In this document: positions 1-64,000 of the stretch, one piece after another | How positions within the stretch are numbered: the first letter of the stretch is position 1 | Layout: the number at the start of each line of letters is the position of its first letter | From: Novosphingobium sp. IK01 | GTDB lineage: Bacteria; Pseudomonadota; Alphaproteobacteria; Sphingomonadales; Sphingomonadaceae | Reading direction: 5' to 3' | DNA: 64,000 nucleotides | NCBI RefSeq assembly: GCF_033242265.1 | Contig: NZ_BTFW01000001.1 | Span: 2,159,001-2,223,000 of the forward strand | Notes under the pieces: model-generated | The model's input: the letters and a program-made list of their open reading frames with translations, nothing else | The model's database searches: none | What the model was told of the DNA's origin: nothing | Program-made: the position numbers and the translations under genes

Positions 1-2006
1 CGCGCGACCGTTTCACCACGGCCTCGGGCCGCGCGGTGGACCTTGCCATCTGGGTCCGCGCGGGCGACGAGACGCGCACGGGCCATGCCATGCGCTCGCT
101 GATCGCCTCGATGCAGTGGGACGAGAAGGTCTATGGCCGCGAATACGACCTCGACCTGTTCAACATTGTCGCCGTGTCCGATTTCAACGCCGGGGCGATG
201 GAGAACAAGGGCCTCAACATCTTCAACACCCGCTACATCCTGGCCGACCCGGACACCGCCACCGATGGCGACTATGACGCGGTCGAAGGCGTGGTCGCCC
301 ACGAATACTTCCACAACTGGTCGGGCAACCGCGTGACCTGCCGCGACTGGTTCCAGCTCAGCCTCAAGGAAGGCTTCACCGTGCTGCGCGACCAGCAGTT
401 CTCGGCGGATCGCGGCTCGCCCCCGGTCAAGCGGATCGAGGACGTGCGGATCTTGCGCGCGGCCCAGTTTCCTGAGGATTCGGGGCCCCTGGCCCACCCG
501 ATCCGCCCGGATTCCTATCAGGAAATCAGCAATTTCTACACCGCGACGGTCTATAACAAGGGCGCCGAGGTGATCCGCATGATGACCGTTCTGGCCGGCC
601 CCGAACGCTTCCGCGCCGGGACCGACCTCTATTTCGAGCGCCACGACGGGCAAGCGGCAACCTGCGAGGATTTCGTGACCGCCATCGAGGAGGGCGCGCA
701 GATCGACCTTGCCCAGTTCCGCCGCTGGTACGAGCAGGCCGGAACCCCGCGCGTGGACGTGGCGCTGAGCCATGATCCGGTCTCGGGCCGCGTCACCCTC
801 GCCCTCAAGCAGACCGTGCCGCCCACGCCGGGCCAGAGCGTCAAGCAGCCGATGGTCATCCCGCTGCGCACCGCCCTGTTCGACCGCCAGAGCGGCACGC
901 ATGGCGGCGAACACCTGATCGTGCTGACGCAAGGGCAGCAGCAGTTCACGTTCGAGGGCCATGCCCGGCCCCCGGTGCTCTCGATCAATCGCGGGTTTTC
1001 CGCGCCGGTGGCCATTATCGCCCCGCAGACAGTCGAGGATCTGGTCTTCCTCGCCGCCCACGACGATGATCCGTTTGCCCGCTACGAGGCGATGCAGCAG
1101 CTCGTCGTCCAGCACCTCGTCGCCGCCGTCGAAGGGCGCCTCGACGATGACGCGCGCGAGGCTGGCCGCAAGGCCATCGGCGGCGCGCTCGCGGCGATCC
1201 TCGCCGATGCCGGGCTGGACGATCTGATGCGCGGCGAACTCGTCATGCTGCCGGGCGAGGCCTATCTGGCCGAACAGCTCAATCCGGTTGACCCGGCCCG
1301 CGTCCATGCCGAGCGTGAGGCGCTCAAGGCCTGGCTGGGCCGCGAACTGGCGCCCGCGTGGACCGCGCTCCACGACCGCTGCGCCGCCGTTCCCTTCAGC
1401 CTCGACGCCGCCGCGCGCGGCGCGCGCAAGCTCAAGACGCAGGCGCTCGTCTATCTGGCCGCCGCCGACCCGCAAGGCACCGCCCTGCGCGCCAAGGCGC
1501 AATATGATGCCGCCGACAACATGACCGACCGTCAGGGTGCGCTCATGGTCCTGTGCGGCCTCGACTGCCCGCAGCGCGAGGAAGCGCTCGATCACTTCCA
1601 CGCCCGCTTTGCCGACAACCGGCTGGTGATCGACAAGTGGTTCTCGCTTCAGGCAGGCTCGCTCCACCCCGATGCGCTCGCCCATGTCCAGGCACTGGCG
1701 CATCATCCCGATTTCACGCTCACCAACCCCAACCGCGTGCGCGCGCTCTACATGGCGATGGCAGCCAATCCGGCGGCCTTCCACGCCGCCGACGGGGCGG
1801 GCTATCGCACGATTGCCGACCTGATCCTCGCGCTCGATCCGATCAACGGCAATGTCGCCGCGCGCTTCGTTGCCCCGCTCGGGCGCTGGCGCCGGGTCGA
1901 ACCGGGCCGTGCGGCGCTGATGCGCGCCGAACTCGAACGGATCGCCGCCGCCCCCCGCCTCTCGCGTGATGTGCGCGAGCAGGTGAGCAAGAGCCTGGAA
2001 GCATGA
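1..2006 (+). CDS. pepN: Aminopeptidase N (M1 family), 5'-truncated by window edge
   Basis: This is a zinc metallo-aminopeptidase that removes N-terminal residues from peptides in the cytoplasm. The reading frame is already open at base 3 and reads RDRFTTASGRAVDLAIWV, so the start lies outside the window and roughly the first 200 residues are missing. The exopeptidase motif GAMENKG is encoded near 195-215. The zinc motif HEYFH lies at 300-314 and is followed by WSGNRVTCRDWFQLSLKEG, which supplies the third zinc ligand Glu. This layout and the long C-terminal helical domain match the E. coli PepN branch of family M1. The stop codon overlaps the ATG of the next gene by four bases (ATGA), so the two genes are probably translationally coupled. 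Confidence 0.96.
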   Translation, partial: RDRFTTASGRAVDLAIWVRAGDETRTGHAMRSLIASMQWDEKVYGREYDLDLFNIVAVSDFNAGAMENKGLNIFNTRYILADPDTATDGDYDAVEGVVAHEYFHNWSGNRVTCRDWFQLSLKEGFTVLRDQQFSADRGSPPVKRIEDVRILRAAQFPEDSGPLAHPIRPDSYQEISNFYTATVYNKGAEVIRMMTVLAGPERFRAGTDLYFERHDGQAATCEDFVTAIEEGAQIDLAQFRRWYEQAGTPRVDVALSHDPVSGRVTLALKQTVPPTPGQSVKQPMVIPLRTALFDRQSGTHGGEHLIVLTQGQQQFTFEGHARPPVLSINRGFSAPVAIIAPQTVEDLVFLAAHDDDPFARYEAMQQLVVQHLVAAVEGRLDDDAREAGRKAIGGALAAILADAGLDDLMRGELVMLPGEAYLAEQLNPVDPARVHAEREALKAWLGRELAPAWTALHDRCAAVPFSLDAAARGARKLKTQALVYLAAADPQGTALRAKAQYDAADNMTDRQGALMVLCGLDCPQREEALDHFHARFADNRLVIDKWFSLQAGSLHPDALAHVQALAHHPDFTLTNPNRVRALYMAMAANPAAFHAADGAGYRTIADLILALDPINGNVAARFVAPLGRWRRVEPGRAALMRAELERIAAAPRLSRDVREQVSKSLEA

Positions 2007-2794
2007 CGGGCAGCATGACGGACAGTAGCGCCATGGGGATCGAAGTCCTCACCCACCCGGCCCTCGCAGGCACCGCGCACGGCTTCCTCGGTCGCAAGGG
2101 CGGGGTCTCGACCGGGCTTCACGCCGGGCTCAATGTCGGCTGGGGGAGCGAGGACGACCCGGCAGCGACCGCCGAAAACCGCCGCCGCGCGGGCCAGGCC
2201 GTGCTGCCCGGCGCGCGGCTGGTCTGCGCCTATCAGGTCCACTCGCCCGACGTGGTGACCGTCACCACGCCGTGGGACGAGGCCGACCGCCCCAAGGCCG
2301 ATGCCCTCGTCACCAACCGGCCCGGCCTGCTGCTCGGCGTGCTGACCGCCGATTGCGCGCCGGTGCTGTTCCACGATCCCCATGCCGGGGTGATCGGCGC
2401 GGCCCATGCAGGCTGGCGCGGCGCCATCGACGGGGTGACCGACCGCACGGTCGAGGCGATGGAGGCTCTGGGCGCCTCGCGCGCGGCCATCGCCGCCGTG
2501 GTCGGCCCGTGCATCGGCCAGAAAAGCTATGAAGTCGACGCGGGGTTCGAGCGGCGCTTCCTCGAAGAGGCAGCCGAGAACGAACGCTTCTTCCGCGCCG
2601 GGCGCGCGGGCCATGCATGGTTCGATCTGGCAGGATACGTCGCCCACCGGCTCCATGCATTCGGCGTGGGCGTGGTGGGCATGCTCGACGAAGATACCTA
2701 TGCCCAGGCCGACCGCTTCTTCTCGTTCCGCCGCGCCACCCATGCCGGGGAACCGGGCTATGGCCGCGAAATTTCGCTGATCGGCCTGCGATAG
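2003..2794 (+). CDS. pgeF: Peptidoglycan editing factor PgeF (YfiH/DUF152 laccase-domain protein)
   Basis: This 263-residue protein belongs to the YfiH/PgeF family, which is often mis-called polyphenol oxidase or laccase. E. coli PgeF hydrolyses UDP-MurNAc-L-Ser and so prevents serine entering peptidoglycan; some homologues act on purine nucleosides. The metal-binding residues are visible in order: His80 in CAYQVHSPDV, Cys118 in TADCAPVLF and His135 in GAAHAGWRG, followed by VGPCIG. The length is about 20 residues above E. coli YfiH. The ATG at 2003 overlaps the pepN stop. Internal ATGs at 2015 and 2033 are possible starts because the first ten residues look non-conserved. A strong hairpin follows the stop. 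Confidence 0.93.
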   Translation: MTGSMTDSSAMGIEVLTHPALAGTAHGFLGRKGGVSTGLHAGLNVGWGSEDDPAATAENRRRAGQAVLPGARLVCAYQVHSPDVVTVTTPWDEADRPKADALVTNRPGLLLGVLTADCAPVLFHDPHAGVIGAAHAGWRGAIDGVTDRTVEAMEALGASRAAIAAVVGPCIGQKSYEVDAGFERRFLEEAAENERFFRAGRAGHAWFDLAGYVAHRLHAFGVGVVGMLDEDTYAQADRFFSFRRATHAGEPGYGREISLIGLR

Positions 2795-2801
2795 AACCCT
2801 C

Positions 2802-2836
2802 GCGCAAGGCCCCGGAGCGTATCCGGGGCCTTGCGC
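2802..2836. terminator. Bidirectional hairpin terminator between pgeF and HAD gene
   Basis: A perfect 15-bp stem (GCGCAAGGCCCCGGA and its complement) with a 5-base loop lies between two convergent genes. It is followed by TGTTCTTC on the plus strand. The T-run is weak, but the stem is very stable and the position fits termination from both sides. Confidence 0.75.
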
Positions 2837-2842
2837 TGTTCT

Positions 2843-3496
2843 TCAGGCCTGATCCAGCAATCCGTGCGCGATCAGGTCAGCCTCCAGCGCCGCCGCGCCA
2901 CGGGTGAAATGGTGGGTGTGCCAGCCCAGTTCACGCGCCGTGGCGATGTTGGCGGCATTGTCGTCGATGAACAGCATCGAGGCAGGCGCATGGCCAAAGC
3001 GCCCTGCGGCCAGTTCGAAGATCGCCGGATCGGGCTTGACCATCCGTTCGGCCCCCGAGACCACGATGTCGCGGCAATGGTCGAGGATCGGGAAAGTCGG
3101 GCGGAACAGGGCCCAGGCATCGACCCCGAAATTGGTGATCGCATATTGCGGCACGTCGCGCGCGGCCAGACGGCGGATCAGGTCGTGCGTACCGGCCACC
3201 GGGCCGGGCACGCTGTCGAGCCAGTGCGTCGCATAGCGTTCGATCAGCGCCGCCGATTCGGGAAACTGCGCGGCGCGGGCGGGCACCATCTGCGCCCAGG
3301 GCACCCCGGCGTCGTGCTGGCCATGCCATTCCTCGCTCACCACCTCGGCCACGAAGCGCGCGCGCTCTTGCGGGTCGGGAATCGCCTCGTGATAGAGCAG
3401 GCCCAGATCCCATTCCACGAGCACACGGCCCACGTCCCAGACGACGATGGTGGGAGAGGCGGCAGTGACAGGGGCAGGACTGGTCATGATCGGCAT
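2843..3496 (-). CDS. HAD-superfamily phosphatase (subfamily IA, YihX-like)
   Basis: This is a haloacid-dehalogenase-fold hydrolase of about 217 residues. The first motif is VVWDVGRVL, with Asp21 as nucleophile. The usual second Asp is Gly, as in the DLGNV motif of YihX-type sugar-phosphate phosphatases. Later motifs are the ITNFG serine/threonine-motif region, the Lys of MVKPDP, and the acidic IDDNAANI. The frame stays open to an ATG at 3568, but that extension is low complexity. The ATG at 3496 has AGGA just upstream, and 3487 is another option. The natural substrate cannot be read from the sequence; YihX uses alpha-glucose-1-phosphate. It is convergent with pgeF and has the same orientation as rpmJ and galE. 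Confidence 0.85.
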   Translation of the reverse strand: MPIMTSPAPVTAASPTIVVWDVGRVLVEWDLGLLYHEAIPDPQERARFVAEVVSEEWHGQHDAGVPWAQMVPARAAQFPESAALIERYATHWLDSVPGPVAGTHDLIRRLAARDVPQYAITNFGVDAWALFRPTFPILDHCRDIVVSGAERMVKPDPAIFELAAGRFGHAPASMLFIDDNAANIATARELGWHTHHFTRGAAALEADLIAHGLLDQA

Positions 3497-3539
3497 GGTT
3501 CCTGATAGAAAGGACAATTCAGGGGGCACAAACGAAACC

Positions 3540-3597
3540 AGCCCGCTCCCCGGACCGGCGCCGCGCAAAGGCGGAATACCGGGCCGGGAAGCGGGCT
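3540..3597 (-). terminator. Imperfect hairpin downstream of rpmJ
   Basis: AGCCCGCTCCCCGG at 3540 can pair with CCGGGAAGCGGGCT at 3584-3597 with one mismatch. On the minus strand the stem is followed by GGTTTCGTTTG, which is moderately T-rich. It lies between the rpmJ stop and the HAD start, so it may end rpmJ transcription. Confidence 0.45.
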
Positions 3598-3655
3598 GGA
3601 TGCAGCGTCCGGGCCGAACCTGAAAGGCACGGCCACAAGCGCGAAAGGGCTGAAA

Positions 3656-3781
3656 TCAGCCCTGACGTGCCTTGAAACGACGCTGGGTCTTGTTGATCAC
3701 ATAGGTCCGGCCACGACGGCGAATCACGCGGTTATCCCGGTGACGGTCCTTGAGCGACTTCAGGCTGTTGCGAATCTTCAT
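3656..3781 (-). CDS. rpmJ: 50S ribosomal protein L36 (zinc-free form)
   Basis: This 41-residue basic protein starts [17 protein letters not shown] and ends QRRFKARQG, the typical L36 of alphaproteobacteria. It has no cysteines, so it is the C-minus form that lacks the zinc ribbon found in the shorter L36. L36 is the smallest large-subunit protein and helps fold 23S rRNA near the peptidyl-transferase region. The frame is open further upstream to 3859, but that extension has no similarity to L36 and would run into the galE end. The ATG at 3781 gives exactly the family length. Confidence 0.95.
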
Positions 3782-3855
3782 GGCTTTTCCCTTTGCCCGA
3801 ATCCGACCCGGGCGCGAAACTGAAGGTGCGCCGTTAGTCGGCGCCCTGTGGAAAG

Positions 3856-4875
3856 TCAACCTTCCGGGCGGATTTCACTGAGTCTGCGTTCCCAGGCCAG
3901 CGCATGGCCGATGATCGTATCGAGATCGGCATGGCGCGGAACCCACGGCAGCGTGGCCTTGATCCGGCTGTTGTCCGAGATCAGCGAATCGGGGTCGCCC
4001 GCGCGGCGGCCCTGCATCACGCGCACGACCGGGCGGTTGGTCACGCGGTCGACCGCATTGAGCACGTCGAGCACCGAAAAGCCCCGGCCATAGCCGCAGT
4101 TCATCGTGAGCGACCGCTCGGGCTGGTCGATCAGCGCCTCAAGCGCCTGAACATGGGCCATGGCCAGATCGGACACGTGGATATAGTCGCGCACGCCCGT
4201 GCCATCGGGGGTGTCGAAATCGGTGCCGAACACGCCCACGCTTTCGCGCTTGCCCAGTGCGGCCTCGACCGCGACCTTGATCAGGTGGGTCGCCCCGGCG
4301 GTCGATTGCCCGGTGCGCGCCTGCGGATCGGCCCCGGCCACGTTGAAATAGCGCAGCACGCAAAAATTGAGCGGATGGGCCCGTGCGGTGTCGGCCAGCA
4401 TGATCTCGGTCATCAGCTTGGACATGCCATAGGGGTTGATCGGCTGCTTCGGGCTGTCCTCGGTCACCGGGGAAACCTCGGGGATGCCGTACGTGGCCGC
4501 CGTCGACGAGAAGATGAAGTGCCTGACCCCACCCTTGACCGCCGCCTCGATCAGGGCGCGGCTCTTGGCGGTGTTGTTCGAATAGTACTTGAGCGGATTT
4601 TCCACCGACTCGGGCACGATGATCGACCCGGCAAAATGCATGATCGCGCCGATGCCCTGTTCGGCGATGATCCGCGCCACCAGCGCCTCGTCGGCGATGT
4701 CGCCTTCGTAAAGCGGCACGTCATCGGGCACGGCAAACCGGAACCCGGTCACCAGATTGTCGATCACCGCCACCGGCCAGCCCGCATCGCGCAACGCCAG
4801 AACGGCGTGGCTGCCGATATAACCGGCCCCACCGGTGACCAGCACGGGAACCTTGGCCCCGGAAAACTCGGACAT
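3856..4875 (-). CDS. galE: UDP-glucose 4-epimerase
   Basis: GalE interconverts UDP-glucose and UDP-galactose and feeds exopolysaccharide and lipopolysaccharide synthesis. The 339-residue protein is an extended short-chain dehydrogenase. It has the N-terminal NAD-binding motif [11 protein letters not shown], the FAGSI segment, SSTAATYG with the catalytic Ser/Thr, and NPYGMSK with the catalytic Tyr and Lys. The length matches E. coli GalE (338). On the minus strand GAGGTGATTCGCT precedes a GTG at 4878 and an ATG at 4875. The ATG is preferred, but either start fits. Nothing in the flanks belongs to a Leloir operon; the aldose-epimerase-like gene lies about 16 kb away. Confidence 0.95.
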
Positions 4876-5085
4876 CACAGCGAATCACCTCAATTTGCCA
4901 CGGACAGGCCGGTCCTAGCAGTGCAAGGCCAGAGGGGAATTTGCTAATTGCTCCACCAGCCGGATTTTTGATTTCCATGCCCCGCGCAGGAAAGGCGCCG
5001 CTCCTGCGTTAGACATGTGGTTCAGCCGCGTGACAGCCCGATGGCGGCAGGATCATGATTCCTCTTTTCGACCGGATTCCCGATC

Positions 5086-6087
5086 ATGCCCCGCCCCGCT
5101 GCCCTTTCCCTGCCCGCCTCTCTCCTGCTGGCGGTCGCCTGCGCCTCGCCCGCGCTGGCCCAGCCCATGTGGGGCGGTGGCTATGATGGCTGGGGGGGAG
5201 GCTATGACGGCTGGGGCGGTTATGGCGGCTATGGTGGCCGGGGGGGAGCCGCGCGCCGGGGCGGATCGGTTCAGGTTCCCAGCCATATCGAGGTCAGCAC
5301 CTGGCGCGCCGCCGATGCCCTGCCCCTGCTGGGCAAGGGCCGGATCGTGATTTCGGGTGTCGAGCCCCCGCCGCAGGGACAGGACGAGGGCGATGATGCC
5401 AGTGATAACGGCGGGGAGAGCAGCAGCGGCGACACCCTTCCCGATGGCCGCCTGACCGACAACCAGCTGTCCGACAAGCTGCCCGTCTATGAAGCCGCGG
5501 TGGTCGATGCCCTGATCGCGCAAGGCTACGACACCCAGACCGCGACCGACGCCGGGCAGATCGCGCAAGTGGCCGTCAGCCACATGGTCGTCGTCCCCGC
5601 CGAAGTCCGCCACAACCCGGTGAGCGGCGAAGTGAGCACGATGATCAGCAATCGCGGCTCGGGCGTGGCGCTCGGGCTGGGGGTAGACCTGAGCAAGCCG
5701 GCCGGGGCGGTCGTCTCCACACGCATGGATGTGCGCATCCGCGACAGGGCGAGCGGCAAGGTGCTGTGGGAAGGCCATGCCGAGGGCATGGCCCGCGAAA
5801 GGGGCAGCGGCGGCGAGGACGGGATCGACGATGGCGGCATGGCGGCCCGTCTGGCCCGCGCGCTGTTCGCCCGTTTCCCCGAAGGGGCGGTGGTCGTCGC
5901 CGGTGCCGATGCGCCGGGGGCCTATGCCCATGATTCCGGTCCTCCCCCGCAGAGGCCCGAGGCCGAAATGCCGCGAGACAATGCCCCGCCATCGAGCATG
6001 GCCGAGGACCCCGGCCCGTCCGGCGACGCCGACAGCCCGCCCCCGCCGCCCGAAACCATCGCTGGCCCTTCTTCTCCCATGACTTGA
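5086..6087 (+). CDS. Secreted Gly/Tyr-rich protein, DUF4136-like
   Basis: This 333-residue protein begins with a clear Sec signal peptide (hydrophobic LPASLLLAVACASPALA, cleavage before QP). It is followed by GGYDGWGG-type repeats at about residues 29-55. A compact domain at about 65-290 contains the pattern VRIRDRASGKVLWEGHAEG and an alanine/arginine-rich helix before LFARFPEG. The same pattern recurs in the next gene, so the two are paralogues. It resembles the DUF4136 domain found in small envelope lipoproteins, although no lipobox Cys is seen. The last 60 residues are a Pro-rich disordered tail. The function is unknown; export to the periplasm or outer membrane is inferred. Confidence 0.7.
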   Translation: MPRPAALSLPASLLLAVACASPALAQPMWGGGYDGWGGGYDGWGGYGGYGGRGGAARRGGSVQVPSHIEVSTWRAADALPLLGKGRIVISGVEPPPQGQDEGDDASDNGGESSSGDTLPDGRLTDNQLSDKLPVYEAAVVDALIAQGYDTQTATDAGQIAQVAVSHMVVVPAEVRHNPVSGEVSTMISNRGSGVALGLGVDLSKPAGAVVSTRMDVRIRDRASGKVLWEGHAEGMARERGSGGEDGIDDGGMAARLARALFARFPEGAVVVAGADAPGAYAHDSGPPPQRPEAEMPRDNAPPSSMAEDPGPSGDADSPPPPPETIAGPSSPMT

Positions 6088-6150
6088 GCAGGCAGGCTGG
6101 CTGGCCTATCCATCGGCTCGCTCTCCCTTTTCGTGCGAAGGATGCCCGCC

Positions 6151-6780
6151 ATGGCCCGCCCGGCTCTTTTCAAACGCCTCTCTGCCACCCTGACCTCTGC
6201 CACCCTGCTGGTCCTGACCCAGCCTGCCTGTGCAAAGCCGGTGGAGGTGACGCGTTTTTCGACGCCGCAGACCCTGGCCCAACTGGGCTGGCAGCAGGCC
6301 GGGCGCGCGGTCGCGGTGGTGCCCGCCCCCGATTCCGGGATCGATCCCCAGAGCCTGGTCGACCAGCCCTGGCTCGACGCGGTGGCCCGTGAAGTGGCCG
6401 CCCTCGGCTTTGGCGCGGCGACGCCGGGCGCGGCGGACATTCTGGCCGAAGTGGATGTCGTACACGACAGGCTTGCCCAAGGGGGCGGACGCGGCCCGGT
6501 CAGTGTCGGGCTGGGCGGGGCCACCGGCGGGCGCCACAGCAGCCTTGGCCTGGGGCTGGGCTTCAATTTCGGGGGCGGCGTGCGCCACCTCGACGGCACG
6601 CGCCTGCGGGTGATCCTGCGCGATCGCGCCAGCGGCCAGGCCCTGTGGGAGGGCCGCGCCGACAACACCGAGAAATCCGGCAGCCGCGAGGCTTCGGCCG
6701 ATCTTCTCGCCCCGCGCATGGCCCATGCGCTGTTCACCGGCTTCCCCGGCCCCTCGGGCCAGACTACGAGCGTCAAATGA
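6151..6780 (+). CDS. Secreted DUF4136-like protein, paralogue of upstream gene
   Basis: The protein of about 209 residues has an N-terminal signal peptide ([16 protein letters not shown], then a hydrophobic stretch ending ACA before KPVEVTRF). It also has a mature domain of the DUF4136 type with a shared [15 protein letters not shown] motif and LFTGFPG end. A Gly-rich stretch ([12 protein letters not shown]) lies at about residues 133-146. It is smaller than the preceding paralogue and lacks its repeats and Pro-rich tail. An in-frame ATG at 6133 is an alternative start. The TGA overlaps the ATG of the M14 peptidase by four bases, which suggests a shared mRNA. The function is not known. Confidence 0.7.
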
Positions 6781-7940
6781 CCCAGAACACGCCTGCTTCC
6801 ACCCCGATCCTGATCAACACCGCCTTTGATTCGGGCAATATCGAGGTTCTCTCGATCGATGGCGCCAAGGCGCGGCTGGCCATCGTGCGCGACAATCAAT
6901 CCGAATTCGCCCAGTGGTTCCACTTCCGCGTGAGCGGGATTGCCGGGCGCGAACTCGATCTGGCGATCACCGGCCTCAATGGCTCGGCCTATCCCGATGG
7001 CTGGCCCGGCTATTCGGCCTGCGTGTCGGAAGACCGGCAGGAATGGACGCGCGCGTCCTCGACCTTCGACCGCGACCGCGAGGGCGGCACGCTCCACATC
7101 CGCCACATGCCGGCCAGCGATGTCGTCTGGTTCGCCTATTTCGCGCCCTATTCAATGGAGCGTCACCACGAACTGGTGAGCCAGGCCGCCGCCAGTCCGG
7201 GCGTGACCCATCGCACGCTGGGCCTCACCCTCGACGGACAGCCGATCGACTGCCTCGATCTGGGCGAAGGCCCGCGTCAGGTCTGGCTCTATGCCCGCCA
7301 GCATCCGGGCGAGACGATGGCGCAATGGTGGATGGAAGGCGCGCTCGACATGCTGACCGACCCGGCAGACCCGCATGGCCGGGCGCTGCGTCAGGCCTGC
7401 ACGTTCCACATCGTGCCCAACTGCAACCCCGACGGCTCGGTCCGCGGCCACTTGCGCACCAATGCGGTGGGCGTGAACCTCAACCGCGAATGGGACGCGC
7501 CAAGCGCCGAACGCGCGCCCGAAGTGCTCGCCATCCGCAACGCCATGGACGCAACCGGGGTCGATTTTGCCATGGACATCCATGGTGACGAGGCGATTCC
7601 GGCGGTCTTCATCGCCGGGTTCGAGGGCATCCCCTCGCTGACCCCCGAACAGCTCGAAGGCTATCGCCGCTATCGCGCGCTGCTCGATGCGCGCACCCCC
7701 GATTTCCAGGTGCGGCGCGGCTATACCGAGAGCGCGCCGGGCAAGGGCAACCTGTCGATGTCGACCAACCAGGTCGCAGAACGCTTCGGCGCGGTGGCGA
7801 TGACGCTGGAAATGCCCTTCAAGGACAATGCCGACCTGCCCGATCCGGTTCAGGGCTGGAGCCCCGAACGCAGCAAGCTGCTCGCACGCGACTGCCTTGC
7901 CGCGCTCTGGCAGTGGATCGCCTTCCCCGAGGCGGGCTGA
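6777..7940 (+). CDS. M14 family metallocarboxypeptidase (cytosolic carboxypeptidase-like)
   Basis: This 387-residue zinc carboxypeptidase has an N-terminal beta-sandwich domain (about 1-125), as in cytosolic carboxypeptidases, and a C-terminal M14 catalytic domain. The zinc motif is HPGE in [16 protein letters not shown]. The substrate-binding segment [23 protein letters not shown] follows, then the second His ligand in MDIHGDEA and the catalytic Glu in TLEMPFKDN. There is no signal peptide, so it acts in the cytoplasm, unlike its two exported upstream neighbours. The ATG overlaps the previous stop (ATGA). Bacterial members trim C-terminal residues from peptides or proteins; the substrate is not evident here. 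Confidence 0.9.
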
Positions 7941-7964
7941 ACCGCCACGCCGCCATATTGGTAC

Positions 7965-7979
7965 ATCACGCGGCGTGAT
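7965..7979. promoter_or_regulatory. 15-bp palindrome after the M14 gene
   Basis: ATCACGC and GCGTGAT flank a single central G, giving a perfect dyad 25 bases after the M14 stop. It has no T-run, so an operator or small processing hairpin fits as well as a terminator. Confidence 0.35.
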
Positions 7980-8008
7980 CTTTACCGGCCATTAAGGGCT
8001 GCGGGTTC

Positions 8009-8146
8009 ATGGAACTGGCCACCATGACCCGCAGCCTTCCCCTTTCCGCCATTCCCGATCTGGCCTCGCTGGCGCTGGCTTCGCTGCCGGTGGTGGCCTG
8101 CGCGCTCGCGCTGATCTGCGCCGGGCGCTGGCTGCCGCTTTCCTGA
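8009..8146 (+). CDS. Possible 45-residue single-helix membrane peptide
   Basis: An ATG at 8009 opens a 45-codon frame whose product begins MELATMTRSLPLS, has a hydrophobic, Ala/Leu-rich stretch of about 25 residues with two Cys, and ends GRWLPLS. An AAGGG lies 10 bases upstream. A second ATG at 8024 is also possible. The single predicted transmembrane helix, positive end and ribosome-binding site make it a plausible small protein. No family is recognised and chance cannot be excluded in GC-rich DNA. The TGA at 8144 is in frame with the downstream nucleotidase gene. Confidence 0.35.
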   Translation: MELATMTRSLPLSAIPDLASLALASLPVVACALALICAGRWLPLS

Positions 8147-8266
8147 GCGCAGGATTACAGGCTGACGGGCTCCGAAGCGTCGAGCCGTCTTCAACAGGAC
8201 ATCGCCAGCGGCTATGACGCGGTCACCCGCTGCGTGCAGCCCCCCGGCATGAGGTCCTTCAACCCG

Positions 8267-10114
8267 ATGAAATCCGTTCGCTTTTCGCTCGTGCTGGCCA
8301 CCAGCCTGACTTTGGCCGCCTGTGCGGGGCGCGCGCCTCATCCTCTGGCCGATACCAGTGCTTCCCGGCCCGTCGCGACGGCTCCTGCAGCCCCCCATCT
8401 GGTCACCGTGGGCATTGCCGCCTTCAACGATTTCCACGGCCAGCTCGAACCGCCCCGCCAGTCGGTGGAAATGCCCGACGGCAAAGGGGGAACCCGGCAA
8501 GTCCCGGCAGGCGGCGCGGCCTGGCTCGCCTCTGCCATCGATGCCGTGCGGGCCCGCTATCCCAATCACCTGACCGTCTCGGCCGGCGACCTCACCAGCG
8601 CCAGCCAGGTCGCCTCCTCGCTCTATCTCGACGAGCCTGCGGTGGGCGTGATGAACCGCATCGGGATCGACTTCAACGCGGTGGGCAACCACGAATTCGA
8701 CCGGGGCCGCCAGGAACTGCTGCGCCTCCAGAACGGCGGCTGCACCCAGTATACCGCGCGCAAGCCCTGCCAGCTCGAAACCTTCCCCGGCGCCAGCTAT
8801 CGCTATCTGGCCGCCAGCACCCTCGACAGTCAGGGCCACACCCTGTTCCCGGCCACCGGGCTCAAGACGTTCGGGCAGGGTGCCGACAAGGTGACCATCG
8901 GCGTCATCGGCCTGACCACGCGCACCACGCCCACGCTCGTCAACCCCTCGGGCATCGCCGGGCTGACCTTCGAGGACGAGGCCAAGGCCATCAACGCGGC
9001 GATCCCCACCCTCAAGGCGCAAGGGGCCGATGTGATCATGGTGCTGATCCATGAAGGCGGGAAACAGGGCAGTCAGGCAGGCCAGAGCCCCGATCCACAG
9101 GGCTGCGCGGCGATGTCGGGTGCCATTCTCGACATCATCCCCCGCCTCGATCCCGGTGTCGACCTGATCGTCTCGGGCCATACCCACGAAGCCTATATCT
9201 GCGATCTGGGTGGCAAGAATGCCGCTCTGGACAAGGGCCACCCCCTGCTGCTGACCAGCGCCGGGCTCTATGGCAAGATGGTGACCGACATCACCTTGCA
9301 GATCGATCCGGCCACCCATCACCTCGTCTCGCGCAGCGCGCACAACGTGATCGTCCAGTCGCAGCCCTACCAGTCGGCCAAAGGGATGATCGAGCCCGAC
9401 CCCCAGCTTCCGGTCTTTGCCCCGCGCGCCGACATCGCCGCCTATGTCGGCCGCTATGTCGTCGCCGCCCAGGCCTTTGCCAACAAGCCCATCGGCAAAG
9501 TCTCGGGCCCGGCGGCGCGGGTGGACGACGGTCCGGTTCCGCTGGGCGGATCGCTGGGCAACCTGATCGCCGATTCGCAAGTGGCGGCCACGCGCAACGC
9601 GGGCGCGCAGATCGCGCTGACCAACCCCTTCGGCATCCGCGCCGCGCTCTTGCCTGCGGCAGACGGCGCGGTGACGTATGGCGAACTCTACAAGATCCAG
9701 CCGTTCAACAGCGTGCTGATCACCCAGACGCTCACCGGCGCGCAGCTCAAGGCCGTACTCGAACAGGGTTTCGACGATAACGGCCTGCATCAGGCGCTCA
9801 GCCCTTCCTCGGCGCTGCATTACACGGTCGATTTCAACCGCCCGATCGGCGCGCGCGTGGTCAGGATCACCATTGCGGGCAAGCCGATGGTGCCGGGCGC
9901 GCGCTATCGTGTCACCGTCAACAACTTCCTCGCGATGGGGGGCGATACCTTCACCGCGCTGGCCGATGCCGCGAAGGCCGCCAAGGCGGCTGGCGAGGCC
10001 GACCCGGTGCAAGGCGAGAGCGACCTCGACGCCCTGCAAGCCTGGATCGCCGCCGCCCCCAAGCGGCAGATCCCCGCCGAATCGCGCGTGACGGTGATCG
10101 CGGCCCACCCCTGA
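8267..10114 (+). CDS. Lipoprotein 5'-nucleotidase / bifunctional metallophosphatase
   Basis: This 615-residue enzyme belongs to the UshA/5'-nucleotidase family, which hydrolyses nucleotides, UDP-sugars or cyclic nucleotides outside the cytoplasm. The start MKSVRFSLVLATSLTLAACAG gives a lipoprotein signal with the lipobox LAAC, so it is probably anchored to the envelope. Metal-binding motifs of the calcineurin-like domain are in order: NDFHGQ, SAGDLTSAS, GNHEFDRG and SGHTHEAY. The C-terminal 5'-nucleotidase substrate domain includes GNLIADSQ, NPFGIRA and NNFLAMGGD. Alternative starts at 8234 (GTG) and 8249 would add residues before the signal peptide and are less likely. It probably serves phosphate or nucleoside scavenging. 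Confidence 0.93.
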   Translation: MKSVRFSLVLATSLTLAACAGRAPHPLADTSASRPVATAPAAPHLVTVGIAAFNDFHGQLEPPRQSVEMPDGKGGTRQVPAGGAAWLASAIDAVRARYPNHLTVSAGDLTSASQVASSLYLDEPAVGVMNRIGIDFNAVGNHEFDRGRQELLRLQNGGCTQYTARKPCQLETFPGASYRYLAASTLDSQGHTLFPATGLKTFGQGADKVTIGVIGLTTRTTPTLVNPSGIAGLTFEDEAKAINAAIPTLKAQGADVIMVLIHEGGKQGSQAGQSPDPQGCAAMSGAILDIIPRLDPGVDLIVSGHTHEAYICDLGGKNAALDKGHPLLLTSAGLYGKMVTDITLQIDPATHHLVSRSAHNVIVQSQPYQSAKGMIEPDPQLPVFAPRADIAAYVGRYVVAAQAFANKPIGKVSGPAARVDDGPVPLGGSLGNLIADSQVAATRNAGAQIALTNPFGIRAALLPAADGAVTYGELYKIQPFNSVLITQTLTGAQLKAVLEQGFDDNGLHQALSPSSALHYTVDFNRPIGARVVRITIAGKPMVPGARYRVTVNNFLAMGGDTFTALADAAKAAKAAGEADPVQGESDLDALQAWIAAAPKRQIPAESRVTVIAAHP

Positions 10115-10128
10115 AAACGCAGGAAAAA

Positions 10129-10161
10129 GCCGGGCACAGGCACGGAGGGCCTGCGCCCGGC
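10129..10161 (+). terminator. Weak GC-rich hairpin after the nucleotidase gene
   Basis: GCCGGGC and GCCCGGC pair, with an inner AGGC/GCCT stem and a bulge. The only nearby T-run (CATTTTTCCC) begins about 20 bases after the stem. It could act as a terminator for the nucleotidase gene, but the structure is imperfect. Confidence 0.3.
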
Positions 10162-10265
10162 CACTTTCGCGCGCGCATTTTTCCCTGCGCCGGACTGTCG
10201 CACCAGCGCGACAATTATTTTGCTATTGCGATCTATTCTCTCGACTTCGCCGGGAAACGAGGGTA

Positions 10266-10280
10266 TGCGAATGACTCTCA
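10266..10280. promoter_or_regulatory. Fur box upstream of tonB
   Basis: TGCGAATGACTCTCA matches the Fur inverted-repeat core TGAGAATGATTCTCA at 13 of 15 positions. It sits 50 bases before the tonB start and is preceded by an AT-rich stretch (CAATTATTTTGCTATTG) that could hold the promoter. This predicts iron repression of tonB and the genes after it. Confidence 0.7.
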
Positions 10281-10329
10281 ATAACCCGCCAAAGCATCTT
10301 GCGGCGGGGCCGTTTCGGGAACAGTCGTC

Positions 10330-11172
10330 GTGAGCAGCCAGGCCAGTCTTCTCTCCGCCCCCCTCGTCGCACGCATGCCCAAGCGCGCCAGCGCCCCGGT
10401 TTCGCGCGCACCGCTCATGCCCGTTCCCACCCCCGTTCCTGTTGCCTTCGAGCCCGCCTTTGCCCCCAACCACGCTCCGGCCCCCGTCTGGCAACCCTCG
10501 CGCTACGAAGCGAGCAGCCGCCCGCGCGGCCTTGCCCTGATCGGTTCGGCGCTGGCCGTTGGTGGTCTGGTCGCCGCGCTGCTCTCGGTCGGCGTGATCG
10601 GCGCCAAGCCCCGCCACGAGACCTTCACCGCCGTTCGCCTCTCGACCGAACTGGCCCCGCCGCCGCCCCGGCAGAAGGCCGCGCCCCAGCCCGCCGCCAT
10701 GCCCAGGCAGGCCGCCGCCCCGGTCGTGGCGCCGACCCCGGCGATCACCCTGCCGACCACCCCGACGGTGGCCGCCGCCCCGGTGGCAGCGCCGGTCTCG
10801 ATTCCCGTTCCCGCAGCGGCCCCGGCTGCGCCCGTCGCCGCGCCGGCGGCTCCTGCCGCGCCCGCCGCTCCGGCAGCCCCCGCGATGGCCACGGGCCGGG
10901 ATCTTGCGTCCAACCTCCTCGAAGCGACCCCGCCGCGCTATCCGATCGATTCGCGCCGCGCGCGCGAACAGGGCACTGTCGTCCTCAAGGTCACGGTCGG
11001 CCTCGACGGGCGTGTCGCCCAGATCGACGTGTCGCGGTCGAGCGGGTTCGACCGCCTCGACCGGGCTGCGCTGGGCGCGGTCCGGCACTGGCGCTGGAGC
11101 GTGACCCGCCAGAACGGCGCGGCCATGATGGTTCAGGGCCTCGTCTCGATTCCCTTCGTCCTTCAGGGCTGA
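10330..11172 (+). CDS. tonB: Energy transducer TonB
   Basis: TonB couples the proton-motive force at the inner membrane to TonB-dependent outer-membrane receptors. The 280-residue protein has a cytoplasmic N-terminal stretch (1-66), one transmembrane helix (about 67-91, GLALIGSALAVGGLVAALL), a long Pro/Ala-rich spacer (about 110-190) and a C-terminal TonB domain. That domain contains PPRYPIDSRRAREQGTVVLKV and LDRAALGAVRHWRW. The start is a GTG with CGGGAA about 9 bases upstream; an ATG at 10375 is a weaker alternative. A Fur box lies upstream and a PKHD-type iron-linked hydroxylase follows 10 bases downstream, so this looks like an iron-regulated unit. Confidence 0.92.
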   Translation: MSSQASLLSAPLVARMPKRASAPVSRAPLMPVPTPVPVAFEPAFAPNHAPAPVWQPSRYEASSRPRGLALIGSALAVGGLVAALLSVGVIGAKPRHETFTAVRLSTELAPPPPRQKAAPQPAAMPRQAAAPVVAPTPAITLPTTPTVAAAPVAAPVSIPVPAAAPAAPVAAPAAPAAPAAPAAPAMATGRDLASNLLEATPPRYPIDSRRAREQGTVVLKVTVGLDGRVAQIDVSRSSGFDRLDRAALGAVRHWRWSVTRQNGAAMMVQGLVSIPFVLQG

Positions 11173-11181
11173 TCCGCACCG

Positions 11182-11862
11182 ATGATGCTGCACATTCCGG
11201 GCGTCCTGTCGCCCGCCGACGTGGCGCAGATGCGCGAGGCGCTCGAAGCTGCCGAGTGGGAAGATGGCCGGGTGACCGCCGGGCACCTCGCGGTGCGGAC
11301 CAAGGCCAACCTGCAATTGCCGGTCGAAAGCCCGCTGGCGGTGGCGCTGGGCCAGCGCATTCTCGAACGTCTGGGCCAGACCCCGCTGTTCATCGCCGCC
11401 GCCCTGCCCTTGCGCGTGCTGCCCCCGCGCTTCAACCGCTATGAGGGCGGGGGGACGTATGGCAGCCATATCGACAACGCGCTGTTCCGCATGCCCGGCA
11501 CCGACACCTATGTCCGCACCGACCTGTCGAGCACGGTCTTCCTGTCCGAGCCGGACAGCTACGAAGGCGGAGAGCTCGTGGTGGAGGACAGCTATGGCGC
11601 GCACCGCGTCAAGCTCGCGGCGGGCGACATGGTGCTCTATCCGGGAACCAGCCACCACCATGTGACCCCGGTCACCCGTGGCACGCGCCTCGCCGCGTTC
11701 TTCTGGACGCAAAGCCTCGTTCCTTCCGAGGCCGACCGCCGCAGCCTGTTCGAGATGGATCAGGCGATCCAGACCCTGGCAGGCGAACAGCCCGATCACC
11801 CCTCGGTCGCCGCGCTCACCGGCGTCTATCACAACCTGCTGCGCCGCTGGTCGGTGACATGA
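11182..11862 (+). CDS. PKHD-type Fe(II)/2-oxoglutarate hydroxylase (PiuC/YbiX family)
   Basis: This 226-residue protein is a PiuC-type dioxygenase, a family repeatedly found beside TonB-dependent siderophore receptors and tonB. The iron ligands are His96 and Asp98 in GSHIDNALFR and a distal His (about 159) in YPGTSHHHVTPVTRGTR, with a 2-oxoglutarate-binding Arg in that last segment. The length and the N-terminal start MMLHIPGVLSPADV are typical. It lies 10 bases after tonB and ends with a four-base overlap with the hydroxy-acid oxidase gene, so the three are probably co-transcribed. The physiological substrate of the family is not established. Confidence 0.9.
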   Translation: MMLHIPGVLSPADVAQMREALEAAEWEDGRVTAGHLAVRTKANLQLPVESPLAVALGQRILERLGQTPLFIAAALPLRVLPPRFNRYEGGGTYGSHIDNALFRMPGTDTYVRTDLSSTVFLSEPDSYEGGELVVEDSYGAHRVKLAAGDMVLYPGTSHHHVTPVTRGTRLAAFFWTQSLVPSEADRRSLFEMDQAIQTLAGEQPDHPSVAALTGVYHNLLRRWSVT

Positions 11863-12956
11863 GCGCCGCGCCGATCCCGGCCGACATCCACACCCTTGCC
11901 GACTATGAACGCCACGCCGCCGCGCGCATTGCCCCGGCGACATGGGCCCATATCGCGCAAGGCAATACCCCGGCCAACCGCGCCGCCTTTGCCAGCCGGG
12001 GCCTGCTCCCCCGCCCGCTGGCCGACCTGAGGCAAGGAAGCACCGCCACCACCCTCTTCGGCCAGCGCCATGCCGCGCCGATCCTGCTGGCCCCGGTCGC
12101 CTATCACCGCCTCGTCCACGAGGCGGGCGAAATCGCCAGCGCGCAAGGCGCCGCCGCGCTCGACACCACGATGGTCGTCAGCACGCTCTCGAGCGTCCCT
12201 CTCGAAGACATCGCCCGCGCCACCCGCGACGCCGCGCGGGAACTGGGCCATGCCGCCCCGCCGCCCGGCTGGTTCCAGCTCTATACCCAGCCCGATCCGG
12301 CGCAGAGCCTCGCCCTCGTCCGCCGCGCCGAGGAGGCCGGGTTCGCGGTTCTGGTCGTTACCGTCGACGCCGCCGTCAAGCGCGCCGATTTTGCCCTGCC
12401 GCCCGGCGTGGGCGCAGCCAATCTGGCCGGTTTCGCTCCCCAGCAGCACCGCACCGGCACGCTGAACGGTCAGGTCGTGTTCGGCAGTCCGCTGGCCCAG
12501 ACCGCCCCGACATGGGAGACACTGGCCTGGCTGCGCCGCGAAACCGCGCTGCCCATGGTCGTCAAGGGGCTGCTCCACCCCGCCGATGTGATCCGCGCGC
12601 GCGAGTGCGGGGCCGATGGGGTGATCGTCTCGAACCATGCGGGCCGCGTGCTCGATGGCGTGGTGCCCGCGCTCGCCATGCTGCCCGCGATCCGTGCCGC
12701 GCTGGGCCCCGATTTCCCGCTGCTGTTCGACAGCGGCGTGCGCAGCGGCGCCGATGCGCTCAAGGCCATGGCGCTGGGCGCGCAAGCCGTGCTGGTGGGC
12801 GCGCCGCAACTCCATGCCCTTGCCGTGGGCGGCATGGCCGGGGTCGCCCACATGCTGCACATCCTGCGCACCGAATTCGAACTGGCCATGGCCCAGTGCG
12901 GCTGCACGCAGACCAGCGCCATCGGCCCCGATCTGGTCGTGCCAACCGGCTTCTGA
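11859..12956 (+). CDS. FMN-dependent alpha-hydroxy-acid oxidase
   Basis: This 365-residue TIM-barrel flavoprotein belongs to the lactate/glycolate/mandelate oxidase and dehydrogenase family. It oxidises 2-hydroxy acids to 2-oxo acids. Conserved features include APVAYHRLVHEAGE, WFQLYTQPD, VVTVDAAVKRAD, MVVKGLLHPADV, the catalytic His-Gly segment VSNHAGRVLDG, and the FMN phosphate loop DSGVRSGADALKAMALGAQAVLVG. No membrane segment is visible, so a cytosolic oxidase is more likely than the membrane-linked LldD. The ATG overlaps the preceding stop (ATGA). Why a hydroxy-acid oxidase sits in a tonB-PiuC unit is unclear; it could supply or consume oxo acids. Confidence 0.9.
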   Translation: MSAAPIPADIHTLADYERHAAARIAPATWAHIAQGNTPANRAAFASRGLLPRPLADLRQGSTATTLFGQRHAAPILLAPVAYHRLVHEAGEIASAQGAAALDTTMVVSTLSSVPLEDIARATRDAARELGHAAPPPGWFQLYTQPDPAQSLALVRRAEEAGFAVLVVTVDAAVKRADFALPPGVGAANLAGFAPQQHRTGTLNGQVVFGSPLAQTAPTWETLAWLRRETALPMVVKGLLHPADVIRARECGADGVIVSNHAGRVLDGVVPALAMLPAIRAALGPDFPLLFDSGVRSGADALKAMALGAQAVLVGAPQLHALAVGGMAGVAHMLHILRTEFELAMAQCGCTQTSAIGPDLVVPTGF

Positions 12957-13008
12957 ATCCGTCTTTTCCCCGGTGGTCTCGCCCGCCAATCGCGCTATAG
13001 CGCCGCGC

Positions 13009-14334
13009 ATGACCGTGGTTACCCGCTTCGCGCCCTCGCCCACCGGCAAGCTTCATGTCGGCAATATCCGCACGGCCCTGCACAACTGGCTGCTGGCGCA
13101 AAAGCACGGCGGGCGCTTCCTCCTGCGCATCGACGACACCGACGCCCAGCGCAGCCGCGAAGAGCATGTCGAGGCGATCCGTGCCGACCTCGCGTGGCTG
13201 GGCCTTCACCCCGAGGGCGAGGAACGCCAGTCCGCGCGCTTTGCCATCTATGAAGAGGCCTTCGAGCGGCTGATTGCCGACGGGCGGCTCTATCGCTGCT
13301 ATGAAACCGCGCAGGAACTCGACCTCAAGCGCAAGATCCTGCTCGGGCGCGGGTTGCCCCCGATCTACGACCGCGCCGCGCTGTCGCTGACCGCCGCCGA
13401 CCACGAAGCCCGCGCGGCAGCCGGCGATCGCCCGCACTGGCGCTTCAAGCTCGACCACGAAACCCCGATCACCTGGGACGACGGCATTCGCGGGCCCCAG
13501 CAGTTCGACCCGCGCCAGATGTCCGACCCGGTCGTGCGCCGCGCCGATGGCTCGTGGCTCTACATGCTGCCCAGCGCCATCGACGACGTGGCCATGGGGA
13601 TCACCGACGTGCTGCGCGGCGAGGACCATGTTTCCAACACCGCCACGCAAGTCCAGATGTTCGAGGCGCTGGGCGCCAGCCCCCCGCGCTTTGCCCACGA
13701 GGCGCTGCTGACCGGAACCGAGGGCAAGCTGTCCAAGCGCCTCGGTTCGCTGGGCGTGGCCGACTTGCGCGAGGCGGGGATCGAACCCGAAGCCCTCGTC
13801 GCCCTGCTCGCCCGACTGGGCACGTCCGATCCGGTCGATCCGGCGCTCGGCGCGGCGCAGCTTGCCGCCAGCTTCGACCTCGCGCACTTTGGCCGCGCGC
13901 CCGCCCGCTTCGACGAGGCCGAACTCGCCCGCGTCAATGCCGCCGTGGTCCACCGCCTGCCCTATGCCCGCGTCGCGCACCTTTTGCCCCATGGCATGGG
14001 CGAGGCCGCGTGGGAGGCCATCCGCCCCAACCTGGCCCATATCGGCGAGGCGGCGGACTGGTGGCAGGTGATCCGTGGCCCGGTCACGCCCCCCGCCTTC
14101 GACGCGGAAACCCGCGCGTTCCTCGATGCGGCCGCACAGGTGGCCGAAACGCTCGACTGGAGCGATCCCTGGCCCGCGCTGACCGGCGCCCTCAAGGAAG
14201 CCACGGGCCGCAAGGGCAAGGCCCTGTTCCTGCCCTTGCGGCAGGCCCTGACCGCCATGGACCACGGCCCCGACATGAAGGCCCTGCTCCCCCTGATCGC
14301 CCGCGAGGAGGCCATTGCCCGCCTGAAAGCCTGA
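13009..14334 (+). CDS. gltX: Glutamyl-tRNA synthetase
   Basis: GltX charges tRNA-Glu in the cytoplasm and in many alphaproteobacteria also misacylates tRNA-Gln for later amidation. The 441-residue class I synthetase begins MTVVTRFAPSPTGKLHVGN, whose PSPTGKLHVGN is the HIGH-type motif. The adenylate-binding KLSKR motif follows LLTGTEG. It lacks the Cys-rich zinc insertion of the long form and is at the short end of the family, consistent with the second GluRS type common in alphaproteobacteria. The start is the first ATG after the hydroxy-acid oxidase gene, 52 bases downstream. Confidence 0.95.
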   Translation: MTVVTRFAPSPTGKLHVGNIRTALHNWLLAQKHGGRFLLRIDDTDAQRSREEHVEAIRADLAWLGLHPEGEERQSARFAIYEEAFERLIADGRLYRCYETAQELDLKRKILLGRGLPPIYDRAALSLTAADHEARAAAGDRPHWRFKLDHETPITWDDGIRGPQQFDPRQMSDPVVRRADGSWLYMLPSAIDDVAMGITDVLRGEDHVSNTATQVQMFEALGASPPRFAHEALLTGTEGKLSKRLGSLGVADLREAGIEPEALVALLARLGTSDPVDPALGAAQLAASFDLAHFGRAPARFDEAELARVNAAVVHRLPYARVAHLLPHGMGEAAWEAIRPNLAHIGEAADWWQVIRGPVTPPAFDAETRAFLDAAAQVAETLDWSDPWPALTGALKEATGRKGKALFLPLRQALTAMDHGPDMKALLPLIAREEAIARLKA

Positions 14335-14368
14335 TCCTGCGGGGCCTGGCCGCAGGCCCCATCCGGCG

Positions 14369-14393
14369 GGAACCATTCACAAATTGAAACATT
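14369..14393 (+). promoter_or_regulatory. Candidate EcfG (general stress) promoter for otsB
   Basis: GGAAC at 14369-14373 is followed after 16 bases by CATT. The EcfG general-stress consensus is GGAAC, 16-17 bases, CGTT, so the -35 is perfect and the -10 has one mismatch. Trehalose genes are common EcfG targets, but the evidence is thin. Confidence 0.35.
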
Positions 14394-14468
14394 AACAGGG
14401 CGCGTCACCATGCCTTGGAGCCGTTGATTCGAGTGCATCGGATCAATCGCTTCAGGTTTTGTTTTACC

Positions 14469-14512
14469 GCGTTTTCGGAGCCGCCGGGTGTTTCCACCCG
14501 GCTTGAAAACGC
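14469..14512 (+). promoter_or_regulatory. Stable hairpin in the otsB leader
   Basis: GCGTTTTC at 14469 pairs with GAAAACGC at 14505. Inside it GCCGGGTG pairs with CACCCGGC around a TTTC loop. It ends 27 bases before the otsB start and nine bases before the AAGGAG Shine-Dalgarno. There is no T-run after it, so a leader structure affecting mRNA stability or translation is more likely than a terminator. Confidence 0.45.
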
Positions 14513-14538
14513 TCTAAGCCAAGGAGCGCCCTATCCCG

Positions 14539-15330
14539 TTGCTCGCCGCCAAGCCCGCCCTCCTGCCCGCCCCCCGTTCCGGCCTGCTTGCGCAGACCAC
14601 GATGTTTCTCGACATCGATGGCACCTTGCTGGACCTGACCGACCGGCCCGAAGACGTGGTTGCCGATGGCGACTTGCGCGCGCTTCTGGCCAATCTGGCG
14701 GTGAAACTCGACGGGCGGCTGGCCGTGGTGAGCGGACGCTCGCTCGATCAGATCGACACGATCCTCGGCCCCATCGCCCAGGCCATCCCCGTCACCGGCA
14801 GCCATGGCCTCGAATATCGCTGGAACGGGATCTGGGCCCGCCCGGAACGCCCGGCCTCGCTCGACGAGGTGGCCCAGCACTTTTCGGTGCTCGCGCGCCA
14901 GTTTCCCGGCATGCTGGTCGAGGAAAAGACCTATGGCGTCGCCCTCCACTGGCGCATGGTCGCGCCCGAGAGCGCCCATCCAGCCCGCAATCAGGCGCGG
15001 GACCAAGCCCAGGCGCTCGCCGCGCAACTGGCCACGATCCATGGCCTCGTCGTCCAGAATGGCAGCGATGTCGCCGAACTGCGGCTGGCTGGGGGTGACA
15101 AGGGACAGGCCGTGCGCCGCCTGATGGCCCGGCGCGGCATGGGCGGCACGACCCCGCTGTTCTTCGGCGACGACCTGACCGACGAGGCGGGCTTTGTCGC
15201 CGCGCGCGATCTGGGCGGGCGCGGCGTTCTGGTCGGCGCCCGCGCGCTCGCCGGGGCCGAAACCGCCGCCATCTACACCCTCCCCTCGCCCGCCGCCGTG
15301 CGCGAGTGGCTGCGAAAGGCAGCCGCATGA
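14539..15330 (+). CDS. otsB: Trehalose-6-phosphate phosphatase
   Basis: OtsB removes phosphate from trehalose-6-phosphate to give trehalose, an osmo- and stress-protectant. The 263-residue HAD phosphatase has the nucleophile motif MFLDIDGTLLDL (Asp25, Asp27), SGRSLDQID, GSHGLEYRW, the Lys of GGDKGQAVRR and the acidic FFGDDLTDEAGF. The best start is a TTG at 14539 behind AAGGAG at 14521-14526, with a long 12-base spacing. The next in-frame ATG falls inside the first catalytic motif, so it cannot be used. The TGA overlaps the ATG of the GH15 gene, and otsA follows, so the three form an operon. Confidence 0.93.
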   Translation: MLAAKPALLPAPRSGLLAQTTMFLDIDGTLLDLTDRPEDVVADGDLRALLANLAVKLDGRLAVVSGRSLDQIDTILGPIAQAIPVTGSHGLEYRWNGIWARPERPASLDEVAQHFSVLARQFPGMLVEEKTYGVALHWRMVAPESAHPARNQARDQAQALAAQLATIHGLVVQNGSDVAELRLAGGDKGQAVRRLMARRGMGGTTPLFFGDDLTDEAGFVAARDLGGRGVLVGARALAGAETAAIYTLPSPAAVREWLRKAAA

Positions 15331-17171
15331 GCGGGGTTGCCAACGATCCGGGCCCGGCCGAACAGGCCTCCCTGAATCAGCCCTCGCTCGACCTTTGGCC
15401 CATCGGCAATTGTCAGGTGGCCGGGCTGATCGACCGCTCGGGCAGCCTGGTCTGGGGCTGTGTTCCCCGGCTCGATGGCGATCCGGCCTTCTGCGCCCTG
15501 CTCGACGACAAGTCCCCCGCCGATCCGCAGGCCCATGGCTTCTGGGCCATCGGTCTGGAAGACAGCGTCGGGATCACCCAGCAGTACATCCGCAACACCC
15601 CGATCCTCGTCACCCGCCACACCGATGCCCATGGCGGGGTGATCGAGGTCGTCGATTTCTGCCCGCGCGGCATGAACCACGGGCGCATGTATCGCCCGGT
15701 CGCCTTTGCGCGCATCGTGCGGCGGCTGGCGGGCAGCCCGCGCATCCGCGTGGCCCTGCGCCCGGCGGCCAACTGGGGGGCGAACAAGCCGGTCACCACC
15801 AGCGGCTCGCACCATATCCGCTATCTGCTGAGCGACCTGACCCTGCGGCTGACCACCAATGCCCCGGTCGGCTGGGTGGAGAGCGAGCATCCGTTCCGCA
15901 TCGAGCGCACGCTCTATTTCTTCCTCGGCCCCGACGAGAGCTTTTCAACCGACCTTGGCCACGGGCTGGAAGAAATGCTCTCGCGCACGATTGCCGAATG
16001 GCGCCACTGGGTGCGCGGTCTGGCCACACCCCACGAATGGCAGGACGCGGTCATCCGCGCGGCGATCACCCTCAAGCTCTGCCAGTTCGAGGAAACCGGC
16101 GCGATTGTCGCGGCGCTGACCACCTCGATCCCCGAACATGCCGGATCGCAGCGCAACTGGGACTATCGCTACTGCTGGATTCGCGACGCCTATTACACGA
16201 TTCAGGCGCTCAACCGGCTGGGCGCGCTCGACGTGCTCGAAGGCTATCTGGGCTACTTGCGCAACATCGTCGATGGCGCGCGTGGCGGCCATATCCAGCC
16301 ACTCTACGGGCTGGGCGGCGAGGCCGTGCTGACCGAGGGCCATGCCCCCGCGCTCGCCGGCTATCGCGGCATGGGGCCCGTGCGCGTGGGCAATCAGGCC
16401 TACGAGCAGATCCAGCACGACGCCTATGGCCAGATCGTCTTGTGCAACACGCAGGCCTTCTTCGACCGGCGGCTCTACCGCATGGCCGACGTGGCCGATT
16501 TCGAGGCGCTTCAGGCCGTGGGCGAGCGCGCGTTCCTCGTCCACGACACGCCCGACGCCGGGCTCTGGGAACTGCGCACGCGCGCCCATGTCCATACCTA
16601 TTCGGCGGCGATGTGCTGGGCGGCCTGCGACCGGCTGGCCAATATCGCCACGGTGCTGGGCCTGCCCAAACGCGCCGAATTCTGGCAGGCGCGCGCGCTC
16701 AAGGTGCGCGAAACCATCGAGGCAGCCGCCTGGCGGCCCGAAACCCAGCGTTTCTCGGCCACGTTCGGCGGCGACGACCTCGACGCCAGCCTGATCCAGT
16801 TGCTCGACATGCGCTTCCTGCCGCCCGACGATCCGCGTTTCCAGGGCACCTTGCGCGCGGTCGAGGAGGGGCTTCGCCGGGGCAGCCACATGCTGCGCTA
16901 TGCCAGCGAGGACGATTTCGGCCTGCCCGAAACCGCCTTCAACGTCTGCACGTTCTGGCTGATCGAGGCCCTCCACGCGACGGGCCGCGCCAGCGAGGGC
17001 CGCGCCCTGCTGGAGGAAATGCTCGAACGGCGCACCGCCGCCGGGCTCCTGTCCGAAGACATCGACCCCGTCACCGGGGAATTGTGGGGCAATTACCCCC
17101 AGACCTACTCGCTGGTCGGCCTGATCAACTGTGCCGTCCTGCTCAGCAAGCCATGGAGTGCCATAAGGTGA
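15327..17171 (+). CDS. Glycoside hydrolase family 15 protein, trehalase/glucoamylase-like
   Basis: This 614-residue GH15 protein has an N-terminal beta-rich domain (about 1-215) and an (alpha/alpha)6 barrel (about 220-610). Key segments are NWDYRYCWIRDAYYT, RVGNQAYEQIQHDAYG and the C-terminal catalytic segment GLLSEDIDPVTGELWGNYPQTYS. GH15 includes glucoamylases, glucodextranases and actinobacterial trehalases. It lacks a signal peptide and is wedged between otsB and otsA with four-base overlaps on both sides (ATGA and GTGA), so the likely substrate is trehalose or a related internal alpha-glucoside. The exact specificity is inferred from context only. Confidence 0.9.
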   Translation: MSGVANDPGPAEQASLNQPSLDLWPIGNCQVAGLIDRSGSLVWGCVPRLDGDPAFCALLDDKSPADPQAHGFWAIGLEDSVGITQQYIRNTPILVTRHTDAHGGVIEVVDFCPRGMNHGRMYRPVAFARIVRRLAGSPRIRVALRPAANWGANKPVTTSGSHHIRYLLSDLTLRLTTNAPVGWVESEHPFRIERTLYFFLGPDESFSTDLGHGLEEMLSRTIAEWRHWVRGLATPHEWQDAVIRAAITLKLCQFEETGAIVAALTTSIPEHAGSQRNWDYRYCWIRDAYYTIQALNRLGALDVLEGYLGYLRNIVDGARGGHIQPLYGLGGEAVLTEGHAPALAGYRGMGPVRVGNQAYEQIQHDAYGQIVLCNTQAFFDRRLYRMADVADFEALQAVGERAFLVHDTPDAGLWELRTRAHVHTYSAAMCWAACDRLANIATVLGLPKRAEFWQARALKVRETIEAAAWRPETQRFSATFGGDDLDASLIQLLDMRFLPPDDPRFQGTLRAVEEGLRRGSHMLRYASEDDFGLPETAFNVCTFWLIEALHATGRASEGRALLEEMLERRTAAGLLSEDIDPVTGELWGNYPQTYSLVGLINCAVLLSKPWSAIR

Positions 17172-18595
17172 AGCGCCTGATCGTCGTATCCAACCGTGTC
17201 CAGCCCCCCAGCGAGGAAGCCACCGGCAATCAGGGCGGGCTGGCGCTGGCGCTCTCGGCAGTCCTGCGCGAAAGCAACGGCATCTGGTTCGGCTGGTCGG
17301 GCGGCGAGACGGAAAGCTTCACCGGCCTCATCAATTTCCAGAAATCAGCCGGGGTGACGACCGCGACGGTCGACCTCGAACCGCAGGACATCCTTGAATA
17401 TTACGACGGCTTTGCCAATCGCACGCTCTGGCCGCTGTTCCACTACCGGGTGAGCCTGGCCGAATTCGAACGCGAATTCGTCGATGGCTACGAGCGGGTC
17501 AACACCCGCTTTGCCGAAACCCTGCTGCCGCTGATCACCCACGACGATCTGGTCTGGGTCCACGACTATCACCTGATCCCGCTCGGCCAGCGCCTGCGCG
17601 AGCGCGGCGTGGCCAACCGCATGGGCTTCTTCCTCCACATTCCCTGGCCACCGATGGGCCTGCTGGTCTCGCTGCCCAATCATCAGGAACTCGTCGAGCA
17701 ACTCTTCGCCTATGATGTCGTGGGCTTTCACACACAGGACTGGCTCGACAACTTCCTCGACTATGCGCGCACCCACATGGATGCCGAAGTCGACGAGGAT
17801 GGCACCGTGCGCTGGCAGGGCCGCACCCTGCGCGCACTGGCCTGCCCGATCGGGATCGATGGCGCCGCCTATGCGCAGACCGCGCAAAGCCCCACCGCGC
17901 TCGCCATGTGCCGCCAGATGCACGAAAGCGCCAATGACCGCGCGATGATCGTGGGGGTCGACCGACTCGACTATTCCAAGGGTCTTCAGGAACGCTTCAT
18001 GGGCTACGAGCGCCTGCTCGCCACCCGCGAAGACCTTCAGGAAAAGATCTTCCTGCTCCAGATCGCCCCGCCCAGCCGCGCGAATGTCCAGACCTATCAG
18101 GAAATCCGCGCCCAGCTCGATTCCCACTCGGGCCGGATCAACGGCGAATTCGCCACGGTCGACTGGGTGCCGCTGCGCTATGTCAACAAGGGCTATGCCC
18201 GCGACGTGCTGGCGGGCATCTATCGCGCCGCCAAAGTCGGCCTCGTCACCCCCTTGCGCGACGGGATGAACCTGGTCGCCAAGGAATTCGTCGCCGCGCA
18301 GGACCCGGAAGACCCCGGCGTGCTGGTGCTTTCCAACTTTGCCGGGGCCGCCGCGCAGATGGATGCGGCGGTGCTGGTCAATCCCTACAGCCCCGAGGAG
18401 ATCGCCGATGCCCTCGCCCTCGCGCTCACCATGCCGGTCGAGGAGCGCAAGGCGCGCTGGCGCAAGCTGATGGACGGGGTGGTGAACGAGGACGTGATGT
18501 GGTGGCTCGACCGCTTCATCACCGCGCTCGATCCAGAAACGGCAACAGCCGGCCCCGCCGGGGCGCCATCGCCCGCCCCGGTCGCCCCGGAGTGA
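17168..18595 (+). CDS. otsA: Trehalose-6-phosphate synthase
   Basis: OtsA joins UDP-glucose and glucose-6-phosphate to make trehalose-6-phosphate for OtsB. The 475-residue GT20 enzyme begins [14 protein letters not shown] and carries [27 protein letters not shown], the IPWPP loop, [11 protein letters not shown] and [16 protein letters not shown]. The length matches E. coli OtsA (474). The start is taken as the GTG at 17168, which has GGAG nine bases upstream and overlaps the GH15 stop. The ATG at 17153 would add MECHK and lacks a ribosome-binding site. The last 20 residues are a short Ala/Pro-rich tail. Confidence 0.95.
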
Positions 18596-18626
18596 AGGGC
18601 GGCTTGCGGGCACCTTGAAAAAGATC

Positions 18627-18648
18627 GCTCAAAGATATATCTTTGAGC
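18627..18648. promoter_or_regulatory. Perfect 22-bp palindrome upstream of the siderophore-interacting protein gene
   Basis: GCTCAAAGATA is followed directly by its exact complement TATCTTTGAGC, with an AGATATATCT core. It ends 25 bases before the ATG of the siderophore-interacting protein gene. A TTGAAA nine bases upstream could be part of a promoter. AT-rich palindromes with a GATATATC core are typical operators of PadR/YqjI-type repressors, which often control genes of this flavoprotein family. Confidence 0.6.
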
Positions 18649-18673
18649 TTTCCCAGCCAAGGACCGCCCCCTC

Positions 18674-19468
18674 ATGCCCTCTCCCGCTTCCGACCAGATC
18701 CCCGGCCAGATCCCAGACCAGATCAATGCCCCGACCATCCGCCGCCTGCGCCACGAAACCCGCCGCCGCACGCTCGCCATCGTCAGCCACGAACGGCTGA
18801 CCCCCAGCATGATCCGCATCGTCGCGCAGGGGGCCGACCTCGAAGGCTTCCACAGCGGCGCCCCGGACGATCACATCAAGGTCTTCGTGCCCGAAGCGGG
18901 CGGCCAGATGGCCATGCGCGACTATACCCCGCGCCACCACGACGCCGCCGCGCAGACCCTCACCATCGACTTCTTCGACCACGAAGGCGGCCCCGCCTCC
19001 GACTGGGCCCGCGCGGCCAAAGTGGGCGATCCCATCGAAATCGCCGGGCCGCGCGGCTCGCAGGTGATCGAAGGGCCCATCGCCCACTGGCTGCTGATCG
19101 GCGACGAGACCGCCCTGCCCGCCATCGGCCGGCGGATCGAGGAACTCCCCGCAGGGACCGGCGCAACCGTCATCGCCGCGGTCCCCGGTGCGGCCGATGA
19201 ACAGACCTTCCCCGGCCAGAGCGCGCACTGGGTCCACCGCCCCGCCGCCCGCGCCAGCGATCCCGCCCCCCTGCTCGACGCCCTCGCCACAGTCCCCATC
19301 GCGCCGGACACATTCGTGTGGATCGCCGCCGAAGCGGGCGTGGCGCGCGCGCTGCGCGAACACCTGATCACCGGGCGCGGCCTCGACCGACGCTGGATCA
19401 AGGCTGCGGGCTACTGGGTCGCCGGACAGGCCGACAGCGCGGTGAAGAACCTCGACGAAGCCGACTGA
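18674..19468 (+). CDS. Siderophore-interacting FAD protein (ferric reductase, YqjH/ViuB family)
   Basis: This 264-residue flavoprotein of the SIP family reduces ferric siderophores to release iron in the cytoplasm. Conserved segments include MRIVAQG-type SPSMIRI (here TPSMIRIVAQG), DHIKVFVPE, the flavin-binding RDYTPRHHD, IDFFDHEGGPASDWA, IAGPRGS, the nucleotide site LLIGDETALPAIGRR and the C-terminal WIAAEAGVARALREHL and AAGYWVAG. The first 20 residues are low complexity. A perfect 22-bp palindrome lies in the promoter region. No PadR regulator gene is adjacent, so the repressor would have to be encoded elsewhere. A GNAT gene follows 18 bases downstream. Confidence 0.92.
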   Translation: MPSPASDQIPGQIPDQINAPTIRRLRHETRRRTLAIVSHERLTPSMIRIVAQGADLEGFHSGAPDDHIKVFVPEAGGQMAMRDYTPRHHDAAAQTLTIDFFDHEGGPASDWARAAKVGDPIEIAGPRGSQVIEGPIAHWLLIGDETALPAIGRRIEELPAGTGATVIAAVPGAADEQTFPGQSAHWVHRPAARASDPAPLLDALATVPIAPDTFVWIAAEAGVARALREHLITGRGLDRRWIKAAGYWVAGQADSAVKNLDEAD

Positions 19469-19486
19469 ACCCGGTAGCCCGGCAAG

Positions 19487-19927
19487 ATGAGCATCTCCAT
19501 CCTGCCCCAGATCATGCTGCGCGAAGCCGGGCCGGACGACGCTGCGGCGGTGATCGGCCTCTGGCACGCCGCCGGGCTGACCCGCCCGTGGAACGACCCG
19601 GCCAGCGACTATACCCTGGCGATGGACAATCCGGCCGCCTGCGTGTTCCTCGCGCAAATGGACGGCGAACCGGCGGGCACCATCATGGTCGGCTATGATG
19701 GCCATCGCGGCTGGGTCTATTATCTGGGCGTGTCCCCGGCGTTCCAGCGCCGGGGGCTGGGCCGCGCGCTGATGCACGAGGCCGAAGCCTGGCTTGCCGC
19801 GCGCGCCTGTCCCAAGCTGATGCTCATGGTCCGCCACGACAATCTGGCGACAAAAGCCTTCTACGCCGCGCTCGGCTACGAGCCGCAGGCCGTCGAAACC
19901 CTCGGGCGCCGTCTCGACGGACGCTAA
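19487..19927 (+). CDS. GNAT-family N-acetyltransferase (YpeA-like)
   Basis: This 146-residue protein transfers an acetyl group from acetyl-CoA to an amine. The acetyl-CoA loop is visible as VSPAFQRRGLGRALMHEAE, the Q/RxxGxG/A signature, preceded by the beta-strand VYYLGV. The C-terminal fold motif is VRHDNLATKAFYAALGYEP. The arrangement and length resemble E. coli YpeA. The substrate is unknown. It lies 18 bases after the siderophore-interacting protein gene in the same direction and may share its mRNA. A hairpin with a short T-run follows the stop. Confidence 0.88.
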   Translation: MSISILPQIMLREAGPDDAAAVIGLWHAAGLTRPWNDPASDYTLAMDNPAACVFLAQMDGEPAGTIMVGYDGHRGWVYYLGVSPAFQRRGLGRALMHEAEAWLAARACPKLMLMVRHDNLATKAFYAALGYEPQAVETLGRRLDGR

Positions 19928-19956
19928 GCGGAAACGGCTCACCGGCCTTCCCTCGG

Positions 19957-19987
19957 AGCCCGACCCGAAAGTCCTGTGGGTCGGGCT
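19957..19987 (+). terminator. Hairpin terminator after the GNAT gene
   Basis: AGCCCGACCC pairs perfectly with GGGTCGGGCT across an 11-base loop, followed by TTC. The stem is strong, but the T-run is short. Confidence 0.6.
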
Positions 19988-20037
19988 TTCATACCGCACT
20001 TGCGAAGAGGGCGGCGGGTGGTCATACCTTCAGGGCC

Positions 20038-20919
20038 ATGACCGATCTCGTCACCATTTCTGCCGGAGGGCTCACGGCCCGTATCGCGCCGCTGGGGGCC
20101 GAACTGTGCTCGCTCACCGATGCCGATGGGCGCGAATGGATGACCGACGCCGACCCGGCCTTCTGGACCGGCCATGCCCCGCTGCTGTTCCCCATCGTCG
20201 GGGCGCTGGCCGAAGGCACCTTGCGCAATGGAGAGCAGGCCCATGCCCTCCCCCGCCACGGTTTTGCGCGGCGCTCGCGGTTCGAAACGGTCGAGCAGGG
20301 CCCCGATCATGTCCGCTTCCGCCTGACCGACAGCCCGGAGACGCGGGCGGCCTATCCGTTCGCCTTCGTGCTCGACATGGCCTTCGCGCTCGACGGGCCG
20401 ACCTTGCGGATGACGGCCACGGTGCGCAATCCGGGGCTTGAACCGCTGCCGTTCAGTTTCGGCTATCACCCGGCCTTTGCCTGGCCGCTCCCCGGCGCGA
20501 CGGACAGGCACGCCCACACGCTGACGTTCGCCTGCGAAGAGCCCGGCCCGATCCGCCGCCTGCGCCGCGACACCGGGCTGATGCGCGACGCAAGCTTTGC
20601 CAGCCCGGTCGAAGGCCGGGTGCTGCCCTTGCACGAAAACCTGTTCGAGGACGACGCGGTGATCTGGACCGATCTGGCCAGCCGCGCGCTGACGTATGGC
20701 GTCAAGGACGGGCCCGCGCTCGACCTGGCCTTTCCCGATACCCCGGTGCTCGGCCTGTGGCAGGTGCCCGGCGCGCACTACCTGTGCATCGAGCCCTGGG
20801 CGGGCCATGCCGACCCGGACGGTTTTGCCGGGGACATCCGCGAAAAGCCCGGTATCGTCCTGCTTTCGGGCGGTGAGAGCCGCAGCTTCCGCATGGACGT
20901 GACGGTCAGGGGCGGCTAG
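20038..20919 (+). CDS. Aldose 1-epimerase family protein (LacX-like)
   Basis: This 293-residue beta-sandwich protein belongs to the galactose-mutarotase superfamily, LacX branch. Visible features are the N-terminal GLTARIAPLGAELCSL, WTGHAPLLFPIVGAL, the sugar-binding LPRHGFARRSRFE, the catalytic His region SFGYHPAFAWPL, and the late Glu/Trp segment YLCIEPWAGHADPDGF. It probably interconverts sugar anomers in the cytoplasm, but the branch has variable specificity. The start is an ATG at 20038 after a terminator, and prfC starts 11 bases after the stop. Confidence 0.88.
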   Translation: MTDLVTISAGGLTARIAPLGAELCSLTDADGREWMTDADPAFWTGHAPLLFPIVGALAEGTLRNGEQAHALPRHGFARRSRFETVEQGPDHVRFRLTDSPETRAAYPFAFVLDMAFALDGPTLRMTATVRNPGLEPLPFSFGYHPAFAWPLPGATDRHAHTLTFACEEPGPIRRLRRDTGLMRDASFASPVEGRVLPLHENLFEDDAVIWTDLASRALTYGVKDGPALDLAFPDTPVLGLWQVPGAHYLCIEPWAGHADPDGFAGDIREKPGIVLLSGGESRSFRMDVTVRGG

Positions 20920-20930
20920 GGGCGCTTGCC

Positions 20931-22454
20931 ATGTCCAATCGCCGCACCTTTGCCATCATTTCCCACCCCGACGCGGGCAAGACCACGCTGACCGAAAAGC
21001 TCCTGCTGCAAGGCGGGGCGATCCATCTGGCCGGCGAGGTCAAGGCACGCGGCGCCGCCCGCCGCGCCCGCTCGGACTGGATGAAGATCGAACAGCAGCG
21101 CGGGATCTCGGTCACCTCGTCGGTGATGACCTTCCAGAAGGACGGCACCGTCTTCAACCTGCTCGACACGCCGGGCCACGAGGACTTTTCCGAAGACACC
21201 TACCGCACGCTGACCGCCGTCGATTCCGCGATCATGGTGATCGACGCGGCCAAGGGCATCGAGCCGCAGACGCGCAAGCTCTTCGAAGTGTGCCGCATGC
21301 GCTCGGTGCCGATCATCACTTTCGTCAACAAGGTCGACCGCGAAGGCCGCGCCGTGTTCGAGACGCTCGATGAAGTGGCCGATGCGCTCGCGCTCGATGT
21401 TTCGCCGATGAGCTGGCCGGTCGGCATGGGCGGCGTGTTCCAGGGGGTCTACGACTTCGCGAGCGAGACCATCGCCCGCCCCGAGGGCGACAGCCGCGAG
21501 TTCCTGGGCAAGCGCGACCCGGCAGCAGGCGCCATTCCCGACGAGTTCCTCGAAGAAATCGAACTGGGCCGCGAAGGCTATCCCGCGTTCGACCTCGAAG
21601 CCTATCGCCATGGCGACCTGACCCCGGTCTATTTCGGATCGGCGCTCAAGAACTTCGGGATTTCCGAGCTGATCGCGGCGATCGACCGCTATGCCCCCCC
21701 GCCGCGCCCGCAGGCCAGCGACCAGGGCATCATCGACCCGAGCCGCCCTGACGTGACCGGATTCGTGTTCAAGGTCCAGGCCAACATGGACCCGCAGCAC
21801 CGCGACCGCATCGCGTTCATGCGCATGGTCTCGGGCACGTTCAAGCGCGGCATGAAGCTGATCCCTTCGGGGCTGGGCAAGCCGATTGCCGTCCACTCGC
21901 CGATCCTGTTCTTCGCGCAGGACCGCGAGATCGCCGACAGCGCCGAGGCGGGCGACATCATCGGCATTCCCAACCACGGCACCTTGCGCGTGGGCGATAC
22001 CCTGTCCGAGCGCAACGACGTGCGCTTCACCGGCCTGCCCAACTTCGCGCCGGAAATCCTGCGCCGCGTGGTCCTCAAGGACCCGACCAAGACCAAGCAA
22101 TTGCGCAAGGCACTCGACGACCTGTCGGAAGAAGGCGTGATCCAGGTGTTCTACCCGGAAATCGGCGCACAGTGGATCGTGGGCGTGGTCGGCCAGCTCC
22201 AGCTCGACGTGCTGATCAGCCGCCTTGAGGCTGAATACAAGGTCGAGGCCGTGCTCGAACCCTCGCCGTTCGACACCGCGCGCTGGGTCAAGGGCACGCC
22301 TGAGGCGCTCAAGGGCTTTGCCGAATTCAACATGTCGAATCTCGCCAGGGACCGCGATGGCGATCCGGTATTCATGGCGCGTTCGGCCTGGGATGTTAGC
22401 TATCAGCAGGAACGCAACCCCGATCTGACCTTCAGCGCCACCAAGGAGCGCTAG
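20931..22454 (+). CDS. prfC: Peptide chain release factor 3
   Basis: RF3 is a translational GTPase that removes RF1 or RF2 from the ribosome after termination. The 507-residue protein has G1 HPDAGKTT (12-19), switch I QQRGISVTSS, G3 DTPGHEDF and G4 NKVD, followed by EF-Tu-like domain II and the RF3 C-terminal domain (ending SYQQERNPDLTFSATKER). The length is slightly below E. coli RF3 (529). The ATG at 20931 has GGGGCGCTTGCC upstream, a modest ribosome-binding site. RF3 is present in only part of the alphaproteobacteria; here it sits among unrelated metabolic genes. Confidence 0.97.
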   Translation: MSNRRTFAIISHPDAGKTTLTEKLLLQGGAIHLAGEVKARGAARRARSDWMKIEQQRGISVTSSVMTFQKDGTVFNLLDTPGHEDFSEDTYRTLTAVDSAIMVIDAAKGIEPQTRKLFEVCRMRSVPIITFVNKVDREGRAVFETLDEVADALALDVSPMSWPVGMGGVFQGVYDFASETIARPEGDSREFLGKRDPAAGAIPDEFLEEIELGREGYPAFDLEAYRHGDLTPVYFGSALKNFGISELIAAIDRYAPPPRPQASDQGIIDPSRPDVTGFVFKVQANMDPQHRDRIAFMRMVSGTFKRGMKLIPSGLGKPIAVHSPILFFAQDREIADSAEAGDIIGIPNHGTLRVGDTLSERNDVRFTGLPNFAPEILRRVVLKDPTKTKQLRKALDDLSEEGVIQVFYPEIGAQWIVGVVGQLQLDVLISRLEAEYKVEAVLEPSPFDTARWVKGTPEALKGFAEFNMSNLARDRDGDPVFMARSAWDVSYQQERNPDLTFSATKER

Positions 22455-22532
22455 GAGACCGGCGGGGAGCAAACGAAAAACAGACCGGCCAAAAACAAAA
22501 GGGGCCAAGACAAGAGGGGATAGGGTAGGACA

Positions 22533-23402
22533 ATGAGTTTGCTGGGGCCAACCTCGAACACGTTCACCTCGCAGCGCCTGCGGCTGCACTATGTGGACTG
22601 GGGCAATGCCGGAAAGCCGCCGCTCCTGCTCATCCATGGCGGGCGCGACCATTGTCGCAGCTGGGACTGGACGGCGGAGGCCCTGCGCGAGGACTGGCAC
22701 GTGATCGCGCTCGACCATCGCGGCCATGGCGACAGCGAATGGGTTTCCGATGGCAATTACCGCGTCATGGACATGGTCTATGACGTGGCCCAGTTGATCC
22801 ACCAGCTCGACCTGGCCCCGGTCACGATCGTGGCCCACTCGATGGGGGCGGCGCTCGCCCTGCGCTATGCCGGGCTGTTCCCCGAGGACGTGCGCAGGCT
22901 CGTGGCGATCGAGGGCATCTTCCCCACCCCGGACTGGGAAGCGCGCATGCGCACGGTGCCCTTTGCCCGCCGCATCCGCGACTACATCGCCGAAAAGCGC
23001 AAGGCCGCCGGTCGCCTGCCGCGCCGCTATGCCACGATCAACGATGCCATCGCGCGCATGAAGGCCCAGAACCCCTACATCACCGACACCCAGGCCCGGC
23101 ACCTGACCATCCACGGGATCAACCGCAACGAGGATGGCACTTTCACCTGGAAGTTCGACCCCCACCTCCATATCGAGCACCCCTACGACATCTCGCAGGA
23201 GCGCAAGCAGGAACTGTGGGAGGCGATCACCTGCCCGACGCTGCTGCTCAACGGCGCGGATTCGTGGGCCGGGAACCCGGTGCGCGACGGGCGGATGAAG
23301 CATTTCCGCAACGCCGAGGCGATCGAGTTCGAGAATGCCGGCCACTGGCTCCATCACGACCAGTTCGACCGCTTCGTCGCCACGCTGAACGATTTCCTCT
23401 GA
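22533..23402 (+). CDS. Alpha/beta hydrolase
   Basis: This 289-residue alpha/beta-hydrolase-fold enzyme has the oxyanion segment LLLIHGGRDHCRSWD, the GHGDSE loop (ALDHRGHGDSEW), the nucleophile elbow VAHSMGAALAL and the C-terminal His in NAGHWLHHDQF. It has no signal peptide. The sequence resembles meta-cleavage-product and epoxide hydrolase relatives, but the acyl substrate cannot be assigned. It starts 78 bases after prfC and is followed 17 bases later by an EEP-family gene. Confidence 0.88.
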   Translation: MSLLGPTSNTFTSQRLRLHYVDWGNAGKPPLLLIHGGRDHCRSWDWTAEALREDWHVIALDHRGHGDSEWVSDGNYRVMDMVYDVAQLIHQLDLAPVTIVAHSMGAALALRYAGLFPEDVRRLVAIEGIFPTPDWEARMRTVPFARRIRDYIAEKRKAAGRLPRRYATINDAIARMKAQNPYITDTQARHLTIHGINRNEDGTFTWKFDPHLHIEHPYDISQERKQELWEAITCPTLLLNGADSWAGNPVRDGRMKHFRNAEAIEFENAGHWLHHDQFDRFVATLNDFL

Positions 23403-23419
23403 CACCGGACGACGGAACG

Positions 23420-24217
23420 ATGCCCGGCGGTTCCAAGCCCGGCCCGGAGTCGGGCCACAAATCCGGCCACGGGCCGGAGGCGCCGCGCGGCCTGGTCTTT
23501 GCCAGCTACAACATCCACAAGGGCGTGGGCGCCGACCGTATCTGCGATCCCGAGCGCATTCTGGCGGTCCTGCGCGAGCTGGACGCCGACGTGATCGCCC
23601 TTCAGGAGGCCGACCGCCGCTTCGGCACGCGCGAGGCCGTGATCCCGCACCATCTCCTGCGCGAGGCGAGCCCGTGGCGGGCCGTGGCCCCCGGCGTGAT
23701 CGACCGCGCCCGCCGCGCGGGCAGCCTGGGCTGGCATGGCAACGTGATCCTCGTGCGGCGCGAAATCGCGGTCACCGGCTGCGAAGCGGTGGCCCTGCCC
23801 ACGCTCGAACCGCGCGGTGCGGTGGCCGTCGATCTGGCGTGGGAGGGACAGCCGGTGCGGGTCATCGGCATGCATCTCGATCTTTCGGGGCTGCGCCGCC
23901 GCCAGCAGGTGCGCGTGGCCTGCGGGGCGGCGGGCACGGGCGCACGCGTGCTGATGGGGGATTTCAACGAATGGGCCCCCCGGCGCGGGGCGCTGGCGGC
24001 CTTTTCGGACGAACTGACCGTGCTGGCGCCGGGGCGCAGTTTCCCGGCCCGCAGGCCGCTGGGCGGGCTCGACCGGATCGTCGTGAGCGAGGACTGGCAC
24101 GTCGAGGATCTGGGGGTTCACCACAGCCCGCTGGCGGTGATGGCGTCCGATCATCTGCCGGTCTGGGCAAGGCTGCGCCCGAAAGCCGGATGGGCGTCGG
24201 ACCTGCCCAAAAAATAG
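23420..24217 (+). CDS. Endonuclease/exonuclease/phosphatase (EEP) family protein
   Basis: This 265-residue protein has the DNase I-like fold. Motifs in order are ASYNIHKGVG, the metal Glu in VIALQEADRRFG, GNVILVRRE, MHLDLSGLRRRQQ, the catalytic GDFNEWAPRRG, and the terminal SDHLPVWARL. Family members include phosphodiesterases acting on lipids, DNA or inositol phosphates; this one is of the YbhP/YafD type, with unknown substrate. The first 30 residues are Gly/His/Pro-rich and not conserved, so a later start is possible. It is followed by the glnK promoter region. Confidence 0.85.
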   Translation: MPGGSKPGPESGHKSGHGPEAPRGLVFASYNIHKGVGADRICDPERILAVLRELDADVIALQEADRRFGTREAVIPHHLLREASPWRAVAPGVIDRARRAGSLGWHGNVILVRREIAVTGCEAVALPTLEPRGAVAVDLAWEGQPVRVIGMHLDLSGLRRRQQVRVACGAAGTGARVLMGDFNEWAPRRGALAAFSDELTVLAPGRSFPARRPLGGLDRIVVSEDWHVEDLGVHHSPLAVMASDHLPVWARLRPKAGWASDLPKK

Positions 24218-24232
24218 GCAGCAATGTACTGT

Positions 24233-24270
24233 TGCACAAGAATCGGGCGACTCGTGGATGCACGAGAATG
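24233..24270. promoter_or_regulatory. Repeated TGCAC sites and dyad upstream of the glnK sigma-54 promoter
   Basis: TGCACAAGAATCG at 24233 and TGCACGAGAATGG at 24259 form a direct repeat spaced by 26 bases. A dyad CTCGTG-GATG-CACGAG lies at 24251-24266. They are 45-80 bases upstream of the -24 element, where NtrC enhancer sites are expected. TGCAC is the NtrC half-site, but the full palindrome is degenerate. Confidence 0.45.
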
Positions 24271-24313
24271 GATATGGTTTCCGTAAAGCACGGTTTTCGT
24301 AAGTATTTGCATC

Positions 24314-24330
24314 TGGCACACCCCTTGCAT
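24314..24330 (+). promoter_or_regulatory. Sigma-54 (RpoN) promoter of glnK-amtB
   Basis: TGGCAC-ACCCC-TTGCAT matches the sigma-54 consensus TGGCAC-N5-TTGCW exactly, with the GG and GC dinucleotides 12 bases apart. It lies 65 bases before the glnK start. This predicts activation by NtrC under nitrogen limitation. Confidence 0.92.
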
Positions 24331-24394
24331 ATACCGGACCGGCCAGGCCGTTGGGGCAAAACCGGGGGCCCAGGGTGCAAAAAAGGGGGCATGC

Positions 24395-24733
24395 ATGAAA
24401 TTCATCATCGCCATCATCAAGCCGTTCAAGCTCGACGAAGTGCGCGACGCACTCTCGGGGCTGGGCGTTGCCGGGATGACGGTGTCCGAAGTGAAGGGAT
24501 TTGGCCGTCAGAAGGGCCAGACCGAGATCTATCGCGGCGCTGAATATTCCACCAACATGCTTCCCAAGGTGAAGCTCGAAATCGCCGCCAGCGACGACCT
24601 GGCGCCGCAGATCGTCGAGACGATCCAGCAGACCGCCAGCACCGAGGCCATCGGCGACGGCAAGATCTTCGTGCTCGATCTCGCTTCGGCCGTGCGTATC
24701 CGCACCGCCGAGAGCGGCGACATGGCGCTTTGA
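24395..24733 (+). CDS. glnK: Nitrogen regulatory protein P-II
   Basis: PII proteins sense 2-oxoglutarate and ATP/ADP, are uridylylated under nitrogen limitation, and bind AmtB to block ammonium entry. This 112-residue protein has the standard start MKFIIAIIKPFKLDEVRDAL. The T-loop contains Tyr51 in EIYRGAEY, the uridylylation site, and the C-terminal signature is GDGKIFVLDLASAVRIRT. It is directly upstream of amtB and behind a sigma-54 promoter, which marks it as GlnK rather than GlnB. The gap to amtB is 23 bases. Confidence 0.95.
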   Translation: MKFIIAIIKPFKLDEVRDALSGLGVAGMTVSEVKGFGRQKGQTEIYRGAEYSTNMLPKVKLEIAASDDLAPQIVETIQQTASTEAIGDGKIFVLDLASAVRIRTAESGDMAL

Positions 24734-24756
24734 TTTTCGAGAAGAGGGAAACCCAT

Positions 24757-26169
24757 ATGATCCGCAAGATGATCAGTGGCGTGACGGCAGCCGGGCTTGG
24801 CCTGGGGGCAGCCTCCGCCGCTTTTGCGCAGACCGGGCCGATCAAGGCCCCGACCGCCGAACAGATGGCCACCATGGTCAACAAGGGCGACGTGGCCTGG
24901 ATGCTGGTCTCGGCCGCCCTGGTCCTGATGATGAGCGTTCCCGCGCTGGCGCTGTTCTACGGCGGCCTCGTGCGTACCAAGAACATGCTCTCGGTCCTCA
25001 TGCAGGTGCTGATGATCGTTTCGGTCGCCGCGCTGTGCTGGGTCTGCTGGGGCTACTCGATGGCCTTCACCGGCGGCTCGCCCTATGTCGGCGGCTTCTC
25101 GAAGGCCTTCCTCCAGGGCGTCTCGATCTCGACCTATGCGGCGACGTTCTCGAACAACGTCTACCTGCCCGAATATGTCTACGTCATCTTCCAGATGACC
25201 TTCGCGTGCATCACCCCGGCGCTGATCGTGGGCGCCTTTGCCGAGCGCGTGAAGTTCACCCCGCTGATGATCTTCACCGTCCTGTGGCTGACGCTGGTCT
25301 ACTTCCCGATGGCCCACATGGTGTGGTACTTCGCCGGTCCCGACTTCCTGTCGGACAACCCGAGCGACGCCGGCCTGATCTATGGCTGGGGCGGCCTCGA
25401 CTTCGCGGGCGGCACCGTCGTCCACATCAATGCGGGCATCGCCGGTCTGGTCGGCTGCCTCGTGATCGGCAAGCGCCTTGGCTATGGCAAGGAAGCCACC
25501 CCGCCCCACTCGCTGACCATGACCATGATCGGCGCCTCGCTGCTGTGGGTGGGCTGGTTCGGTTTCAACGCCGGTTCGGGCCTTGAAGCCAACGCCGCCA
25601 CCAGCCTCGCCTTCATCAACACCTTCGTCGCCACCGCCGCTGCCGCCGTCTCGTGGTCGGTCATCGAGCAGGTCAAGCATGGCAAGCCTTCGATGCTGGG
25701 CGCCGCCTCGGGTGCCGTCGCGGGCCTCGTCGCGATCACCCCGGCGGCCGGTTTCGCTGCTCCGATGGGCGCGGTGATCCTCGGCTTCATCGTCTCGCCG
25801 GTCTGCTTCTTCTTCGTCACCACCGTCAAGAACGCCCTCAAGTACGACGACACGCTCGACGTCTTCGGCGTGCACTGCGTGGGCGGGATCGTGGGCGCCA
25901 TCGGCACGGCCATCGTCGCCGACCCGCGCCTGGGTGGCCAGGGCTGGATCGACTACACCGTGTTCCCCGCCCAACCGGGCACCTACGACATGGTTGGCCA
26001 GCTGATCACCCAGATCAAGGCGGTCCTGCTGACCGTGGTGCTCTCGGGCGGTGTCTCGGCGATCCTGTTCATCGCGCTGGACAAGACCATCGGCCTGCGT
26101 CCGACGCAGGAAGCCGAGCGCGAAGGCCTCGACATCACCGAACACGGCGAACGCGCCTACAACATGTAA
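24757..26169 (+). CDS. amtB: Ammonium transporter
   Basis: AmtB is a trimeric inner-membrane channel for ammonium. The 470-residue protein has a cleavable signal peptide (TAAGLGLGAASAAFAQ) and eleven predicted membrane helices. The paired pore histidines are in GGTVVHINAGIAGLVG and FGVHCVGGIVG. The start is the ATG at 24757 preceded by GAGAAGAGGGAAA; an upstream TTG at 24730 lacks support. It forms an operon with glnK under a sigma-54 promoter, and an exceptionally clear terminator follows about 90 bases after the stop. Confidence 0.97.
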   Translation: MIRKMISGVTAAGLGLGAASAAFAQTGPIKAPTAEQMATMVNKGDVAWMLVSAALVLMMSVPALALFYGGLVRTKNMLSVLMQVLMIVSVAALCWVCWGYSMAFTGGSPYVGGFSKAFLQGVSISTYAATFSNNVYLPEYVYVIFQMTFACITPALIVGAFAERVKFTPLMIFTVLWLTLVYFPMAHMVWYFAGPDFLSDNPSDAGLIYGWGGLDFAGGTVVHINAGIAGLVGCLVIGKRLGYGKEATPPHSLTMTMIGASLLWVGWFGFNAGSGLEANAATSLAFINTFVATAAAAVSWSVIEQVKHGKPSMLGAASGAVAGLVAITPAAGFAAPMGAVILGFIVSPVCFFFVTTVKNALKYDDTLDVFGVHCVGGIVGAIGTAIVADPRLGGQGWIDYTVFPAQPGTYDMVGQLITQIKAVLLTVVLSGGVSAILFIALDKTIGLRPTQEAEREGLDITEHGERAYNM

Positions 26170-26259
26170 GTTTTTCCCAGCTTGGCGGGGAGGGCGGACC
26201 TGATCCTCTCCCTCTCTCCCCCTCTCCCGCCAAACCTTGTTCCTCCTGCGAACGACCTA

Positions 26260-26295
26260 GGCCGAAAGCGTTAACGCGCTTTCGGCCATTTTTTT
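26260..26295 (+). terminator. Rho-independent terminator of glnK-amtB
   Basis: An 11-bp perfect stem (GGCCGAAAGCG with CGCTTTCGGCC) and 6-base loop are followed by A and seven Ts. This is the cleanest intrinsic terminator in the window. Confidence 0.93.
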
Positions 26296-26404
26296 GTGAT
26301 TTTCCGGGGCCGAAGACCCGAACCAACCGCCAAAAGTTAACATTCCTTCAAGCGTGCATGGCTAGAATCACCTGAAACGACAGGTCGCACTCGCGGAGAT
26401 AGAA

Positions 26405-28672
26405 ATGGTATTCCGGCGCTTTGCCAGGAGCAGCCTGGCCGGAAGCATGCTGGTGCGCGGCGGAGTTCAGGGTCGCGGCGGGCAAAGCCGCGCAGAGCAG
26501 CCGCGTGACCGACAGGACCATGCACGGGAATTGCCCGAGGCGCATGCGGCTGCCTTGTGCCGGGCCTATGAGACCATGGGCCTGGGCGCGTTCTGGTCCA
26601 GCGATGCGCAAGGACGGCTGACATATGCCTCGCCGGGCCTGCGCGCGATGCTCGACGATGGCACCCCTCCGGTGGGACGCGCCCTGCTCGACCTGTTTGC
26701 GCATGACGAGGCCGATGGCGAGCGTTCGCTGCGCTTCACTCTGGCCCGCCGTACCCGCTTCGAGCACCTGATCGTCCACACCGGATCGGGCTGCGAGCGG
26801 CGCTGGTGGTCGCTTTCGGGCGAGGCAATCCACGACCGGGGGGTGTTCACCGGCTTCCACGGCCATTGCACCGACATCAGCCAGGCCCGCCGCAAGGCCG
26901 AGGAGACCTCGCACCTGGCCTCGCACGATCCCCTCACCGGGCTGGCCAATCGCCGCCACATGACCCAGATGCTGGCGCGCACGCTGACCATGCTGGCTGC
27001 CGCCTCGCGCCCTTGTGCGACGCTGCTGATCGATCTCGACCGCTTCAAGCAGGTCAACGACACGCTGGGGCATGCCGCCGGGGATCTCCTGCTCAAGCAG
27101 GTGGCCGAACGGCTGGTCAAGCTGATCGGCGACGAGAGCCGGGTCTGCCGCCTGGGGGGCGACGAATTCCAGATCATCCTGCCCGATGTCGAGGATCGCG
27201 GGCGCCTGGGCGAACTGGCCCTGTCGATCATCGCCGACTTGTCGCAACCCTACATGATCGAAGGCAGCCGCTGCCTGATCGGCGCCTCGATCGGGCTGGC
27301 CATCGCGCCGTTCGACGGCACGCTGGCCGAAGAACTGGTGCGCAGCGCCGATCTGGCGCTCTATGCCGCCAAGGGCAGCGGACGCGGGCGATACCGCTTC
27401 TTTGCCGGTGACCTGCTGCGCGCGGCCGAGGAGCGCAAGACGCTCGAAGAAGACCTCCACGATGCGCTCGCCCGCGGTGAACTGGCCTTGCATTACCAGC
27501 CGATCGTGATGGCGCAGGACAATCGCGTGATCGGGGTCGAGGCGCTGCTGCGCTGGACCCATCCGCGCTGCGGGGCGATCTCGCCCGCGCGGTTCATCCC
27601 GATTGCCGAGGAATCGAACCTGATCCGGGCCATCGGCGAATGGGTGCTGTTCAGGGCCTGCGCCGATGCCGCCGCCTGGCCGATGCCCTTGCGCGTGGCG
27701 GTCAATGTCTCGCCCGTGCAGTTTGCCGACGAACATTTCCCCGTGCTGGTGGCCACGGCCCTCGCCCGCTCGGGACTGGACCCGGCCCGTCTCGAACTGG
27801 AGATCACCGAAGGCGTCTTCATGCAGGAAAACGGCGCCACCGACGCGCGCTTCAAGGCGCTCAAGGGGCTCGGCGTGCGCCTGTCGCTCGACGATTTCGG
27901 CACCGGCTATTCCTCGCTCGGCTATCTGCGGACCGCGCCGTTCGACAAGATCAAGATCGACCAGTCCTTCGTGCGCGGGGCCACCCAGACCGGCAGCCGC
28001 AACCGGGCGATCATTGCCGCCATCGTCGCGCTGGCCCAGGCGCTCGACATGGAAACCACGGCCGAAGGGGTCGAAAGCTTCGACCAGTTCGACCTGATGA
28101 AGGCCCTGAATGTCAGCCATGTGCAGGGCTATATCTACAGCGTCCCGCTCGACAACGCTGCCTTCATGCAGGCGCTGGGCGGTGAGCCATGGGTCATCCA
28201 GCCTTCGGGCCCCTCGCGCCAGCGCCACCAGCGCCAGACCATGTTCCGCCGCGTGGGTGTCGTCCACGAGGACCATTATTACCCGGTCATGCTGCGCAAC
28301 CTGTCGATGTCGGGCGCCCTGATCGAGGGGCTGCTCGAAGTGCCCGTGGGCACGGCCTTCGTGCTCGATCTGGGCGATGGGCAGCTGGTGGTGGCCAGAG
28401 TGCGGCGCAGCAGGGGCTATCAGCAGGGGCTCGAATTCGAGCAGGAACTGGTCAGCGACGGCAATGGCGGACTGTGTACGCGCTATCGCGTCTCGCGCGG
28501 GCAACTCGATGCGGCGGGCCTTTCGTTCGCTTCGGGCGGCAATGGAGCGGGCAGCAAGGGAGCAGACAACGACGGGCCGATCCTGATCCACCGCGCAGCC
28601 GATGGGCCGGGGCACGCGGGCCAGAGCAGGCCCGCCTTTGCCATGGCCACCGACTGGGCCGAAGTGGCCTGA
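26405..28672 (+). CDS. PAS-GGDEF-EAL-PilZ cyclic-di-GMP signalling protein
   Basis: This 755-residue protein combines a PAS-like sensor (about 50-165), a GGDEF domain (about 170-335), an EAL domain (about 345-595) and a C-terminal PilZ domain (about 608-705). The cyclase motif GGDEF at 251-255 is intact, but the RxxD inhibitory site expected five residues before it is absent (GDES). The phosphodiesterase motifs EALLRW and DDFGTGYSS are intact. The PilZ domain has the RRVGVV arginine cluster and NLSMSGAL. No membrane segment or signal peptide is seen. Having the c-di-GMP receptor on the same chain as both enzymes suggests self-regulation. Confidence 0.92.
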   Translation: MVFRRFARSSLAGSMLVRGGVQGRGGQSRAEQPRDRQDHARELPEAHAAALCRAYETMGLGAFWSSDAQGRLTYASPGLRAMLDDGTPPVGRALLDLFAHDEADGERSLRFTLARRTRFEHLIVHTGSGCERRWWSLSGEAIHDRGVFTGFHGHCTDISQARRKAEETSHLASHDPLTGLANRRHMTQMLARTLTMLAAASRPCATLLIDLDRFKQVNDTLGHAAGDLLLKQVAERLVKLIGDESRVCRLGGDEFQIILPDVEDRGRLGELALSIIADLSQPYMIEGSRCLIGASIGLAIAPFDGTLAEELVRSADLALYAAKGSGRGRYRFFAGDLLRAAEERKTLEEDLHDALARGELALHYQPIVMAQDNRVIGVEALLRWTHPRCGAISPARFIPIAEESNLIRAIGEWVLFRACADAAAWPMPLRVAVNVSPVQFADEHFPVLVATALARSGLDPARLELEITEGVFMQENGATDARFKALKGLGVRLSLDDFGTGYSSLGYLRTAPFDKIKIDQSFVRGATQTGSRNRAIIAAIVALAQALDMETTAEGVESFDQFDLMKALNVSHVQGYIYSVPLDNAAFMQALGGEPWVIQPSGPSRQRHQRQTMFRRVGVVHEDHYYPVMLRNLSMSGALIEGLLEVPVGTAFVLDLGDGQLVVARVRRSRGYQQGLEFEQELVSDGNGGLCTRYRVSRGQLDAAGLSFASGGNGAGSKGADNDGPILIHRAADGPGHAGQSRPAFAMATDWAEVA

Positions 28673-28778
28673 CGCGCAGCCCCGGCCTTTCGGCAAACCG
28701 GAACAAGATGGGCAGCTTTTTGTCCCTGCCCGTGTCGGACAGGCTCCCTACATAAGGGGCCGAAAGGACAGTTCGACA

Positions 28779-29627
28779 ATGCAGCAACCGGTTCTCTTCC
28801 TCTCGCACGGGGGCGGCCCCTGGCCCTGGCTCGACGGGCCGTTCCGGCGCGGGTTCGACTGGCTCGAAGCCTCGCTCAAGGCGATCCCCGCGCAATTGCC
28901 CGAAAAGCCGCGCGCGGTGCTGGTCGCCTCGGGGCACTGGGAGGAACCGCGCTTCACCGTCTCGACGGCAGCCATGCCGGGGATGGTCTACGACTATTAC
29001 GGCTTCCCCGAGCACACCTATCACATCCGCTACCCCGCCCCCGGCGCACCCGAACTGGCCGAACGCGTGGTCGATCTGGCCCAAGGCGCCGGGATCGCCA
29101 TGGGCCGCGATCCGGTGCGGGGCTATGACCATGGCACGTTCTCGATGCTGCAACCGATCTGGCCCGAGGCCGATGTGCCGGTGCTCAGCCTGTCGCTGCG
29201 CGCCGACTACGACCCGGCGGCGCATCTGGCGCTCGGCCATGCGCTTGCCCCCTTGCGCGACGAGGGCGTGCTGATCATCGGTTCGGGGTTCAGCTTCCAC
29301 AACCTGCGCCATTTCAACGCAGGGGCAGCGGCCCCTTCGGCGGCCTTCGATGCCTGGCTGCGCCATACGCTCACCGAAGTATCCCCTGCGCAGCGCGAAG
29401 CCCGCCTGCTGCACTGGGACCAGGCCCCCGCCGCACGCATCTGCCACCCGCGCGAGGATCACCTGATCCCGCTGATGGTCGCCGTGGGCGCCGCCGGCAA
29501 CGAGCAGGGCCTGTGCATCTATTCCGAAGACCAGATGCGCGGCGGAATCAGCGCATCGAGCTATCGCTTCGGCGGCGACCTCGCGCCCAGCCGGTTCGAC
29601 CTCATCGGCGCCCACGCCAGAGCCTGA
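28779..29627 (+). CDS. LigB-type class III extradiol ring-cleavage dioxygenase (DODA/YgiD family)
   Basis: This 282-residue protein belongs to the 4,5-DOPA-extradiol-dioxygenase-like family. Conserved segments are FLSHGGGPWPWLD (metal His), LVASGHWEEPRFTV, YDYYGFPEHTYHIRYPAPG, the His-rich RGYDHGTFSMLQP, and GSGFSFHNLRHF. It is expected to bind zinc or iron and to open catechol rings, but bacterial members have few proven substrates. The ATG at 28779 follows a short AAAGGAC site. It is monocistronic, with a strong bidirectional terminator after it. Confidence 0.88.
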   Translation: MQQPVLFLSHGGGPWPWLDGPFRRGFDWLEASLKAIPAQLPEKPRAVLVASGHWEEPRFTVSTAAMPGMVYDYYGFPEHTYHIRYPAPGAPELAERVVDLAQGAGIAMGRDPVRGYDHGTFSMLQPIWPEADVPVLSLSLRADYDPAAHLALGHALAPLRDEGVLIIGSGFSFHNLRHFNAGAAAPSAAFDAWLRHTLTEVSPAQREARLLHWDQAPAARICHPREDHLIPLMVAVGAAGNEQGLCIYSEDQMRGGISASSYRFGGDLAPSRFDLIGAHARA

Positions 29628-29640
29628 GGGCCGAACAAAC

Positions 29641-29682
29641 AAAAAGGGAGGGAAGCGGCCATGCCCCTTCCCTCCCTTTTTT
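29641..29682. terminator. Bidirectional terminator between the dioxygenase gene and pheT
   Basis: AAAAAGGGAGGGAAG pairs with CTTCCCTCCCTTTTTT around an 11-base loop. The A-run on one side and T-run on the other make it a U-tract terminator for both the plus-strand dioxygenase gene and the minus-strand pheST unit. Confidence 0.9.
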
Positions 29683-29696
29683 GCATGCTCGGGCTG

Positions 29697-32093
29697 TCAG
29701 GCGCGCAGGGTGCCGCCCTGCTTGGCTGCCGCCGCCACGATCTTGTCGGCAATGGCCTTGAGGGCCGCTTCATCGAAGCTCTTGTCGCCCGGCTGGAGCG
29801 TCACTTCGATGGCCAGGCTCTTGTGGCCTTCGGGCACGCCCTGCCCCCGGAAATCGTCGAACACGCGCGCAGCGACGATCGCGGTCTTGTCGGCGCCCTT
29901 GACCGCGCGCAGCAGATCGCCCGCAGGCACCTTGTCCGCAACGAGGAAGGCGAAGTCGCGCGTCACGGCTTGCAGCGCCGGAGGCGCGAAGTGTGGACGG
30001 GCAAAGCCGCTGGCGGTCTTCTTCGCCGGAATCCGGTCGAGGAACAGCTCGACCACGGCCACCGGGCCTTCGAGGCCGAAGGCCTTGGCGGTGAGCGGGT
30101 GGAGCATCCCGAAGCGGGCGAGAACCTGCTTGGGGCCAAGGCGCAGCGTGGCCGACTGGCCGGGGTGGAACTGCGGCCCGGCCTCGCCCATGACCTGGAG
30201 GTTGTCGACCGGTGCGCCAGCCTGTGCCAGCAGGGCCAGCGCCTCGGCCTTGGCGTCGAACGCGGTGAAGGGCTGTGCCTTGCCGCTGTCCCAGCCGCGC
30301 GGGGTCTTTTCGCCCGCAAGAACGACCGCGAGGCTCAGGCGCTCGTCGCTCTGGCCATTGTCGGCGCGCAGATAGCGGCGGCCGATCTCGAACAAGCGCA
30401 GGCTGGTCGCGCCGCGATCGAGGTTGCGGCGCACCGCAGCCAGCAGGCCGGGCAGCAGCGAGGGCCGCATGACCTTCAAGTCTTCCGAGATCGGGTTGGC
30501 CAGCGTCCACAGCGCCTGTCCATCGGCAAAGGCGGTGGCCTGTGCCTCGGGCAGGAACGACCAGGTGACGGCCTCGTGGGCGCCACGCGCGGCCGCCGCG
30601 CGGCGCAGGCGGCGTTCGAGCATCTGCACCGGGGTCGCCGTCGGGCGGGCCACGCCGTCGACACGCGGCAGCGGGGTCGAGGGCACGGCATCGAGCCCGT
30701 GAACGCGGATCACTTCCTCGACCAGATCGGGCGCGCCGATGATGTCCGGGCGCCAGGTCGGGACGGTCACGGTCCATTCGCCATCACCCTCGACGGCAAA
30801 GCCGAGCGCGGCGAGGATGCGCTTCTGCTCGCTCTGGGCCACGGCGACGCCGCCCAGCCGCGCGCAGAGCGCCGGATCATAGGCCAGCACGCGCTGCGCC
30901 AGCGGGGGGGCGCCCACGCGGACCACTTCGCTCGCCTCGCCGCCGCAGATGTCGAGGATCAGCGCGGTCAGAAGGTCCATGCCGGTGTCGAGGAAGGCCG
31001 GATCGACCCCGCGCTCGAAGCGCCCGCGCGCGTCGCTGGCCAGCGCCAGTGCCTGCCCGGTGCGGGCGATATGGGCCGGATCGAAATAGGCGACTTCGAG
31101 AAGCACGTCGGTCGTCGTGTCCGAACAGCCCGAATGCTCGCCGCCCATGATCCCGGCGATGTCGTGGACGCCCGCTTCATCGGCGATCACGGTCATGAAC
31201 GGGGCGAGCGTATATTCCTTGCCGTTGAGCGCGACGACGGTCTCGCCCTCGCGCGCGGGGCGCGCGGTGACGGCGCCGGTCAGCTTCGCCAGGTCATAGG
31301 CATGGGCCGGACGGCCATAGCCGAGCATCACATAGTTGGTCACATCGACCAGCGCCGAGATCGGGCGCTGCCCGGCGGCCTTCAGGCGATCCTGCAACCA
31401 TGCGGGCGACGGGCCATTGGTCACGCCCTTGATCACGCGGCCATAGAAGGCGGGGCATGCCGCCTCGTCCTCGATGCGGATTTCGACCGGGCAAGGGCCG
31501 GTGCCAGCCACGCTGTCCACGCCCAGCGGGCGCAGCGTGCCGATCCCGGCGGCGGCCAGATCGCGGGCAATGCCATAAACGCCCATGCAATCGGGACGGT
31601 TGGGCGTGATCGACACGTCGAAGACCGGGTCCGAGCCGATGTAGTCGGCATAGGACTGCCCCAGCGGGGCGTCTTCGGGCAGTTCGATGATGCCGTCGTG
31701 GTCCTCGCCCAGACACAGCTCGCGCGTGGAACACATCATGCCGTTCGATTCGACGCCGCGAATCGCGCTCTTGCGCAGTTCCATGCCATTGGCCGGAACC
31801 ACCGCGCCGGGCAGGCCCAGCACGCCGACCAGCCCCGCACGCGCATTGGGCGCGCCGCAGACGACCTGAAGCGGGCTGCCATCGCCCAGATCGACCGACA
31901 GCACCTGAAGCTTGTCGGCCTGAGGGTGCTTTTCGGCCGTCAGCACGCGGGCAACGCGGAACTTCTGGAGCGCGACCGAAGCATCGGTCACGCTTTCGAT
32001 TTCCAGACCCAGCGCGGTCAGCTTCTCGGCAATTTCAACGGTGCTCGCCTGGGTGTCGAGCAGGGCCTTGAGCCACGAAAGGGAAAACTTCAC
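29697..32093 (-). CDS. pheT: Phenylalanyl-tRNA synthetase beta subunit
   Basis: PheT forms the alpha2-beta2 enzyme with PheS and carries editing and tRNA-binding functions. The 798-residue chain starts [14 protein letters not shown] and shows an EMAP-like tRNA-binding domain (about 40-150), the B3/B4 editing domain with a [14 protein letters not shown] segment, the B5 domain, the inactive synthetase-like core, and a C-terminal ferredoxin-fold anticodon-binding domain (SRDFAFLV-type [16 protein letters not shown]). The start is a GTG that overlaps the pheS stop (GTGA). An open frame continues upstream to 32258, but this only antiparallels pheS. Confidence 0.97.
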
Positions 32094-33190
32094 GGCCGCA
32101 CTCCCACGCCTGCCGAAAGGGTAGGCACGTCGAGCGCCGCGAACCCGTAATGATTGAGCCAGCGCGCATCGCCATCGAAGAAGGCGCGCAGATCGTCGAG
32201 CCCGTACTTGAGCATGGCGAGGCGATCGACCCCGGTGCCAAAGGCAAAGCCCTGCCATTCATCGGGATCGAGCCCGCCGAATTCGATGACCTTGCGATTG
32301 ACCATGCCCGAGCCGAGCACTTCCATCCAGCCGCCGCCCGGCGCATCGCCGCTGCCGCCGACCACGCGCTTGCCTTGGACCAGCGTGTAGCCCACGTCGA
32401 CCTCGACCGAAGGCTCGGTGAACGGGAAATAGCTGGGGCGCAGGCGCAGGACGATGTCGTCGCGCTCGAAGAAGGCCTTGAGGAAGGTTTCCAGCGTCCA
32501 CTTCAGGTGGCCCAGATGAATGCCCTTGTCGATCACCAGACCTTCGATCTGGTGGAACATCGGGGTATGCGTGGCGTCGCTGTCCGAGCGATAGACACGG
32601 CCCGGCGCGATGATCCGCAAGGGCGCGCCTTCCTTCAGCATCGTGCGGATCTGCACGGGCGAAGTATGCGTGCGCAGCAGCATGTCACGGCCTTGCGCGT
32701 CCTTGTCAGGGAAGTAGAAGGTGTCGTGCATCGCGCGCGCCGGGTGCGTCTCGGGCATGTTGAGCGCGGTGAAATTGTGCCAGTCGTCCTCGATTTCCGG
32801 GCCGCTGGCGACGGCAAAGCCCATGTCGGCGAAGATCTCGGCCAGTTCGTCCATCACCTGCGAGACAGGGTGAACCGAACCGCGCGGCGCCTCGGGCGCG
32901 GGCAGCGACAGGTCGACCGCCTCGGCAGCCAGACGCGCGTCGAGCGCGGCGGTTTCGAGTTCGGCCTTGCGCGCGCCGAGCGCGGCGGTGACCGCCTCGC
33001 GCGCGGCGTGGATCTGCGGGCCCTTGGCCTGGCGTTCCTCGGGGCTCATGCCGCCCAGCGTCTTGAGCAGGGCCGAGACCCAGCCCTGCTTGCCAAGGGC
33101 AGCAACACGGATCGCCTCGACCGCCTCAGCGGTGGTGGCGGCGGCAATGGCGTCGAGCGTCTGCGCCTGCTGGTGATCAAGCTGTTCCAT
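32090..33190 (-). CDS. pheS: Phenylalanyl-tRNA synthetase alpha subunit
   Basis: PheS is the catalytic subunit that activates phenylalanine. The 366-residue protein has an N-terminal coiled coil (about 1-90) that binds tRNA, followed by the class II core: motif 1 [18 protein letters not shown], motif 2 [14 protein letters not shown] and FHQIEGLV, and motif 3 [17 protein letters not shown] at 33190 is the first start and gives the usual length. It is upstream of and overlaps pheT. Upstream on the same strand an AraC regulator separates it from rplT-rpmI. Confidence 0.97.
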
Positions 33191-33291
33191 CGCGCCTGCC
33201 GCTAGCGCGCCGCGCGCCAGAAATCAAAGCGCGAGTGCGTCAGGAGCCCCATTTCCGCTCCCTTTTTGGTGCGGGGCGACCGCGCCGCCCG

Positions 33292-34212
33292 TCAGGGCCC
33301 CGTCAGGGCCTGCGGCGCCTGTGCCAGCGCCTGCGCCAATGCCTCCTCCTGCGCCTGCATCACCGGGCCCATCACCGGGTGCGGGTGGCTGGCATAGTCG
33401 CTGGGCGTCATGCCCATGAAGCGGCGGAAATCGCGCACGAACTGGGCCTGATCGTAATATTGGCTGTCCATCGCCCGCGTCCAGCGGGCTGCCGGATCGC
33501 GCATGTGGCGGCGCATGCTGCGCAGGAACCGCTCGCGGCGCACCAGCATTTGCGGCGGAAATCCGAAATGGCGCTGGCACAGGCGTTCGAGCGTGTGGGC
33601 CGGCAACCCGCTGGCCGCCGAGAGATCGCCGACCGTGCGCACATCCTCGCGCAGGAGCGCGGCATGGCAGGCCTCGATCCGCGCGGCATCGGGCACGGAC
33701 CGCTCGTCCCAGGCGGCAAACCAGCGCAGGATCGCGGCCAGTTCGGCTTCCGCCGTTCCCGCCGCATCGACCGCGCTCGCCAGCCCGCGAAAATGGGCCA
33801 GCCGGGACTCGCGCCCGATATCGAAGATGCCGTCGGCAAAATCGCTGGCCATCAGCCCCGATGGCACCCCGAAATAGCGCGCCCAGCCCAATGGCTGGAA
33901 CCGGACGACCCACATCCGCGTCGCCCCGGTCTCGAACCGCAGCCCCCGGCTGGCCGGCCCGACCAGCGTCGTCCGCGACGAAACCCCGGGCACGCGCCCG
34001 TCGGTCCAGGTTTCACGAAAAGCATGGCGCGCGATGCGCAGGGCGGCCCATTCGGGATAGTGCCAGTCGACCACCTGCGCTCCATCGGCAGGCGCATCGA
34101 TATCGATCACGTAAAGCGTGACATAACCGGGCCGAAGCAGGGACGCAGGCTGCACGAAGCGTGCCGTGACCGTGCATTCGCCGCAGCTTTCGGGGCGGCC
34201 TTCTCGTGGCAT
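33292..34212 (-). CDS. AraC-family transcriptional regulator (with AraC-like N-terminal sensor)
   Basis: This 306-residue protein has an N-terminal sensor domain (about 10-160) and a C-terminal AraC-type DNA-binding domain (about 190-285). The first helix-turn-helix is in TVGDLSAASGLPAHTLERLCQRHFG, and the second ends YYDQAQFVRDFRRFMGMTPSDY, the family signature. The tail is Gln/Ala-rich. It lies between rplT and pheS on the same strand, a place normally without a gene. It is similar in domain order and motifs to the AraC protein at 37365. The ligand and targets are unknown. Confidence 0.88.
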   Translation of the reverse strand: MPREGRPESCGECTVTARFVQPASLLRPGYVTLYVIDIDAPADGAQVVDWHYPEWAALRIARHAFRETWTDGRVPGVSSRTTLVGPASRGLRFETGATRMWVVRFQPLGWARYFGVPSGLMASDFADGIFDIGRESRLAHFRGLASAVDAAGTAEAELAAILRWFAAWDERSVPDAARIEACHAALLREDVRTVGDLSAASGLPAHTLERLCQRHFGFPPQMLVRRERFLRSMRRHMRDPAARWTRAMDSQYYDQAQFVRDFRRFMGMTPSDYASHPHPVMGPVMQAQEEALAQALAQAPQALTGP

Positions 34213-34256
34213 TCGCGAGGGAGGCTAGCCCGCCCCCACGGCCCCGTCCACGCAAA

Positions 34257-34286
34257 AGGGCGCGCATCCGGGTGGATACGCGCCCT
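34257..34286 (-). terminator. Terminator of rpmI-rplT
   Basis: On the minus strand AGGGCGCGTATCC pairs with GGATGCGCGCCCT apart from one mismatch, with a 4-base loop, followed by TTTTGCG. It sits 26 bases after the rplT stop. Confidence 0.8.
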
Positions 34287-34311
34287 CTTGTTCAAAATCG
34301 CAAAGAAGCGA

Positions 34312-34674
34312 TCAGGCCGCCGGAAGGGCAGCCTTCGCCTGAGCGATGACAGCCGCGAACACGCCGCCTTCGTTCATGGCCAGATCGGCCATCGCCTTGC
34401 GATCGAGTTCGATGCCAGCCAGCTTGGTGCCGTGGATGAACTGCGAGTAGGTCAGGCCTTCAGCGCGGACCGCAGCGTTGATGCGCTGGATCCAGAGGGC
34501 GCGGAAGGTCCGCTTCTTCACCTTGCGGTCGCGGTAGGCGTACTGGCCGGCCTTTTCGACGGCCTGACGAGCAACGCGGATCGTATTCTTGCGGCGGCCG
34601 CGGTAACCCTTGGCCTGGTCAAGAATGCGCTTGTGCTTGGCACGCGTAGTGGTGCCGCGCTTGATACGGGACAT
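34312..34674 (-). CDS. rplT: 50S ribosomal protein L20
   Basis: L20 is an early-binding large-subunit assembly protein. The 120-residue sequence starts [30 protein letters not shown], the basic N-terminal extension that threads into 23S rRNA, and continues with [24 protein letters not shown]. The length and motif order are standard. It follows rpmI by 12 bases. The usual upstream infC is not in this window. Confidence 0.98.
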
Positions 34675-34686
34675 GGATCAGCCTCC

Positions 34687-34890
34687 TCAGTTCAGCCCGT
34701 AGGGCGCCCACTTCTTGATCACCTTCGCGTCAGCGTCGGAGATCACGTCGGTGCCGCGGTTCTGGCGGATGTACTTGGCGTTATGGCTGATCAGGCGGTG
34801 GCGCTTGCCGGCCACGCCGTGCTTGACCTTGCCGGTGGCAGTGAGCTTGAAGCGCTTCTTCACGCCGCTCTTGGTCTTGAGCTTGGGCAT
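34687..34890 (-). CDS. rpmI: 50S ribosomal protein L35
   Basis: This 67-residue basic protein starts [23 protein letters not shown] and contains the conserved [16 protein letters not shown]. It binds the large ribosomal subunit. The ATG at 34890 has AAGGAGACGAAA immediately upstream, a strong ribosome-binding site; the six-residue in-frame extension before it contains that site. It is co-transcribed with rplT. No infC precedes it: the gene upstream is metA, separated by a repeat-rich gap of 320 bases. Confidence 0.98.
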
Positions 34891-35035
34891 TTTCGTCTCC
34901 TTGTTCAACGCGGCGTCCCCGCCGTGGCAGCCCTATGTGGCCAGGCAAGGTCGTCGATCCGCGTGGATTGAAGGGGCGGCCCTTAGCGTTCCGGGGGCCG
35001 CTTGGCAACTCGATTCGGCTCCGTCAGGCTTGATT

Positions 35036-35214
35036 GAAATTCGCCGAAGATGCGAATTTCAGTTCGGCACCAGCCCGCTCCCGTCCCGAAGAACACGAAA
35101 ACGTCCGGGGGACGTTTTCGCTGAGGGGGCCGACCTCCCATAGGGTACTATCGTTGGGAGATCGGGTGGGGGAGCGGACCGGCGCCGAACGATCCGAAAC
35201 ACAAGTTTCGGATC
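35036..35214. repeat. Composite palindromic repeat, copy 1 (with nested hairpin insertion)
   Basis: Most of the rpmI-metA gap is this element. Hairpin C (GAAATTCGC/GCGAATTTC, 35036-35060) comes first. Then comes a long interrupted dyad whose right arm is 35154-35190 and whose left arm is split into 35063-35082 and 35132-35140. The loop is TAGGGTACTATCGT. Hairpin A (GATCCGAAAC-ACAA-GTTTCGGATC, 35191-35214) overlaps the metA stop codon. The split in the left arm holds an extra segment with its own 11-bp hairpin (35095-35119, CGAAAACGTCC/GGACGTTTTCG). The second copy lies at 51114-51250. Besides this element, the 34891-35212 gap holds only the rpmI ribosome-binding site. Confidence 0.85.
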
Positions 35215-36124
35215 AGACCTGAAGAACGGCCCCGACATCGTCCAGATCGAACGGGGTCGTCTGGTAGACCTCGTTGATCCAGTTGCCGAACAACTGATGC
35301 CCATGGGTGCGCCATGTGTTGCGCGGCAGGTTGGCCGGGTCGTCGTTGCGGTAATAGTGGCGCGGCACCGGGCCCGAGCCGTCGCGGCGATATTCGGTGT
35401 CGAGGGTGAGCGTGTCATACTCAAGATGGTTGAGCATGTGGAGCGCGCGGCGGGCCGGGTCGTCGACCAGACACAGCCCGCTCTCCTCGCTTTCGAGCAG
35501 GACGGTCAGCCCGGCGGGAAGGTCGGCGCTGCGCACCTCGCTCCAGCGCGAGACCGGCACGGGCACCACATCGGACATGCCACGCAGCCAGGGACTGCCC
35601 GAGGCGCGCACCTCATGGTCGAACACGCCATGGGCCTTGGCCGCCAGCGGATGCTTGGGCACGCCGTGGAAATAGTGAAGCGCGGCCATCGCCCCCCAGC
35701 AGATCGTGAGCAGGCGGTGACAGTGGGTCTGGCTCCAGTCGAAGATCCGGCGCAGTTCGTCCCAGTAGGTCACCTCGCCATAGGCCATCGTCTCGACCGG
35801 GGCGCCGGTGATGATCAGCCCGTCGAAACGCTCGGTCTGGATCTCGTCGAACGGACGGTAGAATTCGGCGATGTGCCCGGCCGACGTGGTCTTGCTGACA
35901 TGGCCCGAAAGACGCACCAGCGTCAGTTCGATCTGGAGCGGGGTAGCACCCAGCAGCCGCGCGATCTGGGTCTCGGTGGTGATCTTGTCGGGCATCAGGT
36001 TGAGCAGCGCGATGCGCAAGGGACGGATGTCCTGACGCGCGGCCTCGGTCTCGCCCATGACGATCACGCCCTCGGCCTCAAGGGTGCGGCGGGCGGGGAG
36101 GTTGTCGGCAATCCTGATCGGCAC
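35213..36124 (-). CDS. metA: Homoserine O-acyltransferase MetA (predicted acetyl-CoA type)
   Basis: MetA acylates homoserine in the first committed step of methionine synthesis. The 303-residue protein has the catalytic Cys142 in LLTICWGAMAAL and the His233/Glu235 pair in LNHLEYDTL. Residue 111 is Glu (TGAPVETM). In this family Glu at 111 goes with acetyl-CoA use, whereas Gly goes with succinyl-CoA, so the product is predicted to be O-acetylhomoserine despite the usual succinyltransferase label. The start is a GTG at 36124 behind GAGGAAAG. The upstream in-frame extension contains the leader RNA. The stop overlaps a palindromic repeat. A structured leader suggests control by S-adenosylmethionine. 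Confidence 0.94.
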   Translation of the reverse strand: MPIRIADNLPARRTLEAEGVIVMGETEAARQDIRPLRIALLNLMPDKITTETQIARLLGATPLQIELTLVRLSGHVSKTTSAGHIAEFYRPFDEIQTERFDGLIITGAPVETMAYGEVTYWDELRRIFDWSQTHCHRLLTICWGAMAALHYFHGVPKHPLAAKAHGVFDHEVRASGSPWLRGMSDVVPVPVSRWSEVRSADLPAGLTVLLESEESGLCLVDDPARRALHMLNHLEYDTLTLDTEYRRDGSGPVPRHYYRNDDPANLPRNTWRTHGHQLFGNWINEVYQTTPFDLDDVGAVLQV

Positions 36125-36205
36125 GGGCAGTTCTTTCCTCAAAATCGGCGTAAAGCAGATGGGGAAAGGACGCCTGGGGCTTGCTCCGTTGGATTGCCGG
36201 ATCGG
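36125..36205 (-). promoter_or_regulatory. metA expression platform with anti-Shine-Dalgarno
   Basis: Between the candidate aptamer and the GTG start, CTTTCC (36168-36163) is complementary to GGAAAG of the metA Shine-Dalgarno (36138-36133). GGCGT (36174-36170) can pair with ACGCC (36151-36147). Only one of these two pairings can be fully satisfied, so this region could switch translation on and off. No T-run terminator is seen. Confidence 0.4.
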
Positions 36206-36294
36206 CCACATCCTCCCCCGCCAGGCAGGAGAGCGCCACCTTGCCCGGAACGGCAGGTTGGCGTCGGGGCGTCATCCCCAACTCTTGATGCTGG
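36206..36294 (-). promoter_or_regulatory. Candidate SAM-I/SAM-IV-type riboswitch in the metA leader
   Basis: Read on the minus strand, CCAGCATC (36294-36287) can pair with GATGTGG (36212-36206) as a closing stem P1. Next comes AAGAG and a P2 hairpin (TTGGGG-ATGACG-CCCCGA). After GCCAACC a P3 hairpin forms from CCTGCC and GGGCAAGG, then GGTGGC, and a P4 hairpin CTCTCC/GGGGAG. The order P1, ATCAAGAG, P2, GCCAACC, P3, GGTGGC, P4 parallels SAM-I and SAM-IV riboswitches (ATCnAGAG, GGCAACC, GGTGC). It ends 82 bases before metA. The identification is by eye only. Confidence 0.5.
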
Positions 36295-36440
36295 GGACGA
36301 TGTAGCGGTTGCCCGGACCGATTGCAATGCCCGCCCCTTCCCGCAGCCGAGACGGGCAGGACGGTAACCATGGCATGTCGGCGGAACGCCGATCTGTGAA
36401 AAGGGGCGATCAGTGCCCGTGCGAATGCGAATGCACGCCG

Positions 36441-37232
36441 TTAATGACCATGCGAATGCCCGGCGGCCAGCGCCTCGATCACGTCGTCGAGTCGCGCCGG
36501 ATCGCCCAGCGCGATGACATGGCCTTCCGACCCGGCATGGAGCGGGTCGCCGTTCCAGTCGGCCATCGTGCCCCCGGCCCCTTCGACCACCGGAACCAGC
36601 GCGGCCCAGTCGTGAAGCTTGAGGCCCGCCTCGCACACGATGTCGAGCTGGCCGGTCGCCAGCATCGCATAGTTGTAGCAGTCCCCGCCCATGACCATGC
36701 GGCGATAGTCGGTCTGCGAGGCCAGCGCCATGAAGTGCTCGCCCTCGTGCTGGCTGAAATAGTGCGGGCCAGTGGTGGCGATGGTCGCCTCAGCCAGTTC
36801 GCGGCACGGACGCGTGCGGACCGGCTGGCCGTTGAGCGTGGTGGCCATGCCCGAGGCACCGACCCAGCGTTCCCCCGCAATCGGCTGGTCGATCACACCC
36901 AGAACGGGGAACCCGTCGACCAGCAGCGCGATCAGCGTCCCGAAGATCGCGCGCCCGGCCAGAAAGCCCGCCGTCCCGTCGATGGGGTCGAGCACCCATG
37001 TCCGCCCGGTGCTGCCTTCGCGCGTGCCGAATTCCTCGCCCACGATCCCGTCACGCGGGACTTCGGCGGCCAGAATTGCGCGCATGGCCTCTTCGGCGGC
37101 GCGGTCGGCCAAAGTCACAGGGGTCGCGTCCCCCTTGCGCTCGGCACTGACACTGCGAAAATAGGGGCGAATGGCAGCGCCAGCCGCATCGGCCAAACGC
37201 AGGGCCAGGGCGATGTCGTCATCGAGCTTCAT
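36441..37232 (-). CDS. hisN: Histidinol-phosphatase (inositol monophosphatase family)
   Basis: This 263-residue Mg-dependent phosphatase has the family motifs GEEFG (metal Glu), WVLDPIDGTAGFLAG and GGDCYNYAMLATGQLDIVCEAGLKLHDWAALVPVVEGAGG. The DPIDGTAGF variant, FGTLIALL and the length match HisN, the enzyme that removes phosphate from L-histidinol phosphate in alphaproteobacteria and actinobacteria. A general inositol phosphatase cannot be excluded. The start ATG at 37232 gives MKLDDDIALALRLADAAG, which aligns with the family. The C-terminus ends GHSHGH. Downstream on the same strand is the metA leader. Confidence 0.88.
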   Translation of the reverse strand: MKLDDDIALALRLADAAGAAIRPYFRSVSAERKGDATPVTLADRAAEEAMRAILAAEVPRDGIVGEEFGTREGSTGRTWVLDPIDGTAGFLAGRAIFGTLIALLVDGFPVLGVIDQPIAGERWVGASGMATTLNGQPVRTRPCRELAEATIATTGPHYFSQHEGEHFMALASQTDYRRMVMGGDCYNYAMLATGQLDIVCEAGLKLHDWAALVPVVEGAGGTMADWNGDPLHAGSEGHVIALGDPARLDDVIEALAAGHSHGH

Positions 37233-37364
37233 ACCCTGTGCTTTGCCGATACTGCCGATATGGTCAAGAAGCCCCTCCCTTTTTCGTGCGCGCGGGGATA
37301 GGCAGCGGCGGAGCGATCCGGTCGCGCGACGGATCGGCCAACCGGTTGGAGAGGCGCACGGGAT

Positions 37365-38321
37365 ATGAATCGCAAGAGCACGCCGGTTGCCGCTCCGGCT
37401 GTCGATCCGGCCATCGCACCGGCCAATGGCGTGACGCGCAAGGGCCAGCCCTTGTCCTTCAACCGCGCCCCGGCGGCCGATCTGGCGCCGTGGATCGGTC
37501 GTTTCTACGTGACCGTGGTCGATGCCCCTGACGACTATGCCCTGCAATGCGGACTGCTGAACGACACCTCGTGCATCCGCATCCAGTTGCGCGGCGACTG
37601 GACCGCGCAGACTCGCGACGGCGGAATTGCCGTGGGCCGGTCGGCGCTGTTTTTCGGCCCCAACACCAGACGGATGCCCATTGGCGTCAAGGGCCCTTTT
37701 TCAAGCGTGGGCGTGGTCTTGCGCCCCGGCGCCTGCCATGCGCTGTTCCGCATTGCCGTGCCTGATCTGGTCGACCGGATCACCCCGATCGAAACGGTCG
37801 GCCTGGCCTCGGAAAAAAGCCTCGGCCTGTTCACCCCCGATGCCTCGCCCGAGGACTGGTGCGTGGCCATGGAGGAGGCCCTGCGCGCCATGATCGCCCG
37901 GCAGGGCGGGCACGAGCCCGATCCGGTCACCGCCCGGTTCGAGGCGGCAGCCCTCGCCGATCCGGCCATCCTCGTAGCCGATTTCGTCGAGCAATCGGGG
38001 ATCGAGCAGCGCCGCCTCGAACGGATCGTCCGGCGCGATTTCGGAATCACCCCCAAGCACGTGCTGCGCCGCGCCCGCGCGCTCGACATGGCCAGCCACT
38101 TGCGCGGCGTCGCCGACGAGGCCGAGGCCGAGACGCTCGCCCTGCGCTACTACGACCAGAGCCACCTGATCCGCGAATTCACCGCGATGTTCGGCATGTC
38201 GCCGCGCCAGTTCATCAACACGCCCCAGCCGCTGATGACGCTCAGCCTCGAAAACCGCCAGTCGCGCCGCCTCGAAATGTCCGAACGCATCGCGCCGGGC
38301 GGCCTGCGCCCCTGGCAATGA
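37365..38321 (+). CDS. AraC-family transcriptional regulator
   Basis: This 318-residue protein has a short disordered N-terminus (1-30), an N-terminal sensor domain (about 33-180) and an AraC DNA-binding domain (about 205-290). The family signature is LRYYDQSHLIREFTAMFGMSPRQF. It is similar in layout to the AraC regulator at 33292-34212, including the YYDQ segment and a terminal PQPLM or PHPVM element, so the two look like paralogues. It diverges from hisN (133 bases apart) and is convergent with clpA. No target or ligand can be assigned. Confidence 0.88.
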   Translation: MNRKSTPVAAPAVDPAIAPANGVTRKGQPLSFNRAPAADLAPWIGRFYVTVVDAPDDYALQCGLLNDTSCIRIQLRGDWTAQTRDGGIAVGRSALFFGPNTRRMPIGVKGPFSSVGVVLRPGACHALFRIAVPDLVDRITPIETVGLASEKSLGLFTPDASPEDWCVAMEEALRAMIARQGGHEPDPVTARFEAAALADPAILVADFVEQSGIEQRRLERIVRRDFGITPKHVLRRARALDMASHLRGVADEAEAETLALRYYDQSHLIREFTAMFGMSPRQFINTPQPLMTLSLENRQSRRLEMSERIAPGGLRPWQ

Positions 38322-38346
38322 CCTTGCAAGAGTGGGCCATGCGAAA

Positions 38347-38379
38347 GGGCGGAGAAGCTTGCGCTTCCCCGCCCGTTTC
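38347..38379. terminator. Bidirectional terminator between the AraC gene and clpA
   Basis: GGGCGGAGAAGC pairs with GCTTCCCCGCCC around TTGC with one mismatch. It is flanked by GAAA on one side and GTTTC on the other, between convergent genes. Confidence 0.75.
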
Positions 38380-38411
38380 ATGTGGCCTTCCGCGCCGATC
38401 GCGCGCCGGAC

Positions 38412-40778
<2,367 letters not shown>

Positions 40779-41018
40779 AGGCTCGCTTTCTTGGGCTCAC
40801 TTTGGACCATGACGGAAGAATTCCGCCACGGGATGGTTCCCCTTGCGGGAGAAAAGCATGGCGATGGTTAACCCTGGCCAAACCGAACCTGTCGGTATTC
40901 ACGCAGGATTGAATCGCGCAAAAAGGGTTCATGGCCGCCCGGCCTGAAACCGGCTGCGCCACCAGAGCCACACAGCCTATATGGGGACGCCGCCCCGCAA
41001 GGTGAAGGGCGGCCATCC

Positions 41019-41279
41019 TCATCGTCCGGTTCCCCCGGTCTGGCAGACAGGAGGTGGCGGGGCAGAAGAGGGGGGAGCAGGAGGCGGCGCCCCGAACAGG
41101 GCCTCGGCAGCGGCACGGGTGCGCCCGGCCTTCTCGCGATGGGCGCGGGTCCGGGCGATCTCGGCTTCAAGCAGGGTGATGCGCAAGGACAGCTCGTCCA
41201 CTGACAGCGAGTCGAGCGGCTGGGTCGCCAGTTGGCTGACCAAATCGCCCTTTCGGCGCGGAAGGTCGTCTGCGTCCAT
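41019..41279 (-). CDS. DUF1192 domain-containing small protein
   Basis: This 86-residue protein starts MDADDLPRRKGDLVSQLATQPLDSLSVDELSLRI and continues with a short amphipathic helix LLEAEIARTRAHREKAGRTRAAAEALF, the standard DUF1192 pattern of alphaproteobacteria. The C-terminal 20 residues are Pro/Ala-rich. The helix probably forms a coiled coil. The function is unknown. The ATG at 41279 starts the conserved part. It diverges from the quinone oxidoreductase gene about 100 bases away, a neighbourhood seen in several sphingomonads from memory. Confidence 0.88.
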   Translation of the reverse strand: MDADDLPRRKGDLVSQLATQPLDSLSVDELSLRITLLEAEIARTRAHREKAGRTRAAAEALFGAPPPAPPSSAPPPPVCQTGGTGR

Positions 41280-41379
41280 TGCAATGCATAATGTTGGACG
41301 GCAAACGCTTGCTGTCAACCGGGTGCATGGGTAGGGCTGTGCGTTAAGCGAAAATGACGTGGAACCTGAGGACGGCACG

Positions 41380-42381
41380 ATGCTGAAACTGCCCGCCACG
41401 ATGACTGCCGTAGGCTTCGAAGCCCCGGGCGCACCCGATGTGCTGCGCCCCGAAACATTGCCTGTGCCCGTGCCCGGCCCCGGACAAGTGCTGGTCCGGG
41501 TCGCCTTTGCCGGGGTCAACCGTCCCGATGTGGTCCAGCGACAGGGGTTCTATCCGGCCCCGCCGGGCGCCTCGCCGATTCCCGGCCTGGAAATCGCAGG
41601 CACCGTTGCCGCGCTGGGCGAAGGGGTAACCAGCCTTGTTCCCGGCCAGCAGGTCTGCGCGCTGGTCTCGGGCGGGGGCTATGCCCAATATTGCCTCGCC
41701 CGGGCCGATCACTGCCTGCCCGTGCCCGAGAGCCTTCCGCTCGACCAGGCCGCCGCCCTGCCCGAAACGCTGTTCACCGTCTGGCACAACGTGTTCGAGC
41801 GCGGCTGGGCCTGCGAGGGGGAAACCCTGCTGGTCCACGGCGGCACCAGCGGCATCGGCTCGATGGCGATCATGCTGGGCAAGCTGTTCGGGCTGACCGT
41901 CATCGTCACCTGCGGCGGGCCGGACAAGTGCGCGGCGGCCCTGCGCATCGGCGCGGACCATGCCATCGACTACAAGGCCAGCGATTTCGTCGAGGAAGTC
42001 AAGGCGATCACCGGCGGCAAGGGCGTGGAGATCGTGCTCGACATGGTGGCGGGCGACTATGTCGCGCGCAACATGAAGTGCCTGGCCATGGATGGCCGCC
42101 ATGTGACCATCGCGGTTCAGGGCGGGGTCAAGGCCCAGATCAACATGGCCCAGGTCATGACCCGGCGCCTCACCCTCACCGGATCGACGCTGCGCGCGCG
42201 CTCCGACAGCTTCAAGGCCCTGCTCACGGCAGAAATCCTCCAGACGGTCTGGCCGCTGGTCGCCCAGGGCAAGCTGCGCCCGATCATGGACCAGGCCTTC
42301 GCCCTGGAAGAGGCCGCCGCCGCCCACACGCGAATGGAAGCAGGCACTCATATCGGCAAGATCGTGCTCGCGGTGGCCTGA
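41380..42381 (+). CDS. NAD(P)H:quinone oxidoreductase (MDR, PIG3-like)
   Basis: This 333-residue enzyme is a zinc-free medium-chain dehydrogenase/reductase. It has GroES-like N-terminal features (VLVRVAFAGVNRPDVVQRQGFYPAPPG) and a Rossmann domain with LVHGGTSGIGSMAIML as the nucleotide loop. The catalytic zinc ligands of alcohol dehydrogenases are missing, as in quinone reductases of the PIG3/QorB type. The probable job is one- or two-electron reduction of quinones with NADPH. ATG at 41380 has GAGGACGGC upstream; ATG at 41401 is the alternative. Confidence 0.9.
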   Translation: MLKLPATMTAVGFEAPGAPDVLRPETLPVPVPGPGQVLVRVAFAGVNRPDVVQRQGFYPAPPGASPIPGLEIAGTVAALGEGVTSLVPGQQVCALVSGGGYAQYCLARADHCLPVPESLPLDQAAALPETLFTVWHNVFERGWACEGETLLVHGGTSGIGSMAIMLGKLFGLTVIVTCGGPDKCAAALRIGADHAIDYKASDFVEEVKAITGGKGVEIVLDMVAGDYVARNMKCLAMDGRHVTIAVQGGVKAQINMAQVMTRRLTLTGSTLRARSDSFKALLTAEILQTVWPLVAQGKLRPIMDQAFALEEAAAAHTRMEAGTHIGKIVLAVA

Positions 42382-42581
42382 AAAGGCTCCGAAATGCGGG
42401 CAATCACGCCCGCCTCGCGCAAAAGACCTTGCCGTTTGACGCCTGCTGGCTTACATCGTCGCGCAAGAGTGGCCGCTCCGCGATGGGGCGGCCCTTATTG
42501 TTTCCGCGCTGATTTCGGCCCTTTCGCCCACGCTTTGTCTCGTGCAAATCTGGGCACCGGGACAACAAGAGGACCACCGCC

Positions 42582-43292
42582 GTGAGCAACCAGCCCACGT
42601 ATCCGCTGATGCCGCATGCCACCGCTTCGTGGCTTGTCGACAATACGGCGCTGACTTTCGAGCAGATCGCCGAATTCTGCGGGCTGCACATCCTCGAAGT
42701 GCAGGCCATGGCCGACGATCTGGCCGGCGCCAAGTATACCGGGCGCAACCCGCTGCACTCGGGCGAACTGACCCAGGCCGAAATCGACCGCGGCCAGACC
42801 AGCCCCGAATATCGCCTGAAGATGCAGCGCGCGCCGCTCGCCGTGAGCCGCACCAAGGGCCCGCGCTACACCCCGGTGTCCAAGCGCCAGGACAAGCCCG
42901 ACGGCATCGCCTGGATCCTGCGCCACCACCCGGAAATCTCCGATGCGCAGATCGGCAAGCTGATCGGCACCACGCGCACGACGATCGCGGCGATTCGCGA
43001 CCGCAGCCACTGGAACATCGGCAACATCAACCCCAAGGACCCGGTGACGCTGGGCCTGTGCTCGCAGCGCGAACTCGACATGCTGGTGAGCAAGGCGTCC
43101 AAGCGCGCCGGCGCCCCGGCGGACGAGGAACTGCCGGGCACCGACCGCCTCGGCTCCGACCGCGACGCCCTGATCGAGGAACTGCGCGCCGAGCGCGAGG
43201 CCCACACCAAGGCCCTGTCCGAAGCGGCCCAGCACGCCGAAGCCATGGCCTGGCTGGAAGCCCGCCGCGCCGAGGGCATCTCGGACAGCTGA
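42582..43292 (+). CDS. trcR: Cell-cycle transcriptional regulator TrcR (DUF1013)
   Basis: This 236-residue protein belongs to the DUF1013/TrcR family, found almost only in alphaproteobacteria. It begins with the conserved LMPHATASWLVDNTALTFEQIAEFCGLHILEVQAMAD, includes a helix-turn-helix-like RHHPEISDAQIGKLIGTTRTTIAAIRDRSHW, and ends in a charged coiled coil (about 190-230). In Caulobacter-type systems TrcR associates with RNA polymerase and cell-cycle genes. The start is a GTG with AGAGGA nine bases upstream; an internal ATG at 42609 begins the conserved block. A strong terminator follows. Confidence 0.9.
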   Translation: MSNQPTYPLMPHATASWLVDNTALTFEQIAEFCGLHILEVQAMADDLAGAKYTGRNPLHSGELTQAEIDRGQTSPEYRLKMQRAPLAVSRTKGPRYTPVSKRQDKPDGIAWILRHHPEISDAQIGKLIGTTRTTIAAIRDRSHWNIGNINPKDPVTLGLCSQRELDMLVSKASKRAGAPADEELPGTDRLGSDRDALIEELRAEREAHTKALSEAAQHAEAMAWLEARRAEGISDS

Positions 43293-43318
43293 GCCCGTTC
43301 GGCCCTGTAGCAAAACAC

Positions 43319-43356
43319 AAAAAAGGCCGTCCGCAGCGATGCGGGCGGCCTTTTTT
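43319..43356 (+). terminator. Rho-independent terminator of trcR
   Basis: GGCCGTCCGCA and TGCGGGCGGCC pair with one G-U, around GCGA, flanked by AAAAAA and TTTTTT. It can act in either direction. Confidence 0.92.
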
Positions 43357-43367
43357 GTTTATTCCCG

Positions 43368-43472
43368 CCCCTCCGTCAGGCCTTCGGCCTGCCACCTCCC
43401 CATTTCATGGGGAGGATCTTGCGGTCCTCCCCGCTTGCGGGGAGGTGGCAGCCCGAAGGGCTGACGGAGGGG
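43368..43472. repeat. Long REP-like inverted repeat
   Basis: A left arm at 43368-43401 (CCCCTCCGTCAGGCCTTC, then GGCCTGCCACCTCCCC) and a right arm at 43438-43472 are near-perfect complements. The spacer holds a second small dyad (GGGGAGGA/TCCTCCCC). Arms carrying a GCCCGAAGGGC-type centre and CACCTCCCC are a pattern common between genes in sphingomonads. The element sits between the trcR terminator and the end of the CBS gene and may also end CBS transcription. Confidence 0.8.
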
Positions 43473-43485
43473 AAATAGAGCGCGA

Positions 43486-43917
43486 TCAGGCCGACTGGAT
43501 ATAGCTGCGCATGGCGTCCGCCTCGGCCTCGATCCGGTCGAGACGATGCTTCACCAGATCGCCGATCGAGATGAAGGCCACCATCTTCCCGTTCTCGATC
43601 ACCGGCAGGTGGCGGAACCGGCGGTGAGTCATCAGGGCAAGGGCGTCCATGACCGCGATGTCGGGCGTGACCGTCACCACCGAAGCGGTCATCACCGCGC
43701 TGACCGGCAGACGCAACGCATCGTCGCCATGGTCCTTGAGCGCCCTGATCACGTCACGTTCGGAAAAAACACCGGCCACCGGGCCATTCCCGTCGAGAAC
43801 GGGCAATGCACCGATCTTGTGTGCGGTCAGGACTTCAATAGCGTCGGCCACCGTGTCTGCGGCATGGATGGCCCATACTTGTCCGTTACGATCATCGATC
43901 AATCGAGCAATGGTCAT
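43486..43917 (-). CDS. CBS-domain pair protein
   Basis: This 143-residue protein consists of two CBS motifs and little else. CBS1 (about 10-65) contains ADAIEVLTAHKIGALPVLDGNGPVAGVFSERDVIRAL. CBS2 (about 75-130) contains VTPDIAVMDALALMTHRRFRHLPVIENGKMVAFISIGDLVKHRL. Such stand-alone pairs bind adenosine nucleotides and modulate partner enzymes or channels. The partner is unknown. It is read in the same direction as the TonB-dependent receptor upstream, but about 195 bases separate them. Confidence 0.9.
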   Translation of the reverse strand: MTIARLIDDRNGQVWAIHAADTVADAIEVLTAHKIGALPVLDGNGPVAGVFSERDVIRALKDHGDDALRLPVSAVMTASVVTVTPDIAVMDALALMTHRRFRHLPVIENGKMVAFISIGDLVKHRLDRIEAEADAMRSYIQSA

Positions 43918-44111
43918 GATGCTGGCTCCTCTTCCCGACGGGTGGTTTTGACCTCCTCGTGTTCACATGGATCATGACACGTTCCGGGCGAAGGGCAAGA
44001 GCTATCCCGAAGACCTAGGTATTGGCGCAGCCCTTGCGTTCACGCGCCTTTCAGGCCCCACCACAGTCAAGCCCGCAAGAGCGACCTTGGTGCCATGCGC
44101 CCCCCTCCCCT

Positions 44112-46337
44112 TCAATAGTTCACGCTGAAGCGCACGCCATAGCTCGCAGGGCGGGCGGGCTGGGCAATATCGGCGCTGGTGAAGAAGTTGCGCGTGAGAT
44201 CGTACTTCTCGTTGAAGATGTTGCGTCCCCACAGCGCCAGATTCCACTTGCCGTTGGCCGGGGCCAGCGACAGCTCGGCGTTGATCACCACATAGGCGCC
44301 GATGTCATAGGTCGTGCCCAGCCACGAAGGGTATTTCGAGCGATAGGTGAACGTCGTGGAAGGCGTCACCACGAATCCGGCCACGGGCCGGGCATAGCTG
44401 AGCCCGCCACCCCACGACCACTGGGGGAAGGGAATCGGGGTATGCGACTTGTCGGTATAGACCGGCCCGCCCGCCGCGCGCGAGGCGGCCACGTCGAGAT
44501 CCTGGAAATCGAGGTACTTGCCCTCGCTATAGCTCAGGTACTGGTTGATCGAGAGCCCCTTGACCGGGGTCAGCACGAGTTCCAGCTCGCCACCCAGCAC
44601 GCGCGACTTGTCGGCATTGGTGAAGCGCCCCACCGGCCCGTTGGCGCCCCAGACCGCCGAGAGCACCTGCTGGTCGTGATAGTCGTAATAATACGCCGAT
44701 CCATTGATCTGGACGATGGGCAAGGGGTTGGCCTTGAAGCCCACTTCGTAGGCGTTGATCTTTTCCGGCCTGAACGGCTGAATGCCCGAGGAATTGCCGG
44801 TGTTGTAGGTGGTGAACCCGCCCGACTTGGTGCCCCGGCTGGCCGAGGCATAGACCATGACATGGGCCGCGGGCGTATATTGCAGCGCGACCTTGCCGGT
44901 GAACGGGTCCATCGCGGTGTCCACCGATGTCGGCGGCAGTGCGGTGGCCCCGCCAAAGGCGCTGCCAAAGCCGTCGAGCGCGCGCGTTTCATGTTCGTAG
45001 CGCATGCCCAGGATCGCGCGCAGCCGGGGGGTGAACTGGTATTCGGCCTGGCCGAACACGCTGACCGACTCGACCGCCTGCGCATAATTGACCCGCGCAT
45101 AGGTGCCGTAAATATCGAGGAAGTCGGAAAAATAGCGCTCGTTCAGATGCTGCTGCGAATAATAGACCCCGGCCACCCAGGTCAGCGGGCCGGGCTTCGA
45201 ATTGCTCAGCCGCGCCTCCTGCGCGAAGACCTTGACCTTCGAACCGAAGAACGTGTCCGCCTCGATCGAGGCGCTGGCGTCCCAGTCGCCGAACTGTTCG
45301 CGGCTGAGCCAGTCGTAGGAGGTGATGCTGGTGAACGTGACCGGCCCGAAATCGTAGGCCACATTGGCCGAGACGCCCCAGGTGCGGTTGTTGACGCCCG
45401 GCTTGGAACGGGCGGTCAGGTCGGTATCGGCGATGAGCTGGGGCGAGACACCCCAGCCGGTCGCGTTGCGATCCGTATCGGCCGGAATCGTCGGCCCGGC
45501 CCCGCCCCGCGTGTGCAGCGGGTTGAGCAGGTAGAGCCCGGTCGCCTCGGACGTGTCGCGGCCATAGTGGAAATCGAGCAGCATCGTGAGCCCGCTGCCG
45601 CGCGGCGCCACCTGCAACAGCGCGCGTCCGCCCCAGCGGTTGGCATCGCCCAGCGAGGCGCCGGTATCGCGGTTATGCTGGAAGGCCCCGCCCTGCTGCG
45701 TCGCGCCCGCCAGACGCAGCGAGACCCCGTCGGCCAAGGGGCCCGAGACATAGGCCTCGCCATTGAAGGCGCCGAACCGGCCATATTCGAGGGTGCCGCC
45801 CGCATGGAGCGTATCGGTCGGGCGGTTGGTCACGAAATTGATCGCGCCGCCGGTCGTGTTGCGGCCATAGAGCGTGCCCTGCGGCCCGCGCAGCACCTCC
45901 ACCCGCGCCACGTCGAAGATCAGCCCCTGGGTCATGATCGGGACCGGGTAGGCCACTTCGTTCACATAGACGCCGACCGTGGGCGAATTGTTCGAGGCAT
46001 AGTCCTGAAAGCCCACGCCGCGCAGGCGGAACTGGGGCGCGCCGCCGCCAAAGGCCGGTTCGACCTGAAGCGCAGGGACAGCATCCTGCAACTGGTTGAC
46101 GTTGGTGATCCCGCGTTCGCGGAGCATGTCCTGCCCCACCACGCTCAGCGCGATGCCCACATCCTGCGCCGACTGTTCGCGGTGCTGGGCGGTGACGACG
46201 ATCGGGGAAGATGCCGGGGCTTCCGGCTCCGCCCCGGCATCGGCTGATGCCGTTTCGGCCATGGCCGGTGCGGCAAGACCCCACGCAATGGCACTCATGG
46301 CGGCACACATGGCCGTACCGTACGTCGAACGCATCAT
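44112..46337 (-). CDS. TonB-dependent outer-membrane receptor
   Basis: This 741-residue protein imports a substrate across the outer membrane using TonB energy. It has a signal peptide (AAMSAIAWGLAAPAMAE), a plug domain (about 40-165, with DVGIALSVVGQDMLRERGI and VEVLRGPQGTLYGRNTTGGAINFVT) and a 22-strand barrel ending in the terminal motif YGVRFSVNY. Start ATGs at 46337 and 46334 follow AGGAGGG. No Fur box is seen upstream. The divergent neighbour is an S58 peptidase with a symporter and amidase, so the cargo is more likely a peptide or amide than an iron chelate. The substrate remains unproven. Confidence 0.93.
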   Translation of the reverse strand: MMRSTYGTAMCAAMSAIAWGLAAPAMAETASADAGAEPEAPASSPIVVTAQHREQSAQDVGIALSVVGQDMLRERGITNVNQLQDAVPALQVEPAFGGGAPQFRLRGVGFQDYASNNSPTVGVYVNEVAYPVPIMTQGLIFDVARVEVLRGPQGTLYGRNTTGGAINFVTNRPTDTLHAGGTLEYGRFGAFNGEAYVSGPLADGVSLRLAGATQQGGAFQHNRDTGASLGDANRWGGRALLQVAPRGSGLTMLLDFHYGRDTSEATGLYLLNPLHTRGGAGPTIPADTDRNATGWGVSPQLIADTDLTARSKPGVNNRTWGVSANVAYDFGPVTFTSITSYDWLSREQFGDWDASASIEADTFFGSKVKVFAQEARLSNSKPGPLTWVAGVYYSQQHLNERYFSDFLDIYGTYARVNYAQAVESVSVFGQAEYQFTPRLRAILGMRYEHETRALDGFGSAFGGATALPPTSVDTAMDPFTGKVALQYTPAAHVMVYASASRGTKSGGFTTYNTGNSSGIQPFRPEKINAYEVGFKANPLPIVQINGSAYYYDYHDQQVLSAVWGANGPVGRFTNADKSRVLGGELELVLTPVKGLSINQYLSYSEGKYLDFQDLDVAASRAAGGPVYTDKSHTPIPFPQWSWGGGLSYARPVAGFVVTPSTTFTYRSKYPSWLGTTYDIGAYVVINAELSLAPANGKWNLALWGRNIFNEKYDLTRNFFTSADIAQPARPASYGVRFSVNY

Positions 46338-46548
46338 GGCTGGCTCCCTCCTGTTATCCCGCCTGCCCGATGATGCAGGCAGGGTGCCCCCCCTGTTCAG
46401 AGGATGCCCTTCGGGCGCTCTCCCTCTGGCCCGGATAGCCGGCATGGCGCCTCGCACCACCTTGCGACAACCGGGCCAGTTCGCTTATGCAGTTGTTCCG
46501 ATTATGAAAGTGCAGTTCGGGATTTTTGCACCGGTCTCTTTGCCCCTG

Positions 46549-46603
46549 TTGCAGGACCGGCCCCGATACCCAACAGAGTGTGGGCAAGCGCCCTGTCCTG
46601 CAA
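46549..46603. promoter_or_regulatory. Spaced inverted half-sites in the receptor/peptidase intergenic region
   Basis: The 497-base gap 46338-46834 separates the divergent receptor and peptidase genes. TTGCAGGAC at 46549 and its exact complement GTCCTGCAA at 46595 are spaced by 37 bases, compatible with a looped or two-site operator. Nothing else in the gap could be supported as a gene. Confidence 0.4.
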
Positions 46604-46834
46604 GACCGTTATTTCCCGCCCGGCATTTCGGGCCGCGCAATCGGAGGACGGTTCAGGGCCGCAGTTCCTGCCTCGACAGGGAATCATGATGATCAATATC
46701 CGCTATCGGATGCAACGGAAAAACAGGACAAAAAACAGGCTTGCGAGTGCGGGAGACACGATTTCTATTCGCAGCATGCCCGCCAGTCTCCAAACCTTGC
46801 GGCCTGCGACGGCCCAGACCCGAAGGAACCCACG

Positions 46835-47968
46835 ATGAACCGACGCGATCTCCTCAAGGGAAGCGGCATGCTGGGCGCCGCCGCGCTGGCGCCGGGCGCC
46901 GTGGCACAGGCCGCGCCCACCAAGACACCTCCCGCCGCAACCGCCATGCTGGGCCGCACCGGCCCGCGCAACCTGATCACCGACGTGGCCGGCATCACCG
47001 TGGGCTGCGCGCAGGACGCCGACGTGCGCACCGGCGCCACCGTGATCCTGGCCGACAAGCTCTCGACCGCGGCCATCGACGTGCGCGGTGGCGGCCCCGG
47101 CACGCGCGAAAGCGATGCGCTTGATGGCTACAACCTCGTCCATGCGGCCAATGCCATCGTGCTTTCGGGCGGCTCGTCGTGGGGGCTGGCCACAGCCGAT
47201 GGCGTGGCGGCGCATCTGGGCGCGCGCGGGATCGGTTATGGCGGCATGGCCCATGCGGGCGTGCCGGTCTCGCCCATCGTGCCCGCCGCGATCCTCTATG
47301 ACCTTGCCAATGGCGGCAACAAGAACTGGGGAGCCGAGCCCCCCTATCGCGAGCTGGGCGCGCAGGCGCTGGCCGCCGTCGGCGAGACATTCGCGCTGGG
47401 CACCTCGGGCGCGGGCTATGGCGCGATGGCGGGCGGGCTCAAGGGTGGGCTGGGCTCGGCCTCGTGCGTGGCGAGCGACGGGTTCACCGTGGGCGCCATC
47501 GTCGCGGTCAATTCGATGGGCTCGACCGTGCTGCCCGGGACGCGCCAGTTCTGGGCCGCCCCGTTCGAGATCGGCAACGAATTCGGTGGGCTCACCCCGC
47601 TGCCCATGCGCGTGGGGCCCGAGGAATGGGGGCATACCAAGGGCGCCGCCGCGCGCGAGAACACCACCATCGCCTGCATCGCCACCGACCTCGACCTGAC
47701 CGCCGACGAGATGAAGCGCGTGGCGATCATGGCGCAGGATGGCCTCGCGCGCGCGATCCGTCCGGTTCACACCCCGTTCGATGGCGATGTCGTCTTCGCC
47801 ATCTGCACGGGCCGCATCCAGCCCAGGGAACCGCGCACGATCGCCGTGCTCAAGGCCGGGGCGATCGCCGCCGACACGCTGGCCCGCGCCATTGCCCGCG
47901 GCGTCTTTGCCGCCACCCCGCCGCCCGGATCGAAGGTGCTGACCTGGTCGATGCTGCCTGCCCGGTGA
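46835..47968 (+). CDS. S58 (P1) family peptidase, DmpA/BapA-like aminopeptidase with Tat signal
   Basis: DmpA/BapA-type enzymes are N-terminal-nucleophile hydrolases that self-cleave into two chains and release N-terminal residues from alpha- or beta-peptides and amides. This 377-residue protein starts MNRRDLLKGSGMLGAAALAPG, a twin-arginine signal, so it is probably exported folded to the periplasm. Family segments are ITDVAGITVGCAQD, VRGGGPGTRESDAL, LSGGSSWGLATADGV and GAMAGGLKGGLGSAS. The predicted self-cleavage is between Asn276 and Thr277 in ARENTTIACIATD, where DmpA has Gly-Ser, so Thr is the nucleophile. It heads a four-gene run with a symporter and an amidase. Confidence 0.93.
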   Translation: MNRRDLLKGSGMLGAAALAPGAVAQAAPTKTPPAATAMLGRTGPRNLITDVAGITVGCAQDADVRTGATVILADKLSTAAIDVRGGGPGTRESDALDGYNLVHAANAIVLSGGSSWGLATADGVAAHLGARGIGYGGMAHAGVPVSPIVPAAILYDLANGGNKNWGAEPPYRELGAQALAAVGETFALGTSGAGYGAMAGGLKGGLGSASCVASDGFTVGAIVAVNSMGSTVLPGTRQFWAAPFEIGNEFGGLTPLPMRVGPEEWGHTKGAAARENTTIACIATDLDLTADEMKRVAIMAQDGLARAIRPVHTPFDGDVVFAICTGRIQPREPRTIAVLKAGAIAADTLARAIARGVFAATPPPGSKVLTWSMLPAR

Positions 47969-48008
47969 GGCCCTTTCTGGTGAGGCCCTCTCAGGTGAAG
48001 GACCGCCC

Positions 48009-48260
48009 ATGACCCATCGCCATCGACAGCGCGGCGCCACGACAGCCGCGCCGCCGCGCTGGGCCATTGCGCTGGGGCTGCTGCTGCCGCTCGCGCTGGT
48101 GCTGCTCTCGGCGCTCGCCGTGCCCGCCGATGCCGGTCGCTGGCTGGGCATCGACTTGCGCATCTGGTGCCTTTTTGCCTGCGCCCCGGTCACCAGCGTC
48201 TGTCTGGCGCTGTGCTATCGCTTCACCGCCGGGCCCCCTGCGGAAGACGACCGGGCATGA
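48009..48260 (+). CDS. Small two-helix membrane protein before the symporter gene
   Basis: This 83-residue protein has a basic N-terminus and two predicted membrane helices (about 19-40, WAIALGLLLPLALVLLSALA, and about 53-72). Small two-helix proteins of the DUF3311 or DUF485 kind often precede sodium:solute symporters and may help their assembly. The similarity here is one of size, topology and context rather than clear sequence. It has AAGGA seven bases before the ATG, and its stop overlaps the symporter start (ATGA). Confidence 0.7.
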   Translation: MTHRHRQRGATTAAPPRWAIALGLLLPLALVLLSALAVPADAGRWLGIDLRIWCLFACAPVTSVCLALCYRFTAGPPAEDDRA

Positions 48261-49666
48261 TCGCCAGTTTTGTCCTGATCATGGCGCTCTCGCTCGGGAT
48301 TGCGCTGTGGGCGCGGCGCGGGCACAAGCGGGGGCAAGGTCAGGGCCACGACGACGCCCGCGCGTTCTTCGTGGCCGGCGGCCAGTTCGGCGCGCTGCTG
48401 TTCTTCTTCCTCTCGGTGGGCGAGACGTATTCGATTGCCACGATGCTGGGTTTTCCCGGCGGAGTCTATGCCGGGGGGGACAGCTTCGTGCTGTGGTTCT
48501 TCGGCTATATCCTGCTGGCCGGGCCCTGCCTCTATTTTCTGGGCCCGTGGATCTGGCGGGCGGGCAGCCTCTATGGATCGGCGACGATCCCCGATTTCTT
48601 CCGCGCCCATTTCGACAGCCGGGCGCTCGAAATCCTGATCGCGGCGGGGGCCATCGTGCTGCTCGTGCCGATCGGGACGATGCAGTTCCTCGGCATGAAA
48701 CTGGTGCTGGCCGCCCTCGTGCCACAGGCGCCGGTCATGGCCCTGCTGGGCGCGGCGGGGCTGCTCACGTTTGCCTATGTGGCGCTGGCGGGCCTGCGCG
48801 CCTCGGCCTTTGTGGCCGTGCTCAAGGACGTGCTGATGCTCGGCTCGATCCTGCTGGTGGGCGCGCTGGCGATTACCCACTGGAACGGGGCTGGCGCAGG
48901 GACAGCAGCGGCAGCCCCCTCGCTCCCCCCGGCAGCGGGCGGGGGCCTGCCTTTCGCGATCAGCACGATCCTGTTGCAAGCGGTGGGCTTTGCGATGATC
49001 CCGCAGAACTGGGCCTTCATCTTCTCGGCCCGCGATCCCCGCGCGATCCAGCGCGCGCAAGTGATCGCCCCACTCTACATGGTCATGTTCCCGCTGCTGA
49101 TGGTGGTCGCCTATTTCGCGCAGCGCCATGGCATTGCCGTGCCCCGGCCCGATTTCGTGTTTCTGGCCGTCGCCATGGCGCTGCTGCCGGGCTGGGTGGT
49201 CGGGCTGGTCATGGCGGCGGTGGTGCTTTCGGGGCTGATGATCCTGTCGAGCGTGTGCCTCGCGATTGCGCCGCTGTTCACGCGCAACCTCGTGCCCGGC
49301 CTCGGCAATCGCGCGCAACAGGGCTGGTCGAAGGTGGTCATCGCGGTGTTCCTCGCGCTCTCGATCCTCGCCACGCAGGCCAAAGTACCGCTGATCGCCA
49401 CGCTCAACAACGTGTTCTACTTCGGCATCGTCCAGACCCTGCCGGGCTTTGTCGGGGCGCTGCTGGTCGCCCGGATGCCCGCGCGCGGGGTTCTGGCCGG
49501 GATCGGGGCGGCGGGGGTGTTCATCGTCTGGGTCCGTCTGGCGGGCATCTCGCCGGGCGGGATCAACCCCGGCCTGATCGGCCTTGCGATCAATGCGCTG
49601 GTAGTCGCCGCCTGCACGGCGCTCTGGCCGCGCGAGGGAGGCCGCGCGATCATCGGGCGGGACTGA
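48257..49666 (+). CDS. Sodium:solute symporter family transporter
   Basis: This 469-residue inner-membrane protein has about 12-13 predicted helices. It shows SSS-family features: the N-terminal ARAFFVAGGQFGALLFFFLSVGETYS, the GSATIPDFFRAHF segment, a LRASAFVAVLKDVLM segment and the mid-protein NWAFIFSARDPRAIQRAQ. Members import amino acids, sugars, organic acids or vitamins with sodium. It overlaps the small two-helix protein by four bases and is followed 42 bases later by an amidase, so it probably carries a product of the periplasmic peptidase or an amide to the cytoplasm. Confidence 0.9.
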   Translation: MIASFVLIMALSLGIALWARRGHKRGQGQGHDDARAFFVAGGQFGALLFFFLSVGETYSIATMLGFPGGVYAGGDSFVLWFFGYILLAGPCLYFLGPWIWRAGSLYGSATIPDFFRAHFDSRALEILIAAGAIVLLVPIGTMQFLGMKLVLAALVPQAPVMALLGAAGLLTFAYVALAGLRASAFVAVLKDVLMLGSILLVGALAITHWNGAGAGTAAAAPSLPPAAGGGLPFAISTILLQAVGFAMIPQNWAFIFSARDPRAIQRAQVIAPLYMVMFPLLMVVAYFAQRHGIAVPRPDFVFLAVAMALLPGWVVGLVMAAVVLSGLMILSSVCLAIAPLFTRNLVPGLGNRAQQGWSKVVIAVFLALSILATQAKVPLIATLNNVFYFGIVQTLPGFVGALLVARMPARGVLAGIGAAGVFIVWVRLAGISPGGINPGLIGLAINALVVAACTALWPREGGRAIIGRD

Positions 49667-49708
49667 CGCCCTCTTTATCTGACACCCTGCAACCGGATAG
49701 GAGCACGC

Positions 49709-51115
49709 ATGCGCGAAGAACTGGCCGATCTGAGTGGAGCGGAACTGTCCCGCGCCTTTGCGACGCGGGCGCTGTCTCCGGTCGAGGTGATGGCCGATGT
49801 GCTGGCACGGGTGGAGCGGCTCGAGCCCGTGCTCTGCGCGACATGGGCGCTCGATGCGCAAGCCGCGATGGAAGGCGCGCGCGCCAGCGAACGCCGCTGG
49901 CACGCAGGCACCGCGCGCAGCCCGCTCGACGGCATTCCCGTCACCCTCAAGGAACTGATCGCCACCCAGGGCTGCCCCAAGCCGGTCGGCACCGCCGCCA
50001 CCGAACTCGTCCCTCAGACCGCCGATGCCCCGCCCGCCGCGCGCCTGAACGAGGCCGGTTGCATCGCCTTTGCCAAGACCACCGTGCCCGATTACGGCAT
50101 GTTGTCCTCGGGCCTGTCGAGCTTCCACAAGCTGGCTCGCAATCCGTGGGACATCACGCGCAATCCGGGCGGATCGAGCGCCGGGGCGGGCGCGGCGGCG
50201 GCGGCAGGCTATGGCCCGTTCCACGTTGGCACCGATATCGGCGGCTCGGTGCGCCTGCCCGCCGGGTGGTGCGGCATCTTTGCCCTCAAGCCGAGCAACG
50301 GGCGCATCCCCATCGACCCGCCCTATATCGGCCGCGTTGCCGGGCCGATGACCCGCACGGTCAGCGATGCAGCGATGATGATGACCGCGCTCAGCGGCCC
50401 CGACCCGCGCGATTTCATGGACCTGCCGCCCGAAATGCTGCCGTGGATGGACCTCGATGCCGACGTGAAGGGCCTGCGCATCGGCCTCATGCTCGATGCG
50501 GGCTGCGGCGCGGCGCCCGAACCCGACGTGGTTGCCGCCATCGAGGAGGCCGCGCGCCTATTCGAGGCGGGCGGCGCCCATGTCGAGCCGGTCGCCCCGT
50601 TCATGACCCCGGCCATGCTCGACGGGCTCGACCGGTTCTGGCGCACGCGCTTCTGGGCCGAAACGAAAGACCTGCCCCCCGAACGCTATGAAAAGATCCT
50701 GCCCTATATCCGCGCCTGGGTCGAACCGGCGGCGGGGTACACCGGGCTGGACGTCTACACCGGCTTTGACCAGATCATGCAGATGCGCGAACGCGGGCGG
50801 GCCTATCAGTCCTGTGACCTGCTGCTCTCGCCGGTCGCGCCGATGCCCGCCTTTGCCGCCGACCTGCCCTCGCCGACCAACGACCCGGCGCGCCCGTTCG
50901 ACCATATCGGCTTTACCGTGCCCTTCAACATGACCGAACAGCCCGCCAGTTCGATCAACTGCGGCTATAGCGCCGAAGGGCTGCCGATCGGGCTCCAGAT
51001 CGTGGGCCGCCGCTTTGCCGACATGGACGTGCTGCGCGCCTCGCGCTGGTACGAACAGGCGCGCGGGCCCCAGCGGCCCTGGCCGCTCAGCCTCGAACAG
51101 GGGGTTCAGGGCTGA
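49709..51115 (+). CDS. Amidase-signature hydrolase
   Basis: This 468-residue cytosolic enzyme has the Ser-cisSer-Lys triad of the amidase signature family. The Lys is Lys81 in GIPVTLKELIA, the cis-Ser is Ser156 in NPGGSSAGAGAAAA, and the nucleophile is Ser180 in GTDIGGSVRLPA. The usual GGSSGG is GGSSAG here. It hydrolyses amides to acid and ammonia; the C-terminal half that sets specificity contains TVPFNMTEQPASSI, common in amidases acting on small substrates. It closes the peptidase-symporter run and ends inside a palindromic repeat. Confidence 0.92.
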   Translation: MREELADLSGAELSRAFATRALSPVEVMADVLARVERLEPVLCATWALDAQAAMEGARASERRWHAGTARSPLDGIPVTLKELIATQGCPKPVGTAATELVPQTADAPPAARLNEAGCIAFAKTTVPDYGMLSSGLSSFHKLARNPWDITRNPGGSSAGAGAAAAAGYGPFHVGTDIGGSVRLPAGWCGIFALKPSNGRIPIDPPYIGRVAGPMTRTVSDAAMMMTALSGPDPRDFMDLPPEMLPWMDLDADVKGLRIGLMLDAGCGAAPEPDVVAAIEEAARLFEAGGAHVEPVAPFMTPAMLDGLDRFWRTRFWAETKDLPPERYEKILPYIRAWVEPAAGYTGLDVYTGFDQIMQMRERGRAYQSCDLLLSPVAPMPAFAADLPSPTNDPARPFDHIGFTVPFNMTEQPASSINCGYSAEGLPIGLQIVGRRFADMDVLRASRWYEQARGPQRPWPLSLEQGVQG

Positions 51116-51250
51116 TCCGAAACTATAGTTTCGGATCGTCCGGCACCGGCCCACTCCCCCACCCGACCTCTCATAGGGTACTATTGTTGGGAGGTCGGGT
51201 GGGGGAGTGGGCTGGTGCCGGACCGAAATTCGCCCCTTCGGCGAATTTCG
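51114..51250. repeat. Composite palindromic repeat, copy 2
   Basis: Hairpin A (GATCCGAAACTA/TAGTTTCGGATC, 51114-51137) overlaps the amidase stop. A long dyad follows: left arm about 51140-51171 and right arm about 51188-51221 (GGGAGGTCGGGTGGGGGAG). The loop between them contains ATAGGGTACTAT. Hairpin C (CGAAATTCGCC/GGCGAATTTCG, 51224-51250) ends it. The same three modules occur at 35036-35214. Here the left arm is uninterrupted, so this is the intact form. No gene lies between 51116 and 51286. Confidence 0.85.
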
Positions 51251-51286
51251 AATCAGACTCTCAGATCGAATCGTAAAAGGCCTGTT

Positions 51287-51760
51287 TCAGTCCGGCACAG
51301 GCCCGCAGGCCCCGCAGCGCCCGCGAATCTCGACGACCGGGCGCACGTCGGCAAAGCCCGCGTCGCGGGCCGCCTCGCGCAGGAGGCCGGTCAGCCTGTC
51401 GTCGTCGAGGTGGGTCGCCTGCCCGCAGGCGTCGCAGATCAGGAAGATGCAGTCGTGGCGGCAGCCCGGATGGGGGTTGGCCACATAGGCATTCGCGCTT
51501 TCCACCCGGCGCGCCAGATTGGTGCGCACGAAAAGGTCGAGGATGCGATAGACGCTGTTGGGCGCCACGCGCTTGCCGCGCGCCTGCCCGACATGTTCGG
51601 CGATGTCGTAGGCCGAGGCCGGGCGCGGCTGCGCGACGAGCGCGGCGAAGACATCGGCGCGCATCCCGGTCCATTGTTCGCCGGCAACGGTCAGCGCCTC
51701 GCGCGCTGCATTGACCAGCCCTTCGCCGGCATAGTCGTGATGATGATGGTGCCCGCCCAT
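51287..51760 (-). CDS. Fur-family transcriptional regulator (Zur-like)
   Basis: This 157-residue metalloregulator has a winged-helix domain (about 20-95) with ASAYDIAEHVGQARGKRVAPNSVYRILDLF and a dimerisation domain with two CxxC pairs, ICDACGQ and GRCGACG, that bind structural zinc. The HDCIFLICD segment is typical of Zur rather than Fur. The N-terminus is MGGHHHHHDYAGEG, a natural five-His run that could add a metal site. No zinc-uptake genes are next to it in this window. It is convergent with the amidase across the composite repeat. Confidence 0.88.
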   Translation of the reverse strand: MGGHHHHHDYAGEGLVNAAREALTVAGEQWTGMRADVFAALVAQPRPASAYDIAEHVGQARGKRVAPNSVYRILDLFVRTNLARRVESANAYVANPHPGCRHDCIFLICDACGQATHLDDDRLTGLLREAARDAGFADVRPVVEIRGRCGACGPVPD

Positions 51761-51856
51761 GGCCTGTCAGATAGGGACGAGCCCCTGCTTATGCAAACCG
51801 GTTTCGGGCCGATCCGGGCACAAATCCCGCGCGCATCGGGCACGCGGGACAGCGGT

Positions 51857-52054
51857 TCAGCGCGAAGCCGAAGCCAGCGCGACCGACGACATCGTGGGCG
51901 CCATCGGGGCAGCGGCGCGGGCCGCTGCGGGCGACGAGGTTGCGGCCAGCGCCAGAGTGCGGGCCTCGCTCATCATGGTCACGCCCATACCCACGGTTCC
52001 GATCACGAAACCGACGAGGAGCGAGCGGAAAAAATCCTTGCGAAACAGACCCAT
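51857..52054 (-). CDS. Small single-helix membrane protein, unknown function
   Basis: This 65-residue protein starts MGLFRKDFFRSLLVGFVIGTVGMGVTMMSE, with a basic start and one predicted membrane helix (about 11-28), followed by an Ala/Ser/Pro-rich tail. The ATG at 52054 has AGG upstream at a long distance. The helix and charge pattern look like a real small membrane protein, but no family is recognised. It is transcribed in the same direction as the Zur-like gene downstream. Confidence 0.5.
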   Translation of the reverse strand: MGLFRKDFFRSLLVGFVIGTVGMGVTMMSEARTLALAATSSPAAARAAAPMAPTMSSVALASASR

Positions 52055-52219
52055 GACGACAACCTGTCCAATATTCAGTTGCAAACAGCTACGGTTTAGC
52101 CGCCTGCGGTCGCGCCCTTACCTCGCAAGCCTCGCGATCGCCCCCATCTATCGACGAAGCGTTCTTTTTTATCGATGAACAGAGTTTTCGAATGGTACTT
52201 ATGTCATTTTACGGATGCA

Positions 52220-53011
52220 TCAGGCCCGAAGCCTGACCCAGACCGGCGCATGATCGCTGGCCTTTTCCCGCCCGCGATAGGCCTTGTCGACGCCCGACTC
52301 GACCAGCCGGTCGGCCAGTTCGGGCGAGAGCAGCGCATGATCGATGCGGAACCCGTGGTCGCGCGGCCAGGCCCCGGCCTGATAGTCCCAGAACGTCCAG
52401 ATCCCGCCGCGCGGATGATGCAGGCCAATCGCATCGGTCCAGCCATCGCCGAGCAGGCGCGCATAGGCATCGCGCGAGGCCGGCTGCATCAGCGCATCGT
52501 CGGCCATCGCCCGCTTGTCCCAGATGTCGCGGTCGTGGGGGATCACGTTGTAGTCACCCAGCACCAGCGCGGGGACTTCCTCCGCCCAGATCGCATCCAT
52601 GCGCGTGCGCAGCCGCTCCATCCAGCGCAACTTGTAGTCGAACTTGGGGCCGGGCTGCGGGTTGCCGTTGGGCAGGTAGATGCACACGACCCGCACCCCG
52701 AAGACATCGGCCTCAAGGTAGCGCGAATGGGCATCGTCGGGGTCGCCCTCCAGCCCGCGCTGCACTTCGACCGGCTGCTCCCCGTCGGCGAGGATGGCCA
52801 CGCCGTTGAAGCCCTTCTGGCCGTGCCAGATCGCCTTGTAGCCGATCTTCTCGAATGCCTCGGCCGGAAAGCCCTCGTCCTGGGTCTTGATCTCCTGAAG
52901 ACAGGCGACCTGTGGCCGGGTTTCTTCGAGCCATTCGAGCAGGCGCGGCAGGCGCGCCTTGATCCCGTTGATGTTGAAGCTGGCGAGTTTAAGCGTACCG
53001 GCCTGGCTCAC
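52220..53011 (-). CDS. xth: Exodeoxyribonuclease III
   Basis: Xth is an AP endonuclease and 3'-5' exonuclease used in base-excision repair. The 263-residue protein has the motifs ASFNINGIKARL, ACLQEIKTQ (metal Glu), YLPNGNP, GDYNVIPHDRDIWD, GGIWTFWDYQ, RIDHALLS and the terminal SDHAPVWVRL. The length is close to E. coli Xth (268). The start is taken as the GTG at 53011, which overlaps the TGA of the iron-sulfur gene before it (GTGA). A longer open frame upstream is only antisense or out-of-frame sequence over that gene. Confidence 0.94.
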   Translation of the reverse strand: MSQAGTLKLASFNINGIKARLPRLLEWLEETRPQVACLQEIKTQDEGFPAEAFEKIGYKAIWHGQKGFNGVAILADGEQPVEVQRGLEGDPDDAHSRYLEADVFGVRVVCIYLPNGNPQPGPKFDYKLRWMERLRTRMDAIWAEEVPALVLGDYNVIPHDRDIWDKRAMADDALMQPASRDAYARLLGDGWTDAIGLHHPRGGIWTFWDYQAGAWPRDHGFRIDHALLSPELADRLVESGVDKAYRGREKASDHAPVWVRLRA

Positions 53012-53343
53012 ACCGAGAAACTCGCGCCGCAGCCACAGCCCGAGGCCGCGTTGGGGTTGGTCACCCGGAAGGCCGCGCCGCCCAGCGACTCGACGTAATC
53101 GACCGTGGCCCCGGCCACGAGGTCGAGGCTCATCGCATCGACCACCAGCCGCACGCCATCGGTCTCGACCACGGTATCCTCGGCGTCCGGCTCGCCTTCG
53201 GCAAGGCCGAAGCGATACTGGAAGCCCGAACACCCCCCACCCTCGACGGCGAGCCGCAGGATGGCAGGGCGGGCCTGCTTGGCGGCAATCGTGGCCACGC
53301 GCGCGGCGGCCGAAGGGGCGAGAATGATCGGGGGCTGGCTCAT
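53008..53343 (-). CDS. erpA: Iron-sulfur cluster insertion protein (ErpA/IscA family)
   Basis: This A-type carrier passes Fe-S clusters to target apoproteins. The 111-residue protein has the three conserved cysteines: one in EGGGCSGFQYRFG and two in SGCGCGASFSV at the C-terminus. The start MSQPPIILAPSAAARVATIAA at 53343 matches the family; the 12 residues upstream are not conserved. Its stop overlaps the GTG of xth, so a Fe-S carrier and a DNA-repair nuclease share an mRNA. ErpA is the better label than IscA because no isc genes are nearby, but this is not decisive. Confidence 0.9.
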   Translation of the reverse strand: MSQPPIILAPSAAARVATIAAKQARPAILRLAVEGGGCSGFQYRFGLAEGEPDAEDTVVETDGVRLVVDAMSLDLVAGATVDYVESLGGAAFRVTNPNAASGCGCGASFSV

Positions 53344-53513
53344 GCACAGCGAGATAGGCGCAGGCGCGGCCCGGCTCAAGAGGCAGGGACCAGCTCAGGG
53401 AGACAAGCCCGGGAAAGTGCTGTGCAGATGGTAAAGCCGGCAACCGGGCCGACTACGGGGGGCCAAACGACAGGGGATGCAATCCGGGCCATTGGCTTCT
53501 AACACCATGCGCC

Positions 53514-54317
53514 ATGAGCACACCGATCCCGCCCACGTTCCACATGGGGCCCCACGGGCTCCGCCTCGCGACCCGTTTCCTGCCCGCACGCGATCCGGCC
53601 CACGCACTGGCCCACACACTGGTCCATTCAGGCGCGCCCGCGCTGGTCTTCCTGCCCGGCTACATGTCGGACATGACCGGGACCAAGGCCGAAGCCCTGT
53701 TCGACTGGGCCGCCCGGCAAGGCCATGCCTGCCTGTTGATGGACTATTCAGGCTGCGGCCAGTCGGAAGGCGATTTTGCGGACGGCACGCTCTCGCGCTG
53801 GCGCGACGAGGTCGTCGCGATGATCCGCGCCCACAATCTGGGCAAAGTCGTGCTGGTCGGATCGAGCATGGGAGGCTGGCTGATGCTGCTGGTCGCCCGC
53901 GCGCTGGGCAGGCAGGCAGCGGGCCTCGTCGGGCTGGCCGCCGCCCCCGATTTCACCGACTGGGGCTTCACCGAACAGGAAAAGGCCGCGCTCGCCAGCG
54001 GCCAGACGCACTATGAAGAAAGCCCCTATGGCCCGAAACCCACGCCCACCCATGCCGCGTTCTGGGCCGATGGCGAGGCGCTCCACCAGCTCGACACCGA
54101 GGTTCATGGCCCGATTCCCTTCGACGGCCCGGCCATCCTGATCCACGGTCAGGCCGACGAGGTCGTGCCCTGGGGCCTGAGCCTGCGTCTGGCCGAGGCC
54201 CTGCGTTCAGCCATGGTGCAGGTCCACCTGATCAAGGACGGAGACCATCGCCTGTCGCGCCCGCAGGACATCGCCGTTCTGCTCGACACGCTCGCCCGCC
54301 TTCTGGCCCATCCCTGA
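53514..54317 (+). CDS. Alpha/beta hydrolase (ABHD10-like)
   Basis: This 267-residue hydrolase has the nucleophile elbow VLVGSSMGGWLML, the GCGQSEGDF loop (MDYSGCGQSEGDF), an acid in HGQADEVVPW and a C-terminal His in KDGDHRLSRPQD. There is no signal peptide. The pattern resembles the human ABHD10/bacterial acyl-protein thioesterase or carboxylesterase group, but the substrate is unknown. It diverges from the erpA-xth pair and precedes a TPR protein gene by 32 bases. Confidence 0.88.
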   Translation: MSTPIPPTFHMGPHGLRLATRFLPARDPAHALAHTLVHSGAPALVFLPGYMSDMTGTKAEALFDWAARQGHACLLMDYSGCGQSEGDFADGTLSRWRDEVVAMIRAHNLGKVVLVGSSMGGWLMLLVARALGRQAAGLVGLAAAPDFTDWGFTEQEKAALASGQTHYEESPYGPKPTPTHAAFWADGEALHQLDTEVHGPIPFDGPAILIHGQADEVVPWGLSLRLAEALRSAMVQVHLIKDGDHRLSRPQDIAVLLDTLARLLAHP

Positions 54318-54349
54318 ACGGGTCCCCCGAACCTAGAGCCCTCACCCTG

Positions 54350-55303
54350 ATGCTTCTGGCCACCCTCCTTCTTGCCACCGCACCCGCGCCCCGCCCCCTC
54401 GATACGGTCTGGCGTCAGGTCGGCCCCAATCCCAAGGCCCAGCAATTTTCGGACCTGCCGATTCCGGGCCATCACCGCCCCCGGTCGAGCGATCCGCTCA
54501 CCCCGGTTCAGCCCGATGGAGCCCGGCCTGATCGCGCCCCGGCCCCTGCCCGTCATGACCGTCTGGCCGATTGCCTGAATATCGGGCGCGACAATCCGGC
54601 CATGGCCGTCAGCCTTGCCGAACACTGGCTGGCCGAAACCAAAGTGCCGAGCGAACATGTCCGCGCCGACCAGTGCCTGGGCATGATGCTGACCCAGCAG
54701 AACGACTTCACCGGCGCGATGGGCGCCTTTGCCGATGCGGTCAGCCAGATTCCGGCCTCGCAGGCGGTCGGCGCGGTGCCGCTCATGGCCATGGCGGGCA
54801 ATGCCGCGCTGGGCGCGGGCAAGCCGCAGGACGCGCTCACCTGGCTCGACCGCGCGCTCGCCGTGCCCGGTTTTGCCGACAATCCGGCCCGCGCCGCGAT
54901 GCTCAACGACCGCGCCCGCGCGCTCGTCGCGCTCGGGCGCACCGCCGATGCGGCCGCCGCGCTGGGCCAGGCCCATACCCTCGCCCCCGACAATGCCGAA
55001 AGCTGGCTGCTCTCGGCCACGCTCGCCCGCCGCGACAAGAACCTGACGCAGGCCCAGCACGACATCGAAACAGCCGCCCGGCTCGACCCGCGCAACCCGG
55101 CCATCGGCGTGGAGGCCGGGGTGATCGCCGAACTGAGCCAGCGCGAGGACGCCGCGCGGCAATCGTGGCAATCGGTCGTCGCCATGGCGCCCGACAGCGA
55201 CGAAGCCCAAGTCGCGCGCGGATACCTTGAACAGATCGGCGCGGCCCCCACATCGACTTCGTCCGCCCCCAAAAAGGCGCAAGCAGAGGCCATCACACGA
55301 TGA
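54350..55303 (+). CDS. Tetratricopeptide-repeat protein, probably exported
   Basis: This 317-residue protein has a short hydrophobic N-terminus (MLLATLLLATAPAP), probably a signal peptide, and a Pro-rich linker (about 25-65). A helical repeat region (about 75-290) contains TPR-like units, for example DALTWLDRALAVPGFADNPARAAMLNDRARALVALGRTADAAAAL and the paired NAESWLLSATLARRDKNLTQAQHDIETAARLDPRNPA. TPR domains mediate protein contacts. The stop overlaps the next ATG, so it may be translated with the luciferase-like gene. The role is unknown. Confidence 0.8.
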   Translation: MLLATLLLATAPAPRPLDTVWRQVGPNPKAQQFSDLPIPGHHRPRSSDPLTPVQPDGARPDRAPAPARHDRLADCLNIGRDNPAMAVSLAEHWLAETKVPSEHVRADQCLGMMLTQQNDFTGAMGAFADAVSQIPASQAVGAVPLMAMAGNAALGAGKPQDALTWLDRALAVPGFADNPARAAMLNDRARALVALGRTADAAAALGQAHTLAPDNAESWLLSATLARRDKNLTQAQHDIETAARLDPRNPAIGVEAGVIAELSQREDAARQSWQSVVAMAPDSDEAQVARGYLEQIGAAPTSTSSAPKKAQAEAITR

Positions 55304-56334
55304 AACTTTCCGTCCTCGATCTCGTCCCGGTCATCGAGGGCGGCACTGTCGGCCAGGCCCTGCGCGAGGCCGCGCTCACCGCGAAGGCCGCCGAAGAGGC
55401 AGGGTATCATCGCTACTGGGTCGCCGAGCATCACGGCATGCCGGGCATCGCGGGGGCGGCGGTCTCGGTCGTGCTGGCCCATCTGGGCCATGCCACGCAG
55501 ACCATCCGTCTGGGCGCAGGCGGGATCATGCTGCCCAACCACAACCCGCTGGTGATCGCCGAACAGTTCGGCGCGCTCGATGCGCTCTATCCGGGGCGGA
55601 TCGACCTCGGGCTGGGGCGCGCGCCGGGCGCCGACCAGCGCATCGTGCGCGCCCTGCGCAAGGACGTGAACCGCGCCGCCGAGGATTTCCCCGCCGACGT
55701 GGCCGAATTGCAGGCGCTGTTTGCCGCAGACCGCCGCCTGCCGCTTCAGGCCACCCCCGGCGCGGGCGCGGCGGTGGCGCTGTGGATTCTGGGCTCCAGC
55801 CTGTTTGGCGCGCAACTGGCGGCCATGATGGGCCTGCCCTATGCCTTTGCCTCGCACTTCGCGCCCGACCATCTCGACGGCGCGCTCAAGCTCTATCGCG
55901 AGCGGTTCACCCCGTCCGAAACCCTCGACAAGCCTCATGTCATGGCCGCCATCAACGTGCTGTGCGCCCCCAGCGACGAGGAAGCCCTCTATCTGGCCAG
56001 CAGCCAGGACCAGTCGTTCGTGCGCCTGCGCAGCGGCGATCCGGGCCGCCTGCCGCCGCCAGTCCTGCACTATCGCGACACGCTCGCCCCGTCCCAGCGC
56101 GCCACGCTCGACCATTTCCGGCAGGTCAGCGCCATCGGCAGCCCGCAGACCGTGCGCGCCGGGCTGGAGGCCTTCCAGCAGCGCACCGGCGCCGACGAGA
56201 TCATCGTGGCGGGCGCCACCTACGATCCGGCCTTGCGCCGCCGCTCGCTCGCGCTCACGATGGAAGCATTGGGAGGGGAGGCAGGGCAGGGCCAAGCCAC
56301 GGCCCTCACCGGCGATCCGCTCCGCGCGATTTGA
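55300..56334 (+). CDS. LLM-class flavin-dependent oxidoreductase
   Basis: This 344-residue protein is a luciferase-like monooxygenase of the single-component type (YhbW-like). Features are the N-terminal LSVLDLVPVIEGGTVGQALREA, YWVAEHHGMPG, the flavin-binding IRLGAGGIMLPNHNPLVIAEQFG, RIDLGLGRAPGAD and the substrate region ILGSSLFGAQLAAMMGLPYAFASHFAPD. It probably uses reduced FMN; the substrate is not known. It overlaps the TPR gene by four bases, with gdh beginning about 250 bases downstream. Confidence 0.9.
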   Translation: MKLSVLDLVPVIEGGTVGQALREAALTAKAAEEAGYHRYWVAEHHGMPGIAGAAVSVVLAHLGHATQTIRLGAGGIMLPNHNPLVIAEQFGALDALYPGRIDLGLGRAPGADQRIVRALRKDVNRAAEDFPADVAELQALFAADRRLPLQATPGAGAAVALWILGSSLFGAQLAAMMGLPYAFASHFAPDHLDGALKLYRERFTPSETLDKPHVMAAINVLCAPSDEEALYLASSQDQSFVRLRSGDPGRLPPPVLHYRDTLAPSQRATLDHFRQVSAIGSPQTVRAGLEAFQQRTGADEIIVAGATYDPALRRRSLALTMEALGGEAGQGQATALTGDPLRAI

Positions 56335-56492
56335 TCCGTCCTGTTTGATCCACTGGTGCCTGTCCGCGCACCCTTGCCAAACCCGTTTTCGCCAATACAG
56401 TTTCACATGATACCATATTGCAGCCGTGCTGCGCAAACCCGCCAGCCGCCGTGCAAGACAATGACAAGATTTTCGGGCGCATCACGGCCCAA

Positions 56493-56518
56493 CCAGAACG
56501 ACAACCCAGAACGATAAC
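56493..56518 (+). repeat. Tandem 13-mer repeat upstream of gdh
   Basis: CCAGAACGACAAC and CCAGAACGATAAC are directly adjacent, differing at one position. They lie 70-95 bases before the gdh start and may bind a regulator. Confidence 0.4.
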
Positions 56519-56587
56519 AGGGACAGGGTAGACAAGGGGCGGCTCCGCCCGCCCCACCCGGCCCCGGGAATGCAGGAAGCACAGGTC

Positions 56588-59500
56588 ATGGCATCCACCA
56601 CCGTCGATTCCACCACACCCTCCACCGGCACCCCTGCGGGAACCGACCGCGATCCGCTGGTCACCGCGCTCGCCGGGCGGCTCGCCCATGCCCTGCTTCC
56701 CGGCGAAGCCGCCGATTTCGACGAGGACCGGCTGACGGAAGCAGCCCGCTTCACCCTCGCCACCGCCGCCACCCGGCAGGGCCGCGCACCCGCTCTGGCC
56801 ATCGAGAGCATGGGCGGGCAGCGCGCACTGCGCATCGCGGTGATCAACGACGACATGCCGTTCCTGGTCGATTCGATCGCCGCGACGATCACCGCCCAGG
56901 GTCTGGCCATCGAGCGCCTGCTCCACCCGGTCGTGGCCGTCCGCCGTGATGGTGCCGGCACCCTCACCGCCCTGCCCGAGGGCGAGGCCATCGGCGAGCT
57001 GCGCGAGTCGATGATCTACCTCGAAACCGAGCGCGCCGACGCCAAGGCCCGCCGCGAACTGGCCGCCGCGCTCGCCGCCACGCTCGCCGATGTCCATGCC
57101 GCCGTCGACGACTGGCCGCAGATGCAGAGCCTGATGCAGCAGGAAGCGCGCAGCCTGCCCGATCCCGAAGGCGCCGCGCTGCTGCGCTGGCTGGCCGACG
57201 GCATGCTCACCCAGCTCGGCCATGTCACCCGCCACCGCGACGGCACCCGCAGCGAAACGCTCGGCGTGTGCCGGTCGAGCGAGGAAACCCTGCTGTCCGA
57301 CGCATCCTACGCGCGCGCCTTCGCCTGGTTCGAACGCGCCGGAGTGCGTGGGCAGGAAGCCGTGCGCGCGCCGCTGATCGTCAAGGCCAACCGCATTTCG
57401 CGCGTCCACCGCCGCGTGCCGCTCGACCTGTTCCTCGTGCCGGTCATGGACGACGGACAGGTCGTCGCGCTCTCGGTCCATGCCGGGGTCTGGACCAGCT
57501 CGGCGCTGGCCGCCACGCCCGACCGCGTGCCGCGCATGCGCAGCCAGCTCGAAACGCTCATGACCCGGCTCGACTTCGATCCCTCGGGCCATGCGGGCAA
57601 GGCCCTCGTCCACGCGCTTACCGCGCTGCCCCACGACCTGCTGATCGGCTTTTCCGATGCCGATCTCGAACGCATCGCCACCACGATGATGGGTCTGGTC
57701 GACCGCCCCCGCCCGCGCCTCGCCCTCGTGCGCGCCGCGCTGGAACGCCATCTCTATGCGTTCGTCTGGCAGCCGCGCGACAGCCAGTCGACGCAAGTGC
57801 GCGAGCAGGTCACCCGCATGCTCGAACAGGCGACCGGCGGCACGGTGATCGACTGGAGCCTTCAGGTCCAGGGCGGGGCGCTGGCCCTCACCCGCTTTGC
57901 CATCGACATGCGCGGCGACGATGACACCCTGACCGACGGGGGCATCGGCATCGACGAGGCCGCGCTCGACGCCGCCTTCCAGACCCTCGTGCGCGGCTGG
58001 GACGCCGCGGTCGAGGCCGAACTGGCCAAAGTCGAGGATGCCAGCCGCGCCGCCGCCATCGCCGCGCGCTATGCCCCGGCGTTTCCGGTCGGCTACCGCG
58101 CCGACTATGGCCCGGCCGAGGCCGCCGACGACATCCGCGTGCTGCGCGCGCTGAACGCCGAGGATGCCCCCCGCCGCGCCGTGCGCCTTCACCGCCTGCC
58201 CGCCGAGACAGGCCTGCGCCTCAAGCTCTACCAGCGCGAGGGGGCCATCGTGCTCTCCGACGCAGTGCCCGTGCTCGAAAACTTCGGCCTGCGCGCGCTC
58301 GAAGAAGTGCCCACCGCGCTCAACCACGGCAAGCTGGGCTTCATTCACGATTTCCTCGTCGCACTGGCCGCCGACACCACGCCCGAGGCCCTGCTCGCAC
58401 GCGGCGCCGCCATCGAGGAATCGCTCAGCGCCGTCCTCAACGGACAGGCCGAGGACGATCCGTTCAACCGCCTGATCGTGGCCGTGGGCCTGACCGCAAC
58501 GCAAGCCAACTGGCTGCGCGCGTGGTATCGCTATCTCCGTCAGGCCGGGATGACCTTTGGCATCATCACCGTGGTCGACGCGCTCAAGGCCGCGCCCGAA
58601 GTGACCCACGGGCTGATCGACCTGTTCCGCGCCCGCCACGACCCCGATTTCACGCGTGAACGCGAGGACGCCGCGCAAAAGGCCGCCGAGCGCATCCGCG
58701 CCGGGCTGGCCGCCGTCGCCGCGATCAACGACGACCGCCTGCTGCGCGCCTTCCGCGCGGTGGTCGAGGCGATCTTGCGCACCAATGCCTTTGCCCCGGC
58801 AGCCGCCGAGGCGCTGGCCTTCAAGATCGATTCCGCGCTCGTCCCCGGCCTCCCCAAGCCGGTGCCATGGCGCGAAATCTTCGTCTATTCGCCGCGCGTA
58901 GAAGGCATCCACTTGCGCGCAGGGCCCGTGGCGCGCGGGGGCCTGCGCTGGTCTGACCGGCGCGACGACTTCCGCACCGAGATCCTCGGCCTCATGAAGG
59001 CCCAGCGCGTCAAGAACGCGGTGATCGTGCCCACGGGCGCCAAGGGCGGGTTCTATCCCAAGCACCTGCCCGACCCGGTGCGCGAGCGCGAGGCCTGGCT
59101 CGCCGAAGGCAAGGCCAGCTACCAGATCTTCATCCGCACCCTGCTCTCGATCACCGACAACATCGTCGATGGCAAAGTCGTCCACCCGCAAGGCGTGCTG
59201 ATCCGCGACGGCGAAGACCCCTATTTCGTGGTCGCCGCCGACAAGGGCACCGCCACGTTCTCCGACGTGGCCAATGCGATTGCGGCGGAACGCGGCTTCT
59301 GGCTCGACGATGCCTTCGCCAGCGGCGGCTCGAAGGGCTATGACCACAAGGCGATGGGCATCACCGCCAAGGGTGCCTGGCTCTCGGTCCAGCGCCACTT
59401 CCTCGAACTGGGCACCGACGTCCAGACCGAGCCGGTCCGCGTGGTGGGCGTGGGCGACATGTCGGGCGACGTGTTCGGCAATGGCATGTTGCTGTCCAAG

Positions 59501-61324
59501 GCGCTCAAGATCGTCGCGGCCTTCGACCACCGCCATATCTTCCTCGATCCCGATCCCGATCCGGCAGCCAGCTGGGCCGAGCGCGCGCGCCTGTTCGCGC
59601 TGCCCCGGTCGAGCTGGGACGACTATGACCGCGCCGCGATCTCGGCAGGGGGCGGGGTCTTCCCGCGCAGCCTCAAGGCGATCCCGCTCAGCCCGCAAGT
59701 GCGCGCCGCGCTGGGCATCGGCATGGAGGAACTCGACCCCGACACGCTGATCGCGCTTATCCTTCAGGCGCCGGTCGACCTGCTGTGGTTCGGCGGCATC
59801 GGCACCTATATCCGCGCCTCGAGCGAGGCCAATCTTGCCGTGGGCGACCCGGCAAATGACGCCTACCGCATCGCGGCCAACGACGTGCGCGCCCGCGTGA
59901 TCGGCGAAGGCGCCAATCTGGGCATGACCCAGGCCGCGCGCATCGAGTTCGCCCAGAAGGGAGGCCGCGTAAACACCGACTTCATCGACAATTCCGCCGG
60001 GGTCGATTGCTCGGACAACGAGGTTAACATCAAGATCGCGCTGGCCAGCGCCAAGCGCGCCGGACGGCTCGACGAGGATGGCCGCGTCGCCCTGCTCTCG
60101 AGCATGACCGAGGCGGTCGCCCACCTCGTGCTCGAAGACAACCGGCTCCAGGCCCTCGCCCTCTCGATCGCCGAACGCGGCGGGGCGCAGGCCGTGCCCG
60201 CGCTGGTGCGCCTGATCGACGTGCTCGAAGAAAACGGCGACCTCGACCGCAAGACCGAAGGGCTCGCCCCGTCCGACGACTATGCCCGCCGGGCGGCGGC
60301 CGGAACCGGCCTGTCGCGCCCCGAACTCGCCGTGCTGCTCTCCTCGGCCAAGCTCGTGCTGCAACGCGCGCTCGAAGAGAGCCCGGTGGTCGATGATCCC
60401 GTGCTGGAGGAAGAACTCCTCGCCGCCTTCCCGCAGGCCATGCGCGAACGCTTCGAGACCGAGATCGTCCACCACCGCCTGCGCCGCGAAATCATCGCGA
60501 CCAAGCTGGCCAACCGCATCGTCAACCGCCTTGGCCCCGTCCACCCGTTCGAGATGGCCGAAGAGGAAGGGATGAGCCTCGCGCAAGTGGCCGCCGCCTT
60601 CGTCGCCGCCGAGCGCCTGCTCGACCTGGGCACGACATGGGCCATGCTCGACGCAGCGCCGATGGGCGAGCAGGTGCGCCTCTCGCTGTTCGAGGCGACC
60701 GCGCGCGCGCTGCGCGGCCACATGGCCGATGTCTTGCGCTCGTGCCACGGCACGCTCAAGCCCGATGCGCTGATCGAGGCGCTGTGCGGCGGGGTGGGCC
60801 GCCTCTCGCACACGACCACCGAACTGCTGCGCGGCGAGGCGCAGGCCCGCGCCCGCGCCATGGCGCAGGACATGGCCGAGAGCGGCACCCCGCCCGAAGT
60901 GGCCGCGCGGGTGGTCCATCTATTCGACCTCGACGGGGCCATCGGCCTTGCCCATCTGGCCGATGAACTCGATGTCGATGCGGTCGTGCTCACCGGGGCC
61001 TTTGCCGATCTGGGCGCACAACTGGGCATCGACTGGGCGCAGCAGACCGCCGCACGGATGAACCCGTCCGACCCGTGGGAGCGCCTGCTGGTTGCGGGCC
61101 TCGCGCGCGATTTCCAGCAGATGCGCAGCGAATTCCTGCGCCGCATGGGCAGCGCCGATCCCGAGGCCAGCACCCATGCCTGGCTCGCCGCCAAGGCCCA
61201 GCCGGTCCGCCAGCTGCGCGCCCTGATCGCCCGCGCCCAGGCGGGCAACAGCGCGGCAGGCACCGTCACCCCGGCCATGCTCGCCCAGATCGCCAGCCAG
61301 GCGCGCAGCCTGCTGACGCGCTGA
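56588..61324 (+). CDS. gdhB: NAD-specific glutamate dehydrogenase (large, 180-kDa type)
   Basis: This enzyme oxidatively deaminates glutamate to 2-oxoglutarate and ammonia with NAD and is mainly catabolic. The 1,578-residue length matches the bacterial GDH-180 class. An N-terminal regulatory half (about 1-700) includes ACT-like parts. The catalytic centre follows, with [26 protein letters not shown], the Lys motif [11 protein letters not shown] and [15 protein letters not shown], and then the nucleotide-binding [17 protein letters not shown]. The ATG at 56588 has AGGAAG at a good distance; the ATG at 56570 is less supported. A strong hairpin follows the stop. Confidence 0.95.
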
Positions 61325-61380
61325 CCCGGAACGCCTTGCCGCTCAGGAAAACGGCGAATCTGCCATAAGGCCAGCTAATC

Positions 61381-61413
61381 ATGCCTCTGCACGCTTGACG
61401 TGCAGAGGCATTT
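61381..61413 (+). terminator. Terminator of gdh
   Basis: A perfect 13-bp stem (ATGCCTCTGCACG with CGTGCAGAGGCAT) and 5-base loop (CTTGA) are followed by TT. The T-run is short, but the stem is very stable. Confidence 0.75.
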
Positions 61414-61448
61414 GCCCACAACCCTCCCCCCGTTCAAAGGAGGACGTG

Positions 61449-62699
61449 ATGGGTGCATTCGAGGCGGGCCGGGCAGATGTGGTGATCGTGGGGGCGGGCC
61501 ATGGCGGGGCCCAGGCCGCCATTGCGCTGCGCCAGAACGGATTTGCCGGTTCGATCCTGGTGATCGGTCGGGAACCTGAACTCCCCTACGAACGCCCGCC
61601 GCTCTCCAAGGAATACCTCGCCCGCGAAAAGACCTTCGAGCGGATCATGATCCGCCCGGCGGCCTTCTGGGAAGACAAGGCCATCGAGATGGCGCTCGGC
61701 CACGAAGTCGTCGCGGTCGATCCCGATGCGCGCGTCCTGCGCACCGCCGACGGCGCGACGGTCAGCTATGGCGACCTGATCTGGGCCACGGGCGGCGACG
61801 CGCGCCGCCTGTCCTGCGCCGGCCACGATCTGGCCGGGGTCCACGGTGTACGCACCCGTGCCGATGCCGACCGCCTGATGGCCGAACTGGATGCCGGGGC
61901 CAAACGCGCCATGGTCATCGGTGGCGGCTATATCGGGCTTGAGGCGGCTGCCGTGCTGACCAAGTTCGGCGCCCATGTCACCCTGCTCGAAGCCCTGCCC
62001 CGCGTGCTCGCGCGCGTGGCGGGCGAGGCGCTCTCGACCTTCTATCAGGACGAGCACCGCGCCCACGGCGTCGACTTGCGCACGCAAGTGGCGGTCGATT
62101 GCCTCGAAGGCGCGGACGGCAAGGTGACGGGCGTGCGTCTGGCCGATGGCAGCGTCCTGCCCGCCGATCTGGTGATCGTGGGCATCGGCATCATCCCGCA
62201 GGTCGGCCCGCTGCTGGCCGCGGGCGCGGCGGGCGGCAATGGCGTCGATGTCGACGAATTCTGCCGCACCTCACTGCCCCATGTCTATGCCATCGGCGAT
62301 TGCGCGGCCCATGCCAATGCCTTTGCGCAAGGCGCGGTGATCCGTCTGGAATCGGTCCAGAACGCCAACGACCAGGCCACCGTGGCAGCCAAGGCGATCT
62401 GCGGCGCGCCCGTGCCCTACAAGGCCACCCCGTGGTTCTGGTCGAACCAGTACGACTTGCGCCTCCAGACCGTGGGCCTCTCGACCGGCCACGACGAAGC
62501 CGTCCTGCGCGGCGATCCGGCCACGCGCAGCTTCTCGGTGGTCTACCTCAAGAACGGCAAAGTCATCGCGCTCGACTGCGTGAACATGGTCAAGGACTAT
62601 GTGCAGGGCAAGAAGCTGGTCGAAACCGGCGCCGCGCTGTCGGCTGCGCAACTGGCCGATGCCGGCGTTCCCCTCAAGGACATGCTGGCGACCGCATAA
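61449..62699 (+). CDS. FAD-dependent NAD(P)H oxidoreductase (ferredoxin/rubredoxin reductase type)
   Basis: This 416-residue flavoprotein transfers electrons from NAD(P)H to a ferredoxin or similar carrier. It has the N-terminal FAD loop [33 protein letters not shown], the NAD loop [17 protein letters not shown], and the FAD motif [15 protein letters not shown]. The C-terminal domain matches aromatic-dioxygenase reductase components ([16 protein letters not shown]). The ATG at 61449 is preceded by AAGGAGGACGTG, a very strong ribosome-binding site. No ferredoxin or oxygenase gene is adjacent, so the partner is elsewhere. It ends at a shared terminator. Confidence 0.92.
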
Positions 62700-62731
62700 A
62701 CACCGCAGGCTGAGCCCGGCGAAACGCACCA

Positions 62732-62775
62732 AAAAAAGGGGGGCGAAGGAGTGTTTCTCCTTCGCCCCCTTTTTT
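62732..62775. terminator. Bidirectional terminator between the FAD oxidoreductase and maeB
   Basis: AAAAAAGGGGGGCGAAGGAG pairs almost perfectly with CTCCTTCGCCCCCTTTTTT around TGTTT. The U-tracts on both strands serve both convergent genes. Confidence 0.94.
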
Positions 62776-62807
62776 GTTCACGCGATGCGGGATCGCGCGG
62801 GTTCGCG

Positions 62808-64000
62808 TCAGCCGGTGATGCCCGCCGCCGCCAGCACGGCCAGCGTCAGCAGGTCGGGCGCCGCCGAGGTCATCGGGGCGATCTGCACGGGCTTTTCCAT
62901 GTTCAGCAGCATCGGGCCGATCATCGCGTTGCCGCCCAGTTCGCGCAGCAGCTTGGCCGAGATATTGGCCGATTGCAGGCCGGGCATGATCAGCACGTTG
63001 GCCGGGCCCGAGAGACGGCAGAACGGATAGGTTTCCATGATGCGCGGGTTGAGCGCGGCATCGGGAGCCATTTCGCCTTCATACTCGAAGCCGGGGTTGC
63101 GCTGGTCGAGAATCGCCACCGCATCACGCAGCGCGTCGAGCCACTTGCCGTAGGGGTTGCCGAACGTCGAATAGGACATGAACGCGACGCGCGGTTCGTG
63201 GCCCATGCGGCGCGCAACGGCCGCGGTTTCCATCGCGATGTCGGCCAGTTCCTGCGCGTTGGGGCGCTCGTTCACGGTCGTATCGGCAAGGAACACGGTG
63301 CGGTTCTTGCCGACCATCACGTGGATGCCGAAAGGCAGCGTGCCCGGCTTGGGTTCGAGAACGCGGCGGATCTCGTTCATGGTCTGGGCGAACGGACGCG
63401 TCGTGCCCGAGATCATGGCATCGCCATGGCCCAGCGCCAGCAGGAGCGAGGCGAACACGTTGCGGTCGTTGTTGACCATGCGGCGCACGTCGCGCTCAAG
63501 GTAACCCCGGCGCTGGAGACGCGGATAGAGATAGTCCACCATGTCTTCGAGCAGCGGCGAAACCGACGAGTTGTGGATCTCGAAGCTGGAGGGGTTGGAC
63601 ACGCCCAGCTCGGCCAGCTTGTCGAGCACGGCCTGCGTGCGGCCCACCAGAACCGGCGTGCCATAGCCGAAATCGCGATACTGGATCGCGGCGCGCAGCA
63701 CCACTTCCTGTTCGGCCTCGGCAAAGATCACCCGCTTGGGCGACTGCTTGACGCTGGCATAGACGTTGGTGAGGACCGAGGTGGTCGGGTTGAGGCGGGC
63801 CTTGAGGCTTTCGCGATAGGTCTCGAAATCCTCGATGTTCTTGCGGGCCACGCCCGAATCCATCGCCGCCTTGGCCACCGCCGAAGACACCACTTCCATC
63901 AGGCGCGGGTCGAAGGGAGCCGGGATGATGTAGTCGAGGCCGAACTGGTGGTTCTTGCCATAGGCCGCGGCGACTTCCTCGGGGACCGGCTCGCGCGCGA
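62808..64000 (-). CDS. maeB: NADP-dependent malic enzyme, C-terminal part (3' end in window)
   Basis: MaeB decarboxylates malate to pyruvate with NADP. Only about 397 C-terminal residues are present; the N-terminal catalytic part continues past base 64000. The visible upstream part reads YIIPAPFDPRLMEVVSSAVAKAAM, the end of the malic-enzyme domain. The rest is the phosphotransacetylase-like domain typical of long bacterial MaeB (RVIFAEAEQEVVLRAA, ISGTTRPFAQTMNEIRRVLEP, FLADTTVNERP, NVLIMPGLQSANISAKLL). That domain is thought to bind acetyl-CoA for allosteric control rather than act as a transacetylase. Confidence 0.93.
   Translation of the reverse strand, partial: AREPVPEEVAAAYGKNHQFGLDYIIPAPFDPRLMEVVSSAVAKAAMDSGVARKNIEDFETYRESLKARLNPTTSVLTNVYASVKQSPKRVIFAEAEQEVVLRAAIQYRDFGYGTPVLVGRTQAVLDKLAELGVSNPSSFEIHNSSVSPLLEDMVDYLYPRLQRRGYLERDVRRMVNNDRNVFASLLLALGHGDAMISGTTRPFAQTMNEIRRVLEPKPGTLPFGIHVMVGKNRTVFLADTTVNERPNAQELADIAMETAAVARRMGHEPRVAFMSYSTFGNPYGKWLDALRDAVAILDQRNPGFEYEGEMAPDAALNPRIMETYPFCRLSGPANVLIMPGLQSANISAKLLRELGGNAMIGPMLLNMEKPVQIAPMTSAAPDLLTLAVLAAAGITG

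Follow-up and report, generated by a model that had tools for sequence, protein, structure and literature searches.

The five genes of Novosphingobium sp. IK01 listed in Table 1 probably serve the uptake and breakdown of a small amide with a beta-alanine moiety, or with one of a related short beta-amino acid. The leading concrete candidate is pantetheine or an S-substituted pantetheine, which would be split into cysteamine and pantothenate; this identification is tentative. All coordinates refer to the window, i.e., the analysed stretch of 64,000 nucleotides.

Table 1. Features of the locus with window coordinates, strand and supporting matches.
Feature	Position	Strand	Evidence
TonB-dependent receptor of the outer membrane (741 aa), putative entry point of the substrate	44112-46337	minus	Pfam Plug 52 bits, barrel 112 bits
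Divergent intergenic region, both promoters presumed	46338-46834	.	position
Tat-type S58 (ThnT-like) amide hydrolase (predicted)	46835-47968	plus	PF03576 180 bits; TAT_signal 25.4 bits (cut-off 22.7)
DUF3311-like two-helix protein, 83 aa, symporter partner	48009-48260	plus	PF11755 20.1 bits (cut-off 30)
Sodium:solute symporter, 469 aa	48257-49666	plus	PF00474 48 bits
Amidase-signature enzyme, PRK07042 equivalog	49709-51115	plus	PF01425 268 bits; NF005450 745.9 bits (cut-off 458)

The preliminary description had a receptor gene diverging from a run of S58 peptidase, two-helix protein, symporter and amidase, with an ATGA overlap in front of the symporter gene and a twin-arginine signal on the peptidase. 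All five genes lie where it placed them, the overlap is present and the signal scores above its model cut-off. The four genes of the run are spaced by 40 bp, -4 bp (the overlap) and 42 bp, and 497 bp separate the S58 gene from that of the receptor. For the latter, a GTG start at 46460 was considered and rejected as too early, since the signal-peptide-like MMRSTYGTAMCAAMSAIAWGLAAPAMAE begins at 46337, which we take as the start. A sigma-70-like consensus scan of the divergent gap gave no match, and the promoter scan (run with a terminator scan) is uninformative with 2 promoter-like matches vs. 1.0 expected. No match to the canonical 19-bp Fur box was found in the whole window with up to 3 mismatches, which is a weak test for alphaproteobacteria, as their operators differ from this consensus. 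Beside the window copy, no own regulator is evident except a convergent Fur-family gene.

Judged from its sequence, the S58 enzyme is ThnT-like with a threonine nucleophile. By both sequence and fold, its closest solved relative is ThnT (PDB 3tm1, 3s3u), the pantetheine hydrolase of thienamycin biosynthesis, which uses a Thr nucleophile as well. The nucleophile region reads N276-T277-T, T277 is invariant across 18 sequences, and autoproteolysis is predicted before Thr277 (NTT). While ThnT sits in an antibiotic cluster, the enzyme studied here carries a Tat signal within an uptake and catabolic locus; pantetheine hydrolysis is a candidate activity. The earlier assignment as a DmpA/BapA-like peptidase does not stand: fold and Pfam S58 membership are shared with BapA and DmpA (PDB 3n2w, 1b65), but identity to both is only 23-25%, the profile search yields 270 bits for ThnT vs. 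41 for DmpA and 25 for BapA, and BapA is absent from the single-sequence search at E-values up to 10. Furthermore, the BapA nucleophile is a serine (S250, PDB title of 3n5i).

These distances also bear on peptide scavenging, a reading near that of the preliminary description, in which the S58 enzyme would work in the periplasm as a general aminopeptidase that accepts beta-alanyl or D/L dipeptides (carnosine-like), with the symporter importing the amino acid set free and the amidase deamidating amino-acid amides. Passages of PMC9235088 describe BapA and DmpA as acting on carnosine and beta-peptides, i.e., the enzymes with this activity are distant from the S58 enzyme here and, for BapA, differ in the nucleophile. 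Peptide scavenging also leaves the amine dehydrogenase and the ALDH-SDR pair without a particular role. On the other hand, oligopeptide-type ABC importers lie near 21/87 S58 loci and near 9/20 amidase loci, the symporter scores best with a monocarboxylate model (see below), and AptA would use the released beta-alanine. We consider this reading rather unlikely. Peptide-type importers beside many homologues suit peptides equally well, which counts against the best explanation, i.e., the beta-alanine amide reading.

The Tat motif is commoner among symporter-linked S58 proteins. All 12 distinct ones with intact starts carry it vs. 5/76 others, where calls stem from a motif-and-hydrophobicity script and not from a trained predictor. 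The count covers loci of at least 5000 bases, with the truncated L002 excluded, six duplicate loci removed and the window added by hand; since the S58 domains of L136 and L137 are identical in the tree, the 12 loci represent fewer independent lineages. A strict rule that pairs Tat with the symporter and cytoplasmic enzymes with ABC importers was rejected: its first half holds in 12/12 cases, but 4/21 importer-linked S58 loci carry Tat as well. Within the S58 tree, every Tat-called row falls into one 20-row group (99/89, midpoint root), such that the signal may go back to one evolutionary event. The rows of this group without a Tat call are L002, L046 and L009; the start of L009 holds an RR motif that the script does not count.

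For the symporter, neither curated cut-off is reached by models of related SSS-family sodium symporters, i.e., MctP for monocarboxylate (NF046076, 100.6 bits, cut-off 625) and PanF for pantothenate (TIGR02119, 35.7 bits, cut-off 328). The higher score with MctP, under both cut-offs, speaks against the best explanation. No solved sequence relative was found at E 0.001. Pairs of DUF3311 and SSS genes are annotated on a Burkholderia and a Caballeronia plasmid, with about 42% identity in the symporter and DUF3311 in the position that the small protein takes here; these relatives adjoin an amidohydrolase and a GTP-binding protein, which does not indicate a substrate. Stretches resembling the small protein lie 5' of the symporter in 10/10 Novosphingobium and Croceibacterium loci searched, those of L003, L005 and L006 spanning only 18-26 aa. 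In L194, from another alphaproteobacterial family, nothing matches the small protein; a small frame ends there in an equivalent ATGA overlap with the symporter.

The genomes with an orthologue of the S58 enzyme (at least 72% identity) are exactly those with an orthologue of the symporter (at least 65%), namely 8 of 195 in the genus and 4 of 298 in the family, and in each the two genes lie within 350 bp. Because both share the same genomes at this distance, their linkage is more than chance. We also compared the gene order in relatives with the single uptake-and-hydrolysis unit proposed earlier. The S58-symporter core is kept, and the whole gene set recurs in L194 in a different order. At E 1e-60, the amidase was not found in 5/8 relatives searched, and it lies near the S58 and symporter genes in 6/12 loci. 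Receptor, S58 enzyme, small protein, symporter and amidase thus do look like a single unit, as proposed, with the amidase as an accessory part. This frequent absence, and the reduction of L003, L005 and L006 to S58, small frame and symporter, would suit neighbours without joint function that receptor and amidase each joined independently. Such a coincidence is improbable given that core genes appear together in 8/8 genus and 4/4 family genomes having either, and that L194 holds the full, reordered set.

The receptor stays below the cut-off of all 25 NCBIfam models among the matches listed, including the TonB siderophore receptor model TIGR01783 (118.1 bits, cut-off 223.5). As the genome carries 45 receptors of this TonB-dependent family, the single adjacency of receptor and operon is weak on its own. 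The evidence that matters is the repeated pairing in relatives: a receptor relative lies near the S58 and symporter genes in 9/12 loci, with 64-71% identity in L004, L007, L008, L136-L138 and L142 and 44% in L194. Known TonB-linked catabolic (PUL-like) loci likewise combine an outer-membrane receptor, an exported hydrolase, an inner-membrane importer and a cytoplasmic enzyme; amide chemistry and a sodium symporter set the window locus apart. No description of its layout was found among the matches listed from the open-licence literature (titles and abstract openings), and within this scope the earlier remark that no described system with this layout came to notice holds.

The amidase residues K81, S156 and S180 are invariant across 6 sequences and correspond to the Lys/cis-Ser/Ser triad of amidase-signature enzymes. 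No signal peptide is evident, from which we infer a cytoplasmic location. The enzyme is a candidate pantothenase or beta-alanine-amide amidase. Since pantetheine as substrate would yield pantothenate, the amidase would in that case be a pantothenase (EC 3.5.1.22). The reaction of pantothenase, which splits pantothenate into pantoate and beta-alanine, is known from Pseudomonas fluorescens as an activity only. Its protein is called 'currently unknown' in a passage of a 2023 paper (PMC10393543), hence there is no reference sequence; the amidase may be this long-sought pantothenate-splitting enzyme. As a further point against the best explanation, panB/panC occur in just 1/33 amidase loci searched (L211). 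The neighbourhoods with importer counts cover 20 of 24 places outside the own genome (G646, G518, G616 and G662 left out), and gene content of the unannotated plasmid regions L214-L218 was taken from tblastn. Reading a leuB gene beside the Ensifer amidase as a dimethylmalate dehydrogenase was rejected or at least weakened, since the gene shares 92.4% identity with leuB of S. meliloti and is probably an ordinary leuB; this, too, counts against the best explanation.

Genes for AptA and MmsA adjoin the locus in relatives, which makes a beta-amino-acid substrate likely. The ground for this is a different one from the DmpA/BapA likeness on which the earlier proposal of an unusual peptide was based. 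The neighbour-gene profiles were built from members of these same loci, and the aminotransferase call in L004 rests on such a profile; that of L194 has a Pfam assignment and 56% identity to the AptA of L136. The simple ORF-calling script overlooked at least one gene, this L194 aminotransferase, which the profile recovered. Several observations count against the best explanation: AptA and MmsA are encoded elsewhere in the own genome, outside the window; its closest SDR reaches only 37-38%, i.e., there is no close one; the amidase is often missing, as given above; and the three amine-dehydrogenase loci all come from closely related strains.

Two further readings are both very unlikely. For nylon-type omega-amino-acid oligomers, the S58 enzyme would hydrolyse oligomers in the manner of NylC/Nyl50, and the amidase would be NylA-like. 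However, the S58 similarity is clearly below that to ThnT, NylA ranks under GatA, aryl acylamidase and urethanases among amidase relatives, and MmsA (MMSDH) wants a three-carbon semialdehyde. For the use of reductive-pyrimidine products or N-carbamoyl-beta-alanine, the amidase would be beta-ureidopropionase-like and the S58 enzyme minor. L194 fits this: next to its amidase, S58 and symporter genes lie one for a dihydropyrimidinase (597.6 bits, cut-off 393), for which pantetheine offers no explanation, and one resembling AptA. Some amidase-signature enzymes cleave ureides (biuret hydrolase, 101 bits), and two Pseudosulfitobacter plasmids carry the amidase homologue within a purine/allantoin cluster. 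Yet a dihydropyrimidinase was found in just 1/12 symporter loci, and the Tat-type S58 enzyme and the receptor would remain unexplained.

Gene content and order, family membership, the Tat motif and conservation are direct observations; for the beta-alanine amide reading, we infer substrate, reaction order, export and the specificities of receptor and symporter as follows. The receptor would carry the compound across the outer membrane. Once self-cleavage has exposed its Thr277, the Tat-exported S58 enzyme would cut a beta-aminoacyl amide bond on the periplasmic side. The small protein and symporter would import the acid half, from which the amidase would release beta-alanine in the cytoplasm, and AptA and MmsA would convert this to acyl-CoA. 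It is possible, though doubtful, that this forms a dedicated pathway for the consumption of pantetheine or other vitamin B5 compounds derived from CoA, comprising a receptor for a ligand of the pantetheine type, a periplasmic ThnT-type pantetheinase, a new-subfamily, sodium-driven pantothenate importer, the amidase as the first sequence of the orphan pantothenase and AptA/MmsA for the beta-alanine, with the amine passed in some strains to a TTQ amine dehydrogenase.

According to passages of PMC10393543, a pantothenate-cleaving shunt was first found in E. coli; there, as in leaf isolates of alphaproteobacteria and actinobacteria, beta-alanine from supplied pantothenate ends up in CoA. Enzymes that cleave pantothenate must therefore exist. 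E. coli may use an enzyme other than the amidase family discussed here, a point against the best explanation. The locus and its relatives provide a short candidate list, i.e., one amidase family for pantothenate and, for pantetheine, one family of Tat-type S58 enzymes. Should a different beta-alanine amide be the substrate, the locus would still be a TonB-linked amide utilisation system undescribed among the matches listed from the open-licence literature. If the pantetheine assignment is true, these bacteria would use a vitamin precursor as food, through a dedicated outer-membrane port.

Gene calls and a domain search of the window bear out the placement of five genes in the preliminary description (see table). 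Within the plus-strand run, 40 bp separate the S58 gene from the DUF3311-like frame, the latter shares an ATGA overlap with the symporter, and symporter and amidase are 42 bp apart. The S58 protein starts with MNRRDLLKGSGMLGAAALAPGAVAQA, and its match to the Pfam TAT_signal model is above the model's cut-off. It is encoded by the only S58 gene of the genome (3.77 Mb) and is 99% identical to its nearest named record, i.e., a MAG labelled Novosphingobium capsulatum, and 80% to its counterpart in N. capsulatum NBRC 12533.

Features of the window and of homologous loci
Locus	Feature	Position	Strand	Remark
Window	TonB receptor	44112-46337	minus	
Window	S58	46835-47968	plus	Tat signal by Pfam
Window	DUF3311-like protein	48009-48260	plus	
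Window	symporter	48257-49666	plus	
Window	amidase	49709-51115	plus	
Window	hairpin	within 51114-51290		arms 51138-51173 / 51188-51223
Window	Fur-family (Zur-like) regulator	51287-51760	convergent	PF01475, 32.9 bits
L194	LysR-type regulator			
L194	receptor			44% identity
L194	amidase			57% identity
L194	S58			65% identity; Tat motif
L194	symporter			46% identity; small frame upstream in same ATGA overlap
L194	dihydropyrimidinase			TIGR02033 597.6 bits, cut-off 393
L194	AptA-like aminotransferase			
L136 (Novosphingobium)	TTQ amine-dehydrogenase set joined to S58 operon	5784-9329		
L012 (Caulobacteraceae MAG)	ALDH-SDR pair	7686-10954		divergent from S58
L203 (Burkholderia/Caballeronia)	DUF3311 - symporter - amidohydrolase - GTP-binding protein	8587-12953		
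L204 (Burkholderia/Caballeronia)	same run	8630-12871		

The regulator gene directly follows the locus. A very strong hairpin is found after the amidase, with 36-nt arms that are 94% complementary, two smaller palindromes on its flanks and an RNA folding z-score of -14.6. Its 18-base core is present in 1 of 225 loci, i.e., only in the window's own (L130). L141, a record of the same species, lacks about 150 bp here and retains a single copy of TCCGGCAC, which borders the stretch in the window. Either the window has gained a small insert or the L141 assembly has lost this part.

S58 and symporter are tightly linked. Own-type S58 (72% identity or more) occurs in 8/195 genomes of the genus (any S58 at E 1e-20: 15/195) and in 4/298 of the family sample (any S58: 51/298). 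Symporter orthologues (65% or more) are found in the very same 8 and 4 genomes, each time within 350 bp of S58 by coordinates. Thirteen further symporter places in the genus (29-30% identity) make up a second tier and are not orthologues.

Twelve distinct loci have an intact S58 start (window, L003-L008, L136-L138, L142 and L194); the number of independent lineages is lower, since L136 and L137 are nearly identical in S58 and L138 is close. Within 9 kb, a receptor relative (44-71%) is present in 9 of these 12 loci, the amidase in 6, AptA in 5 and MmsA in 4; 3 loci have a methylamine-dehydrogenase-like heavy chain. L003, L005 and L006 have S58, small frame and symporter only; their neighbours are the TrcR and CBS genes that also adjoin the locus in the window. 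For the amidase, whole-genome searches gave no match at E 1e-60 in 5/8 relatives.

The gene set recurs in L194, whose genome belongs to a different family within the class. Brevundimonas loci (L013, L015, L018) combine a same-family receptor (39-40%) and a Tat-type S58 with an oligopeptide-type ABC importer, which is found within 8 kb of S58 in 21/87 S58 loci. Among 20 class-level amidase loci examined, the fetched stretch holds such an importer in 9 and S58 in 2 (L183, L194). A midpoint-rooted tree of 89 S58 proteins unites the 12 symporter-linked rows from sphingomonads (including L002, without L194) in one group (support 100/100). The L194 protein pairs with one from Asaia (99/83); both belong to a group of 20 rows (99/89), together with the Tat-motif S58 of Brevundimonas, Woeseiaceae and L012. 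Tat export in S58 may have a single origin, perhaps with exchange of the importer (ABC or symporter).

The symporters of L203 and L204 are 42% identical to that of the window, and in L222 about 4 kb separate an amidohydrolase/GTP-binding protein pair from an S58 gene. In two Pseudosulfitobacter plasmids (L212, L213) the amidase homologue is part of a gene cluster for purine/allantoin catabolism, which hints that some members of the amidase family act on ureide-type substrates.

In L136 and L138, one strand encodes receptor, AptA and a PuuR-like regulator. The other encodes the heavy chain of an amine dehydrogenase, MauE, a redoxin-like protein (score below cut-off), the light chain and cytochrome c, followed by S58, small protein, symporter, MmsA and amidase; gene positions and custom profiles give the same map for L137. 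AptA and MmsA of L136 pass their cut-offs (661 vs. 500, equivalog; 656 vs. 448, MMSDH). In the genome of the window, a single good homologue of each (62% and 71%) lies away from the locus. From the model name, we take a published Caulobacter omega-transaminase to be AptA. The activity of the Caulobacter enzyme on beta-alanine is high according to PMC3281772.

The gene content appears to call for a beta-alanyl amide that carries an amine on one side; in some relatives the compound would also include a primary alcohol. Pantetheine is a candidate since cysteamine, beta-alanine and pantoate supply all three parts. S58 would cleave it to pantothenate in the periplasm, the symporter would carry pantothenate inward, the amidase would release beta-alanine, and AptA and MmsA would complete its breakdown. 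Pantothenase is so far just an activity; its protein is called unknown in PMC10393543 (2023), which also reports that E. coli and leaf isolates of alphaproteobacteria and actinobacteria draw on the beta-alanine of pantothenate supplied to them. Among the titles and abstract openings listed from open-licence papers, none announces this gene set.

An ALDH-SDR pair (54-74% and 47-75% identity between lineages), surveyed with the help of annotated plasmids, accompanies importer and amidase in Ensifer/Sinorhizobium (L208 and L214-L217, which count as one lineage) and in L190. In Qingshengfaniella (L219) and Tateyamaria (L220) its companions are importer and S58, and in L012 it adjoins a Tat-type S58 that belongs to the window's group. 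S58 and amidase are therefore attached to the same catabolic module. The pair fits pantoate degradation, though it is unspecific; leuB near the Ensifer amidase was rejected on inspection as a pantoate-degradation gene. panC and panB lie 1-2 kb from the amidase in 1/33 amidase loci searched (L211), and S58 of R. litoralis is about 4.6 kb from panB, which may be coincidence in both cases. The L194 dihydropyrimidinase is outside the pantetheine reading, yet consistent with the beta-alanine theme. The locus probably serves the use of a beta-alanine amide in general; pantetheine in particular is a possible but less likely assignment.
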